This document shows positions 1-64,000 of a stretch of 64,000 nucleotides of DNA, one piece after another. This DNA comes from Macrolepiota albuminosa (Eukaryota; Basidiomycota; Agaricomycetes; Agaricales; Agaricaceae), in contig JAMWFC010000117.1 in the NCBI GenBank assembly GCA_027475525.1, forward strand, positions 2,714,183 through 2,778,182. The letters are read 5' to 3'. The notes beneath the pieces were generated by a model. The model saw only the letters and a list, made by a program, of their open reading frames with translations, searched no databases and was not told the DNA's origin. Both the position numbers and the translations under genes were made by a program. The first letter of the stretch is position 1, and each line of letters starts with the position of its first letter.

Positions 1-112
1 GTGACAAGAAGTGGTTTCTGGGTGGCATGCGCTGATTGTTCGGCTGATCCATACCAATAGGTGTGTTTGTCAAGGTAGGAAGAGTGGTGGTGCTTGTGTT
101 ACTTAGCGTCAA
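1..112 (-). CDS. Element B gag, N-terminal end (copy 1, truncated by window edge)
   Basis: The first 37 or so codons of the B gag run leftward off the window. Starts with MTLSNTSTTT and reaches the conserved RMPPRNHF box that is also present in the gag of element A. It is identical to 44049-44160, where the gene continues. Confidence 0.75.
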   Translation of the reverse strand, partial: MTLSNTSTTTLPTLTNTPIGMDQPNNQRMPPRNHFLS

Positions 113-440
113 TGTTGTAGGTACCGGCTCAGTTGGCTCTGAGTCGCTAGGTTCTGGCGATAATAGCCTGGATAACTCTTCTAGAGGAGTAAGCGACGTA
201 TAGTTTTTGCCTGCTAAGTACTCAAATGGTCAGGAAAAAGGGAAAAAGCTTTTGGCTAGGCTGTCTGGGGCAGCCTCAAGCTCCTGATCCAAAGTCTGTC
301 TTGGTAGCATGCCTGGTAAGTGTGGTGAGTCGGTGGTACTTGGTTCAAACACGCTCTCCAACAGGAGGTGGCGCTGTTGCTGGGCTCAAGTTTCTGGCAG
401 AATTCTGTTTCAGAAGAACCCTTCGCGGTGGGCTCCAAAA
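113..440 (-). other. Element B 5' leader with primer binding site (copy 1)
   Basis: This untranslated stretch lies between the 5' LTR and gag. The primer binding site is at 419-437, three bases inside the LTR, and is complementary to a tRNA 3' end that finishes GGGCTCCA. No convincing protein is encoded. Confidence 0.7.
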
Positions 441-1512
441 TGATGACGCCAACTGTGGTTGGATGCGCTGGACGTATACGCAGTAGAACGCCGTCTCCAG
501 TGCTTGGCGTGCGTAGTTGTAAGGAGTCCCAACAGGGTCCCGGTGTGCTTGAGTGGAGGTGGTAAAACGATGCGCTAGATTATAGCGCTTCGGGAGCTAC
601 CTGGGAGACGGGAAGTGTCGTAGTTTAAACAGAGATATTGAAGAAAAGACGAGTAGCGCAGCGTATTGTGCCCATAGGTGGCACCGTAAACAACGAAGAC
701 GAGATAGACAAGGCTAGTGCCTGACTTAGTGATGAAGTCAAAGGAAGCTAGTGCGATTGGAATGCTCAGTGTAACTGTCTGTGTGCAAGGGGTTATGATT
801 TGTTGTTATATACATGTAAAGTAGCTATTTTATATACTATGCGCTACCGTGTTTGCCAAGATACAAGTCCATCTGCGGTGCTACCTCCTAGTGCCTCTCC
901 TTGTGGTTTCCTCTAACAGCAACCTGTTAATGGTGACCTTTTGCACATGGATGACGGCAACCAACAGTGTTCTGACCCACGGCGACCAGCAGCGACTCTA
1001 TATTGGCTTAGAATTGCATGAGTCTGCTCACTTTTATTATAACTCCAATTGGCCAGGCTGTTTCGGGTATGGTCGGAAAATCCTTGACAGACGCCGTGAG
1101 TGCTAATGTCAGTGCTACACATTGTATTAGTTCCTGACAGGTCCAGATGTCGGATTTAAGTATATCTAGTGCCGCCGTCATTGATCCTTTTAGACTTCTG
1201 ATTGAAGTGCCTCGTCAAATGGCAGCGCCTGCTGCTGGCTCCTTCTGGAAGTGATTGAGGCTTAGTTAGAGTCCTCTCCCGCCATTGTGTTAGCGCTATA
1301 CGTTATGAGCCTCCTTTGTCCTTGGGATAGGTGAATGGAGTGTGCTGAAGGCTTGGTAGCTAGTGGTTAGGATAAATGTCTAAATCCTGTAGTAGGTTGC
1401 CAGAGCTAGGGCTGCTCTATATTCCCAACTGGTCGCTAGAGTCCTCAGTACGTCAAGTGTTGGTTGGCCTATAATGTCCCTTGATGCGCTCAGTCCAAGT
1501 AGAAGCCTATCA
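441..1512 (-). mobile_element. 5' LTR of element B (copy 1)
   Basis: A 1072-bp LTR bounded by TGATGACGCC and GCCTATCA. It is followed by CCGT at 1513-1516, which is the right half of the target-site duplication. It is identical to 44489-45560 and homologous to the left LTR at 31342-32490. Confidence 0.88.
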
Positions 1513-4122
1513 CCGTCACTCCCACTCGTGGCTGCAGTATGTGCAGCTCAAAGGTGGATGCGGGGTGTATACCCCTTCCTCGGGGCTCCCGGCTTTGCAG
1601 GGCAGTTGGTAGCGTAGTGGCCTGGTTGGCCACATGCAAAACAAGTCCCCGTCTGATCTGGTGGGTTGGCCGGCTTAAAGTCCGGCCTTGGTTTAGGACG
1701 TTCTCCGTCTGGCACCCACTCTGGGCGTGGGCAGCTCCGCCCTCGGTTTGCAGCGGGTTCTGCGTACTACAAACCGCGTGTTGCAGTCACGATCCAAATC
1801 AGCCTTTTTGGCCAAGAAGGTCCCCACATGCTGACCCCGTGAGGGTATCCCAGCAGGCGGTAGTCACCTGGTTCCCCCTTTGTGTCCACTCCGATGTTCG
1901 TAGTGGTTAGCAGTCTTAAGGGACTGCTCATACCTGATGGCATATGCCACAAACTCTTCCACATCATTGACTTCTGGGGACAGTCCGTCCTCACGTATCA
2001 GATAGTGGCGCATGTCTGCTGGAATGCCATCCAAGAATGTTTCGAGCATTGTATACCCGTCCGGATATACTGCCATATTCTGGGCATGGTTGTTAAGAGT
2101 ATCATAGAACCCTTGCACTCCCAACTTCTCAGTGTACTTGGCAGACTGGAAATCCTGCCTCGCATCCTGGAGCATTGAGGGGTGCACGAATCGATCGTAT
2201 AGTCCTGTAAGGACTCCTTTGAACGTCCAGTCATACTGGACATGGTTGACGTGCAGTACTGCCCATCGAAACCACCCCATGGCCTCTCCGGCCAAGAACT
2301 CAGGAAGAACGAAGATTCGTTCTCGTTCCATATGGTCACCTCCATATAAGCACATGGCGAGATGGATGCATACATCCATTGCCCAATCTTCCAAGTCGCT
2401 AAACTTGGACGTGCCTGTATAGGCGCGAATATGCCTACTGTCTGCTTTACGCAGCTTCACCCCGTCTGGTAACCGTAAGGTTACACCCAGGGCATCATTG
2501 ACTACTCGATGCAGGCAATCATGCATGGCTTCACGATGCATTCAAATGGCCTCCTGCTGACCTGGGGATTTAGTCACCAAATCAGCGGCCTGGGGAAGTG
2601 ACTTCTCTCATCCACCCTGCGGAGGATGTCCCGAGCCTCCTCAACTGTGGGCATAATTGCCCTTGTCTCGAGGAGTCGACCTAGGGCTGTCATCTCAGCC
2701 GTTACCAGAGGCATCACGTCTCGTGGTGCCATCTCAATCGAGGAAGTCTCCTCGATCATGATCGTTGCGCCGCCCTGGGACTGGAGAAGCTTGATTCTCC
2801 TGACTCCGCATGACGAATTGACGACGCATCTCGTCAATGGGCTTAGTGCCCTCGAATACAATGCCCTGATCATTGATAAGGGACTGTCCCTTAATTCTGA
2901 GGTTGCCATTGCACATACGTTGATACGCGACTCTGTCGCTCAACGTTTCCGCCATGGGCACGCACGGCATCACAGATGCCTCGCTCTCCATCTTGAGCAT
3001 GGTACTATTGTGCCCATCCAGACCTGACATATCTGTCCTAAGGTCTTGGTTACGCATGTGTGGGGGCTCCTCACACCACCCTTGTCCTGCTGGAGTATAG
3101 AAAGTACTCACTGGTCTTACTTCGGGCACTTCCTGTGCCTGTGCTAGTGCCTCCACTAGCTTGATTCTGACGTCTTGATTGCACTGTGCCGAGCATTCCT
3201 CGGACATGTGGCTCCAGGGGGTCGAGGCCTCCGATTGCCATGTGGCCTTCCGCTGCACATATATTTGCAGCTCAATAGTAAGCACTCTCACCATCAAATC
3301 AGTATACTTTGTACTGAATACATTGGGCACTTCGTGCCCTTGTTGCCTAAGTGCTACTATATGTGCTGACGCATAGCGCTCGAGTCGCGCTTGGATGGTG
3401 TATTTCATCACCTCTGGGTGCAAGTCCCAGAACACCCCCAAGCGCATGGTGCACGCCGTTTTCAGCCGCTGCTCCTCTGCTCCGGCATCATCATCACTTG
3501 ACAACTCAATCACCTCCTCTGGAAGCTCTACAACCTCTGGAGCTTCCTCCACTGCTGGTGTGCACGGGAATTGGTTTTCTGTGTGGGATACTTCTGGACT
3601 TGCAGCCTCCTCTGGTACCTCTTCTATGCGGGCTTCCGCTATCTTAGAAGGCATTGAGCCCGCTGTGGACCGCCTGGTCCCACTACTCCGGCTCGGAGGG
3701 AGAGCTCTCCCAGTCCGTACTGATGACTCAGTGTCTCCTGGGGCGCCATAGGCGCCTGTTGACTGTCGGCCGTCCTCAGGGGGCCCTTTCAAAGCTAATC
3801 GGCTAGACCGTCGCAGTCCTCCTGGCAACTGCATAACTGGGGGAGTTAATCCCCCTGGCATCTTGTCCTGGAGACGTTGCTGACCGTCCTGCTGTGAGCT
3901 TTCAGCTCTCTGGGCCTCGCTTTCATTCCCAGCCAGGTCAGTGCTCCGACCTCCGTCTTGAGCCTTAGGTCTTGCCTGACCCGCATTGGACGCTGACATG
4001 TCCTGGGTGTCTGCTGGGTCTCCCCATAGGTCATGGGCATTCCGCCCACCGTCAGTGGAAACTGCAGGTATGGGATTACTTATTGATTCCCTGTTTGAAA
4101 TTTGCATGGTGTGGCTGTGCAA
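1513..4122 (-). pseudogene. Element C2 gag (copy 1), degenerate
   Basis: Copy of 45561-48170. Two main open stretches are visible: 4122-2734, an acidic and low-complexity N-terminal region, and 2541-1864, the core capsid-like region. The zinc knuckle of type CX2CX4HX4C is near 1600-1660. In-frame TGA codons at 2734 and 1864 replace CGA codons that survive in C1. Element B is inserted at its left edge. Confidence 0.8.
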
Positions 4123-4201
4123 GAAGTTCGAGAAGCTGATAGAGTTCTGTCAATGAACTCAGCGACTGACGTCGGGTACTAGGCAATAGATCCTAGCTGG
4201 C

Positions 4202-4439
4202 TGTAACGAAGTTACAAAGGTTAGAGAGCTTAGTGTGCACACACGACACTGAATCAGACCAGACCGGTCTATTGGCAATGTAGTGTACACAAAGATAAGC
4301 TGCTTTGTAAGCAGCTGGTAAACTAATTTATATAGTAATGTAAATTAATATTATATTATAATAAATATAATATAATAGTATCTACTGTAAGGTAAGTAAA
4401 GCTATGTGGCCAACGCCACATAGCGGACTACGCTACACA
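4202..4439 (-). mobile_element. C-family LTR shared by C1 and C2 (copy 1)
   Basis: A 238-bp LTR from TGTAACGAAG to GCTACACA, identical to 48250-48487. A purine tract (GGGGGG on the minus strand) lies directly beside its right end, and the gag leader of C2 begins at its left end. It contains a TATATAAA-like box in minus orientation around 4330. Confidence 0.82.
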
Positions 4440-4482
4440 CCCCCCAATCAGACCGAGCTACGGTCTTGAGATAATACGACGG

Positions 4483-7400
4483 TCATGCCGTTGGTAAGTC
4501 AGGGACGGGGGCAATGGGAGAGTCCCCAGGCTCCCGGAATAGATCGGCAGTCGCGTCGTCCATATCGTAGTCGAGGAGTTCATTTTCGGGTGCGGGCACG
4601 TAGGAAGTACCCGAAGGCCCTGCTACTGGCAGGGAATCGTCATAGTCCCGGAGGGGGGACAGTGTGAGATTGGGGTCGATGGTCGACTCCGGGACAGGTG
4701 GTTGGGGATCAGGCAGATCCCCGGTGTCGGACGGGTACTGGCGCGTCCAGATTTTGTGGGCATGAATGTCTTGCTCGATGGAGAGGTACATCCCCTTGGC
4801 GAGCGCGTTGTCGTATGCACGACAACTGTCCTGCTGCTGGAGCATCAGGCGTTGGGGATCGCCAATGGTGGCCTCGCGCCACCCATCCCACTGAGGGATG
4901 GACTGGGGTGTACCGTAGTGGTCGAGGCGTTGTAGCCTCTCGTCGTCGATAGCAGCCGCCTCGTTGTAGAGCCAGCTGTCGCTGAAGAATAGATGGGCCA
5001 AGTAGGTGACCCCATAAGTGTACGCGTGGTCAGCCCAGCTGACCGGAATTTGATTGTGAAGAAGGACACGTAACGCGTCCGAAGTGGTGAATACGGAAGC
5101 TGACGCTTCCGGGATGTCCACAGCCCGAACCTCGAAGGTAGGGTCGTCGGCGTGGAGAGGCTCGAAGGCTTGCCCCGTGGCCGCCTCGTACTCAGCCACG
5201 GCCTCTTTGTAGAGGCCTGGCCTGGCGAAGACGTAGGCCAGGTACTTGTATACCGTGGCCTTGGAGGGGCAGCTGGCGCTGAGGGCGCGTACAAGCGCAA
5301 ACCCAAAGAGGCTGCGCCAATGAATGCGCATGGCTCGGTCCATGGCCAGACCGGTCCACACGTTGGACGTTCCAGGGCGTCCATAGAGGAGGGCATATGA
5401 GCCCAGGTAGTCCAAAGCAAATGGTTGCTTTGGATCAGGGGGGGTAAGGCCGACAAAGGCAATTTTCCCTCCCTCTTTGCGGCGATAGAGCTGCGATGGC
5501 ACAATCATTTGCGGGACGTTTTCCCGCTTCTCTGGACTCGCGAAGGGTACCGCGATAGTCCTATACTCGACCTCGTCAAGTAAATGAGACATAGCTCTGT
5601 CTCGGGCCATAGGGTGGCAGTTGAGCGCCACCCGCTTGAATTCGTTGAGCAAGAGGTAGCCCAACTGACGCTGACAAAGCGGCGTAAACTGGTTGTTAAC
5701 CAGTGCGTGAAGTCTGCGGACTTCTCGAGGACTGCGGGGAAACCCGCGAGGTGCAACTTGGTACACCTTACTGTTGTGGGGCGTCGCGGCGGCGTTGCCC
5801 TGTTTATCGTCCTCGAAGGACCTGGCTGTGCGGGCTTCTTGCCCGACGAAGATGGTATTGGTCATTGGCGACCAATAGAATTGGGGAGCCAACCCCGCGC
5901 CAAAGAATGAGTTCTGGCGCTCAATAGTGTGATCACGGTAGATCACCACACTGAGCGCATCAGGGATGCGCCCGGTTTCGTCCTCAAGGAGGGCGGCCCC
6001 TCGTTTGGCGCTGTTCTGCGCCCAACGCTCCATCTTGGCTCGTTGATTGCTGTTGCGCCGTTCGCATGCCATACGTTGTGCCGCCGTCTCGTGCAGCACT
6101 GGGGATTCCATACGAGCCTCTTCAGGCTTCTCATACCAATTGTCATCGGAGGGCGGGGAAGGCAGCCTCTCCGGCTCTGACTTCTCAGATCGTGGGTCCA
6201 TTGCCCACACACACCGCGGAAGTCGGGCTGGCAGGCCCTCTACCAGTATAGCAGGTAAAAAGGGGATGTTAGCCCCTGGGGCCCCTTTCGGGGCATCCTT
6301 GGGGAAGTGCACGTTGACGTAGGCGCGCCCTTCCGGTTGCTTACCCCGACGATCCTTTCGGGGTTGTGAGGCCTTGGCCTCAGTGGGGCGTGTGCTCACG
6401 CCCCTGGAACTCTGCTCCCCAGAGTACGTGGTGGATACCACGGATACTGGTCGCGAAGACGCGACCTCAGACGTGCCGCTGGCGAGGCACTGGATAAGCC
6501 AGGGGGCGGCTGGAGCAGGAACATCTTCATAGGGGAGGATGTCCCATCCTAGACCGGCCTCCCGGCTGGGGGCAGCAACGCTCGACTTAATCGAGCGGGA
6601 GGGCGCGTCCTCCACTCCTTGCCGACGCGCCCTTTTGCTGGAGTCGGTGTCCCGACTCGGGGGTGTAGTCTGCCGCTTACGAGCGGCCGAAAGGGCAAGG
6701 AGATCAGTTTTGCGCTGAGCGCGCATATGATCCATGTCGTCCATCATCCGGCAGATGAGGACGACTGCCTCCGCATCGCGGAGGAATGATGACTCTGCGG
6801 GTACATCGTACCCGTTATCTCCCAGACGTTGGAGAAGGGTAGCCAGGACTAAGTCCTGGCTGTGAGTGGGCTCGACAGCCCGTGCTTTTCCTTTGTCACG
6901 TCGAGGACGAGAAGGGTAGCCAGGACTAAGTCCTGGCTGTGAGTGGGCTCGACAGCCCGTGCTTTTCCTTTGTCACGTCGAGGACGTGACTCTTCTTCTG
7001 AGCTGGGCTCGGATTGGTGCGGCATTTCCAGCCGCTGTAGCAAGGAGAGCTTGGCCAAGCTCTCCATCGGCGCATCAGCCGATGAACTGATGCTCCGTTC
7101 TGTATTGAGAGTTTCTGTACTCTCAATGGCCGCGGTGGCCTGCACGAGGGATGCTTTGCGTCCCTCTAGATTGTCAATTGGTGCTGTGGTCGACAGGGAA
7201 ATCGACCGGCCTCCCTTGGCTTGCGACTCATGCAAGTCGCTGTACTGGGGCATTGCGCCCCAAGCCCCCATCCAAGCCGGGGGGTACGGCATCATTACGG
7301 GCACACCACCCATCCCAGGGTAGTGCGCCGGGGCGGTAAACTGGGGAAAAGGATGTGTCCCCAGTTGCCCTGTTGCTGGTACGGGGGCAAGCTGCCTCCA

Positions 7401-7798
7401 TGCCAACGCTGCTTGGGGGCTGACTAGCCCCCCGTAGGCCTGTTGCTGGAATTGGCCCTCGGTGTGATGTGGCGCATAAGCGCCTGGTGCTGGTTGTTGG
7501 GGCTGATAGCCGCCCACAGGTGCGTTCTGGGGCATGAAGTTGCCCTGCATGGTTTGAAGTGGCGGATAGCCACTGATCACTGGCTGCTGCGGCAGGTAGC
7601 CCACCGCTGGTAGTTGCTGCTGCTGTGGGAAGCCCACAGCTGGTTGCGATTGTCCCCACTGGGGCGCATTTTGGGTCAGCGGGGGAGCCATCTGCCCCCC
7701 CCTTCAGCCAACGGTAAGACCGACGGCGTACTCTCAAACTGCTGCTGCTGTAGCTGCTGCTGCTGCTGGTCACTCAAGTCCACGGGCATGCTGTCCAT
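4483..7798 (-). pseudogene. C1 downstream ORF3 (copy 1), split by junction artefact
   Basis: Copy of 48531-51846. It appears as two open stretches, 7691-6849 (proline/glutamine-rich) and 6747-4483 (754 residues). They are separated only by the 77-bp duplication at 6832-6985. A likely true start at 7798 is followed by glutamine runs, and then by a frame break in a run of eight C at 7695-7702. Confidence 0.75.
6832..6985. repeat. 77-bp tandem duplication, probable assembly junction
   Basis: Two perfect adjacent copies, 6832-6908 and 6909-6985. The duplication shifts the frame of ORF3. Removing one copy would make the two ORF3 pieces contiguous. Confidence 0.93.
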
Positions 7799-7900
7799 GG
7801 TTGGGGAAAAAAGCGAAAAAGAAATTTCGCCTTTTAAGATGTGTTTCAGCCACAGTTGCTGACCAACTCAGCCAAGCCGCGATCGGCACTGCCGATCAAA

Positions 7901-8425
7901 TTAAGCGCCGGCACGCTTACTTAATTGATGTGGGCGCTTAACGCCCTTCAACTCCAAATAACGGTCAAGTGCCGCTAACTTGGAGCAATGGGAGTGTGGC
8001 TCCCATGTTGTGTCCCCCAGGGACCATCGTACTTCAAACTCGAGCGTGTTACGCTCAGTCCACCGGTGCCCAATTATGCACTCGACGAACCATTTGTCAT
8101 CGTCTCGAGCCCCAAAATCATAGGGGCCCGGGGTTGCCCTGTTAGGGAACAGCGCATCGTCAGACGCGCTGTACGGTCGCAACAGCAACACATGAAACTT
8201 AGGAACGATGTGTCGTTCCTGTAATGCCAAAGGCAACTCCAGCACGTAGTTGGAGGTACTTGGCTCTGCGTCTAGGATGCGGTATGGGCCTACCCATTTT
8301 GGGCAGAGTTTACTCGCCCGTCCCTTTGGGAGCCTCAGATTACGTGTTGATAGGTATACCAACGCTCCTACTGCTATTGGCGGATCTGCTCGCCTACGGT
8401 GATTGGCGTTTTTTGCCTGAAAGAC
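7901..8425 (-). CDS. C1 integrase C-terminus and chromodomain (copy 1)
   Basis: Identical to 51949-52473. Carries the GPYRI/PKFHVLLLRPY integrase tail and then a chromodomain with the EVRW and TTWEPHSH segments. It ends in TAA at 7901. It is cut off from the integrase core by an in-frame TGA at 8426. Confidence 0.82.
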   Translation of the reverse strand, partial: VFQAKNANHRRRADPPIAVGALVYLSTRNLRLPKGRASKLCPKWVGPYRILDAEPSTSNYVLELPLALQERHIVPKFHVLLLRPYSASDDALFPNRATPGPYDFGARDDDKWFVECIIGHRWTERNTLEFEVRWSLGDTTWEPHSHCSKLAALDRYLELKGVKRPHQLSKRAGA

Positions 8426-9667
8426 TCACGCCTCTATGATGGCGTCATGCGCTGCCGCTATGTTCTCCAGGGCCTGCCTGGCGAACTCAACAACTCCGCG
8501 GTGAGCCACTGTGTCAGCACGAACTTCGTGCAGCATGGAGGGCAAGTACCCTCCGTTGAGTTCAAAGGGCGCATACCCTGTGGTATCCGAGATACTCGCA
8601 TTAATTGCAAACTCAGTGAGTGGACACCAGTCCACCCAGTCCCATTGGTCCAGGCGAACAACTGCCCTCAAAATCTGACCTATACTGCGGTTAGCCCGCT
8701 CTGTCTGCCCATCCGTTTGAGGATGGAAGGACGTCGACATGAGGAGTCGCGCTCCTAGCAGTTTGTGGAGTTCTCTCCACCATTGAGACGTGAACTTTGA
8801 GTCACGATCGCTCACAATGGTGCTAGGCAGCCCATGCAGCCTAATGATCTCCCTCAGGTAGATCCACGACAGCTCCTTAGCCATCATCGTAGTTCGCACC
8901 GGTATGAGGTGCACCATGCTCGTCATGCGGCATATGACTACCCAGAGGTAATCGAACCCTCTGGACTCGGGAAAGGGACCTACGAAGTCCATTCCAATTG
9001 AGTCCCAGGGTTTCACCGGCACAGGTAGCTGGTGTAGCTTCCTGGGAGGGGATCCAGGGGGCAACTTTGCCCTCTGACACGCTGCGGTTTCACCGGCACG
9101 GGTAGCTGGTGTAGCTTCCTGGGAGGGGATCCAGGGGGCAACTTTGCCCTCTGACACGCTGCACATGACGCGCAAAACTTAGTCACTTCCTGGGCCATAC
9201 GTGGCCACCAGTACCATCTCCGGATGTAGCCCAACGTCCGGGCGGCACCAAAGTGCCCCACCAGGGCATGGGCCTGGTCCAAGACCCACGTAACAATGGT
9301 ACGCGTACGGGGGAGGCATACCACTGCCACCCCTTGACGGTTCTCCGTCGTGATGAGTCCACCAGGCTCATGCCTGAACCGAGGATGGTTGTCAGGATTG
9401 GCGATTATCTCGGCGAAGAGAGAATCATCGCCATAATCCTGCACCACCTCCTGCCAGAAGTCGTCATTGCCCAGGCTAGGAGGCTGGGATGAAGGCAATT
9501 TGCCTTTGAGCATCTCCGCAAGCGTAATGGGTACATCGTGGCACTCGTGCTCCCTAGTGGACGCTGGATCCACGGCTTCATGCTCCTTGAGCAACTGGGC
9601 GACTACATCCTGCTCTTCACGCTGCTCTCTGAGGTGAGTGCTTCGCCTCCGTTCATCATCACGCATG
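8426..9667 (-). pseudogene. C1 integrase core (copy 1), split by junction artefact
   Basis: Identical to 52474-53715. It contains the HHCC zinc-binding region and the DDE residues, in MDFVGP, VSDRDSKF and TDGQTERANR. The two overlapping open stretches 9684-9013 and 9175-8426 are in different frames only because of the duplication at 9010-9163. Confidence 0.85.
9010..9163. repeat. 77-bp tandem duplication, near-perfect
   Basis: Copies 9010-9086 and 9087-9163 differ at one internal base (9023/9100) and at the last base. It interrupts the integrase frame. Confidence 0.9.
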
Positions 9668-9671
9668 GCGC

Positions 9672-10782
9672 TGATGACGCCCAAATTGCGCTAAGGTGCA
9701 CTATCACTAGTACAGCTACTTAGTCAATATAGCTTTGGACGCGCTAAGTATGGGAGAGAGTCCCGGACAGGTCCCAGAGAACGCACAGTAGGCAAGAGGT
9801 TGGTGGTAAGGAAAAGGGGAGATTGGCGCTTATTTAAGGCCCAAAAATGCGGCAAGAGTATGCTAAAAATCACCAATAAAAGGTGCTAAGAGGCGCGGGA
9901 AAGAGTCGCCAAGGAAAGGCGCTAAGGAGCGCGGGAGAGAGTCGCCAAGGAAAGGCGCTAAGGAGCGCGAGAGAGAGTCGCCAAGAAAAGGCGCTAAGGA
10001 GCGCGAGAGAGAGTCGCCAAGAAAAGGCGCTAAGGAGCGCGAGAGAGAGTCGCCAAGGAAAGGCGCTAAGAGACACTGTAAAGGGGTCACTAAGAGGCGC
10101 TAAGTGTTAGCACCTAAAAGAGATGATAAAATGACGAGATTGCTTAGCAGATCTAAGCGCAAATGCCTTGCCGTAGTTGCAAGACACTAAGAGATTGCAG
10201 ACAGAAAGGGTGAGAGAGAACTAAAGCAGAGTCCCCTTGCCGACACGGTCAACAAAAAGGTAGTCTGTTGCGTAGGGTGACCAAAATGTTGGGATACAAT
10301 CCCTACTGCCAAATTGATTGAGTACTACTAACAAAAAGTAAGTATTTATATGTAAGTAAATGCCCTGAATTAAACTATATGGTGAAAAAGGTCCACAATC
10401 ATGCTGTCGTTCTGAGTCGGCAAGAAGCTAAGCGACGTCAGGTGCTAAGGTGAAACTCCAAGCTGCCTGTCATAAAATACTTCATCATTCCTGCTGCCAC
10501 CGGCTAAGAGCATCATGGGTGCCAAGTGTCTGTGTCCGTGTACGGCCCTGAAGGGTGAGTGGCAAGGTGCGGCAAGGTGTCAAGAGGAGTGCTAAGAATA
10601 GATGGTGCCATAAAGAGTGGTCCTGGAGTAATTAGAGGCTCCAGCTGCGAGTTATTAACATAAAAATATGCAAAAATTAGCCCCTGGAGCGCTAAGACGT
10701 GCCGCTCCTGGTGGTTCCAGTGTGCCAATGTGAGGTGCTTGTGTTGGCGCTATCCATGGTCATCTATAATGGGAGCTCATCA
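9672..10782. mobile_element. E-family solo LTR in C1 pol (copy 1)
   Basis: A 1111-bp LTR from TGATGACGCC to GCTCATCA, flanked by the 4-bp duplication GCGC at 9668-9671 and 10783-10786. Removing it with one GCGC leaves the C1 RNase H to integrase frame uninterrupted. No internal genes are present, so it is a solo LTR. It shares segments with the LTR of element A. Confidence 0.88.
9905..10084. repeat. 36-bp minisatellite inside the E LTR (copy 1)
   Basis: Five units start at 9905, 9941, 9977, 10013 and 10049, each of the form GTCGCCAAGGAAAGGCGC followed by TAAGGAGCGCGAGAGAGA. Degenerate partial units flank the array. Both strands stay open in several frames only because 36 is a multiple of three. 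Confidence 0.95.
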
Positions 10783-10786
10783 GCGC

Positions 10787-12709
10787 GTACTTCCAGGACA
10801 TGCTCCCTGAGCTCCTGGTATCGGTGGAGAGGTAAATCCTCTTCATCAGGGTCTATGCGGCAGTCTGCCTGCACATACTCATGAGGCTCGTGAGCCTCCC
10901 CGACTACATCACTCTCAAAGTAGCGTGACAAGCAGTCTGCCACTTTGTTGAGTTCACCTTTAACATAGGTGATGTCGAACTGGTATCTCGACATGTAGTC
11001 TATCCACCGTCGCTGACGCGGCGACAAGTTCACCTGAGTTTTAAAGAACTCAAGGGCTTTGTGGTCCGTTATGATGTGGATGGGATATCCCATCAGCTTA
11101 TCCTCCCACTTGAGGAGGGCCTTGAGTATGGCAAGAGTCTCCAGCTCATGCACCGCATAGTTTTGCTGGGCCGTCGTAAACTTCTTCGACATGAACCCTG
11201 CTGGGCGGCACGTCTGCCAGCTGCTTCCCTGGCCGTACATGGCTCCGACGCCTGTCTTGGACGCGTCGCAAATGAGCCATATTGGCTCGTCCCGTCTAGG
11301 GTCGATTGGTTGAATCACCGGAGTCTTCGTACAGATCCGTTTGACCATCTCGAAGCACCGCTGGTGCAACGGCCTCCAATTGAACGGTGATCCGTTCTGC
11401 GTCATGGCCATAAGTGGCCCAGTATAGGCTGTGACATCAGGCAAGAAGCTCGATATGTAGTTGACAAGGCCAACAAATTGTTGGATGTCATTGTAGTTTT
11501 GGGGCGTGCGCCACTCCCAAATACGATCGAGCTTGTCCTGATCAGGGTGGATACCCCGCTCATCTATGACATGCCCTAGGCAGTCTATACTCTGAGCGTA
11601 GAGCTCACATTTTTTCCACTTCAAGTACAACTTGTATTTGCGCAGTCGTTCGAATACGACTCTGAGGTGCTGCTCATGCTCCTCCATGGTATCCAAGTAG
11701 ATGAATATGTCATCTAAGTAGACGTGCATGAAACGTCCTATTACGTCTCGGAAGATAGAGGTCATTAGCCTCTGGAAAGTTGCTGGAGCATTGCAGTCTC
11801 CAATCTGCATTATATTGCTCGTAAATGTACCCATGATCGACGCAAATACGGTCTTGGGTACGTCCTCGGTGTGAATGCGCACCTGCTCGTAGGCGTCAGT
11901 AAGGTCAATCTTTGAGCGATACTTCGCCCGAGCCACGTCTTCCCAGATCACCTCTTGATCTGGTAAAGGAGTTACATCCTTTATGGTATTGTCATTGCGC
12001 TGACGCGCATCAAGAGCTGTTCGAAGGGTTCCATCCTTCTTCGGGATGCACAATAACGGTGCAGCTTGAGCGGTGGTGCATGGGGACCACCATTGAGCAT
12101 TCAAATAGCGATTAGTCTTATCGCGTAGTTGCTCCTGGAGGGCGTGCGGGTGGTGCATGGGGACCACCATTGAGCATTCAAATAGCGATTAGTCTTATCG
12201 CGTAGTTGCTCCTGGAGGGCGTGCGGACAGCGCAGCAAGTGGTACTTATACTGCTTGTTCTCGTCTATGAGATTAATCTCATGGTTCACCTCCCGCCATG
12301 GTGGGAGCTCCTCCTTGGTCCCATTGACCATGTCGGCAAATTCTTCTTGCCATTGCTGATGCAACCGAGGAATATCTTCCTCACAAAGGCTTGTCGCCTT
12401 CTGTTTCCCCTTCATGCGTACCGGGGGAAGTACTTCCACCGTCTCTGAGGGTGGCCGAGGCGGCGGTGCATACTGCTTGCGCAGTGCAAGCACCCGATTG
12501 ACACTGTCATCAGGTATATGTAGTCTCAGCGGGGCACCCGCTGCCGCTGCCTTATAAGCCACAAGGCTTCTTCCTTCACGTACAAGCGAGTACGCTACGG
12601 ATACCTCGTCCGGGGCTGGCTGGCGATACGCTGGTTTGACGGTCATCCGTCTCTGGTGCGCATTTTGCGCACACGTGGCTGCCACCAGCTCGTTCCACTC
12701 TTGCGGCAT
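10787..12709 (-). pseudogene. C1 reverse transcriptase and RNase H (copy 1)
   Basis: Identical to 54835-56757. The RT box is VYLDDIFIY, and the RNase H acidic residues are in CDASKTG, ELETLA and TDHKALE. The frame is broken by the 77-bp duplication at 12072-12225 and by the solo LTR at the downstream end. Confidence 0.88.
12072..12225. repeat. 77-bp tandem duplication, perfect
   Basis: Copies 12072-12148 and 12149-12225 are identical. They lie at the start of the RT domain and put its N-terminal and catalytic parts in different frames. Confidence 0.93.
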
Positions 12710-13072
12710 TCAGGGGTCGTATGCCCAGTCGTACTCCGGCAGGGGAGCTGGTCGCTCCCATAGGGACCGTGTGTCCCCCTCTACTGAGGCTTCCGCCTCT
12801 CGGATGCTGTCTTTCAAGTCTTCCAACTTGACTCATGAGGACGTAGGTGGACATACATCCACTGAGTCCTCCCGTCGTCTCGCCTTTCGATGGTGTTTGT
12901 CTGGAGGCCTTGCGCCTCGAATCTCAGGAGCAATTATTCGCTCGTTGCTCCTCTTGGAGGCTTGATACTCCTCCTTGCTCATCATTACCACGTTGTGGTC
13001 TGCACTCAGTCCAGGCATAGCCTGCACTTCCTCCTCCACATCCTCCACGGCCGGCACTCTGCGCTGGCCAAG
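12710..13072 (-). other. C1 protease-RT linker with stop codons (copy 1)
   Basis: This stretch is coding-like in the same frame as its neighbours. It carries in-frame TGA codons at the edges (13073) and inside (12833), plus one near 12710. It is the homologue of the C2 sequence at 18870-19166. Confidence 0.7.
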
Positions 13073-14283
13073 TCATGGAGAGTCCTTGCGTTTCTCCATA
13101 GTGTGATGATGTCGCAGACGATTATCAGTGTCGTCTGCTGTAGCTCGTTCGGCTGGGATCACTTTCCCATTCACTAGTACCTGACATTGGTCAAAGTCTA
13201 GTATGACTTTGTTACGCCGCATGAATGGTATTCCCAGTATCATATCGTAGCAATCGAAGTTCGCTACATCCATGTATTCCCGGCTACGTGAGCCCGGCGT
13301 TTGGACATTCACATTTGTCCCATACTGCACCATGGCTCGGCTCCCTACGGTGCCCAGCTGTAACGCCAATGGCGTATCCAACTCCTGCACGGATATTCCA
13401 TACACATGGGCGAACTGGGGTGTTATGCCCGATGTGGTACTCCCAGAGTCCCATAGGGTCCATGCCTTGTGGCCGTCTACGTCCACATACGAGACCAGGC
13501 ACTCCTTGTCTGCTCGTTTCAATGTAGGGCGCTGCAAAGTGCCCTCTGCACGACGAAGGGTCACCTTCTTCATCCGAACTACATTATTCTGTTCGGGATC
13601 ATTTGTGGACGGCCAATCCGTCATCGCCGCTAGGCACTCAGAGTCGCTGTCGCGACTGTAATACTCATTGTCGTAGACGTCATCATATACGTCGACTGTG
13701 ACGTACTCCTCCCCCTCCACGACCACACTCTTGGGCTCGGCGCCCGATGCCTCCTCTGGGGGCTCCTGGTCGTTTGTGGGGTGCTCTGCCTCAGAATCGG
13801 CAGATACGTCTCCATCACTCCCACTCGTGGCTGCAGTATGTGCAGCTTGAAGGTGGGCGCGAGGTGTATACCCCTTCCTCGGGGGTCCTGGCTTCGCAGG
13901 GCAGTTGGTAGCGTAGTGGCCTGGTTGGCCACACGCGAAACAAGTCCCCGACTGCCCCGGTGGGTTGGCTGGCTTGAAGTCCGGCCTTGGTTTAGGATGT
14001 TCGCCGTCTGGCGCCCGCTCTGGGCGTGGGCGGCTCCGCCCTTGGTTCACAGCAGAGGTTCTGCGTACAACAAACCGCGTGTTGCAGTCACGGTCCAAAT
14101 CGGTCTTTTTGGCCAAGAAGGTCCCCACATGCTGACCCCGTGAGGGTGTCCCACCAGGCGGTAGTCGCCTGGGTCCCCCTTTGTGCCCACTCCGATGTTT
14201 GTAGTGGTTAGCAGTCTTCAGAGACTGCTCATACCGGATGGCATATGCCACAAATTCTTCCACATCGTTGACTTCTGGGGACA
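13073..14283 (-). CDS. C1 gag C-terminus and protease (copy 1)
   Basis: Identical to 57121-58331. Zinc knuckle CFACGQPGHYATNC and protease motif LWDSGSTTSG are intact. The upstream gag has been cut off by element C'. It ends in a TGA at 13073-13075 that is also present in C2. Confidence 0.85.
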
Positions 14284-14464
14284 TGAAACAAAGTCAAGTA
14301 TATGGTTAGCCTTACGGTCACACCAACAGAACCAGATCGATCTTCGATTCTAGTACTACGAGTATGACAGTAAAATTGGCTACCTTATGTAAGGCAGCCA
14401 GCATGTATTTAAAGTAATATTAAATAATTAATGTAATTATTCAATTGTTCTAAACTATGTTACA
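14284..14464 (-). mobile_element. 3' LTR of element C' (copy 1)
   Basis: A 181-bp LTR from TGAAACAAAG to ATGTTACA, next to a purine tract on the minus strand (GGGGGGCA). Identical to 58332-58512. Confidence 0.7.
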
Positions 14465-14653
14465 TGCCCCCCTTTGAGACTGGTAATCAGTCTCAATGTA
14501 GGAGGGACAATCAGTCCGATTCAATATGTAAGTCAATGTGGAGGCACTCTGGTCCTCCACGGCTCAAAAAATGTCCTAGTCATCTGTCAAAAAATACAAC
14601 GCCGACGTTAACCGACAGTATGAATTGAAAAGGAGATGAGCCGCCTACGAGAA

Positions 14654-16132
14654 TTACGCAGACGGCGGACGCGACAACTCGCGAGCCGTATCAATCCTCA
14701 TCTCAGTGTCGACGTTAACCGAGGATGATGAGGCGACGGGACCCGACGATGTTGAGGCTGTAGGAGCCTGCACTGACGCGGAATGGTGTGATGGAGAAGG
14801 AGGATATGGCCCGTGTCGAGAACGGCGTTGCCATAGATCTCGACGGTTGGGGTTCATCCCCACAGGATAATAGAGGCCAGTTTCAAGGTACTCATGACCT
14901 TGAGAAAATTCGCGAGCGAGCAATGCGTGAAGACGAATCATATCGTCATCTGTTGGCAGTCGCCAGTCGTCCCACCGCGCGATGGCCGGGGGCTCCCCAT
15001 AGATGTCAAGTCGACGATGACGTTCATCGTCGACATCGCGGAACTGCTCAATGGAAGCAGTGGCTGCAAGAAATTGGTTCTCGAGATAGACCACGCCGAA
15101 GGTATAGGCGTGATCTACCCACTCCACTGGTACACGGTTGGCTATCATAGCCCGCAGCACGTCAGCATCGGTTATGTTGACGGCGTTAGCCGCGTCGAAA
15201 TATGGGGCCCGGAACTGGACATCAGTCCAGCTCATTGGTACGAATGGGGTGCTCGGATTGGTGGCGTCGTAATCTGCGACCGCCTCTCGATACAGTCCAG
15301 GACGCGCGATAATCAAGGCTAACAGCCTTGCAAAGCGTCCTCGCGCTCTTCCCGAGGGAGAAAGTCCACGAGTGAGGGCGTGGCCCAAAAGAGTACGCCA
15401 GTGGATACGATACGCTCGATCCACTGCAATGCCGTACACGGAATTCATCATTCCTGGTCGACAGAAGTAAAGTACGTTCTGCGCCAGCTTTTCCAAATCG
15501 AAGGTGAAACGTACACCTTCGGAATCAAACCCAGTGAGGGTGAAAAACGGTCTCCCGGCTCGGTCCTTCCATCGCAGGTACCCGTCGGGGGTCGGCATGA
15601 CCACAATGTTCATGTGGCGCGACGAAAGATCCAGAGGGGGCAAAATGTGCTCGTACTCTGGTGTACACACCAGAGCCATCGTCCTATCCCTCATTGTCGT
15701 ATAGTAATTGATACTGATGAAATGTGCTCGTACTCTGGTGTACACACCAGAGCCATCGTCCTATCCCTCATTGTCGTATAGTAATTGATACTGATGCGCT
15801 GAAACTCGCGCAACAGGTAATAAGCTTCAGTGCGCATCGACACTGACTTGAACTTGTTCTGCGAAAGCTCATAGAGCTTTCGCAACTGCTGGGGATTCAT
15901 TGGGAATCCCCTCGGTACCACCCGGTCCAGCTCCTTCGAGGTATGGTAATACCTCTCTCCCGTCTCTTCCTCGTGCGTCTTCGCGGCCAAGGCTTCATCA
16001 CTCACAAATACTGTATTCGTGAGTCGGGAATAATAAAAGTGGCGGTCGAGCGCCTCGCCGTAGAACCAATTGGACCGCTCCACCAAGGTCCCGCTGATGA
16101 ACACACCGAGGCCATCAGGAATACGGCCTGTG
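14654..16132 (-). pseudogene. C' downstream ORF3, C-terminal part (copy 1, cut by gap)
   Basis: Identical to 58702-60180. It is divided by the 77-bp duplication at 15643-15796 and truncated by the N gap in the TGRIPDG motif. The N-terminal half is visible only in copy 2. Confidence 0.8.
15643..15796. repeat. 77-bp tandem duplication, perfect
   Basis: Copies 15643-15719 and 15720-15796 are identical. They break the C' ORF3 frame. Confidence 0.93.
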
Positions 16133-16232
16133 NNNNNNNNNNNNNNNNNNNNNNNNNNNNNNNNNNNNNNNNNNNNNNNNNNNNNNNNNNNNNNNNNNNN
16201 NNNNNNNNNNNNNNNNNNNNNNNNNNNNNNNN
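16133..16232. other. Assembly gap of 100 N
   Basis: Exactly 100 N, a conventional placeholder for an unknown distance. The sequence to its left recurs at 60180, where it continues without a gap. The sequence to its right is an unrelated D element. The join may therefore be wrong. Confidence 0.98.
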
Positions 16233-16583
16233 TCGTGATCGGTGAAGTACTTGTCTCGGGGAGCGCGGCGGATCTGGTTCAGGGTTCCTTCGTCGTTTAA
16301 GATCAGTACAGCATTCAGATGTTCGGGAGGGATCACCACGCGATGATTGAACGCAATGCGTTCCGCCTCGAATGACTTCTTGGGGTAGACGTCTGGTCGG
16401 CGGGTAAGGGCATCGGGCTTAGCTCCCAGTCATCCCGGGCAGTACTGAATCGTGAAGTCGTACTCCGAGAGGATCTCGGACCACCGGGCCTGCCGTCGAC
16501 TCAGTTGCTTGGTAGTGGTGAAGTACTGCAGGTTGTTATGATCCGAGTAGACCTGAATCCGATGCCGGGCTCCGAGCTGCTGT
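16233..16583 (-). pseudogene. Element D RNase H C-terminus and integrase-proximal fragment
   Basis: The minus strand reads [15 protein letters not shown], the RNase H box of chromoviral Gypsy elements. It continues through [11 protein letters not shown] to IQYCPG, then a TGA where elements of this type usually have a lysine codon, then LGAKPDALTRRPD. The frame then stays open into the gap. This is the normal junction between RNase H and the integrase zinc finger. The family assignment is firm, but only a fragment survives. Confidence 0.8.
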
Positions 16584-16873
16584 AATTCTTCCCGGAGGAT
16601 CGTATTATGCCTATACTTTACCATGGTTTGCTCCGGGAGTTCTCCCTGCGTGAGGCGATCCCCGAATTCGACCAGGCAGTGAGCCCATTCCTCCGGAGTG
16701 CCTTCGAAGTCGTCGTGTCCGAATTCCACGAGCAGCGTCCTTGTCCGTTGCGCGAAGTCCTCCGGTGAGATCCTGAGGGAGCGGAGTATCTCGTCCCGTT
16801 GCCGTTCATACTCCTCGAGGCGTCGTCGTCCCATTGGCGAGGGAGGGGTTCGAGCGGGTGGAGCGGCGGCCAG

Positions 16874-17027
16874 GTAATGACGAGGGGGGTAGTCGGGGTA
16901 GGGGGGTCCTCGGGGTTCTCGGAGTTGGGGGACGGGGCGCTGGCAGCCGGGTAGTGACAGGGGGGATAGTCGGGGTAGGGGGGTCCTCGGGGTTCTCGGA
17001 GTTGGGGGACGGGGCGCTGATAACCGT
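16874..17027. repeat. 77-bp period tandem duplication, imperfect
   Basis: The two copies align at exactly 77 bp. They have a few mismatches in the first 20 bases and are near-identical after that. They lie in the proline-rich coding segment of D gag and shift its frame. Confidence 0.75.
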
Positions 17028-17070
17028 AGTAGGGGGTGGGTGCAAAGGGGCCCTCGCTGGGGGGAATGGG

Positions 17071-17224
17071 GCGAGGTCCACTGGGTACAGGTGGGGTCTC
17101 CGGCAGGCCCCCGGGGATGCTCCGGTATGAGGGGACCTCCACGGGTCGCGAGGTCCACTGGGTACAGGTGGGGTCTCCGGCAGGCCCCCGGGGATGCTCC
17201 GGTATGAGGGGACCTCCACGGGTC
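17071..17224. repeat. 77-bp tandem duplication, perfect
   Basis: Copies 17071-17147 and 17148-17224 are identical and interrupt D gag. Confidence 0.92.
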
Positions 17225-17477
17225 GCGCCATGGCTAAATTGGGCGGAGAGGCCCAGCTGGCTGAGGGCCCCAGGTCGTAGAGGGACGGGTCGGGGGCCTA
17301 GTGGCGGTGGAGATATGGAGGTTCGTACGGGAGAGGTGGGTAGACAGGGCGGGGGGTCTGCGCGGAGTAGTGGTCGGGTACCGGGCGTCCGTAAGGGTCG
17401 GTCTGGTACCCGGTGGGGTAGTAAGTGTGAGTATACGTAGCCATCAAGAACGGTGTAAGGAGAGAGTCTTGATATTA

Positions 17478-18294
17478 TGTCAGGTTCCGCTGAGTCGGGG
17501 GCCTTCCGGGAAAGCAACGCCCTTACGATGCGGACTTGATCTACGAATACTCGGGTGTCTGGAACTCCGGGGCTAGGACTCCGGGGTTCAAGACGAGGAC
17601 AGGGGTAATCCCGGGAGAGGGGACTAGAGTCCGGGAGTTTTGGGTTGGGGGTGGCTGAGAGTTAGAGGGGGTCGAGTCGTGAACCGGAGGTTCTAAGACG
17701 AGACCAAGTTAGTAACTTAAGAGTCGCGAAGTGCGTACCAAACTTATAGCACGCGAATACTAAGGCGTGCCAGTCGAAGCGTACCAAACAAGGCGTACCA
17801 GTCAAGCAGAGGGCACGCAATATCCAAAGTAACAGTTATGCAATATCAAGACTACCGAATACAACAGGGAGCTACACTATAAGTACTACGCACGCAATAT
17901 CCAAAGTAACAGTTATGCAATATCAAGACTACCGAATACAACAGGGAGCTACACTATAAGTACTGCGGGGCCGGGTCTCGGGGTTCCGGGATGTCTGGGA
18001 TGGGTTCCGGGGGTTATTGAGTAGCGGCAGGGGCTGTATACCGGGATCGCGCGTGTGGGGCGCGCGATCAATTGGCGCGGATGGAGCCGTGATGCGTGAT
18101 GCATGATGGCCAGCACGAGTCGCGTGATCTGATCGTTGATCGGGGCTGGTGACGGCTGATGGCGGTCCTTGATGCGCGTGATGGCGGTGTCGGCGGTCGT
18201 GATGGCGGGGCGTGTCCTGTGGGGTCGGAGGGAGGGTCCCAGAGGGTGTTCCGGGGGTGTCCCGGGGTGGGCCCGGAGGGGAGGGGTCGTGACA
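17478..18294 (-). mobile_element. 5' LTR of element D
   Basis: Bounded by TGTCAGGTTCC and GGTCGTGACA, with TGTCA/TGACA inverted ends. It is GC-rich and includes the 77-bp duplication 17813-17966. The same termini and several internal blocks recur in the solo LTR at 42426-43291. C2 sequence resumes immediately at 18295 inside the RT domain, so D was inserted into C2. The other LTR is not seen; it would lie beyond the gap. Confidence 0.8.
17813..17966. repeat. 77-bp tandem duplication, perfect, in D LTR
   Basis: Copies 17813-17889 and 17890-17966 are identical. This one is in non-coding LTR sequence, so frame effects do not explain its length. Confidence 0.92.
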
Positions 18295-19166
18295 TGTTGC
18301 AGCTTGAGCAGTGGTGCATGGGAACCACCATTGAGCATTCAAATAGCGATTAGTTTTATCGCGTAGTTGCTCCTGGAGTGCGCGTGGGCAGCGCGGCAAG
18401 TGGTACTTATATTGCTTGCTCTCATCTATGAGATTGATCTCATGGTTTACCTCCCGCCATGGCGGGAGCTCCTCCTTGGTCCCATTGACCATGTCGGCAA
18501 ATTATTCTTGCCATTGCTGATGCAACCGAGGTATATCTTTCTCAACAAGGCTTGTCGCCTTCTGCTTCGCCTTCATACGCACCGGGGGAAGTACTTCCAC
18601 CATCTCTGAGGGTGGCCGAGGCGGCGGTGCATATTGCTCACACATTGCAAGCACCCAATTGACACTGTCATCAGGTATATGTAGTTTCAGCGGAGAACCC
18701 ACTGCCGCTGCCTTATAAGCCACGAGGCTTTTCCCCTCACGTACAAGTGAGTACGCTACGGACACCTCGTCCAAGGCTGGCTGGCGATATGCTGGTTTGA
18801 CGGTCATCCGTCTCTGGTGCGCATTTCGCGCACATATGGCTGCAACCAGCTCGTTCCACTCTTGCGGCATTTGGGGGTTGTATGCCCAGTCGTACTCCAG
18901 CAGGGGTGCTGGTCATTCCCATAGGGACCGTGTGTCCCCCTCTCCTGAGGCTTCCGCCTCTCGGATGCTGTCTCTCAAGTTATCCAACTTGACTCGTGAG
19001 GACGTAGGTGGACATACATCCACTGAGTCCTCCTGTTGTCTCGCCTTTTGATGGCGCTTGTCTGGAGGCTTTGCACCTCGAATATCAGGAGCGATTATTC
19101 GCTCGTCGCTCCTCTTAGAGGCTTGATACTCCTCCTCGCTCATCATCACCACGTTGTGGTCTGCGC
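18295..19166 (-). pseudogene. Element C2 protease-RT linker and RT N-terminus fragment
   Basis: Homologous to C1 at 56135-57050. It is read on the minus strand from the DHNVVMMSEEEYQASKR segment through MPQEWNELVAA to NRYLNAQWWFPCTTAQAA, where element D begins. A GAA to TAA change gives a stop at 18502. C2 keeps CGA codons where C1 has TGA (TSSRVKL). The right edge at GCGC is the insertion point of element A, beyond which C2 resumes at 30532. Confidence 0.82.
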
Positions 19167-20099
19167 TGATGACGCCCAAAGTTTGGTCAGCAACAAATGT
19201 AGCAATTGTGTTACCGTACCAAGAGTGTGCGTTGGGCACGCTAAAAGTGATTTGAGGAGTCCCAGGCAGGTCCCAGAGAACGCGCCTGTGAAAAAGAGGA
19301 AAATCGGTAACGGGGTCGGCAAGAGTCAAGCGCTAAGGTAAAGCGCTTAAGAAAAGAGCGGTAAGTGAACACGGCAAGGTCAACGGCAAGAGCACGGTAA
19401 GCTTAGCGAGATCTAAGCGTCGATAATGCCTGCCGTAGTTGCAAGGCGCGAATAAGTCGAAGTTTAGCGAGAGTCTGCAACTGCCAACAAGTTCGACGTT
19501 GCCGACCGTAAATGAGCTCTTGAGCGTAAGAGAGAGACTGATGTAAGGGGGAAACTCTGGTCTATTCGTCTGATGGTGTATGTACAAGTCGGTAAGTAAT
19601 ATATATACTACAAGGAGTTCACCGTCGCCAGTGACCAACCATCGCCAAAGTGCGGTAAACTGGAAAATTTCATAGGGGTAGCTCCAACGGTTTCAGATCC
19701 CTACCGTCTTTTCAAGACCCTTGGCGCCACCAGGCGGCAGATCGCGGTGCTAAACCATCACTCCATCACTCTTCTGTCTGTCAGAACCCCTAAGCGATGT
19801 TAAGCGCCAAATCGAGACGCTAAGCGGTGTCAGACGCCAAGGTCAAACGCCAAGCTGTCCGTCAGTTTTTGATAGATCATCAGGCTTCTCGCTAAGCGCT
19901 GTCGTCAGTGACTGATGCCATCTGTCAGTTGTCATTCTTGCTGCCGTCGGTGCTATCATTGATCGGATCTGCTTCTTGCCGTGCGCGGCCGTCAAATATC
20001 GCCAAAATTGGATAATTAGCGCGCGCTAAGGTATTTTGAGTTGGTGCCGTGTTGCCGTCGCCTGCCGTTGATGCGCTGATCCTGTATGGGGTCCTATCA
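19167..20099 (-). mobile_element. 3' LTR of element A
   Basis: 933 bp, from TGATGACGCCCAAAG to GGTCCTATCA. It differs from 29595-30527 at four sites that I could find, all transitions at CpG positions. Short motifs of the GCGCTAA/GCCAA type are unusually frequent. Confidence 0.92.
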
Positions 20100-20110
20100 T
20101 CTCCCCCCAA
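20100..20110 (-). other. Polypurine tract of element A
   Basis: On the minus strand TTGGGGGGAGA lies directly before the 3' LTR, where plus-strand DNA synthesis would be primed. Element B has TTGAGGGGAGA in the same place (32491-32501). Confidence 0.75.
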
Positions 20111-20268
20111 CTGAAAAATTGACTGTCCTCAGTCACCAAATATGGTTACCGTTACCGCTTTTGTGACAGGTGGTCCGTGCGTTCTTGAGATTTTGTTTAT
20201 AGTCCTGGCGCATAAGTTTGGACTTCACCTCTTCTCCCCATCTTTACCTGGCGCTCAAAAATCAAAAT

Positions 20269-22669
20269 ATGTCCTTCCGTATTCCAACTCCGCCCCCAGT
20301 GCCCTCTCATGGCGCCGAGGCGCCCCAAAAACTAGTGGTTGGCGTGATGAAACTTCTGGAGCGATGGTACGAGGTACGCGTTCTTGGCGTTGGTTGGGAT
20401 CGAGAAATCGAGGTGCGGGAGTGGTGCCGTGCGCGATATGTCGACAATCGTGGCGCTGAGTGGTTAGCGCCCTTTTCTCGTTTCGTAAGTTGTCTCTGTT
20501 GCCTGCCGTGTCGCTTAGCTGATTGCTTCCTAGGCGCCTCCCCCTGTCCCCACTATCGAGGACGAGTTGGAGGACATTCTGTCCGGGGCGTTGCCGATGA
20601 CGGTAAGCGCGCCTGCGACAGAGTGAGTATTTCTAACCACTTCATCCTAACTTAGCTCTGGTCTGATTTATCCCCCCACAGCAAACAAGAAGTGTTGGCG
20701 CCGTTGGCACGTATGCAGGTGGAGGAGGAGATCGCGGCAAGACAGGAGGAGGTTTCTCAAGACGCCCGCGAGATTACCAGGGCACTAGAGGAGCGGGAGA
20801 GAGTGGCAGCATTGGCGGCAGAGATGGAGGACGTTGCCGCGGGGAAGGCGCCTGTCGTTGAGAGGCCGGCAGTAGCAGAGGGATCCGGCAAGGTAGGTCG
20901 CGCCGGTAGCACTTCGAGCCCAGTGCTGCTGGCTAGCAAGTCGGGCTCGCCGAGGAAGCCGGTAGGCGCTTCCAAATGCAAGGTAAGTGCTGAATTTTGC
21001 TTACCGTTGCCGACTGTCGCTAACAACATTTGCAGAGTCGCAAGGCGGCTCCTCAATACGCGGTGAGTGGTACTTTCTTTCTGAACTGGAATTACTAAGT
21101 TTCTGCAGGCGCCAACCCAACGTTCCTTTGACGACAAGGAACTGAGAGGTTTGCTTTTGCCGCGTCGGGAGGAAGCCGTCCTGGACAAGGGGCAAGAGGC
21201 CAGGGTCGTAATGGAGGAAATGAAGGGGAAGAAAACCGTTTCCTTGGCGACTTGACAAGCCTTTAAGGAGGCACGGGGAGCGGTAAGTAACTTTTTCTGT
21301 CTGTTTTAGTCTCTTGCTGACTTGTAGCGCTAGTGTGACAAGTGCTGGGCCGACAACGACCCAGAAGGCTGTTGGTTCCCGACTGGGGCCCAGCCGTGCT
21401 ATCGTTGTGGCGCTCTAAAACGCGCTTGCACCATTGACGGGGCCAAGAGTCGTGAGCGTGGCGGCGTGCCAGATGCCCTCGTCGAGAAAACGTTTTCCCG
21501 CGCCGTCTTGGTTAGGAGGGCTAGGGAGTTTGTGGAGGGGCAGAGGGAGAAGGTCGCTGCCGGTGGTATGGCAGCCATTGGACGTGCCTCCTTGGCGTTG
21601 CCGACACGCCAAGGAGATGGGACGGAAACAGTCGGCCAACGAGGCGCTGGAGAGCGCCAAGGGACTTTGGTCCCAGAAAAGCGACAAGCCCCTTCCTCCA
21701 GCAAAGGGAAGGGCAAAGCAAAGCGACCTCGGGTAGTGTCGTCGCCTTCCCCCTCGCCAACCCCTCAAGACACCGAAATGGCCGATCTCGAGAAGGCCTT
21801 GGCGGCGAGTCGCCTGCCTCCTCGCGATTCTGAGGCAGGCCCAAGTGGCCTCCTGTCGCCTATTCATTTGGCGGCGAGGTCCCTTGGCGAGGAGCAGGAG
21901 GTAGGAGAACGGGAAGCGGTTGGCGACTCGGCGCCTCAAGAGGAGCGGGAAGACGCTCCTGCAGAGAGGAGCAGGAGGTAGGAGAACGGGAAGCGGTTGG
22001 CGACTCGGCGCCTCAAGAGGAGCGGGAAGACGCTCCTGCAGACGTCAAGATGGGGGAGGAGAAGGCAGAGGGGGCGGCAATGGGAGGGGATGAGGACGCT
22101 GAAGAGGAGGAGGATGAAACCTTGGCGACGAGGAGGTGGTAGCGGGAGAGGGTGAGGGGGTGGCAGGAGTCACTAGGGAGGAGCCTGAGTGGCGCTGGCT
22201 ACCTCCCTACAGTAGCGTGGCCCCTTGGGAGGTTTCAGACCCGGAGGACGTTGCCGGTCTGGAGCCTAGGCGCCCCGTGGTCGCCAGGGTCAATCCCTCT
22301 TGGACCCCCCAGCCGCAGCCAACGGTCACAGGCGACGCTTTCAACTGGCTGGGACAAGACCTCGTGTACCCGGTGGTGGCGCTTAACCCGTGGGAGATGT
22401 TGGAGAGGTTTTCGAGGAGGGCGGCAACGATGGAGGCGTCAATGAGTCGGGAGCGGGAACGAGTCCACGGTCAATTGATGGCGCTGAGGTTGCGTTACTC
22501 CAATTTGGGTCGTAGCCTTAGCGTTCTCTGCGACTACCAGGCAGATTGCCAAGCCACCATCGACTGGCAAACCACCAATAATATCTTGCCGGGCGACCTG
22601 CTTCCCCTTCGCGATTCCTCCTTGCCCATTACTGACGACTCCCTTTTGATGGACGATGTTAGCGAGTAA
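20269..22669 (+). pseudogene. Antisense spliced gene of element A, zinc-cluster-like protein
   Basis: This plus-strand gene lies between integrase and the 3' LTR. Exon 1 is 20269-20484 (MSFRIPTPPP to PFSRF). Introns with GT-AG ends are inferred at 20485-20533, from 20603, 20983-21035, 21063-21108 and 21293-21333. From 21334 it encodes CDKCWADNDPEGCWF and CYRCGALKRACT, a CX2CX8CX8CX2CX6C array resembling a fungal Zn2Cys6 cluster, but with eight rather than six residues in the second spacing. An acidic low-complexity region follows, then a conserved C-terminus ending at 22669. Element B has a homologue with matching intron sites. This copy has a TGA at 21253-21255, a 77-bp duplication and a frame change near 22120, so it is probably broken. 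A DNA-binding or regulatory role is inference only. Confidence 0.72.
21889..22042. repeat. 77-bp tandem duplication, perfect
   Basis: Copies 21889-21965 and 21966-22042 are identical. They shift the frame in the acidic region of the antisense gene. Confidence 0.92.
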
Positions 22670-23102
22670 ACGGACCTTAGCGTAGATAGGCCGTTTATGT
22701 ATATATATATTTTCTTTGCCGTCTTGTTCTATAAATGTTTTTGCCGCCTCCTTGCTGAGTGGACTTATAAGTCTTATAATCTGAGTTAGCGCAACGGCAG
22801 AGAGCAAGGAAGGTAAGGCAAAGAGAAAGCAAGCGGTAAGTATTCTAAAGTAGGTTTTAGCAAGAAGAGTAGTAGGTGAGGGACTTAGACAAATTTTGAG
22901 GAAAAAGGGAAACGCTCAGTAGATCATCATAGCGAAAAACCCTTGGCGAGAGTTGCGCAATGCGCTAAGCGTTGGCGACACGCTAGCGCTGCGGCTTGAC
23001 TATGTAAGAAATTGTCTGTTTGAATATAGTATAGTAAGTATCGGCAAGCAAGATAAGTACAGTAAGTAATAGAAAAATGAGAGCTTATCAGTATAGTCTT
23101 TT
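22670..23102. other. Convergent non-coding spacer of element A
   Basis: This 433-bp stretch separates the tail-to-tail ends of the plus-strand antisense gene and the minus-strand integrase. It contains an AT-rich TATATATATATTTTC segment near 22700. No ORF with homology to the rest of the window was seen. Confidence 0.6.
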
Positions 23103-24233
23103 CTAATCATTTTCTTCTTCTTCAACTAGAGTCGGTAAGTCATCATCGTCCAATAATTCGGTTTCTTCAAGTTCTCTCAGCTTGGCGGTGTCAATATCTA
23201 GCGCTTCAAGCGGCAAGTCAATTTGTTCTCTAGCGAGATATGGCAATAGGCGAAAAGCGGCAACGGGTCGATGCAGTACCGAACCATCTAATTCACAGAG
23301 CACATAAGCGCCGCCACGGTTACGAGAGATAACTACCAAGGGTCCCAGATAGCGCGGGCGCATTTTCTTATTGTATGAGGTTTCAATTTTGGAGTTGCGC
23401 ATAAGCACTAGCGCTCCCCGCGGGAAGTTGTAATCTTTGATAGTCACGCTATGGTCGGTTTCGAATCGCAGGGCTGCTTGGCGACGAGCGCTAAAGACTA
23501 CCTCGTGGAGTCGGTCTAAATCTTCTTTCCTTCGCTGGAGGTCAATGGCTCGTCTGGCGATAAGGTCGGTAGTCGCTAAGATGCTGTTGGGTGCTGGCTG
23601 AAGATAGGTCGCTTCTATAATGTCGGCAGGGAGTAACGGATGGGTGCCAGTAGCCGCGTAATAGGGAGAACAACCCATGCGCTTACGAATGGTAACTCTT
23701 TCCGACCAAAATACTGAATATGTCGCTTCACTCCAACGAGACTCGTCGCCATCGACTGCCTTGAAGAGCGCTTGCCGAACGTCAAAGTGTGGTCTCTCTA
23801 CCAGGCCATTGGCGCGCTTGTTGTAGCCAGATACTCGAATGTGGTGAATGTTGTATTTCTTGGCGAGATATGTAAGTGCTTTGATAATGGGCGCACCGTT
23901 ATCCGTGACGATTTTTCTTAGCGCTCCCCACCGGCAAATGACATCCTCAAATAGCCACTTGGCGACCGCATCGGTATTTTCTCTTTGAAGCATTCGAAAT
24001 TCAGGCCAGTGGATTAGCGAGCAACGACCTTGAATGATATACTTGTAGCGACCAGACTTGGGCATATGCATGGTGTCGACGTAGATTTTGCTGAAGAGGG
24101 GAGCTGGCGTTGCAACGGTTGGCGGTATGAGCACTTGGCGTGTCTGTTGAATTTGGCAGAGGTGGCAAGTCCTAATGTACCAGGCGATGTCGGCACTAGC
24201 GTGTGGCCACCAGAAGCGTTCTAACAGAGAAGC
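23103..24233 (-). CDS. Element A integrase core
   Basis: The integrase catalytic domain shows the three acidic residues in order: YVDTMHM, VTDNGAP and NGLVERPHF. Further on are the conserved GCSPYYAATGTHPLLP segment and a C-terminal RPRYLGPLVV domain. The acidic tail ends at 23103. The zinc-finger half (HDELGH and CHLC) is split by the in-frame TGA at 24234-24236, with the CHLC cysteines on this side. No chromodomain is visible, unlike in C1. It inserts element cDNA into the genome. The open frame without further stops suggests recent activity or readthrough. Confidence 0.85.
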   Translation of the reverse strand, partial: ASLLERFWWPHASADIAWYIRTCHLCQIQQTRQVLIPPTVATPAPLFSKIYVDTMHMPKSGRYKYIIQGRCSLIHWPEFRMLQRENTDAVAKWLFEDVICRWGALRKIVTDNGAPIIKALTYLAKKYNIHHIRVSGYNKRANGLVERPHFDVRQALFKAVDGDESRWSEATYSVFWSERVTIRKRMGCSPYYAATGTHPLLPADIIEATYLQPAPNSILATTDLIARRAIDLQRRKEDLDRLHEVVFSARRQAALRFETDHSVTIKDYNFPRGALVLMRNSKIETSYNKKMRPRYLGPLVVISRNRGGAYVLCELDGSVLHRPVAAFRLLPYLAREQIDLPLEALDIDTAKLRELEETELLDDDDLPTLVEEEEND

Positions 24234-26852
24234 TCAAGTAGCGTACAGACCTCTATGACCTAGCTCATCATGCATAGCGCGCAAGACTCGTAAGCGACCT
24301 TCTGGCTTGATGATCAGCTTGTGAGCGCCATCTCGATTTTGTCGCCAAAGTCTGTTGTCGGTAAAGAAGAAATGGGTAGCATATCGGATAAAAGTAGCGT
24401 ATTGTTCATCGGTAAGGTCTGGGGGTCGCTTAAGGTCTTGTAGCCATTGTTCAACGATTAACAAGCAACTGTCTTCTGCCTTTGCTTTGGCGGATCGGGG
24501 GACGGCATCGTAGGTCAGGTTTCTGCTGTCTTCTCTTAGCAGATGAGGTTCCTGTACGATGTTTACTGGAGGCAAGTCTTGTTTAAGGATGCTTGCCGTG
24601 TAGAACGTGAGGGGTGTGCTAAAGGTCTCGGGGCGGTAAGGGACGATGGGATGTAACAGGATACTGGTAGGCTGTTGCCGTCGTAGTAGGGGAATCGGTT
24701 GTTGTATGAGGTGCACAAAACCATGTAGTCTATCGATCCAGTCCTCGAAATCGCTATCAGCCTGTGGGTCCACTGCCGGGTCGCCAGGCTGCCGTGGTCG
24801 CCTAGAGAGTCCATCTGGTCCGTGGAAAGAGCTCTTGACGTGTACCAACTCAAAGTGAAACATGAGGATAGCGACTACCCACCGGTTCATGCTAGCGGAT
24901 GGCTGGATATCGGGATTCTGCAGCATGCCTTTGATGTACCTAGCGTCGACTTCAACAATCAGATTCCGCACGCCAATCAAATATATCTTTAGCGACCGGA
25001 AGGCTTTGAAGAGCCCATAGAGTTCTAGCTTAAGCTGACTGTAGCGAGACTCTCTGTTGTTTAGCGTGATAGACCCAAAGCAGTTGTAGCGTCGCTGTTT
25101 CCAATTGTCGCTAAGGCATTGGCACAAGAAGTAGCCAACGGCAATGTACGAGGTGTCCACCGCCAAGATAACAGGGTCGGCAGAGGTATAATCGATGGGG
25201 ACTAGGGGCTTGGCGTCTTGCAGGGCTTTTACTAAGTCGCGTTGGGCAGTGACCTGGTCTGGCCCAAATTCGAAGGGCTCGTTAGCGCGGGTGAGTCGGT
25301 TAAGGGCGTGTGCGCGATGGGCAAAGTTCTTGACGAATATCCTGAGAACGCCAACGGTACCAAGAAAGGCGCGAACTTCAGATAAGTCGCGGCAAGGACC
25401 CCAGCGCTCCAAGAGTGCTAAGCAAGACTCGTCGGGAACGCGTCCGTTGGGAGTGCAGATGTGACCGAGTATTTTGAACCTTGGCGCGCAAAGGAGGAGT
25501 TTGTGACCGCTAAACGTACCACCGCTATACTTCATTCGTTGGAGGACTCGATTGAGCAGCTGGAAGAACTCCCATAGCGCTAAGCGAATGTTGGAGTTGT
25601 CGGGATGGGTCGCCGGTAAGCCGTTTACGAGTCGCCAGTCTTTGGGACCTTTGACGCCAACGTCATCAATGAAGCTTAAGACGTTATGCGGTATCTCGGG
25701 TTGGAGGATGAAGGTGATGTCGTCATGGAATATGGGGACTGAGTTTGTCCAGCCCATCGGTAAGGTGACTAGGCGCAAGGCGCCAAACGGAGTTTGAAAG
25801 GTGGTGAGGTCACGGGAAGAGGGGTGTATCAAGCGTTCGTCGTAGCCAACATAGAGGTCAAGGGTGGCGCCACAAATGCGCCTGGCAAAGAACTCGGCAA
25901 CGTGGTCAGGAAATGGCGGTACGCCAGAGTGTCGTATAGTAACTCTATTCAGCGGTTCAAGACTGTGGACTATGCGTAGATTGCCGTTCTTTTTGAGGAC
26001 GCAGAACCAATGGGAGCAGTAAGAACTATTTGAGGGCTCGTAGACGCCAGCCTTAATCTTTGTCCTAATGATTTGGCAGACCTCGGCTTCGATTCCAGGC
26101 AGTAACGGTCGGTTGTGCTCAGTCCACGGCACGTGAGGGATAGTCGGGATGACAACAGGCGGGAAGAAATCTGTACATAGACTGCCGCGTTCTGAGTCCT
26201 CCCAAGCAAAGGCTTTGTCTTGCTTAGCGACAAGATCGGTAAGGACGTTCAACTCATCTTTGGTCAAAAATCCTGTGTTGTGCTCCTTGGCGAATTGTTG
26301 CTGGCGTTCCTCGGTAGAACGTCCTGTCAGCTGAAAAGGTGGCGGATTTGGTGATAAAGTCGGCATGTCGGCAAGAGGGTCGCCAATAATCTGGCGCTCG
26401 ATTCTAAACGTCTCGGGAGAGTGCGTAGCGATGGGCTTTGTTTTAAGCGCAACTGGCTTATATTTCTTTTTAACTTGTACCCCTTTCCTTTTGGGAGCGT
26501 TAGCTTGGTTATACACAGAAGTGGAAAGGGGAACGGTAGCCTGAGGGGCGGCAAGTCCAAGAACGGCAGGAAACGAGGCTCCGGGAAGGGTAGTGAGATA
26601 CGTATCGGTAGACACAATATTTTGAAATGATTTAGAAGCGGTAAGGTACAAGTAGGCAAGAGAGGAGTCGGTAATGTTTTGATTTTTCTGGGAAATCTCT
26701 GCGTCGGTAGTGGGTAAAGTAGTTAAAACATCTTGGTCAAGAAAAGCAGTAGACATAACAGTTACAAGACCAGTTGAATGGTCATATTCCAGCGTTAGCG
26801 CTACATCTCCGTGATCGTCGCCAATCACCTCCTCGATGGTCTGTGAAAACAC
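24234..26852 (-). CDS. Element A pol: reverse transcriptase and RNase H
   Basis: An 872-codon frame with RT motifs LRIVHSLEPLN, LDLYVGYDERLIHP, LPMGWTNSVPIF and the catalytic box LSFIDDVGV. RNase H follows with AVDTSYIAVG, LELYGLF and EVDARYIKGM. The FIDD box and the unusual DLYVGYDERL segment mark a Gypsy lineage different from the YLDD-bearing C elements. The C-terminus begins the integrase zinc finger (HDELGHRG), then meets a TGA. The first in-frame codon of this open stretch is not ATG, and it overlaps the end of gag-pro in the -1 frame, so it is probably made as a fusion by frameshifting. Confidence 0.88.
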   Translation of the reverse strand: MFSQTIEEVIGDDHGDVALTLEYDHSTGLVTVMSTAFLDQDVLTTLPTTDAEISQKNQNITDSSLAYLYLTASKSFQNIVSTDTYLTTLPGASFPAVLGLAAPQATVPLSTSVYNQANAPKRKGVQVKKKYKPVALKTKPIATHSPETFRIERQIIGDPLADMPTLSPNPPPFQLTGRSTEERQQQFAKEHNTGFLTKDELNVLTDLVAKQDKAFAWEDSERGSLCTDFFPPVVIPTIPHVPWTEHNRPLLPGIEAEVCQIIRTKIKAGVYEPSNSSYCSHWFCVLKKNGNLRIVHSLEPLNRVTIRHSGVPPFPDHVAEFFARRICGATLDLYVGYDERLIHPSSRDLTTFQTPFGALRLVTLPMGWTNSVPIFHDDITFILQPEIPHNVLSFIDDVGVKGPKDWRLVNGLPATHPDNSNIRLALWEFFQLLNRVLQRMKYSGGTFSGHKLLLCAPRFKILGHICTPNGRVPDESCLALLERWGPCRDLSEVRAFLGTVGVLRIFVKNFAHRAHALNRLTRANEPFEFGPDQVTAQRDLVKALQDAKPLVPIDYTSADPVILAVDTSYIAVGYFLCQCLSDNWKQRRYNCFGSITLNNRESRYSQLKLELYGLFKAFRSLKIYLIGVRNLIVEVDARYIKGMLQNPDIQPSASMNRWVVAILMFHFELVHVKSSFHGPDGLSRRPRQPGDPAVDPQADSDFEDWIDRLHGFVHLIQQPIPLLRRQQPTSILLHPIVPYRPETFSTPLTFYTASILKQDLPPVNIVQEPHLLREDSRNLTYDAVPRSAKAKAEDSCLLIVEQWLQDLKRPPDLTDEQYATFIRYATHFFFTDNRLWRQNRDGAHKLIIKPEGRLRVLRAMHDELGHRGLYAT

Positions 26853-26860
26853 CGGTGGGG
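26820..26860 (-). promoter_or_regulatory. Candidate -1 frameshift overlap between gag-pro and pol (element A)
   Basis: The gag-pro frame, read past a TGA at 27017, closes in a TGA around here, while the pol frame opens in -1. The overlap includes GTGTTTTC with a run of four T, and element B has the same sequence at its own junction (near 40890). No classical slippery heptamer is evident. Confidence 0.4.
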
Positions 26861-27016
26861 AGGCTCGTTGGCGTGTTGGTCGGTAAACTCCGGGGGCTTA
26901 GCACGGGCGCCTTTTCGTTGTCCCCTAGGGAACGTTGGCACCGTTCGTCGGATTCCGGAATTGGGGTCGCTAATTGTGAGGGTCGTTTCCTCGTCGGTAA
27001 CTGTCTTGACGACTGA

Positions 27017-29137
27017 TCACGCCAAGACGTCGAAGGGTCTGCCGAGTAGTAAGTCGTATGCTGGTGAACGTAAGATGTGTATTTGAAAATAAAACGTGAT
27101 GTCGCCAAGGGTGCACGGCACATTCTTGGCGAGGCCTAGGGATCGGTCTACTGTGCCGTTAGCACTCTGCATGTTTAGTATAACGGTAGGGTCGTAAATA
27201 AGGCCTAGATCATTAGCGACTTCGGCTGCCATAGAAATGATCTGAGACCCGCTATCCACAATTGCCTCTACCTCGTGCTTATTGTCTACGGTTAGCGCTA
27301 CCGAGCGGATAGCGTGCGATTCTTGAGCGACGGTAAGGATGGCGGGGTCCTCTCCATGGTCTACTGACCTAAAGTAGGTCTCTACTGGATCCACAGAGGT
27401 GGCGTTAGCGATGGGGTCGGCAAGAGGTTCATCGGTGTCGGGAGAGTCGATGGTAACAGAGAAACCAGGAAGCGCATCGTCGAGTTCATCAACCTCGGCA
27501 ACGGCTGTCGCCAAGGGTCGTTGGGGAGTGACTGCCGTCTTGACTTGGTTGCGAACATCGGGAGCAATACTACAAAGTTCTTCTACTGATAAGGTGACGG
27601 CGGTTTTCATGATGCGGCTAAAGACGTGATTTGATTTCTCTATATCGAAAATTGGCGCGGTAGGTCGGTAACCACCTTCAGGACGTTTCTCAGGAGCGGC
27701 AAAGTTTTGTTGAGCGGGAGCATGATAACGGTCAGGAATCCCTGAGTAGGGATGGAGAGGCGGCAAAGGCGGTTCGGGAGCGGTAGCGGACGACGATGGT
27801 TCTGAAGCAGGAGCAGGGGCAGTGGCAGGAGGTGCGGCAGGAGCAGGTGTCGGTAACTTGCTAGCGGGAGGCATTGGCTTGTATCCTTTAAGAGGCTGTT
27901 TAGGCTGCTTAACTTCAACCCCATCAAACACCTGATTCTTAAGCGAATCCAGCTCCTGTTGGAGCTTGGCGATACGCTCTTCCCGCGAGAAAGTAGGGTG
28001 GTCGCCAACGCTGTCGAAATGTAGGACCTCGTGAATCATCTGCTGTTGGGTCGCTTGTTCAGGGTCGGGGTTGGCGTTGCCAGATAGCGTGCCGGTAACG
28101 ATCTGTCCTGGGTTGCGCCTATGCCACTCATCAACTCGCTCCTGGAAGGACTTCTTGTCTGGGTAGTTGGGAATGATGGCGCCAGTGGTGAGAACTATCT
28201 TGCCGTCGATAGCCCGTCGAATCCTTCCTTGCCGAATGTAGTTTTCTAGGGTAACGCAGCGTCCTCTAGTCATAGTGTGGCCAATTTCCCCACAGAAGTG
28301 GCAAGGGCCAGGTGCGGGTACGTTAGCGGGTCGGTTAGCAGTGAGGTTGGTGGTGATCATGGTTTCAATACGCGTCATAGCGGAGGCGACAGCGGCGGTA
28401 ATAGCAGCATTGAGCTCTTCTTTCTTAACGAAGTCGGTAGTGGGAGGCGGGATGGGAATTATACCGTTAGTTCGCTCAGGTGGTGGGCTTGTCCTAGCGC
28501 GCTGCAGCCCAACGCCAGTGTCCGTTCCCTTGAGAACCCATTTACCGGCTTCAAAGACGTCGGCAACGTTATAGGGCTCGTCAGGGTGATGGGCCTGATG
28601 AACTATCTCTAGGCGACGAGCAATACGAGTCCACAGTGACGTCGGGATGCCTTGCTGAAATAGGCGACGTTCCTCGTTGATATAGAGCTTGCCGTTTTGT
28701 ACTAACCACCTAGCGATCTTCTGGAACTCGCGGTAATACGTGGAGAATGTGCCAAGCGACGATGTGCCACTGTCGAAAGATTCCTGAACTAGTTTCTGAA
28801 GCTCGTTTACCGTGTATCGGGTAGCCTCCTTGGCGCCAGGGTACAGCTGGATCACTGCCGTCTTCCAGTCCTCATACGAAGCGCCTTGGGCTGGAACTGG
28901 CGGTGCGGCAGGGACAAAGGCGGCAAACTCGGTCAAACCAGTCCACGTCTCTGCCGTGTCATATGATACGTATCTTGCCGCGTACTCCTTCATCTGTGTA
29001 TGGTCGGTAATGTTACAATCCCTGAATAAATACTCCAACTCCTTAAAATACTGGGAGAGCTCCCGTGGCTTGGACTCGTCCCATTTTGGTGCCGAGAAGT
29101 GGTTGCGTGGTGGCATGCGTTGGACTTGTTGTTCCAT
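27017..29137 (-). CDS. Element A gag and protease
   Basis: A 706-codon frame. It starts MEQQVQRMPPRNHF and covers a capsid-like domain with ELSQYFKELEYLFRD and QGIPTSLWTRIARRLE. The zinc knuckle is CHFCGEIGHTMTRGRC, which has five residues before the last cysteine where four are usual. Proline/alanine-rich spacers precede the aspartic protease with IVDSGSQIISMAAE and LLLGRPFDVLA. It stops at TGA 27017-27019, where element B has a CAA codon, so this stop may be a mutation. It forms the particle shell and matures the polyprotein. The gag matches B along its length. Confidence 0.88.
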   Translation of the reverse strand: MEQQVQRMPPRNHFSAPKWDESKPRELSQYFKELEYLFRDCNITDHTQMKEYAARYVSYDTAETWTGLTEFAAFVPAAPPVPAQGASYEDWKTAVIQLYPGAKEATRYTVNELQKLVQESFDSGTSSLGTFSTYYREFQKIARWLVQNGKLYINEERRLFQQGIPTSLWTRIARRLEIVHQAHHPDEPYNVADVFEAGKWVLKGTDTGVGLQRARTSPPPERTNGIIPIPPPTTDFVKKEELNAAITAAVASAMTRIETMITTNLTANRPANVPAPGPCHFCGEIGHTMTRGRCVTLENYIRQGRIRRAIDGKIVLTTGAIIPNYPDKKSFQERVDEWHRRNPGQIVTGTLSGNANPDPEQATQQQMIHEVLHFDSVGDHPTFSREERIAKLQQELDSLKNQVFDGVEVKQPKQPLKGYKPMPPASKLPTPAPAAPPATAPAPASEPSSSATAPEPPLPPLHPYSGIPDRYHAPAQQNFAAPEKRPEGGYRPTAPIFDIEKSNHVFSRIMKTAVTLSVEELCSIAPDVRNQVKTAVTPQRPLATAVAEVDELDDALPGFSVTIDSPDTDEPLADPIANATSVDPVETYFRSVDHGEDPAILTVAQESHAIRSVALTVDNKHEVEAIVDSGSQIISMAAEVANDLGLIYDPTVILNMQSANGTVDRSLGLAKNVPCTLGDITFYFQIHILRSPAYDLLLGRPFDVLA

Positions 29138-29594
29138 AGCGACTGTGGTAGCGAGTTCGGTTAGCGGTAGTGGGGAAGGGGTTCTAGAGATTGGCGATGG
29201 GGTAAGCGAAATGAGTTGAGAAAGATAGCGAGTTCGGTTAGCGGTAGTGGGGAAGGGGTTCTAGAGATTGGCGATGGGGTAAGCGAAATGAGTTGAGAAA
29301 GAGGCGTTAGCGGGGTAATGGGAGTAACTGGTTGCGGTACGGTAAATGGCGACGCTAAGGGGTCGTCGGCGCTATAATCGAGGGAATGCGGGAAGAGATC
29401 AGGAAATGCGTCTACAGTGGCGTTCTGTAGTTCCTGGGCAAGAGAGAGACCCGGTAAGGCACCAGGTGGTTGTGGGGTTGATGGGTGGGAAGGAGCTATG
29501 CCTTCTGCCGACTGGTCTAGCAGGCGGCGCCTACGCTGGAGACGGGTTTCTGGCGGAATTCTGCCCTAGAGATCCCTCGCGGTGGGCTCCAATT
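29138..29594 (-). other. Element A 5' leader with primer binding site
   Basis: A 457-bp leader. The primer binding site is 29574-29591, whose plus-strand sequence CCCTCGCGGTGGGCTCCA equals a tRNA 3' end including CCA. It sits three bases from the LTR. The base before CCA is T, so the primer tRNA would have U73, as tRNA-Cys typically does. The leader also contains the duplication 29149-29302. Confidence 0.72.
29149..29302. repeat. 77-bp tandem duplication, perfect, in A leader
   Basis: Copies 29149-29225 and 29226-29302 are identical and lie in non-coding sequence just upstream of gag. Confidence 0.92.
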
Positions 29595-30527
29595 TGATGA
29601 CGCCCAAAGTTTGGTCAGCAACAAATGTAGCAATTGTGTTACCGTACCAAGAGTGTGCGTTGGGCGCGCTAAAAGTGATTTGAGGAGTCCCGGGCAGGTC
29701 CCAGAGAACGCGCCTGTGAAAAAGAGGAAAATCGGTAACGGGGTCGGCAAGAGTCAAGCGCTAAGGTAAAGCGCTTAAGAAAAGAGCGGTAAGTGAACAC
29801 GGCAAGGTCAACGGCAAGAGCACGGTAAGCTTAGCGAGATCTAAGCGTCGATAATGCCTGCCGTAGTTGCAAGGCGCGAATAAGTCGAAGTTTAGCGAGA
29901 GTCTGCAACTGCCAACAAGTTCGACGTTGCCGACCGTAAATGAGCTCTTGAGCGTAAGAGAGAGACTGATGTAAGGGGGAAACTCTGGTCTATTCGTCTG
30001 ATGGTGTATGTACAAGTCGGTAAGTAATATATATACTACAAGGAGTTCACCGTCGCCAGTGACCAACCATCGCCAAAGTGCGGTAAACTGGAAAATTTCA
30101 TAGGGGTAGCTCCAACGGTTTCAGATCCCTACCGTCTTTTCAAGACCCTTGGCGCCACCAGGCGGCAGATCGCGGTGCTAAACCATCACTCCATCACTCT
30201 TCTGTCTGTCAGAACCCCTAAGCGATGTTAAGCGCCAAATCGAGACGCTAAGCGGTGTCAGACGCCAAGGTCAAACGCCAAGCTGTCCGTCAGTTTTTGA
30301 TAGATCATCAGGCTTCTCGCTAAGCGCTGTCGTCAGTGACTGATGCCATCTGTCAGTTGTCATTCTTGCTGCCGTCGGTGCTATCATTGATTGGATCTGC
30401 TTCTTGCCGTGCGCGGCCGTCAAATATCGCCAAAATTGGATAATTAGCGCGCGCTAAGGTATTTTGAGTTGGTGCCGTGTTGCCGTTGCCTGCCGTTGAT
30501 GCGCTGATCCTGTATGGGGTCCTATCA
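29595..30527 (-). mobile_element. 5' LTR of element A
   Basis: Same 933-bp length and termini as the left LTR. It is followed by GCGC, then by C2 sequence in the protease-RT region. Confidence 0.92.
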
Positions 30528-31341
30528 GCGCTCAGTCCAGGCATAGCCTGCACTTCCTCCTCCACATCCTCCACCGCCGGCACTCTGCGCCGGCCAAGTC
30601 ATGGAGACTCCTTGCATTTCTCTGTAGTGCGATGATGTCGCAGACGATTATCAGTGTCATCTGCTGTAGCTCATTTGGCTGGGATCACTTTCCCATTCAC
30701 TAGTACCTGACAGTGGTCAAAGTCTAATATGACTTTGTTACGCCGCATGAATGGAATTCCCAGTATCATATCATAGCGATCTAAGTTTGCTACATCCATG
30801 TATTCCTGGCTATGTGAGCCCGGTGTTTGGACAGTCACATTCGTCCCATACTGCACCATGGCTTGGCTCCCTATGGTGCTCAGCTGTAATGCCAATGGCG
30901 TATCTAACTCCTGCACGGATATTCCGTACACATGGGCAAACTGGGGCATTATGCCCAACGTAGTACTCCCAGAGTCTCATAAGGTCCATGCCTTGTGGCC
31001 ATCTACGTCCGCATACGAGACCAGGCACTCCTTGTCTGCCCGTTTCAATGTAGGGCGCTGCAAAGTGCCCTCTGCATGACGAAGAGTCACCTTCTTCATC
31101 CAAACCACGTTATTCTTTTTGGGATTATTTGTAGACGGCCAATCTGTCATCGCCGCTAGGCACTCGGAGTCGCTGTCACGACTGTAGTACTCGTTGTTGT
31201 AGACGTCATCATATACGTCGACTGTGACGTACTCCTCCCCCTCCACGACCACACTCTTGGGCTCAGCGCCTGATGCCTCCTCTGGGGGCTCCTGGCCGTT
31301 TGTGGGGTGCTCTGCCTCAGACTTGGCAGACACATCTCCGT
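30528..31341 (-). pseudogene. Element C2 protease fragment
   Basis: Homologous to 57050-57850 of C1. Minus-strand reading gives the acidic segment EHPTNGQEPPEEASG, VSYADVDGHKAWTL, then a TGA in place of TGG, then the protease DSGSTT motif and ILGIPFMRRNKVI. A TGA at 30599-30601 marks the end of the gag-pro frame exactly as in C1. Element A is inserted at its left edge and element B at its right edge (after CCGT, 31338-31341). Confidence 0.85.
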
Positions 31342-32490
31342 TGATGACGCCAACTGTGGTTGGGTGTGCTGGACGTATATGCAATACAACGCCGTCTCCA
31401 GCGCTTGGCGTGCGTAGTTGTGAGGAGTCCCGACAGGGTCCCGGTGTGCTTGAGTGGAGGTGGTAAAACGATGCGCTAGATTATAGCGCTCCAGGGGCTA
31501 CCTGGGAGACGGGAAGCGTCGTAGTTTAAACAGAGATATTGAAGAAAAGACAAGTAGCGCAGTGTATTGTGCCTGTAGGTGGCACCGTAAACAACGAAGA
31601 CAAGATAGACAAGGCTAGCGCCCAACTTAGTGACGAAGTCAAAGGAAGCTAGTGCGATTGGAATGCTCAGTGTAACTGTCTGTGTGCAAGGGGTTACGAT
31701 TCGTTGTTATATACATGTAAAGTAGCTATTTTATATACTATGCGCTACCGTGTTTGCCAAGATACAAGTCCATCTGTGGCGCTACCTCCTAGCGCCTCTC
31801 CTCATGGTTTCCTCTAACAGCAACCTGTCAATGGCAACCTTTTGCACATGGATGACGGCAACCAACGGCGTTCTAACCCACAGCGACCAGCGGCGACTCT
31901 ATATTGGCTTAGAATTGCATGAGTCTGCTCACTTTTAACCAACGGCGTTCTAACCCACAGCGACCAGCGGCGACTCTATATTGGCTTAGAATTGCATGAG
32001 TCTGCTCACTTTTATTATAACTCCAATTGGCCAGGCTGTTTTGGGTATGGTCGGAAAATCCTTGACAGACGCCGTGAGCGCTAATGTCAGCGCTACACAT
32101 TGTATTAGTTCCTGACAGGTCCAGATGTCGGATTTAAGTATATCCAGTGCCGCCGTCATTGATCCTTTTAGACTTCTGATTGAAGTGCCTCGTCAAATGG
32201 CAGCGCCTGCTGCTGGCTCCTTCTAGAAGTGATTGAGGCTTAGTTAGAGTCCTCTCCCGCCGTCGTGTTAGCGCTATACGTTATGAGCCTCCTTTGTCCT
32301 TGGGATAGGTGAATGGAGTGTGCTGAAGGCTTGGTAGCTAGTGGTTAGGATAAATGTCTAAATCCTGTAGTAGGTTGCCAGAGCTAGGGCTGCTCTATAT
32401 TCCCAACTGGTCGCTAGAGTCCTCAGTACGTCAAGTGTTGGTTGGCCTATAATGTCCCTTGATGTGCTCAGTCCGAGTAGAAGCCCATCA
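31342..32490 (-). mobile_element. 3' LTR of element B
   Basis: From TGATGACGCCAACTG to AAGCCCATCA. It contains the 77-bp duplication 31860-32013, after whose subtraction it has exactly the length of the right LTR. Confidence 0.88.
31860..32013. repeat. 77-bp tandem duplication, perfect, in B LTR
   Basis: Copies 31860-31936 and 31937-32013 are identical. The partner LTR at 44489-45560 has only one copy, so the extra 77 bp is specific to this place. Confidence 0.94.
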
Positions 32491-32578
32491 TCTCCCCTCA
32501 ACTGAAAAATTGACTGTCCTCAGTCAAATGCCGTCATTAATTTGGCTGCGCTACGGTCTGTATGATGCCGCTGGCGCC

Positions 32579-32588
32579 TTATAAAAGT
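32579..32588 (+). promoter_or_regulatory. TATA box of the B antisense gene
   Basis: CTTATAAAAG lies about 50 bp before the ATG at 32637. A matching but weaker block (TGGCGCATAAG) stands at the same place in element A, so the antisense gene appears to have its own promoter just inside the 3' LTR. Confidence 0.6.
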
Positions 32589-32636
32589 CGTTTTCAGCAC
32601 TTCACCTTCTCATGTTTTCCTTCCCATCTTTCCAGC

Positions 32637-35146
32637 ATGTCTACTCCTTTTGATGCCTCTGCTCTCCGCAATTTCCTGGCTAAGGCCTCCTATTTATTCA
32701 ATCGCGCTAAGTCTGTCGGTCCCGCCGATGCACCACAAACTGTCCCTGGCATTATGCAACTCTATTGGCGCTGGCTTGTGGTCCGCGGCTCTGACAGTTC
32801 CTGGGCACGGGGCGTCAAGGTTCATGAATGGTGCATGGCTCGGTACTGCGAATATGAGGGTGCCGATTGGTTACTACCGTTTGCGGACTTGTTCGTAAGT
32901 TTTTAGGTTTGATTTTGGATTCGTGGCGCTAAGGTTCAGCGCCCATACTAGGCTCCTTCTCTGTCTGACGAGATTGACGCCCTGCTGGCTAGTACCGAGG
33001 TTGGCGAAGTGAGTTCCCTCCTCTTCTTCCTCACATTTCCATGTTAATCCTGAGTAGTCGGTTGCTACGTCGCCCACTGTCACCAGTCTTCCTAGTGCCC
33101 TGTCAGCCCCTACCATTCCTTCCGCTCTGGCCGCTCCTGCTGCTCCTGTTTCTGTTCTGCCTCCTCCCATTCTTGGTAGTCCTTTTTGTGGCGATGATTC
33201 TCCTGCTCGTCCTGCACCCATCGTCGCTTCTCCCACTCGTACTGCACCACCTCACTCAGCCATCAAATGGATTGCCGTTACCGCCAGTGAGCCCCAGCCT
33301 GGACCTACCCATACTATTTCTCGCCTTCCCCCCCATAACTTTGCCGTTGTTATTAATCGCGTGCCCCCTGCTCTCGCTAGCCCTCCTAAACGTACCGTAC
33401 GTCCTTGTTTTCTTGCCTCTAGTTCTTCTATTAACTTTGCTTCTCAGGTCAATCTCCCTGCTCGTGTTGCCCCTTTATATGCCATAAGTGTTTCCTTTTA
33501 AGATTGCTTGTCTCTAGCGCCTGATCGAGCCCTCCTTAGGCACCCAACCAGACTATGTTTACCAACGCGGAGCTTCGTGATTTGTTGTGCCTTCGTCACG
33601 ATACTACTGTTATTGATACCGGCCTCCCAGCTGGTGTCCAAGTACTCGGCGCTAAGAAGAAGGTTACAGTGGCACCCGTGGAACGCCGTGCCTTTAGGGC
33701 AAAGATTGGCGTGGTAAGTGCTTGTTTGTTCCTGAAAGGTTGATGACGTCGCTAACTTCTTTCTCAGTGCGATAAATGCTGGTCTGAGAACGATCCCGAG
33801 GGTTGCTGGTTTCCTACCGCCTTTCTTCCCTGCTACCGCTGCGATGCGTTGAAACGGGGCTGTGCCTTTAATGGGATTCGTACTTGTGAACATGGTAGGG
33901 ACGCTATCATGCAACGCAATTACGAGCACGCAGTCTTAGTTTGTAATGCCCGGGCCTTCATGCTGCAGCAATGCGATCTGGCCGCTACCTGTCAGCCCAC
34001 TGTGATTAGCGCTGCAAGCCTAGCGCTTCCCACCATCCAAGATGGTACCACCGTTGCGGCCCCCTTTGCCCACTCTCCCCATTGTCCCATCCCTTTGAAG
34101 CGTAAGCCCGTTGTCACCTCTCCTGGCAAGAGTCCCGGTAAGCGCCGGGAGCTAGCGCCTGCTACTCCCGTGGTCTTGTCTTCTACCAAGTTGTCTACTG
34201 ATGAAGGCGAGGATACCAAGAGGGATGCTGAGGACGAGGATGACGATGAGGCTGGGCCTGTAGTCGACACCGATGCGCTGTTGGTGGTACACGCTCTTCT
34301 GCTTTGCATTACTCCCCCTATCGCCGCTAACCCTTATCAGAGTGGCCCCAGTGGTAATCGGTGCATAGTCTTTGAGTTTTCCTTGTCAGGTTGCGCTAAC
34401 TTCTTTGTCGCCAGGTCCCCTACTCCTTCGCTTCCTGTTGTCATGAATATCCCTCCCGCCGAAGATGTCGTGATGTCTGTTGCCGGCGCTACCCCTGCTC
34501 CTGAGCCTGTCATGGCTAGCGCCTCCCCCATCGCCCTTCCTATTACCCCATCTCTTACCCCTTCTCGTAGCCTCTCTTCCTTCCCCAGTACTCACGAGTC
34601 CTCCACCATGCCTGAGTCCAAAGAGACCTTAGTGGCTCAGGGCAAGCGCCGTCGCCGCTGGAGGTATTTGCCTTCTTATGGCATCCACCTTTCTTCCGCT
34701 AGGGCCATGTCCCCAGGCGATGAGCGCCATGAATGGACCCCCTGTGCTCCCATAACCATTCGAGTAATTCTGCATTTCCTAGTTAGTTCGCCTTTCCTCT
34801 GACCTCCACTAAGTTCGATCCTTTCTGGACTCCTCCCCCTGCCATGCACGTTTCTGGTGACACCTACCCTTGGCTTGGGAATGAGTTCTCTTATTCTGTC
34901 ACTCCCCTTTGTCCTGCCGCCGATCTCCATCAACAACTTCGCCAGGTCGAGGACGTGACCGACGTCATCGGTAGTGAACTCGTCCTCCTATGTCCTCATG
35001 TCTCCACCTTAGCACGCCGTGAGCTCCTCCTGCTTGAGCTCCATGATGACATCACTGATGCGCTTGAGTGGCAAGCAAGTAACACCATTCAGGACAGGGA
35101 CTTGTTTCCTTTGGGTGATCCCGCTCCCTCCGAGTCTGATGCGTAG
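32637..35146 (+). pseudogene. Antisense spliced gene of element B, zinc-cluster-like protein
   Basis: Homologue of the A antisense gene. Exon 1 is 32637-32894 (86 codons, ending WLLPFADLF); intron 32895-32951; exon 2 is 32952-33008; intron 33009-33057; then a proline/serine-rich exon. A conserved exon 33540-33713 begins APNQTMFTNAELRDLL, followed by intron 33714-33767. The cysteine array starts at 33768 with CDKCWSENDPEGCWF and CYRCDALKRGCAF. An Asp/Glu-rich stretch and a basic RRRRWRYLP box follow. The C-terminus (DTYPWLGNEF to the stop at 35146) lies in another frame after 34802, so there is either an unseen intron or a frameshift. Intron sites match those of A. Sequence decay is milder in the N-terminal half. 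The function is unknown. Confidence 0.68.
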
Positions 35147-35630
35147 TCGCCAGCCCATAGCACCTCAAACTTTTATGGATTTTGAAATTTTTGATACGTA
35201 GTTTGTGATAGCCCTACCAAAAATAAACGCTCCCCCCCCTTGTTTCGAAATTGTCAGTTTGTAAGTAATCAAAATACAAAGTAAGAAAAAGGGGAAACAC
35301 TCAGTAAATCATCATGGCGTAGAAAACCCCTATTACCAGCACGACCCAATAGCCAATATCGCGCCAGCCTAGGAAGAAATAGGTATTGTCTGTAGAAAAA
35401 TAAGTTGATTCATGCAAGAAGTTTTAATGTATAAGAAATAGAGTGCCACTGATTGCTTATAATTATTCAGTGATGGTGGCTATAAGCGCTAGATCTCGAA
35501 GGTTAACTTCCTCTTTGTGCGGCCTAAAATGAGTTCAAGCGCATCCTATTGGTTCTTGTCTGCGTCAGGGTCCAAGCCCCTTGAGAAGTGCTCTCCCACG
35601 CTGTCACTAGCTGAAACACTGCCCGAGTCC
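35147..35630. other. Spacer between antisense genes of element B
   Basis: Non-coding, AT-rich in its first half (poly-A-like runs around 35220-35300). No supported ORF was found. Confidence 0.55.
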
Positions 35631-35638
35631 TATAAATT
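35631..35638 (+). promoter_or_regulatory. TATA box of the second B antisense gene
   Basis: TATAAATT stands 43 bp upstream of the ATG at 35674, in a normal position for a core promoter in fungi. Confidence 0.5.
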
Positions 35639-35673
35639 GCCCATGCCATGACAGGATCTCATCAGTCTTTGCG

Positions 35674-36215
35674 ATGGAAAGCCCAACTGGCATCGTGTGG
35701 TCTCCCCGCTGTGATCATGCTCATCTCGTGATTAATCCCCCCACTTTCTTGGAACGTGCTACCTTGTTCTTCCACCACTACCCAGCGGTCGGTGTGCGCG
35801 GACTGATCGACGGAGTCGTTGAGTTAGGTTGTCGCTGCCAGCTACTTCGTGTGGCCTGTGAGATTTGGAATGATGACCTGCTGTTGACCCGTTTTGATAT
35901 GGAGAAGAACTGGAGTCGGATTTTCCAGGTGCGCTATTGCCTTTTTCGCCCTCCTTCTCTTCTGATAGTCACCAAATAAAGCAAATTGCAACCAAGGAAA
36001 CAAAGGAGCGTCTTGAGTTGCTGCTGGAAGAGAGTCACTACCTGGTTCGTTGCCTTATTACCCTGTCTTCTTCCTTCTAACACGTTGCCTCGCTAGGCAC
36101 CCTGCTCGTCTACTGGTGGCTAGCTTTTTCGCGGTCCGGTTGAAGGCTGGCGGCCTCCCAGGCCTCTCCTTTTGCCCGGTCCTTAATGCTCATCCATCTC
36201 CCATGTCGTTTATGT
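35674..36215 (+). pseudogene. Second antisense ORF of element B, unknown
   Basis: Starts MESPTGIVWSPRCDH and is open for 85 codons to 35928. A GT-AG intron 35929-35981 would join in frame to QIATKETKERLELLLEESHYL. A further open block (HPARLLVASFFAVRLKAGGL) ends at a GTAAGT near 36213, but I could not join it in frame. No family was recognised. It lies convergent to the integrase and has no counterpart in element A, which has only 433 bp in this interval. Confidence 0.45.
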
Positions 36216-36426
36216 AAGTCGGCTCCTTCTTTTCCGTGGCGCCACCAGGCTGACAGATTTTGGCTAGTTGATTTCTTTTGTCGTAGTTATATGAAATGCA
36301 TCGCTGTTGTCCCCCCTCCCCCGTGATTGTTTGGCGCATGTAAGAGTTCCCAAGTATCTGTGACCCTGCAAGCAGCTTGAGGTATTTTATGGGTTCTGGC
36401 GCTGTTAACCTGGTTAGTATCATACC

Positions 36427-37079
36427 ATGCCAGAACCTTCCCTCCTTCTTGATGACCCCGTACTCGTTCACCGGCCTACCATCCTAGGTCACCTTGAGCG
36501 CTTTCTCGTGCTAATGCCTGATGGCGGCTTTCCACATGAGAACAGTAATATAATGACCCTTGTGTGCCGGTACCGGATTCTGCTAGCAGCCTCCGACGAA
36601 TGGGAAATAGATACAGACCCTGCTCTAGTCACCATAAATCCTTTATTAGCGCGTGCTTTAGGTAGTACTTATGCGTGTCGTAGAAGCTCATTACTGGTAC
36701 CGCTTTGAGTCTCCATAGCCTTCTCTGCGAGACCAGGAGTTTGGTTAGTGCCTATACTCCCTTTTCTCCTGACCTTGGTTAGCTAACTCCTTGCCCTTTT
36801 CTAGAGCCTTTCATGGCTCCCCCTTCCAGTTCTTGTTAACCTTAGCGCTAGTAGAGCCGTGCTTGCCCACGTGGTCATTTCTTTTACGGCTTTAGAGCGT
36901 CGCCTGGATGAGGCCGGGTGGTACTCGTCCCCTGCTCATTCTGCCGCTTCTCCGGGCCCTTCCCGTGCCTCCTCACGCTCCAACGCCTCCCCCTCCAGTT
37001 GCTCCTCCCGCACCGCCTAACGCTGCAATGCATCCCCCTTCCAGTGCTCCTCCCACCTATAGGCGACACAAGGAGTGAG
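36427..37079 (+). pseudogene. Third antisense ORF of element B, unknown
   Basis: Starts MPEPSLLLDDPVLVHRP and is open to 36708. A Ser/Pro-rich open block then runs from about 36870 to 37079 and could be a downstream exon. The first 60 residues resemble the start of the ORF at 35674 (both have a P-x-L-E-R segment and a Cys-rich C-x-L/Y-x-L-L stretch), so the two may be an old duplication. The similarity is weak and judged by eye. Confidence 0.4.
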
Positions 37080-37256
37080 TCAAGGGCCCTCGTCAGTGGT
37101 CTTTGTCGTTGTCTTAGATTTTGTAGTCAAAGATAGTTTGGTAGTGCCACCTGTATTAGTATCGTCTATTTATTCACCCCTTTTGTAGTTACTGTCACAT
37201 GCTTTAAGTCCGTAGCAGGAGGTGCTAACCGCTGGTGCCTCGTTTCTCGTGGTCTT
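37080..37256. other. Non-coding end of element B antisense region
   Basis: A short spacer between the third antisense ORF and the end of the integrase. No feature was recognised. Confidence 0.5.
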
Positions 37257-38382
37257 TTACTGTTCCTCTTTGTCATCAGGAGTGATCTCGTCATCGTCCA
37301 CCAACTCGGTCTCTTCAAGCTCTCGCAGTTTGGCTGTGTCAATGTCTAGCGCCAGCAAAGGTAGTGGAATGTGTTCACGTGCTAAGTAGGGAATGAGTCA
37401 AAACGCCGCTACCAGTCAATGCAAAACCGAGCTGTCCAACTCGCAGAGTACGTAGGCTCCTCCCCTATTGCAGGAAACTACTATGAGGGGCCCTAGGTAT
37501 CAAGGTCGCATCTTTTTGTTATGGGTAACTTTGATTTTCGAGTTGCGCATTAGCACTAAGGCACCAGCTGTAAAGTTGTAGTCTCGGATAGTAGTGCTAT
37601 GCTCGCTTTCAAATCATAATGCAGCCTGTTGTCTAGCTTGAAATACCACCTCATGTAGGCGCTCTAGATCCTCCATGCGTCGTTGTAAGTCAATGGCATG
37701 CCTAGCGATCAGATCGGTAGAGGACAGGATTGAGTTAGGTGGGGGTTGTAAGTACGTCGCCTCCACAACGTCCGCTGGAAGCAGGGGATGAGTGCCAGTC
37801 ACCACGTAGTAAGGAGAACAGTCCATCCTCTTCCGTACGGTAACTCATTCAGACCAAAAGACTGAATAAGTTGCTTCACTCCAGCGACTTTTGTTGCCGT
37901 CTACCGCCGTAAATAGCACCTGTCATACATCAAAATGTGGCCTTTCCACTATACCGTTAGCGCGTTTATTGTATCCTGAGACTCAAATATGCTGTATGTT
38001 GTATTTCTTAGCGAGGTAGGTAAGCGCCTTAACTATTGGCGCTCCATTGTCTGTAACAATCTAGTGAAGGGCTCCCCACCTGCAAATAACATCTTCGAAG
38101 AGCCACTTAGCTATAGCGTTGGTATTTTCCTGCTGGAGCATACAAAACTCCAGCCAATGTACCAAAGAGCACCTTCCTTGGATAATGTACTTGTAGCGCC
38201 CCGACTTGGGCATGTGCATAGTGTTGATATATCTTTCCGAACAAGGGTGCTGGAGTCGCTACGGTTGGGGGAATAAGAACTTGGCACATCTGTTGGATTT
38301 GGCAGAGATGACAAGTGTGAATATACCATGCGATATCGGCACTAACTTGAGGCCACCAAAAACGTTCAAATAAATTTGCTCA
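37257..38382 (-). pseudogene. Element B integrase, degenerate
   Basis: Homologous over its length to the A integrase but with many stops and small indels. The longest surviving stretch is 37826-37614, with CSPYYVVTGTHPLLPADVVEATYLQ. The end reads AKLRELEETELVDDDE, matching A. The zinc-finger half has CHLC, and a TGA at 38380-38382 in exactly the position of the TGA in A (24234). It is not expected to be functional. Confidence 0.8.
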
Positions 38383-40903
38383 TGTTGTGTAGAGTCCTCG
38401 ATGTCCCAAGTTGTCATGCATAGCACGCAAAATCCTAATGCGGCCCTCTGGTTTGATTACCAATTTGTGAGCACCAGCCCTATTTTGTCACCAAAGCCGG
38501 TTCTCAACCATAAAGAAAGTCGTCGCATATCGAATGAAGGCGGCGTATTCCGTATCTGTAAGGTCTGATGGTCGGCGCAAATCCTGTAACCACTTTCTAA
38601 CCTGATCAACTCGTTGGTCTTCTGACCTAGCCTTAGCGCTACGAGGTACCGCTGAATATGGGAGGTTGCGACTATCTTCCTGTAAGGGTCTGGGTTCCTC
38701 GACTATCTTTAGATCATTAGATGGCTTAGCGACGTTATAGATACTGGCCATGTAAAAAGTTGATGGAGCCTGATATGGTTTAGGTTGATACGGGATGATA
38801 GGGTGTAGCCAGGTCAAGACAGGTTGGTCTTCGTGAAGGGCCGAAATAGGCAATTGGATAATATGTATGAAACCATGCAACCGGTCAATCCAGTCGTCAA
38901 ATATGTCGTTATCGCTTTTGTCCAGTGCTTCGTCCTCTGGCTGCCTAGGTCATCTAGATAGTCCATCAGGTCCGTGAAACGCACTCTTGACGTGGAACAT
39001 GAGTATTGCTACTACCCAGCAATTCATGCTAGCCGAAGGTTGAATGTCTGGATTCTGGAGCATTCCTTTGATGTAGCGTGCATCAACTTCGACAATCAAG
39101 TTTTGAACCCCAATAAGATACATGCGTAGCGCCTGAAACGCTCAAAACAAGCCATATAATTCCAGTTTGGGCTCACTATAGCGCGCTTCTCTGTTGTTTA
39201 GGGTAATCAATCCGAAGCAATTGTAGCATCGCAATGTAAGAAGTGTCAACGGCAAGTATAACGGAATCGGACGTAGTATAGTCAATGGGTACCAATGGCT
39301 TCGCTTCCTGCAGCGCCTTCACTAAATCCTTTTGGGCGTTAATTTGGTTGGGTCCGAATTTGAAGGGGATCCCAGAACGAGTTAGGCGATTAAGCGCATG
39401 CACTCGATGTGAAAAATAGTGTATGAACATGCGCAGCACGCCTACCATGCCTAGAAACGTGTGAACCTCCGAGAGGTTATGGCAGACTCCCCACTTTTCC
39501 AGAAGCGCTAATTGGCTCTCCTCTGGGATCCTGCCCTCAGGCATGCAAACATGCCCTAAAATTTTAAATTGCAGTGCGCAAAGAACCAACTTGTGTCCTG
39601 AGAACGTTCTGCCACAATACTTTATGCGCTGGAGCACCTGGTTAACCAATTGGAAGAAGTCCCATAGCGCCATGCGGATATTGGGATTTTCCGGGTGTAC
39701 TTTGGGCTTGCCATTTACAAGGCGCCAATCTTTTGGGCTCTTAACGCCTACATCGTCGATAAAGCTAAGCACATGGTGGGGTATTTTGGGTTGTAGAATA
39801 AACGTAATGTTATCGTGGAATATGGGTACTGAATTAGTCCATCCCATGGGAAGTGTAACCAGTCGTAGCGCTCCAAATGGCGTTTGAAATGTCATCAAGT
39901 CGCAAGAGGAAGGGTGAATTAAGCGCTCGTCATAGCCAACGTACAGATCCAGGGTAGCGCCACATATTCTTCCTGCAAACGATTCAGCAACGTGATTGGG
40001 GAAGGGCGGTACCCCTGAATGACAAATCGTGACTTTGTTTAGCAGCTCCAAACTGTGAACTATATGTAGCTTTCCATTTTTCTTCAGTATACAAAACCAT
40101 CGTGATCGGTAGGCCAAATTGGAAGGCTTGTAAACTTCTGCCGCTATTTTGGAACGAATAGTTTGGCAAACTTCGGCTTCAATACCCAGTGGTATAGGTC
40201 GGTTATGCTCGGTCCAAGGTACGTGAGGTATCGTTGGTATAACCACTGGTGGAAAGAAGTCAGTTCTAAGTTTACCGCGTTCAGAATCCTCCCAAGCAAA
40301 TGCTTCGTTTTGCTTTAGCATAATGTTGGTCAATACATCTAGTTCCGCTGTCGTTAGAAAGCCTGTATCGTAGGCGCTAAGGAATAGCGCCCATCGTTCT
40401 TCCATAAATTGTCCGGTAGGCTCGAAGGGTGGCGGGTTCAGATTAAGCTTGGGAAGGGTTGCTAATGGGTCTCCAATGATCTTTCTTTCGATGCGAAATT
40501 CTTCAGGTATGCCGCTTGCTACCGGTTTTGTTTTAAGCGCTACTAGCTTGTACTTCTTTTTAACCTGAACCCCTTTGCGCTTAGGGGTACTGTTGTTAGC
40601 AAATGTATTATAAATGGAACTCTGGTTTCTAGCGAAACCGGATATCAAAAGTTCTTTAGTATCAGGAGTAGAAACAAAATAAGTGTCTGTCAAAAGGTTT
40701 TCAGTAATATCGGATGCAGTGAGGTATAAGTAGGATAAAGCTTTGCTAGTAAGCGACATAGAAGTGTTCAAGATTTCAGGGGCTAAAGGGGTATGTGATA
40801 TAAAGGTTACTTGCCCAGTCCGATGATTATAGTCCAAGATAAGCGCTTCATCTCCATGATCCTCATCACTCATCTCCTCGATGGCGCCGGAAAACACTTG
40901 CAA
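38383..40903 (-). pseudogene. Element B pol: RT and RNase H, degenerate
   Basis: The RT part (40903-39176) is open, with LDLYVGYDERLIHPSS, LPMGWTNSVPIF and the LSFIDDVGV box. RNase H starts (AVDTSYIA) but lacks about 16 residues present in A and changes frame there. A second stretch, 38880-38488, matches the A pol C-terminus (HGFIHIIQLPI). Additional stops lie between. It overlaps the gag-pro frame at 40866-40903 in -1, as in A. Confidence 0.83.
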
Positions 40904-42425
40904 GGTTTGTCGCTAACGTAAGGTCGCTTTCTTGGTCCCGGCTTCTGGAACCTTCCTCGAGGAAATGTCGGTACCGTTCTCCTGACTCCAGAATTGGGGT
41001 TCGCTTTCTTGGTCCAGGCTTTTGGAACCTTCCTCGAGGAAATGTCGGTACCGTTCTCCTGACTCCAGAATTGGGGTTGCTAATAGTTAGCGTCGTTTCA
41101 TCCTCGGACATTGTTTTGACTACTGATTGCGCTAGCACATCAAAGGGCCTTCCTAATAATAAATCGTATGCCGGCGATCTAAGTATGTGAATTTGCAGAT
41201 AGAACGTAAGATCACCAATAGCACATGGCACGTTCCGAGCCATCCCCAAGGATCAATCAATCGTGCCGTTAGCGCTCTGCATGTTAAGAATGATCGTTGG
41301 ATCGTAAATGATGCCCAGCTCGTTAGTGACGTTGGCAGCCATTGAAATAATCTGTGATCCACTGTCCACGATAGACTCTATTTCGCTTTTCCTATCAACT
41401 GTCAGCATAATTGAGCGGATTGCGTGAGAGTCTTGGGCTACAGTTAAGATGGCGGGATCGTTGCTAGATCTTAGTGATTTGAGGTAGGTTTTGACCGGGT
41501 CAATGGAAGTGGCTTCTTTAGGTGGTGCGACCTCTTCCTTGGTTTCCGGGGCTACCGTCTTGGTTATGTATGCAAAACCAGGCAGCGTGTTGTCGCATTC
41601 GTCCACCGTCGCTATATTGTTAGCTACATTTTGTCGAGGGGTAACTGCGGTACACATCTGGTTCCTGACGTCTGGCACCATGCTGCATAACTCTCCTACC
41701 GATAGCGTAACCTGACTTTGCATGATGCGATCAAAAACTACCTTAGACTTTTCCAGATCGTATATAGGCGCTGTGGGTCGATATCTCCCTGTAGGTTTAT
41801 CTGGCGCTCTGAAGTTGCAATTAAAGGGCGGGGTGTAGTTGCCCCTGAGACCTGCATAAGGATGTAGCGGTGGCTCCAGAACGGCCAGCGCCTTGGTTGC
41901 TTCGGGCACTTTGTCGTTAGCGCTAGAGGTTGAGGCTGGTGCTGGGGTGGGGCCTGTTGTCGCGCCCGATGGTCTATAATCTTTTAAAGGCTGCTTGCCC
42001 TTTTTGATTTCTACCCCATCAAAGACCTGATTCTTTAGCGACTTAAGCTCCTTCTCTAGCGTCTTGATTCTCTCTTTGCGAGATAACGTAGGTTGGTCGC
42101 TAGTAGCATTTAGCTGGAGTACTTCGTGAATTAGCGCTTGTTGAGGCGTTGCTTCCACTTCTGTTGTTGCCGTGCTATTCAGGTTGCCTGTTGCTAAGTT
42201 CCTGGGATTCCGATGGTGCCACTCGTCAATGCGTCCCTGGAACATCTTATGCTCAGGATAAAGGGGAATGCTAGCACCCAAAGGTAAGACTAGTTTCTCA
42301 TCCATTCCACGGCACGCCTTTCCTTGTCGCAGATACTGTTCCAGGATAGCGCACCTACCCCTCGTCATAGTATGTCCTGCCTCACCACAAAAATAGCAAA
42401 GTCCCGTCTGCACGTTGTTTTTAGG
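40866..42425 (-). pseudogene. Element B gag C-terminus and protease
   Basis: 42413-41253 carries the zinc knuckle CYFCGEAGHTMTRGRC, a proline-rich linker and the protease IVDSGSQIISMAANV. A TGA at 41253-41255 stands where A has CGA, and the frame continues as 41249-40866 with LLLGRPFDVLAQSVV. The 77-bp duplication 40924-41077 shifts the tail. It joins the N-terminal gag part across the D solo LTR. Confidence 0.83.
40924..41077. repeat. 77-bp tandem duplication, near-perfect
   Basis: Copies 40924-41000 and 41001-41077 differ at two positions (CCC/CCA and TTC/TTT contexts). They lie in the gag-pro tail of B. Confidence 0.88.
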
Positions 42426-43291
42426 TGTCAGGTTCCACTGATGACGGGGGCCTCTGGAGGCAAGCAGGTCCTTACTAGGCGGACTCGAAGTCTACAGAGA
42501 GTCTCCGGGTAACGGAGGGTGAGCTCCGGAGTTTTGGGTGGGGTCTGGGGTGGCTACAGAGCGCCGGAGTTTGTAGGAAGAGGTAGAGCAGGATCCTGGG
42601 CTAAGTCCAGAATATGGGGCAGGAGTGGGCGGAGCCTTGCTAGGGTGGAGGAGAGGAGGGGTGATCAGAAAAAGAGACTGAGATTGGAACTGGGAGACTG
42701 AGTTAGAATTGGAGTGAGACTTTCAGAGGGCTGAGAGACTTGAAAGAATAAGACAGATAGATTGAGATAAGTACGAAATAGACAAGAGAGTATAGAGACA
42801 AATTTATGGCAATATCAAGACTACTGTAACGTACTACGAGCTGCGGGTTAAGTACCAGGTGCCAGGTGAGCTCCAGGCCCCCTGGGTAAGGTCCGTGCCC
42901 CCCCTCCATGTGGTGCATCTCGTGCGGTGTATTGTCTGGTTGTCAGTCCTCTGCGGTCATGTGGTCCCAGGGGTGCAGATGGATTGCGGTGTATTGCCCA
43001 GGTTTGGGAGTGGCGCCGGGAGGGCGGCATCAAGTAGGGGGACGGCCCCCGGCTTGATCGATCAAGGCTTAGGACAGCGTCTGGGGCACATGGCACGTTG
43101 GCGGGGCTTCAGGCCTTATCCGGGGGCTGGGCATCAGGTTGGGCCGGGCCAGCCTTGGTCGGGGTGGCATCGGATCTAGTCGGTCTTGACCCGGTGTGTC
43201 CCGGGGGCACGTGGGGGGGTTGGGTTTTGAAGGAGGGGTTTCAGGTAGGAATTATTGGGGGGTCGGGGTGACGTAGATGTGGTTCGTGACA
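42426..43291. mobile_element. D-family solo LTR nested in element B gag
   Basis: An 866-bp GC-rich LTR from TGTCAGGTTCC to GTTCGTGACA, flanked by TTAGG (42421-42425) and CTAGG (43292-43296), a 5-bp duplication with one change. Removing it leaves the B gag frame continuous into the zinc-knuckle region. It shares termini and internal blocks (GGAGTTTTGGGT, GCAATATCAAGACTAC) with the D LTR at 17478-18294. Confidence 0.85.
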
Positions 43292-43296
43292 CTAGG

Positions 43297-44160
43297 TGCC
43301 GAAAGACTAGTCGAGATCAAGGTTTCCAGTTTATTCATGACATTAGCGACTGCATTATTAACGGCATTTTCCAAATCCTCCTTCTTGACGTACTCGTTAC
43401 GGTCATTGGCAGTGCTAGGCGCTGGCGACTCTAGCTTGGGTGCCATTCCTCCATGGTCTGTGCCAGGTCGCTGTAATGGTATACCCATATCCGTGCCCTT
43501 TAATACCCACTTTCCTGCCTCAAAGACCTTTTCTATGTCGTAGGGTTCCTTGGAGTGATGGTCATGCATAATGATCTCCAAGCGTCGCGCAATCTTAGTC
43601 CATAACGAAGTCGGGAATCCTTGTTGAAACAACCGGCGCTCCTCGTTCTCATATAACTTCCCATTTTGGACCAGCCATCTCGCTATCTGCTGGAAATCAC
43701 AATAATAAGTTGATAACGCTCCTAGAGTATAGATCCTGGCCGCAAAGGTGTCCTGTACTAGCTTCTGGATTTCCATTACCGTATAACGCATAGCTTCTTC
43801 AGTGCCAGGATATAAATGAATGATAGCCTTTTTCCATTCATCATAGATAAAAGGCCTTGGTGCTGTGTCACTAGTAAGTCCTTGGAACTCCTTCAACACT
43901 GTCCATGATTTGGCTGTATCGTATGAGACGTATTTGGTGGCGTATTCCTTCATCTGTGTATTGTCGGTCACCTGGCAATCACGTAGCAAATATTCCAACT
44001 CTTTGAAATACTGCGTTAGTTCACGGAGCTTTGTTTTGTCCCATTTTGGTGACAAGAAGTGGTTTCTGGGTGGCATGCGCTGATTGTTCGGCTGATCCAT
44101 ACCAATAGGTGTGTTTGTCAAGGTAGGAAGAGTGGTGGTGCTTGTGTTACTTAGCGTCAA
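43297..44160 (-). CDS. Element B gag, N-terminal part
   Basis: Starts MTLSNTSTTTLP. The RMPPRNHFLSPKWDKTKLREL segment corresponds to the A gag N-terminus. The capsid-like region follows, with QGFPTSLWTKIARRLE and EAGKWVLKGTDMG. It runs uninterrupted into the solo LTR. The open frame and the close match to A imply fairly recent loss. Confidence 0.83.
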
Positions 44161-44488
44161 TGTTGTAGGTACCGGCTCAGTTGGCTCTGAGTCGCTAGGT
44201 TCTGGCGATAATAGCCTGGATAACTCTTCTAGAGGAGTAAGCGACGTATAGTTTTTGCCTGCTAAGTACTCAAATGGTCAGGAAAAAGGGAAAAAGCTTT
44301 TGGCTAGGCTGTCTGGGGCAGCCTCAAGCTCCTGATCCAAAGTCTGTCTTGGTAGCATGCCTGGTAAGTGTGGTGAGTCGGTGGTACTTGGTTCAAACAC
44401 GCTCTCCAACAGGAGGTGGCGCTGTTGCTGGGCTCAAGTTTCTGGCAGAATTCTGTTTCAGAAGAACCCTTCGCGGTGGGCTCCAAAA
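44161..44488 (-). other. Element B 5' leader with primer binding site
   Basis: The primer binding site is 44467-44485, three bases from the LTR. It differs from that of A by one base in the outer part (CCCTTCGC versus CCCTCGC). No ORF is supported. Confidence 0.7.
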
Positions 44489-45560
44489 TGATGACGCCAA
44501 CTGTGGTTGGATGCGCTGGACGTATACGCAGTAGAACGCCGTCTCCAGTGCTTGGCGTGCGTAGTTGTAAGGAGTCCCAACAGGGTCCCGGTGTGCTTGA
44601 GTGGAGGTGGTAAAACGATGCGCTAGATTATAGCGCTTCGGGAGCTACCTGGGAGACGGGAAGTGTCGTAGTTTAAACAGAGATATTGAAGAAAAGACGA
44701 GTAGCGCAGCGTATTGTGCCCATAGGTGGCACCGTAAACAACGAAGACGAGATAGACAAGGCTAGTGCCTGACTTAGTGATGAAGTCAAAGGAAGCTAGT
44801 GCGATTGGAATGCTCAGTGTAACTGTCTGTGTGCAAGGGGTTATGATTTGTTGTTATATACATGTAAAGTAGCTATTTTATATACTATGCGCTACCGTGT
44901 TTGCCAAGATACAAGTCCATCTGCGGTGCTACCTCCTAGTGCCTCTCCTTGTGGTTTCCTCTAACAGCAACCTGTTAATGGTGACCTTTTGCACATGGAT
45001 GACGGCAACCAACAGTGTTCTGACCCACGGCGACCAGCAGCGACTCTATATTGGCTTAGAATTGCATGAGTCTGCTCACTTTTATTATAACTCCAATTGG
45101 CCAGGCTGTTTCGGGTATGGTCGGAAAATCCTTGACAGACGCCGTGAGTGCTAATGTCAGTGCTACACATTGTATTAGTTCCTGACAGGTCCAGATGTCG
45201 GATTTAAGTATATCTAGTGCCGCCGTCATTGATCCTTTTAGACTTCTGATTGAAGTGCCTCGTCAAATGGCAGCGCCTGCTGCTGGCTCCTTCTGGAAGT
45301 GATTGAGGCTTAGTTAGAGTCCTCTCCCGCCATTGTGTTAGCGCTATACGTTATGAGCCTCCTTTGTCCTTGGGATAGGTGAATGGAGTGTGCTGAAGGC
45401 TTGGTAGCTAGTGGTTAGGATAAATGTCTAAATCCTGTAGTAGGTTGCCAGAGCTAGGGCTGCTCTATATTCCCAACTGGTCGCTAGAGTCCTCAGTACG
45501 TCAAGTGTTGGTTGGCCTATAATGTCCCTTGATGCGCTCAGTCCAAGTAGAAGCCTATCA
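44489..45560 (-). mobile_element. 5' LTR of element B
   Basis: 1072 bp, TGATGACGCCAACTG to AAGCCTATCA, followed by the CCGT target-site duplication and then C2 gag. Confidence 0.9.
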
Positions 45561-48170
45561 CCGTCACTCCCACTCGTGGCTGCAGTATGTGCAGCTCAAA
45601 GGTGGATGCGGGGTGTATACCCCTTCCTCGGGGCTCCCGGCTTTGCAGGGCAGTTGGTAGCGTAGTGGCCTGGTTGGCCACATGCAAAACAAGTCCCCGT
45701 CTGATCTGGTGGGTTGGCCGGCTTAAAGTCCGGCCTTGGTTTAGGACGTTCTCCGTCTGGCACCCACTCTGGGCGTGGGCAGCTCCGCCCTCGGTTTGCA
45801 GCGGGTTCTGCGTACTACAAACCGCGTGTTGCAGTCACGATCCAAATCAGCCTTTTTGGCCAAGAAGGTCCCCACATGCTGACCCCGTGAGGGTATCCCA
45901 GCAGGCGGTAGTCACCTGGTTCCCCCTTTGTGTCCACTCCGATGTTCGTAGTGGTTAGCAGTCTTAAGGGACTGCTCATACCTGATGGCATATGCCACAA
46001 ACTCTTCCACATCATTGACTTCTGGGGACAGTCCGTCCTCACGTATCAGATAGTGGCGCATGTCTGCTGGAATGCCATCCAAGAATGTTTCGAGCATTGT
46101 ATACCCGTCCGGATATACTGCCATATTCTGGGCATGGTTGTTAAGAGTATCATAGAACCCTTGCACTCCCAACTTCTCAGTGTACTTGGCAGACTGGAAA
46201 TCCTGCCTCGCATCCTGGAGCATTGAGGGGTGCACGAATCGATCGTATAGTCCTGTAAGGACTCCTTTGAACGTCCAGTCATACTGGACATGGTTGACGT
46301 GCAGTACTGCCCATCGAAACCACCCCATGGCCTCTCCGGCCAAGAACTCAGGAAGAACGAAGATTCGTTCTCGTTCCATATGGTCACCTCCATATAAGCA
46401 CATGGCGAGATGGATGCATACATCCATTGCCCAATCTTCCAAGTCGCTAAACTTGGACGTGCCTGTATAGGCGCGAATATGCCTACTGTCTGCTTTACGC
46501 AGCTTCACCCCGTCTGGTAACCGTAAGGTTACACCCAGGGCATCATTGACTACTCGATGCAGGCAATCATGCATGGCTTCACGATGCATTCAAATGGCCT
46601 CCTGCTGACCTGGGGATTTAGTCACCAAATCAGCGGCCTGGGGAAGTGACTTCTCTCATCCACCCTGCGGAGGATGTCCCGAGCCTCCTCAACTGTGGGC
46701 ATAATTGCCCTTGTCTCGAGGAGTCGACCTAGGGCTGTCATCTCAGCCGTTACCAGAGGCATCACGTCTCGTGGTGCCATCTCAATCGAGGAAGTCTCCT
46801 CGATCATGATCGTTGCGCCGCCCTGGGACTGGAGAAGCTTGATTCTCCTGACTCCGCATGACGAATTGACGACGCATCTCGTCAATGGGCTTAGTGCCCT
46901 CGAATACAATGCCCTGATCATTGATAAGGGACTGTCCCTTAATTCTGAGGTTGCCATTGCACATACGTTGATACGCGACTCTGTCGCTCAACGTTTCCGC
47001 CATGGGCACGCACGGCATCACAGATGCCTCGCTCTCCATCTTGAGCATGGTACTATTGTGCCCATCCAGACCTGACATATCTGTCCTAAGGTCTTGGTTA
47101 CGCATGTGTGGGGGCTCCTCACACCACCCTTGTCCTGCTGGAGTATAGAAAGTACTCACTGGTCTTACTTCGGGCACTTCCTGTGCCTGTGCTAGTGCCT
47201 CCACTAGCTTGATTCTGACGTCTTGATTGCACTGTGCCGAGCATTCCTCGGACATGTGGCTCCAGGGGGTCGAGGCCTCCGATTGCCATGTGGCCTTCCG
47301 CTGCACATATATTTGCAGCTCAATAGTAAGCACTCTCACCATCAAATCAGTATACTTTGTACTGAATACATTGGGCACTTCGTGCCCTTGTTGCCTAAGT
47401 GCTACTATATGTGCTGACGCATAGCGCTCGAGTCGCGCTTGGATGGTGTATTTCATCACCTCTGGGTGCAAGTCCCAGAACACCCCCAAGCGCATGGTGC
47501 ACGCCGTTTTCAGCCGCTGCTCCTCTGCTCCGGCATCATCATCACTTGACAACTCAATCACCTCCTCTGGAAGCTCTACAACCTCTGGAGCTTCCTCCAC
47601 TGCTGGTGTGCACGGGAATTGGTTTTCTGTGTGGGATACTTCTGGACTTGCAGCCTCCTCTGGTACCTCTTCTATGCGGGCTTCCGCTATCTTAGAAGGC
47701 ATTGAGCCCGCTGTGGACCGCCTGGTCCCACTACTCCGGCTCGGAGGGAGAGCTCTCCCAGTCCGTACTGATGACTCAGTGTCTCCTGGGGCGCCATAGG
47801 CGCCTGTTGACTGTCGGCCGTCCTCAGGGGGCCCTTTCAAAGCTAATCGGCTAGACCGTCGCAGTCCTCCTGGCAACTGCATAACTGGGGGAGTTAATCC
47901 CCCTGGCATCTTGTCCTGGAGACGTTGCTGACCGTCCTGCTGTGAGCTTTCAGCTCTCTGGGCCTCGCTTTCATTCCCAGCCAGGTCAGTGCTCCGACCT
48001 CCGTCTTGAGCCTTAGGTCTTGCCTGACCCGCATTGGACGCTGACATGTCCTGGGTGTCTGCTGGGTCTCCCCATAGGTCATGGGCATTCCGCCCACCGT
48101 CAGTGGAAACTGCAGGTATGGGATTACTTATTGATTCCCTGTTTGAAATTTGCATGGTGTGGCTGTGCAA
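45561..48170 (-). pseudogene. Element C2 gag, interrupted by element B
   Basis: The minus-strand start MHSHTMQISNRESIS opens a 462-codon acidic, low-complexity region (48170-46782). It ends in a TGA where C1 has CGA, and further stops follow. The capsid-like core is 46589-45912, with LRLPDGVKLRKADSRHI, DLEDWAMDV and LETFLDGIPADMRHYL. It stops at a second CGA to TGA change (45912). The zinc knuckle CFACGQPGHYATNC remains beyond it, until element B cuts the gene at CCGT. The parts past B are at 30528-31341 and 18295-19166. It is a dead copy. Confidence 0.83.
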
Positions 48171-48249
48171 GAAGTTCGAGAAGCTGATAGAGTTCTGTCA
48201 ATGAACTCAGCGACTGACGTCGGGTACTAGGCAATAGATCCTAGCTGGC

Positions 48250-48487
48250 TGTAACGAAGTTACAAAGGTTAGAGAGCTTAGTGTGCACACACGACACTGA
48301 ATCAGACCAGACCGGTCTATTGGCAATGTAGTGTACACAAAGATAAGCTGCTTTGTAAGCAGCTGGTAAACTAATTTATATAGTAATGTAAATTAATATT
48401 ATATTATAATAAATATAATATAATAGTATCTACTGTAAGGTAAGTAAAGCTATGTGGCCAACGCCACATAGCGGACTACGCTACACA
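48250..48487 (-). mobile_element. C-family LTR shared by C1 (3') and C2 (5')
   Basis: 238 bp with TGT...ACA ends. On its right is the C1 purine tract following ORF3, and on its left the leader and gag of C2. The same sequence recurs as the C1 5' LTR at the right end of the window (63646 onward). The inside contains a TATATAAA-like promoter box in minus orientation. The adjoining leader starts GCCAGCTAGG, not TGG, so no ordinary tRNA 3'-end primer site is seen. Confidence 0.82.
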
Positions 48488-48530
48488 CCCCCCAATCAGA
48501 CCGAGCTACGGTCTTGAGATAATACGACGG

Positions 48531-51500
48531 TCATGCCGTTGGTAAGTCAGGGACGGGGGCAATGGGAGAGTCCCCAGGCTCCCGGAATAGATCGGCAGTC
48601 GCGTCGTCCATATCGTAGTCGAGGAGTTCATTTTCGGGTGCGGGCACGTAGGAAGTACCCGAAGGCCCTGCTACTGGCAGGGAATCGTCATAGTCCCGGA
48701 GGGGGGACAGTGTGAGATTGGGGTCGATGGTCGACTCCGGGACAGGTGGTTGGGGATCAGGCAGATCCCCGGTGTCGGACGGGTACTGGCGCGTCCAGAT
48801 TTTGTGGGCATGAATGTCTTGCTCGATGGAGAGGTACATCCCCTTGGCGAGCGCGTTGTCGTATGCACGACAACTGTCCTGCTGCTGGAGCATCAGGCGT
48901 TGGGGATCGCCAATGGTGGCCTCGCGCCACCCATCCCACTGAGGGATGGACTGGGGTGTACCGTAGTGGTCGAGGCGTTGTAGCCTCTCGTCGTCGATAG
49001 CAGCCGCCTCGTTGTAGAGCCAGCTGTCGCTGAAGAATAGATGGGCCAAGTAGGTGACCCCATAAGTGTACGCGTGGTCAGCCCAGCTGACCGGAATTTG
49101 ATTGTGAAGAAGGACACGTAACGCGTCCGAAGTGGTGAATACGGAAGCTGACGCTTCCGGGATGTCCACAGCCCGAACCTCGAAGGTAGGGTCGTCGGCG
49201 TGGAGAGGCTCGAAGGCTTGCCCCGTGGCCGCCTCGTACTCAGCCACGGCCTCTTTGTAGAGGCCTGGCCTGGCGAAGACGTAGGCCAGGTACTTGTATA
49301 CCGTGGCCTTGGAGGGGCAGCTGGCGCTGAGGGCGCGTACAAGCGCAAACCCAAAGAGGCTGCGCCAATGAATGCGCATGGCTCGGTCCATGGCCAGACC
49401 GGTCCACACGTTGGACGTTCCAGGGCGTCCATAGAGGAGGGCATATGAGCCCAGGTAGTCCAAAGCAAATGGTTGCTTTGGATCAGGGGGGGTAAGGCCG
49501 ACAAAGGCAATTTTCCCTCCCTCTTTGCGGCGATAGAGCTGCGATGGCACAATCATTTGCGGGACGTTTTCCCGCTTCTCTGGACTCGCGAAGGGTACCG
49601 CGATAGTCCTATACTCGACCTCGTCAAGTAAATGAGACATAGCTCTGTCTCGGGCCATAGGGTGGCAGTTGAGCGCCACCCGCTTGAATTCGTTGAGCAA
49701 GAGGTAGCCCAACTGACGCTGACAAAGCGGCGTAAACTGGTTGTTAACCAGTGCGTGAAGTCTGCGGACTTCTCGAGGACTGCGGGGAAACCCGCGAGGT
49801 GCAACTTGGTACACCTTACTGTTGTGGGGCGTCGCGGCGGCGTTGCCCTGTTTATCGTCCTCGAAGGACCTGGCTGTGCGGGCTTCTTGCCCGACGAAGA
49901 TGGTATTGGTCATTGGCGACCAATAGAATTGGGGAGCCAACCCCGCGCCAAAGAATGAGTTCTGGCGCTCAATAGTGTGATCACGGTAGATCACCACACT
50001 GAGCGCATCAGGGATGCGCCCGGTTTCGTCCTCAAGGAGGGCGGCCCCTCGTTTGGCGCTGTTCTGCGCCCAACGCTCCATCTTGGCTCGTTGATTGCTG
50101 TTGCGCCGTTCGCATGCCATACGTTGTGCCGCCGTCTCGTGCAGCACTGGGGATTCCATACGAGCCTCTTCAGGCTTCTCATACCAATTGTCATCGGAGG
50201 GCGGGGAAGGCAGCCTCTCCGGCTCTGACTTCTCAGATCGTGGGTCCATTGCCCACACACACCGCGGAAGTCGGGCTGGCAGGCCCTCTACCAGTATAGC
50301 AGGTAAAAAGGGGATGTTAGCCCCTGGGGCCCCTTTCGGGGCATCCTTGGGGAAGTGCACGTTGACGTAGGCGCGCCCTTCCGGTTGCTTACCCCGACGA
50401 TCCTTTCGGGGTTGTGAGGCCTTGGCCTCAGTGGGGCGTGTGCTCACGCCCCTGGAACTCTGCTCCCCAGAGTACGTGGTGGATACCACGGATACTGGTC
50501 GCGAAGACGCGACCTCAGACGTGCCGCTGGCGAGGCACTGGATAAGCCAGGGGGCGGCTGGAGCAGGAACATCTTCATAGGGGAGGATGTCCCATCCTAG
50601 ACCGGCCTCCCGGCTGGGGGCAGCAACGCTCGACTTAATCGAGCGGGAGGGCGCGTCCTCCACTCCTTGCCGACGCGCCCTTTTGCTGGAGTCGGTGTCC
50701 CGACTCGGGGGTGTAGTCTGCCGCTTACGAGCGGCCGAAAGGGCAAGGAGATCAGTTTTGCGCTGAGCGCGCATATGATCCATGTCGTCCATCATCCGGC
50801 AGATGAGGACGACTGCCTCCGCATCGCGGAGGAATGATGACTCTGCGGGTACATCGTACCCGTTATCTCCCAGACGTTGGAGAAGGGTAGCCAGGACTAA
50901 GTCCTGGCTGTGAGTGGGCTCGACAGCCCGTGCTTTTCCTTTGTCACGTCGAGGACGAGAAGGGTAGCCAGGACTAAGTCCTGGCTGTGAGTGGGCTCGA
51001 CAGCCCGTGCTTTTCCTTTGTCACGTCGAGGACGTGACTCTTCTTCTGAGCTGGGCTCGGATTGGTGCGGCATTTCCAGCCGCTGTAGCAAGGAGAGCTT
51101 GGCCAAGCTCTCCATCGGCGCATCAGCCGATGAACTGATGCTCCGTTCTGTATTGAGAGTTTCTGTACTCTCAATGGCCGCGGTGGCCTGCACGAGGGAT
51201 GCTTTGCGTCCCTCTAGATTGTCAATTGGTGCTGTGGTCGACAGGGAAATCGACCGGCCTCCCTTGGCTTGCGACTCATGCAAGTCGCTGTACTGGGGCA
51301 TTGCGCCCCAAGCCCCCATCCAAGCCGGGGGGTACGGCATCATTACGGGCACACCACCCATCCCAGGGTAGTGCGCCGGGGCGGTAAACTGGGGAAAAGG
51401 ATGTGTCCCCAGTTGCCCTGTTGCTGGTACGGGGGCAAGCTGCCTCCATGCCAACGCTGCTTGGGGGCTGACTAGCCCCCCGTAGGCCTGTTGCTGGAAT

Positions 51501-51846
51501 TGGCCCTCGGTGTGATGTGGCGCATAAGCGCCTGGTGCTGGTTGTTGGGGCTGATAGCCGCCCACAGGTGCGTTCTGGGGCATGAAGTTGCCCTGCATGG
51601 TTTGAAGTGGCGGATAGCCACTGATCACTGGCTGCTGCGGCAGGTAGCCCACCGCTGGTAGTTGCTGCTGCTGTGGGAAGCCCACAGCTGGTTGCGATTG
51701 TCCCCACTGGGGCGCATTTTGGGTCAGCGGGGGAGCCATCTGCCCCCCCCTTCAGCCAACGGTAAGACCGACGGCGTACTCTCAAACTGCTGCTGCTGTA
51801 GCTGCTGCTGCTGCTGGTCACTCAAGTCCACGGGCATGCTGTCCAT
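48531..51846 (-). pseudogene. C1 downstream ORF3, unknown protein
   Basis: It follows the chromodomain by about 100 bp. A likely start at 51846 (MDSMPVDLSD) leads into two glutamine runs. A run of eight C near 51743-51750 changes frame. Then comes a P/Q/G/Y-rich segment (51739-50897) and, across the 77-bp duplication 50880-51033, a 754-codon part (50795-48531). This holds nuclear-type basic stretches, then conserved blocks TGRIPDALSV, QFYWSPMTNTIFV, APRGFPRSP, RAMRIHWRSLFG, ARPGLYKEAV, IPVSWADHAYTYG and DDERLQRLDHYG. The same blocks occur in C' at 58702-60941. I do not recognise the family. No signal peptide, membrane segment or catalytic motif was seen, so an envelope-like role is unsupported. 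Confidence 0.75.
50880..51033. repeat. 77-bp tandem duplication, perfect (copy 2)
   Basis: Counterpart of 6832-6985, inside ORF3. Confidence 0.93.
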
Positions 51847-51948
51847 GGTTGGGGAAAAAAGCGAAAAAGAAATTTCGCCTTTTAAGATGTGTTTCAGCCA
51901 CAGTTGCTGACCAACTCAGCCAAGCCGCGATCGGCACTGCCGATCAAA

Positions 51949-52473
51949 TTAAGCGCCGGCACGCTTACTTAATTGATGTGGGCGCTTAACGCCCTTCAAC
52001 TCCAAATAACGGTCAAGTGCCGCTAACTTGGAGCAATGGGAGTGTGGCTCCCATGTTGTGTCCCCCAGGGACCATCGTACTTCAAACTCGAGCGTGTTAC
52101 GCTCAGTCCACCGGTGCCCAATTATGCACTCGACGAACCATTTGTCATCGTCTCGAGCCCCAAAATCATAGGGGCCCGGGGTTGCCCTGTTAGGGAACAG
52201 CGCATCGTCAGACGCGCTGTACGGTCGCAACAGCAACACATGAAACTTAGGAACGATGTGTCGTTCCTGTAATGCCAAAGGCAACTCCAGCACGTAGTTG
52301 GAGGTACTTGGCTCTGCGTCTAGGATGCGGTATGGGCCTACCCATTTTGGGCAGAGTTTACTCGCCCGTCCCTTTGGGAGCCTCAGATTACGTGTTGATA
52401 GGTATACCAACGCTCCTACTGCTATTGGCGGATCTGCTCGCCTACGGTGATTGGCGTTTTTTGCCTGAAAGAC
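51949..52473 (-). CDS. C1 integrase C-terminus and chromodomain
   Basis: Downstream of the TGA at 52474-52476. It reads LVYLSTRNLRLPKGRASKL and KWVGPYRIL, the integrase C-terminal barrel. PKFHVLLLRPY follows, then a chromodomain with KWFVECIIGHRW, LEFEVRWSLG and TTWEPHSHCS. It ends RAGA and TAA. Chromodomains on Gypsy integrases are known to direct insertion to marked chromatin. The TGA can be explained as CGA to TGA (the codon after EA), so the protein was probably one piece with the core. Confidence 0.85.
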   Translation of the reverse strand, partial: VFQAKNANHRRRADPPIAVGALVYLSTRNLRLPKGRASKLCPKWVGPYRILDAEPSTSNYVLELPLALQERHIVPKFHVLLLRPYSASDDALFPNRATPGPYDFGARDDDKWFVECIIGHRWTERNTLEFEVRWSLGDTTWEPHSHCSKLAALDRYLELKGVKRPHQLSKRAGA

Positions 52474-53715
52474 TCACGCCTCTATGATGGCGTCATGCGC
52501 TGCCGCTATGTTCTCCAGGGCCTGCCTGGCGAACTCAACAACTCCGCGGTGAGCCACTGTGTCAGCACGAACTTCGTGCAGCATGGAGGGCAAGTACCCT
52601 CCGTTGAGTTCAAAGGGCGCATACCCTGTGGTATCCGAGATACTCGCATTAATTGCAAACTCAGTGAGTGGACACCAGTCCACCCAGTCCCATTGGTCCA
52701 GGCGAACAACTGCCCTCAAAATCTGACCTATACTGCGGTTAGCCCGCTCTGTCTGCCCATCCGTTTGAGGATGGAAGGACGTCGACATGAGGAGTCGCGC
52801 TCCTAGCAGTTTGTGGAGTTCTCTCCACCATTGAGACGTGAACTTTGAGTCACGATCGCTCACAATGGTGCTAGGCAGCCCATGCAGCCTAATGATCTCC
52901 CTCAGGTAGATCCACGACAGCTCCTTAGCCATCATCGTAGTTCGCACCGGTATGAGGTGCACCATGCTCGTCATGCGGCATATGACTACCCAGAGGTAAT
53001 CGAACCCTCTGGACTCGGGAAAGGGACCTACGAAGTCCATTCCAATTGAGTCCCAGGGTTTCACCGGCACAGGTAGCTGGTGTAGCTTCCTGGGAGGGGA
53101 TCCAGGGGGCAACTTTGCCCTCTGACACGCTGCGGTTTCACCGGCACGGGTAGCTGGTGTAGCTTCCTGGGAGGGGATCCAGGGGGCAACTTTGCCCTCT
53201 GACACGCTGCACATGACGCGCAAAACTTAGTCACTTCCTGGGCCATACGTGGCCACCAGTACCATCTCCGGATGTAGCCCAACGTCCGGGCGGCACCAAA
53301 GTGCCCCACCAGGGCATGGGCCTGGTCCAAGACCCACGTAACAATGGTACGCGTACGGGGGAGGCATACCACTGCCACCCCTTGACGGTTCTCCGTCGTG
53401 ATGAGTCCACCAGGCTCATGCCTGAACCGAGGATGGTTGTCAGGATTGGCGATTATCTCGGCGAAGAGAGAATCATCGCCATAATCCTGCACCACCTCCT
53501 GCCAGAAGTCGTCATTGCCCAGGCTAGGAGGCTGGGATGAAGGCAATTTGCCTTTGAGCATCTCCGCAAGCGTAATGGGTACATCGTGGCACTCGTGCTC
53601 CCTAGTGGACGCTGGATCCACGGCTTCATGCTCCTTGAGCAACTGGGCGACTACATCCTGCTCTTCACGCTGCTCTCTGAGGTGAGTGCTTCGCCTCCGT
53701 TCATCATCACGCATG
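52474..53715 (-). pseudogene. C1 integrase core
   Basis: Zinc-binding part with HALVGHFG and CASCAAC (HHCC). The catalytic D, D and E are in IGMDFVGPFP, IVSDRDSKFT and TDGQTERANR. The D-to-D and D-to-E spacings look normal. The frame is interrupted by the near-perfect 77-bp duplication 53058-53211 and closes in TGA at 52474. The N-terminal end joins RNase H in frame across the E solo LTR. Confidence 0.87.
53058..53211. repeat. 77-bp tandem duplication, near-perfect (copy 2)
   Basis: Counterpart of 9010-9163, including the same single mismatch between units. Confidence 0.9.
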
Positions 53716-53719
53716 GCGC

Positions 53720-54830
53720 TGATGACGCCCAAATTGCGCTAAGGTGCACTATCACTAGTACAGCTACTTAGTCAATATAGCTTTGGACGCGCTAAGTATG
53801 GGAGAGAGTCCCGGACAGGTCCCAGAGAACGCACAGTAGGCAAGAGGTTGGTGGTAAGGAAAAGGGGAGATTGGCGCTTATTTAAGGCCCAAAAATGCGG
53901 CAAGAGTATGCTAAAAATCACCAATAAAAGGTGCTAAGAGGCGCGGGAAAGAGTCGCCAAGGAAAGGCGCTAAGGAGCGCGGGAGAGAGTCGCCAAGGAA
54001 AGGCGCTAAGGAGCGCGAGAGAGAGTCGCCAAGAAAAGGCGCTAAGGAGCGCGAGAGAGAGTCGCCAAGAAAAGGCGCTAAGGAGCGCGAGAGAGAGTCG
54101 CCAAGGAAAGGCGCTAAGAGACACTGTAAAGGGGTCACTAAGAGGCGCTAAGTGTTAGCACCTAAAAGAGATGATAAAATGACGAGATTGCTTAGCAGAT
54201 CTAAGCGCAAATGCCTTGCCGTAGTTGCAAGACACTAAGAGATTGCAGACAGAAAGGGTGAGAGAGAACTAAAGCAGAGTCCCCTTGCCGACACGGTCAA
54301 CAAAAAGGTAGTCTGTTGCGTAGGGTGACCAAAATGTTGGGATACAATCCCTACTGCCAAATTGATTGAGTACTACTAACAAAAAGTAAGTATTTATATG
54401 TAAGTAAATGCCCTGAATTAAACTATATGGTGAAAAAGGTCCACAATCATGCTGTCGTTCTGAGTCGGCAAGAAGCTAAGCGACGTCAGGTGCTAAGGTG
54501 AAACTCCAAGCTGCCTGTCATAAAATACTTCATCATTCCTGCTGCCACCGGCTAAGAGCATCATGGGTGCCAAGTGTCTGTGTCCGTGTACGGCCCTGAA
54601 GGGTGAGTGGCAAGGTGCGGCAAGGTGTCAAGAGGAGTGCTAAGAATAGATGGTGCCATAAAGAGTGGTCCTGGAGTAATTAGAGGCTCCAGCTGCGAGT
54701 TATTAACATAAAAATATGCAAAAATTAGCCCCTGGAGCGCTAAGACGTGCCGCTCCTGGTGGTTCCAGTGTGCCAATGTGAGGTGCTTGTGTTGGCGCTA
54801 TCCATGGTCATCTATAATGGGAGCTCATCA
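53720..54830. mobile_element. E-family solo LTR in C1 pol
   Basis: 1111 bp with TGATGA/TCATCA ends, flanked by GCGC (53716-53719 and 54831-54834). Blocks such as AGATCTAAGCG and GCCGTAGTTGCAAG are shared with the LTR of element A, so E is a relative of A. Loss of the interior by LTR recombination is inferred. Confidence 0.88.
53953..54132. repeat. 36-bp minisatellite inside the E LTR
   Basis: Five tandem 36-bp units with two or three variable positions; counterpart of 9905-10084. Confidence 0.95.
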
Positions 54831-54834
54831 GCGC

Positions 54835-56757
54835 GTACTTCCAGGACATGCTCCCTGAGCTCCTGGTATCGGTGGAGAGGTAAATCCTCTTCATCAGGGT
54901 CTATGCGGCAGTCTGCCTGCACATACTCATGAGGCTCGTGAGCCTCCCCGACTACATCACTCTCAAAGTAGCGTGACAAGCAGTCTGCCACTTTGTTGAG
55001 TTCACCTTTAACATAGGTGATGTCGAACTGGTATCTCGACATGTAGTCTATCCACCGTCGCTGACGCGGCGACAAGTTCACCTGAGTTTTAAAGAACTCA
55101 AGGGCTTTGTGGTCCGTTATGATGTGGATGGGATATCCCATCAGCTTATCCTCCCACTTGAGGAGGGCCTTGAGTATGGCAAGAGTCTCCAGCTCATGCA
55201 CCGCATAGTTTTGCTGGGCCGTCGTAAACTTCTTCGACATGAACCCTGCTGGGCGGCACGTCTGCCAGCTGCTTCCCTGGCCGTACATGGCTCCGACGCC
55301 TGTCTTGGACGCGTCGCAAATGAGCCATATTGGCTCGTCCCGTCTAGGGTCGATTGGTTGAATCACCGGAGTCTTCGTACAGATCCGTTTGACCATCTCG
55401 AAGCACCGCTGGTGCAACGGCCTCCAATTGAACGGTGATCCGTTCTGCGTCATGGCCATAAGTGGCCCAGTATAGGCTGTGACATCAGGCAAGAAGCTCG
55501 ATATGTAGTTGACAAGGCCAACAAATTGTTGGATGTCATTGTAGTTTTGGGGCGTGCGCCACTCCCAAATACGATCGAGCTTGTCCTGATCAGGGTGGAT
55601 ACCCCGCTCATCTATGACATGCCCTAGGCAGTCTATACTCTGAGCGTAGAGCTCACATTTTTTCCACTTCAAGTACAACTTGTATTTGCGCAGTCGTTCG
55701 AATACGACTCTGAGGTGCTGCTCATGCTCCTCCATGGTATCCAAGTAGATGAATATGTCATCTAAGTAGACGTGCATGAAACGTCCTATTACGTCTCGGA
55801 AGATAGAGGTCATTAGCCTCTGGAAAGTTGCTGGAGCATTGCAGTCTCCAATCTGCATTATATTGCTCGTAAATGTACCCATGATCGACGCAAATACGGT
55901 CTTGGGTACGTCCTCGGTGTGAATGCGCACCTGCTCGTAGGCGTCAGTAAGGTCAATCTTTGAGCGATACTTCGCCCGAGCCACGTCTTCCCAGATCACC
56001 TCTTGATCTGGTAAAGGAGTTACATCCTTTATGGTATTGTCATTGCGCTGACGCGCATCAAGAGCTGTTCGAAGGGTTCCATCCTTCTTCGGGATGCACA
56101 ATAACGGTGCAGCTTGAGCGGTGGTGCATGGGGACCACCATTGAGCATTCAAATAGCGATTAGTCTTATCGCGTAGTTGCTCCTGGAGGGCGTGCGGGTG
56201 GTGCATGGGGACCACCATTGAGCATTCAAATAGCGATTAGTCTTATCGCGTAGTTGCTCCTGGAGGGCGTGCGGACAGCGCAGCAAGTGGTACTTATACT
56301 GCTTGTTCTCGTCTATGAGATTAATCTCATGGTTCACCTCCCGCCATGGTGGGAGCTCCTCCTTGGTCCCATTGACCATGTCGGCAAATTCTTCTTGCCA
56401 TTGCTGATGCAACCGAGGAATATCTTCCTCACAAAGGCTTGTCGCCTTCTGTTTCCCCTTCATGCGTACCGGGGGAAGTACTTCCACCGTCTCTGAGGGT
56501 GGCCGAGGCGGCGGTGCATACTGCTTGCGCAGTGCAAGCACCCGATTGACACTGTCATCAGGTATATGTAGTCTCAGCGGGGCACCCGCTGCCGCTGCCT
56601 TATAAGCCACAAGGCTTCTTCCTTCACGTACAAGCGAGTACGCTACGGATACCTCGTCCGGGGCTGGCTGGCGATACGCTGGTTTGACGGTCATCCGTCT
56701 CTGGTGCGCATTTTGCGCACACGTGGCTGCCACCAGCTCGTTCCACTCTTGCGGCAT
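54835..56757 (-). pseudogene. C1 reverse transcriptase and RNase H
   Basis: The N-terminal part (56757-56149) reads MPQEWNELVAATC to NRYLNAQWWSPCTT. The catalytic part (56218-54835) has LCIPKKDGTLRTALDARQRN, KIDLTDAYEQVRI, FQRLMTSIF and the box VYLDDIFIYLD. RNase H shows ICDASKTGVGA, LETLAILKAL and IITDHKALEFF. All active-site residues are present. The frame break between the parts is the 77-bp duplication 56120-56273. It copies element RNA to cDNA and removes the template. Apart from the solo LTR and the stops around it, this is the best preserved C-family pol in the window. Confidence 0.88.
56120..56273. repeat. 77-bp tandem duplication, perfect (copy 2)
   Basis: Counterpart of 12072-12225, at the start of RT. 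Confidence 0.93.
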
Positions 56758-57120
56758 TCAGGGGTCGTATGCCCAGTCGTACTCCGGCAGGGGAGCTGGT
56801 CGCTCCCATAGGGACCGTGTGTCCCCCTCTACTGAGGCTTCCGCCTCTCGGATGCTGTCTTTCAAGTCTTCCAACTTGACTCATGAGGACGTAGGTGGAC
56901 ATACATCCACTGAGTCCTCCCGTCGTCTCGCCTTTCGATGGTGTTTGTCTGGAGGCCTTGCGCCTCGAATCTCAGGAGCAATTATTCGCTCGTTGCTCCT
57001 CTTGGAGGCTTGATACTCCTCCTTGCTCATCATTACCACGTTGTGGTCTGCACTCAGTCCAGGCATAGCCTGCACTTCCTCCTCCACATCCTCCACGGCC
57101 GGCACTCTGCGCTGGCCAAG
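56758..57120 (-). other. C1 protease-RT linker with nonsense codons
   Basis: Reads VEEEVQAMPGLSADHNVV and onward in the pol frame. Stops are at 56881 (TGA versus CGA in C2) and just before MPQEW (TGA versus CAA in C2). The linker is acidic with KR-rich patches and has no recognised domain. Confidence 0.65.
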
Positions 57121-58331
57121 TCATGGAGAGTCCTTGCGTTTCTCCATAGTGTGATGATGTCGCAGACGATTATCAGTGTCGTCTGCTGTAGCTCGTTCGG
57201 CTGGGATCACTTTCCCATTCACTAGTACCTGACATTGGTCAAAGTCTAGTATGACTTTGTTACGCCGCATGAATGGTATTCCCAGTATCATATCGTAGCA
57301 ATCGAAGTTCGCTACATCCATGTATTCCCGGCTACGTGAGCCCGGCGTTTGGACATTCACATTTGTCCCATACTGCACCATGGCTCGGCTCCCTACGGTG
57401 CCCAGCTGTAACGCCAATGGCGTATCCAACTCCTGCACGGATATTCCATACACATGGGCGAACTGGGGTGTTATGCCCGATGTGGTACTCCCAGAGTCCC
57501 ATAGGGTCCATGCCTTGTGGCCGTCTACGTCCACATACGAGACCAGGCACTCCTTGTCTGCTCGTTTCAATGTAGGGCGCTGCAAAGTGCCCTCTGCACG
57601 ACGAAGGGTCACCTTCTTCATCCGAACTACATTATTCTGTTCGGGATCATTTGTGGACGGCCAATCCGTCATCGCCGCTAGGCACTCAGAGTCGCTGTCG
57701 CGACTGTAATACTCATTGTCGTAGACGTCATCATATACGTCGACTGTGACGTACTCCTCCCCCTCCACGACCACACTCTTGGGCTCGGCGCCCGATGCCT
57801 CCTCTGGGGGCTCCTGGTCGTTTGTGGGGTGCTCTGCCTCAGAATCGGCAGATACGTCTCCATCACTCCCACTCGTGGCTGCAGTATGTGCAGCTTGAAG
57901 GTGGGCGCGAGGTGTATACCCCTTCCTCGGGGGTCCTGGCTTCGCAGGGCAGTTGGTAGCGTAGTGGCCTGGTTGGCCACACGCGAAACAAGTCCCCGAC
58001 TGCCCCGGTGGGTTGGCTGGCTTGAAGTCCGGCCTTGGTTTAGGATGTTCGCCGTCTGGCGCCCGCTCTGGGCGTGGGCGGCTCCGCCCTTGGTTCACAG
58101 CAGAGGTTCTGCGTACAACAAACCGCGTGTTGCAGTCACGGTCCAAATCGGTCTTTTTGGCCAAGAAGGTCCCCACATGCTGACCCCGTGAGGGTGTCCC
58201 ACCAGGCGGTAGTCGCCTGGGTCCCCCTTTGTGCCCACTCCGATGTTTGTAGTGGTTAGCAGTCTTCAGAGACTGCTCATACCGGATGGCATATGCCACA
58301 AATTCTTCCACATCGTTGACTTCTGGGGACA
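57121..58331 (-). CDS. C1 gag C-terminus and protease
   Basis: 403 open codons, starting at SPEVNDVEEFVAYAIRYEQ; the first ATG is created by the C' junction. It includes the basic linker, the zinc knuckle CFACGQPGHYATNC, an acidic spacer, and the protease KAWTLWDSGSTTSG and MILGIPFMRRNKVI. It closes in TGA at 57121-57123, after which the same frame goes on. C2 has the same TGA. The N-terminal gag of the same element lies at 61450-63552, across C'. Confidence 0.85.
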
Positions 58332-58512
58332 TGAAACAAAGTCAAGTATATGGTTAGCCTTACGGTCACACCAACAGAACCAGATCGATCTTCGATTCTA
58401 GTACTACGAGTATGACAGTAAAATTGGCTACCTTATGTAAGGCAGCCAGCATGTATTTAAAGTAATATTAAATAATTAATGTAATTATTCAATTGTTCTA
58501 AACTATGTTACA
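58332..58512 (-). mobile_element. 3' LTR of element C'
   Basis: A 181-bp, AT-rich LTR with TGAAAC...GTTACA ends, followed on the right by TGCCCCCC (the minus-strand purine tract). C1 gag resumes at once on its left. The 5' LTR of C' must be in or beyond the 61350-61449 gap and is not visible. Confidence 0.7.
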
Positions 58513-58701
58513 TGCCCCCCTTTGAGACTGGTAATCAGTCTCAATGTAGGAGGGACAATCAGTCCGATTCAATATGTAAGTCAATGTGGAGGCACTCTGG
58601 TCCTCCACGGCTCAAAAAATGTCCTAGTCATCTGTCAAAAAATACAACGCCGACGTTAACCGACAGTATGAATTGAAAAGGAGATGAGCCGCCTACGAGA
58701 A
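58513..58701. other. Non-coding 3' end of element C'
   Basis: 189 bp between the ORF3 stop and the LTR, with no ORF. Corresponds to the spacer after C1 ORF3. Confidence 0.5.
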
Positions 58702-60941
58702 TTACGCAGACGGCGGACGCGACAACTCGCGAGCCGTATCAATCCTCATCTCAGTGTCGACGTTAACCGAGGATGATGAGGCGACGGGACCCGACGATGT
58801 TGAGGCTGTAGGAGCCTGCACTGACGCGGAATGGTGTGATGGAGAAGGAGGATATGGCCCGTGTCGAGAACGGCGTTGCCATAGATCTCGACGGTTGGGG
58901 TTCATCCCCACAGGATAATAGAGGCCAGTTTCAAGGTACTCATGACCTTGAGAAAATTCGCGAGCGAGCAATGCGTGAAGACGAATCATATCGTCATCTG
59001 TTGGCAGTCGCCAGTCGTCCCACCGCGCGATGGCCGGGGGCTCCCCATAGATGTCAAGTCGACGATGACGTTCATCGTCGACATCGCGGAACTGCTCAAT
59101 GGAAGCAGTGGCTGCAAGAAATTGGTTCTCGAGATAGACCACGCCGAAGGTATAGGCGTGATCTACCCACTCCACTGGTACACGGTTGGCTATCATAGCC
59201 CGCAGCACGTCAGCATCGGTTATGTTGACGGCGTTAGCCGCGTCGAAATATGGGGCCCGGAACTGGACATCAGTCCAGCTCATTGGTACGAATGGGGTGC
59301 TCGGATTGGTGGCGTCGTAATCTGCGACCGCCTCTCGATACAGTCCAGGACGCGCGATAATCAAGGCTAACAGCCTTGCAAAGCGTCCTCGCGCTCTTCC
59401 CGAGGGAGAAAGTCCACGAGTGAGGGCGTGGCCCAAAAGAGTACGCCAGTGGATACGATACGCTCGATCCACTGCAATGCCGTACACGGAATTCATCATT
59501 CCTGGTCGACAGAAGTAAAGTACGTTCTGCGCCAGCTTTTCCAAATCGAAGGTGAAACGTACACCTTCGGAATCAAACCCAGTGAGGGTGAAAAACGGTC
59601 TCCCGGCTCGGTCCTTCCATCGCAGGTACCCGTCGGGGGTCGGCATGACCACAATGTTCATGTGGCGCGACGAAAGATCCAGAGGGGGCAAAATGTGCTC
59701 GTACTCTGGTGTACACACCAGAGCCATCGTCCTATCCCTCATTGTCGTATAGTAATTGATACTGATGAAATGTGCTCGTACTCTGGTGTACACACCAGAG
59801 CCATCGTCCTATCCCTCATTGTCGTATAGTAATTGATACTGATGCGCTGAAACTCGCGCAACAGGTAATAAGCTTCAGTGCGCATCGACACTGACTTGAA
59901 CTTGTTCTGCGAAAGCTCATAGAGCTTTCGCAACTGCTGGGGATTCATTGGGAATCCCCTCGGTACCACCCGGTCCAGCTCCTTCGAGGTATGGTAATAC
60001 CTCTCTCCCGTCTCTTCCTCGTGCGTCTTCGCGGCCAAGGCTTCATCACTCACAAATACTGTATTCGTGAGTCGGGAATAATAAAAGTGGCGGTCGAGCG
60101 CCTCGCCGTAGAACCAATTGGACCGCTCCACCAAGGTCCCGCTGATGAACACACCGAGGCCATCAGGAATACGGCCTGTGGCCTGCTCCTCCCGGTCCTT
60201 GTTGGCCTTCGTCTGCCGGGCGGCCTCATGCTTCAGCCTGGCCTCTCTCTTGCGTTTCTTGTCTAAACGCACTCGGCGTTTAGCAGGGGTCTCGTCTTCT
60301 GAGGGGGTCTCGTATGATGACTCCCCGTAATCACTCCCATCGCTCGGTTCCTCCAGACCGAGCGCCGCTAACGACAGGAGTCGCCCTTCAACTTCGGCGT
60401 CCGTTCTCGTGTCCTTGATGGGAACCGCGGACGCATACGCTCGCAGTGGTGCCTCAAATTGCACCACTGCTCCGAACCGCATTACTAATCTATCTGCTCC
60501 TCGCGGGACATCCGCTCCAAACTCCACTTCCGACAGGACCACCTCATCCTGCAGCTTCGTCCCGAACTGCTGGGAGGGCGCATGTGTTGGCGAGGGTAAT
60601 CCTCGTAAACGTGTGTCATCCTCCACAAGCTCGTTCTGTGGCTCGAACGGAAGCGGAGTGAGTTCTCCAGACTCCCGAGCTTCTACCTCCGGGCCTGCAT
60701 CCCGCGCTCTGAGGCGTTTTGCCTCAGGTTGCTCTCCCGACGACGACGGACGCTTCTTCATAGCGTTCGTGAATGTTTTGATCGTATTGTCGTTACGCTG
60801 CTGCAGCATAACGATCTCATCGAGTAGGCCCGTAATCACCACCTGAGCCACCGGATCCACCAAAAACGCGGATTCCGGTGGCACTCGCTGGCCGGCAGTT
60901 ATGAGGCGTCTCCAGACTGCCTCTGCCTGAGGGTCCAACAC
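58702..60941 (-). pseudogene. C' downstream ORF3, unknown protein
   Basis: Two open stretches, 60941-59739 and 59793-58702, are split only by the 77-bp duplication 59691-59844. The first has VPPESAFLVDPVAQVV, an acidic/basic linker with KRRVRLDKKRKRE, and TGRIPDGLGVFISG. The second has DRAYRIHWRTLLGHAL, ARPGLYREAVADYDA, VPVEWVDHAYTFG and DDERHRRLDIYG. These match C1 ORF3 block by block at moderate identity, in the same order, in both halves. Its conservation between different elements argues for a selected role in the element cycle, which I cannot name. Confidence 0.75.
59691..59844. repeat. 77-bp tandem duplication, perfect (copy 2)
   Basis: Counterpart of 15643-15796. Confidence 0.93.
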
Positions 60942-61349
60942 CTCCGACGGCGTTCCGCTCTCTTTCCCTTTTCCTTTCTCTGCGTACGATAAGCGCCGCG
61001 GAGAGGGTGCACGACGGGGTGACGGAGAGGCCCGTCGAGGCGGTGTTCGAGGTCAGGGTTGACCTCGAGTTTGCGTCCTCGCTCTCGTCTCATCCCGTCT
61101 GCGCCCAACCATCTCCCGAGGCCCGCCTCCTCGTGCCCCGGTACTCCTCGGAGGCGATCGCCTCCGATCTCTTCTAAACGTTTCTTGCGGGGGCGGCGTC
61201 CTCTCTCGCTGTCGTCGAGGTTGCACCACCTCGCTCTTCACTTGCTGTTGACGCCCCGCGTCATCGTCCACATCCATGGGTGCTACCTGTGGCGCAGTTA
61301 GTGCTTTCTCATCCGAAAGGAGTGTACTTGCACTCTGGGTCTGCGTCTG
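60942..61349 (-). pseudogene. C' ORF3 N-terminal extension, cut by gap
   Basis: The minus strand stays largely open upstream of 60941. It has a Gln/Thr-rich start at the gap (TQTQSASTLLSDEK), PMDVDDDAG, and an Arg/Ser/Pro-rich stretch with RRDRRRSPPRSTGARGGG. One TGA lies at 61053. The composition differs from the P/Q-rich N-terminus of C1 ORF3. The start lies in the gap. Confidence 0.6.
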
Positions 61350-61449
61350 NNNNNNNNNNNNNNNNNNNNNNNNNNNNNNNNNNNNNNNNNNNNNNNNNNN
61401 NNNNNNNNNNNNNNNNNNNNNNNNNNNNNNNNNNNNNNNNNNNNNNNNN
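61350..61449. other. Assembly gap of 100 N
   Basis: Exactly 100 N. C' lies to the left and C1 gag to the right. The missing part should include the 5' end of C' and about 13 codons of C1 gag (between FLDGIP and SPEVND). The true distance may be kilobases. Confidence 0.98.
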
Positions 61450-63552
61450 TGGAATGCCATCCAAGAACGTTTCGAGCATTGTATATCCGTCCAGGTATAC
61501 TGCCATGTTCTGGGCATGGTCATTAATGGTATCATAGAACCCTTGTACTCCCAACTTCTCGGTGTACTTGGCAGACTGGAAGTCCCGCCTTGCATCCTGG
61601 AGCATTGAGGGGTGTACGAATCGATCGTACAGTCCTGTAAGGACTCCTTTAAACGTCCAGTCATATTGGACACGGTTGACGTGCAGTACTGCCCGTCAAA
61701 ACCAACCCATGGCCTCTCTGGCCAAGAACTCAGGCAGAACGAAGATTTGTTCTCGTTCCATACGGTCACCTCCGTATAAGCACATGGCAAGATGGGTGCA
61801 TACATCCATCGCCCAATCTTCCAGGTCGCTGAACTTGGACGCGCCTGTATAGGCACGAATGTGCCTACTGTCTGCTTTACGCAGCTTCACTCCGTCTGGT
61901 AACCATAAGGTTACGCCCAGGGCATCATCGACTACTCAATGCAGGCGATCGTGCATGGCTTTATGATGCATTCGAATGGCTTCCCGCTGACCTGGGGATC
62001 TAGTCGCCAAATCAGCGGCATGGGGAAGTGACTTTCCCTGTCCACCTTGCGGAGGACGTCCCGAGCCTCCTCGACTGTGGGCATAATTGCCCTCGTCTCG
62101 AGGAATCGACCTAGGGCCGTCATCCCGGCCGTTACCAGGGACATCACGTCTCGTGGCGCCATCTCGATCGAGGAAGTCTCCTCGATCATGATCGTTGCGC
62201 CGCCCTGGAACTGGAGAAGCTTGATTCTCCTGACCCTGCGTGACAAATTGACGACGCATCTCATCAATGGGCTTAGTGCCCTCGAATACGATGCCCTGAT
62301 CGTTGATAAGGGACTGTCCCTTAGTCCTGAGGTCGCCATTGCGCATACATTGATACGCAACTCTGTCACTCAACGTTTCGGCCATGGGCACGTGCGGCAT
62401 CACGGATGCCTCGCTTTCCACTTTGAGCACAGTGCTATCGTGCCCATCCGGACCTGACATATCTGTCCTACGGTCATGGTTACGCATGTGCGGGGGCTCC
62501 TCACGCCACCCTTGTCCTGCTGGAGTATAAAAAGTACTCACCGGTCTTACTTTGGGCACTTCTTGCGCCCGTGCTAGTGCCTCCACTAGCTCGATTCCGA
62601 CGTCTTGATTGCGTCGTGCTGAGCATTCCTCGGACGTGTGGCTCCAGGGGGTCGAGACCCCCGATTGCCGTGTGGCCTTACGCTGCACATACATTTGCAG
62701 CTCCATAGTGAGCACTCTCACCATCAAATCAGTATATTTCGTACTGAATACATTGGGCACTTCGTGCCCTTGTCACCTAAGTGCTACTATATGGGCTGAC
62801 GCGTAGCGCTCGAGTCGCGCTTGGGTGGTGTATTTCATCACCTCTGGGTGCAAGTCCCAGAACACCCGCAAGCGCACGGTGTACGCGGTTTTCAGCCGCT
62901 GTTCCTCTGCTCTGACGTCGTCGTCACTTGACAACTCCATCACCTCCTCTGGAAGCTCTACAACCTCTGGAGCTTCCTCCACTGCTGGTGTGCGTGGAAA
63001 TCGATCTTCCGCGCAGTATACTTCAGGCCTTGCAGCCTCCTCCGGTACCTCTTCTAAGCGGGCTTCCGCTACTTTAGAAGGCATTGGACCCGCTGTGGAC
63101 CGCCTGGTCCCACTGCTCCAGCTCGCAGGGAGGGCTCTCCCAGTCTGTACTGACGACTCGGCGTCTCCTGGGGCGCCATAGGCGCCGGTTGACTGTCGGC
63201 CGTCCTGTGGGGGTTCTTTGGAAGCCAATCGGCTAGACCGTCGCGGTCCTCCTGGCAGCTGCGTAACTGGGGGCGTTAATCCCCCGGGCATCTTGTCTTG
63301 GAGGCGTTGCGGACCGTCCTGCTGTGAGCTTTCAGCTCTCCGGGCCTCGCTCTCATTCCCGGCTAGGTCGGTACTCTGACCTCGGTCTCGAGCCTTGGGT
63401 CTTACCTGACCCGCATTGGACGCTGACGCGTCCTGGGTGTCTGCTGGGTCTCCCCGTAGGTCGTGGGCATTTCGCCCACCGTCAGTGGGCGCTGCAGGTA
63501 TGGGATTACTCATCGATCCCCTGTTTGAAATTTGCACGGTGTGGCTGTGCAA
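61450..63552 (-). pseudogene. C1 gag, N-terminal and core region
   Basis: Starts MHSHTVQISNRGSMS. It is homologous to C2 gag (45561-48170) with scattered, mostly transition, differences. Open stretches are 63552-62773, 62760-61936 and 61890 to the gap. Stops are a TGA at 62770 (CAA in C2) and a TGA at 61936 (CGA in C2). C1 is intact where C2 has the TGA at 46782. It ends at FLDGIP at the gap. It is probably the same element as 57121-58331, with C' inserted between. Confidence 0.82.
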
Positions 63553-63645
63553 GAAGCTCGAGAAGCTGATAGAGTTCTGTCAACAAACTCAACGACTAAT
63601 GTCGGATGCTAGGCAATAGATCCTAGCTGGCGGATTCAAAAAAAA
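63553..63645 (-). other. C1 leader
   Basis: A short leader matching the C2 leader, except for an extra A-rich block beside the LTR (63634-63646). Confidence 0.55.
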
Positions 63646-63647
63646 TA

Positions 63648-63801
63648 TAACGAAGTTACGAAGGTTAGAGAGCTTAGTGTGCACACACGACACTGAATCA
63701 GACCAGACCGGTCTATTGGCAATGTAACGAAGTTACGAAGGTTAGAGAGCTTAGTGTGCACACACGACACTGAATCAGACCAGACCGGTCTATTGGCAAT
63801 G
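63648..63801. repeat. 77-bp tandem duplication, perfect, in C1 5' LTR
   Basis: Copies 63648-63724 and 63725-63801 are identical. The sister LTR at 48250 has one copy. Confidence 0.93.
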
Positions 63802-63868
63802 TAGTGTACACAAAGATAAGCTGCTTTGTAAGCAGCTGGTAAACTAATTTATATAGTAATGTAAATTA

Positions 63869-64000
63869 ATATTATATTATAATAAATATAATATAATAGT
63901 ATCTACTGTAAGGTAAGTAAAGCTATGTGGCCAACGCCACATAGCATATTATATTATAATAAATATAATATAATAGTATCTACTGTAAGGTAAGTAAAGC
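63869..64000. repeat. 77-bp period duplication running off the window
   Basis: The first copy is 63869-63945. The second starts at 63946 and matches to the window end. It is the second such event within 300 bp in one LTR. Confidence 0.88.

Follow-up and report, generated by a model that had tools for sequence, protein, structure and literature searches.

Antisense accessory genes situated between pol and the 3′ LTR of retrotransposons are already known from plants and, in the form of brtn, from Botrytis, and the gene described here is a variant of this arrangement. The brtn gene is reportedly an additional antisense gene of Boty-like Ty3/Gypsy elements in Botrytis cinerea, a description attributed to Zhao et al. 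in 2011 (Virology 417:248), a paper cited by PMC7264820 and PMC8365987. A further antisense gene, HBZ, is spliced and encodes a bZIP protein that represses the 5′ LTR. In PMC11963269, HTLV-1 HBZ is placed antisense at the 3′ end of the LTR element and has a nuclear product, and PMC4227169 assigns a CHROMO domain to the gag-pol of Boty.

Here, two LTR/Gypsy insertions, referred to as elements A and B, are found on the minus strand within a window of 64,000 nt (the whole stretch of DNA that was analysed; Table 1). Both have the direct LTRs and short target repeats that characterise Ty3/Gypsy elements, the latter being an identical 4 bases at both outer edges (GCGC for A and CCGT for B). Element A follows the order gag, protease, RT/RNase H and integrase, as recognized on the minus strand by Pfam matches to protease, RNase H and H2C2 integrase; its RT core has no Pfam match and was assigned by eye. 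A chromodomain following the integrase was not found by Pfam in the 376-amino-acid integrase ORF of A, where only Integrase_H2C2 and a sub-threshold SH3_Tf2-1 were seen, and a Boty-type chromovirus was on this ground rejected as an assignment for element A.

Table 1. Features of elements A and B, of their antisense genes and of the region upstream of these genes (window coordinates).
Feature	Position	Strand	Evidence
Element A 3′ LTR	19167..20099	-	933-bp repeat, 99.6% identical to 29595-30527
Element A 5′ LTR	29595..30527	-	partner of the 19167..20099 repeat
Element A integrase part	23103..24233	-	Pfam Integrase_H2C2 1.5e-07; 109 scored genome matches
Element A gag, protease, RT, RNase H ORFs	24234..29260	-	gag-asp_proteas 1e-07, RT_RNaseH 2.9e-12
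Element B 3′ LTR	31342..32490	-	repeat with 44489-45560, pieces 94-97% identical
Element B 5′ LTR	44489..45560	-	repeat with 31342-32490
Element B integrase region, interrupted in window copy	37257..38574	-	72% DNA identity to A integrase; short ORFs only
Gene A exon 1, 72 codons, WY/EWC block	20269..20484	+	third-position variation; dN/dS 0.123 (26 copies)
Gene A exon 2, 23 codons	20534..20602	+	dN/dS 0.009 (26 copies); splice sites
Gene A exon 3, 109 codons, predicted long helix	20656..20982	+	dN/dS 0.175; matches LWTELSP.. of Termitomyces models
Gene A exon 4, 9 codons, phase 0	21036..21062	+	acceptor here in 16/28 copies, shifted in most others
Gene A exon 5, 58 codons, APxQ..ELRxLL	21109..21282	+	dN/dS 0.058; in-frame stop in window copy
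Gene A last exon: six-Cys array, linker, C-terminal helical part	21334..22669	+	array intact in 28/28 copies
Gene B exon 1, 86 codons	32637..32894	+	dN/dS 0.285, median pair 0.167
Gene B exon 2, 19 codons	32952..33008	+	dN/dS 0.168
Gene B exon 3, 113 codons	33058..33396	+	dN/dS 0.482, weakest constraint
Gene B exon 4, 12 codons	33448..33483	+	donor not GT in window copy
Gene B exon 5, 58 codons, APxQ, length as in A	33540..33713	+	dN/dS 0.162
Gene B exon 6, 332 codons, six-Cys array	33768..34763	+	array intact in 28/28; first 77 codons dN/dS 0.087
Gene B exon 7, 110 codons + stop, YPWLG region	34814..35146	+	dN/dS 0.256
Palindrome TGACTG-TCCT-CAGTCA, A, just inside 3′ LTR	20120..20135		adjoins U-box + polypurine tract; 133 bp before antisense ATG
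Palindrome TGACTG-TCCT-CAGTCA, B	32511..32526		110 bp before antisense ATG
TATA-like TTTATAG upstream of gene A	20196..20202	+	by eye in flank-keeping A copies
TATAAAA upstream of gene B	32580..32586	+	by eye in flank-keeping B copies

Elements A and B have in common an intron-bearing, antisense, element-borne gene. The sequence-only reading had placed a homologous plus-strand gene between the integrase and the 3′ LTR of each element, and its coordinates, strand and conserved blocks are borne out; in position and orientation between pol and the 3′ LTR the gene corresponds to the plant aORF-3R type of antisense accessory ORF. Across the genome the exon that contains the six-cysteine array (the Cys exon) has at least 150 scored matches per family and at least 300 scored places in the two families together. 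The gene lies antisense downstream of the integrase at 71 of the 109 scored integrase matches for A and 100 of the 150 for B, other arrangements occurring one or two times each, and a diverged gene copy is present at 4 of 6 sampled integrase matches that had been scored as lacking the gene. Matches confined to stand-alone genes, the outcome on which the earlier reading would have been abandoned, were not found. The gene is in a fixed arrangement with integrase. The gene module has been exchanged among elements.

Exon boundaries, set by conserved splice sites across copies, define five predicted introns in gene A and six in gene B, all of phase 0 and at matching positions in the two genes. At every one of the 11 sites the intron is retained in 27-28 of 28 copies. 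The introns survive reverse transcription because the gene is antisense and, on the sense genomic RNA, the same stretches are not introns. When A and B were compared exon by exon, none of 500 shuffles equalled the real similarity for the N-terminal exon, the APxQ exon of 58 codons, the Cys exon or the C-terminal region; support is marginal for exons 2 and 4, both short, where 9 and 6 shuffles did as well, and exon 3, with 274 such shuffles, cannot be aligned. The window copy of gene A is broken: its APxQ exon contains an in-frame stop, and its last exon, open over about 425 codons in many other copies, has a 77-bp tandem duplication and frame changes. Every exon is open in the window copy of gene B, one intron of which has no GT donor, as is also the case in 3 of 28 other B copies.

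The gene is conserved as a protein by purifying selection. Variation is concentrated at third codon positions, in exons only, while first and second positions are invariant. The dN/dS comparison that the earlier reading had put forward as a check gives exon values far from 1 (0.009-0.175 by exon for A and 0.25 overall for B), versus 0.86 (A) and 0.96 (B) for introns read as codons; the integrase value is 0.037. Copy number and codon-position-specific variation exclude a chance origin, and the fixed arrangement with integrase, the third-position variation and the low dN/dS together indicate that the gene is both element-borne and selected. A functional antisense transcript in place of a protein, acting as double-stranded RNA or by interference with sense transcription, has been raised for plant elements (PMC7264820), and an antisense RNA covering the 3′ end would base-pair with the genomic RNA; this is nevertheless very unlikely, because codon-position-specific conservation and a dN/dS well below 1 require a protein. 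The genome is probably that of a Termitomyces-type fungus. All named relatives found are from Termitomyces, and none was found outside A/B-type elements and Termitomyces gene models, which would suit a captured host gene carried along without function for the element. Such a passenger is hardly credible, given selection in hundreds of copies, retention by two families whose pol DNA is 72% identical, and element sequence on at least one side of the gene in 28/28 A and 27/28 B sampled copies.

Fourfold-site divergence is higher in exons than in introns (A, 0.316 versus 0.244; B, 0.146 versus 0.106), and the exon value exceeds that of the integrase in 36 of 36 same-element pairs. Plant VANC proteins have an anti-silencing role, and a protein that similarly shields element copies from host silencing would fit this fast exon change and the exchange of the module, both of which are consistent with conflict. 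The excess is, however, modest overall and could be explained by constraint on short introns or by an older exchanged module, and nothing links the protein to chromatin or RNA interference, which leaves an anti-silencing factor as a distinctly unlikely explanation.

An N-terminal helical domain and a long helix are predicted in a full-length relative, and basic stretches that may be nuclear signals were seen by eye only. The six cysteines are intact in 28/28 A and 28/28 B copies, these having been picked by the Cys exon itself, and in four integrase-picked copies as well. Gal4-type Zn2Cys6 clusters consist of CX2CX6C halves with KR in the loops. The array had been likened to Zn2Cys6 with altered spacing, a comparison that fails in that its first half is CX2CX8C, with an acidic X8 loop (WADNDPEG or WSENDPEG) in place of CX2CX6C with basic residues, and in that Zn_clus (PF00172), which scored 1.3e-12 on a Gal4 control, matched neither window array and none of three relatives at E ≤ 10 in the same scan. 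Structure prediction modelled the array at low confidence, with a pLDDT of about 40. DUF3716 (PF12511) gave a sub-threshold match to one relative, P0013, at an E value of 0.22 and over the first Cys half only. Pfam scans and the fold search recovered no recognised DNA-binding domain, and no bZIP match was seen in the antisense gene protein; TRP28 (PF04195) was not matched by the window exons at E ≤ 10, nor was it one of the 18 Pfam families that 43 relatives matched.

Upstream of the gene, both families have the same palindrome, adjoined by a U-box-like stretch and the polypurine tract. Two exact sites occur in the window, where 0.19 are expected with one mismatch allowed; the palindrome is exact in 25/28 A and 25/28 B copies and is found at 767 places genome-wide, versus 36 for the reversed control. 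Among the listed sites, spacer and arms are equally conserved, a degree of constraint beyond what a simple operator would require. The explanation that we tentatively prefer, at somewhat less than an even chance, is that this antisense, intron-split gene, conserved as a protein, encodes a nuclear DNA-binding regulator acting at the inner end of the element’s own 3′ LTR. Here, a promoter with TATA-like boxes between the polypurine tract and the ATG would drive plus-strand transcription, and the spliced mRNA would be translated into a protein of about 700 residues comprising the N-terminal helical domain, the long helix (likely for pairing with a partner) and the APxQ domain. The six-Cys array would likely hold metal, the basic stretches would likely serve nuclear entry, and binding of the protein to the shared palindrome would adjust transcription in both the sense and the antisense direction. 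That the gene is transcribed and spliced, that its product binds metal and DNA, and what its target and effect would be are steps that we infer.

Alternatively, the protein may act in replication rather than in transcription, whether by bringing the pre-integration complex into the nucleus, in plus-strand priming or in integration, the palindrome then being an RNA hairpin or priming signal. The palindrome may indeed serve reverse transcription instead, because it lies beside the polypurine tract and persists in element copy L069, in which no exon of the antisense gene was found, and a nuclear-entry role has been proposed for plant antisense ORFs (PMC7264820). However, a structural protein would usually be made from the sense RNA, and a promoter of its own and an intron-bearing antisense mRNA would better fit a low-level regulator, so that a replication role appears rather doubtful.

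An extended form of the DNA-binding regulator explanation is unlikely. It would make the backward, intron-split gene a fungal retrotransposon lineage’s own regulator and the founder of a new six-Cys DNA-binding family that recognises TGACTG-N4-CAGTCA next to the polypurine tract. The antisense introns would act as a lock, only the sense genomic RNA (where they are not introns) being copied back; the module would be swapped between elements; and codons would drift faster than introns because silencing keyed to the spliced mRNA would favour synonymous change.

The reasons for which retrotransposons keep antisense accessory genes are testable here, as the gene exists in two diverged versions and in hundreds of copies, selection on it can be measured, its predicted introns are conserved and both families share the palindrome. 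The two families also provide a clear case of introns that persist in a retrotransposon because the gene faces backward. Should the gene encode a DNA-binding regulator, its cysteine array would define a new family, and HBZ-type antisense control would have a counterpart in fungi.

Among known systems, the antisense ORFs of plant Retand/Tat-type Gypsy elements (TRP28; Grande gene23, RIRE2) share the antisense orientation and the position between pol and the 3′ LTR, whereas the A/B gene differs in having no TRP28 or other Pfam match, a six-Cys array and predicted introns; the word ‘introns’ is absent from the main text of both plant antisense-ORF papers considered. The Gal4-type cluster is alike in its six cysteines, arranged as two CX2C...C halves, and the second half of the A/B array is CX2CX6C with KR, but the first loop is X8 and acidic and Pfam gives no match at E ≤ 10. 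HBZ is also antisense at the 3′ end of an LTR element, a works-like comparison only, and differs in being a bZIP protein, for which the A/B gene has no match. Boty differs from element A by the CHROMO domain of its gag-pol, and its brtn, like the A/B gene, is reported to be an additional antisense gene in a fungal Gypsy element.

The antisense gene with predicted introns is real, is under selection and is carried by elements A and B, two minus-strand LTR/Gypsy retrotransposons that each hold a homologous plus-strand copy between integrase and the 3′ LTR, at the coordinates that the sequence-only reading had assigned to it. Both are nested in a third element, whose copies match the sequence flanking A and B, and the LTR pair of element A is 99.6% identical. 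The genome searched (100 Mb, 129 contigs) contains the window. Two stretches of 16,132 bases within the window are identical: either the sequence was recently duplicated in tandem, or the identity is an artefact of assembly around the gaps; the 44,048-bp period is also visible among genome matches upstream of the window, and this repeat counts elements A and B twice.

Coordinates of features in the window
Feature	Position	Strand	Observation
Identical stretches	1-16132 and 44049-60180		100% identity along 16,132 bases, with a 44,048-bp period
N runs	16133-16232 and 61350-61449
GC-rich, repeat-laden region	16430-17661	both	long overlapping ORFs; 80-bp exact tandem repeat; adjoins N gap
Element A	19167-30527	minus	LTR element
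Palindrome, A	20120-20135		adjoins polypurine tract
Antisense gene, A	20269-22669	plus
gag of A	27020-29260	minus	matches DUF4100 (Pfam) at 1.7e-04, under curated cut-off
Element B	31342-45560	minus	LTR element
Palindrome, B	32511-32526		adjoins polypurine tract
Antisense gene, B	32637-35146	plus

Gene structure was derived by aligning 28 additional copies each of A and B, in which third codon positions vary within the exons of both genes, a pattern that is absent between exons. In the A exon bearing the six-cysteine array (the Cys exon), variation is 0.05-0.24 at third positions and 0-0.04 at the first two. The 11 predicted introns have a GT donor in 25-27 of 28 copies and an AG acceptor in 27-28 of 28, except for A intron 3, where AG lies at the window's position in 16/28 copies and is shifted in most others. 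Phase is 0 throughout, with exons of 72, 23, 109, 9 and 58 codons followed by a last exon in gene A, and of 86, 19, 113, 12, 58, 332 and 110 codons in gene B, which has one extra predicted intron in its C-terminal part compared to gene A. Database proteins from Termitomyces, among them P0017 (684 residues), share this arrangement of blocks. The window's copy of gene A is broken; exons 1, 2, 3 and 5 are all open in 17/28 A copies, and every exon is open in 13/28 B copies.

A dN/dS comparison over many copies, which had been proposed as a check on the gene, gives exon values well below 1 (0.009-0.175 in A, 0.250 over all B exons), and 0.863 and 0.957 for the A and B introns treated as codons. 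Among 26 A copies (two rearranged ones left out) dN/dS is 0.123, 0.009 and 0.175 for exons 1 to 3, 0.058 for the APxQ exon (exon 5), 0.091 for the linker and 0.114 for the C-terminal part; among 28 B copies it is 0.482 for exon 3 and 0.162 for the APxQ exon. The Cys-exon values of 0.038 (A) and 0.087 (B) are biased low by the mode of copy picking, with 0.052 and 0.102 obtained in copy sets picked otherwise. For comparison, the A integrase has a dN/dS of 0.037 (14 copies).

Genome-wide, the Cys exon yielded 150 scored matches among 771 candidates for A and 150 among 765 for B. As to how often the gene lies antisense beside integrase, a question raised from the sequence, coordinates show at least 71 of the 109 scored A integrases followed, on the opposite strand, by the N-terminal or the Cys exon (by the Cys exon alone at no fewer than 45, 1273-1516 bp away), and the B gene lies likewise at 100 or more of 150 scored integrases (3276-5152 bp); these are lower bounds because the lists contain best matches only. 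Other arrangements number one or two among the matches listed. Six of the 38 A integrases lacking a gene match were inspected: four have the gene, with a Cys exon 79-82% identical, one retains only a C-terminal remnant and one gave no exon match. Element sequence flanks the gene on at least one side in 28/28 sampled A copies and 27/28 B copies.

Exchange of the gene as a module between elements is indicated by phylogenies from 11 elements, in which the integrase, 5′-exon and 3′-exon trees are mutually rejected (AU p ≤0.0025), although support for the integrase tree is weak. Over 36 same-element pairs, fourfold divergence is 0.336 in antisense exons and 0.142 in integrase, while the gene's introns diverge by 0.237 and the flanks by 0.124. 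An older, exchanged module would explain part of this pattern. The excess of exons over introns is seen at exon fourfold sites in 202/231 A pairs and 262/276 B pairs. There are also close copies in which intron 1 is identical, yet exon synonymous sites differ.

In both families, the region immediately inside the 3′ LTR contains a polypurine tract and a U-box-like stretch along with the palindrome TGACTGTCCTCAGTCA (arms TGACTG and CAGTCA, spacer TCCT), which is exact in 25/28 copies of each. It occurs at 767 places in the genome, and the reversed pattern, used as a control, at 36. The spacer is identical at 45 of the first 50 places listed, and at least 31 of these 45 have an antisense exon or integrase match where expected (partial lists). 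One element copy with an A-type integrase, L069 (G000:C78:1887241-1891741), retains palindrome and polypurine tract, and a search of it for an antisense-gene exon found none; the palindrome may therefore have a role in reverse transcription. Both families also have TATA-like boxes in the interval from palindrome to ATG.

The predicted protein has six invariant cysteines (C-X2-C-X8-C-X8-C-X2-C-X6-C), which had been likened to a Zn2Cys6 cluster with altered spacing. That likeness is not supported, as Zn_clus has no Pfam match at E ≤10 to the two window arrays or to three relatives, whereas a Gal4 control scores 1.3e-12. Pfam searches gave nothing on the window exons except one sub-threshold match, and weak, scattered matches on 43 relatives. 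In the relative P0013, the first cysteine half (residues 63-90) resembles DUF3716 below threshold (E 0.22), a potential, if remote, lead on the array. The predicted structure of a full-length relative is helical in its N-terminal domain and again in its C-terminal part, and has a long helix spanning residues 128-188; the array has no confident fold there or when predicted separately, and fold searching returned no convincing match. Basic, nuclear-signal-like stretches are visible by eye C-terminal of the array.

The antisense gene product would likely act as a regulator of the element that carries it. Protein database searches returned 14, 75 and 48 relatives, and all those with a species name are from Termitomyces, which makes the host probably a Termitomyces or a near relative. 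Searches of open-licence literature turned up no description of a retrotransposon with an antisense gene that is spliced and encodes six cysteines. Accessory genes in antisense at this position are known from plant elements; a fungal precedent is brtn, reported as an additional antisense gene of the Boty-like Ty3/Gypsy elements of Botrytis cinerea.
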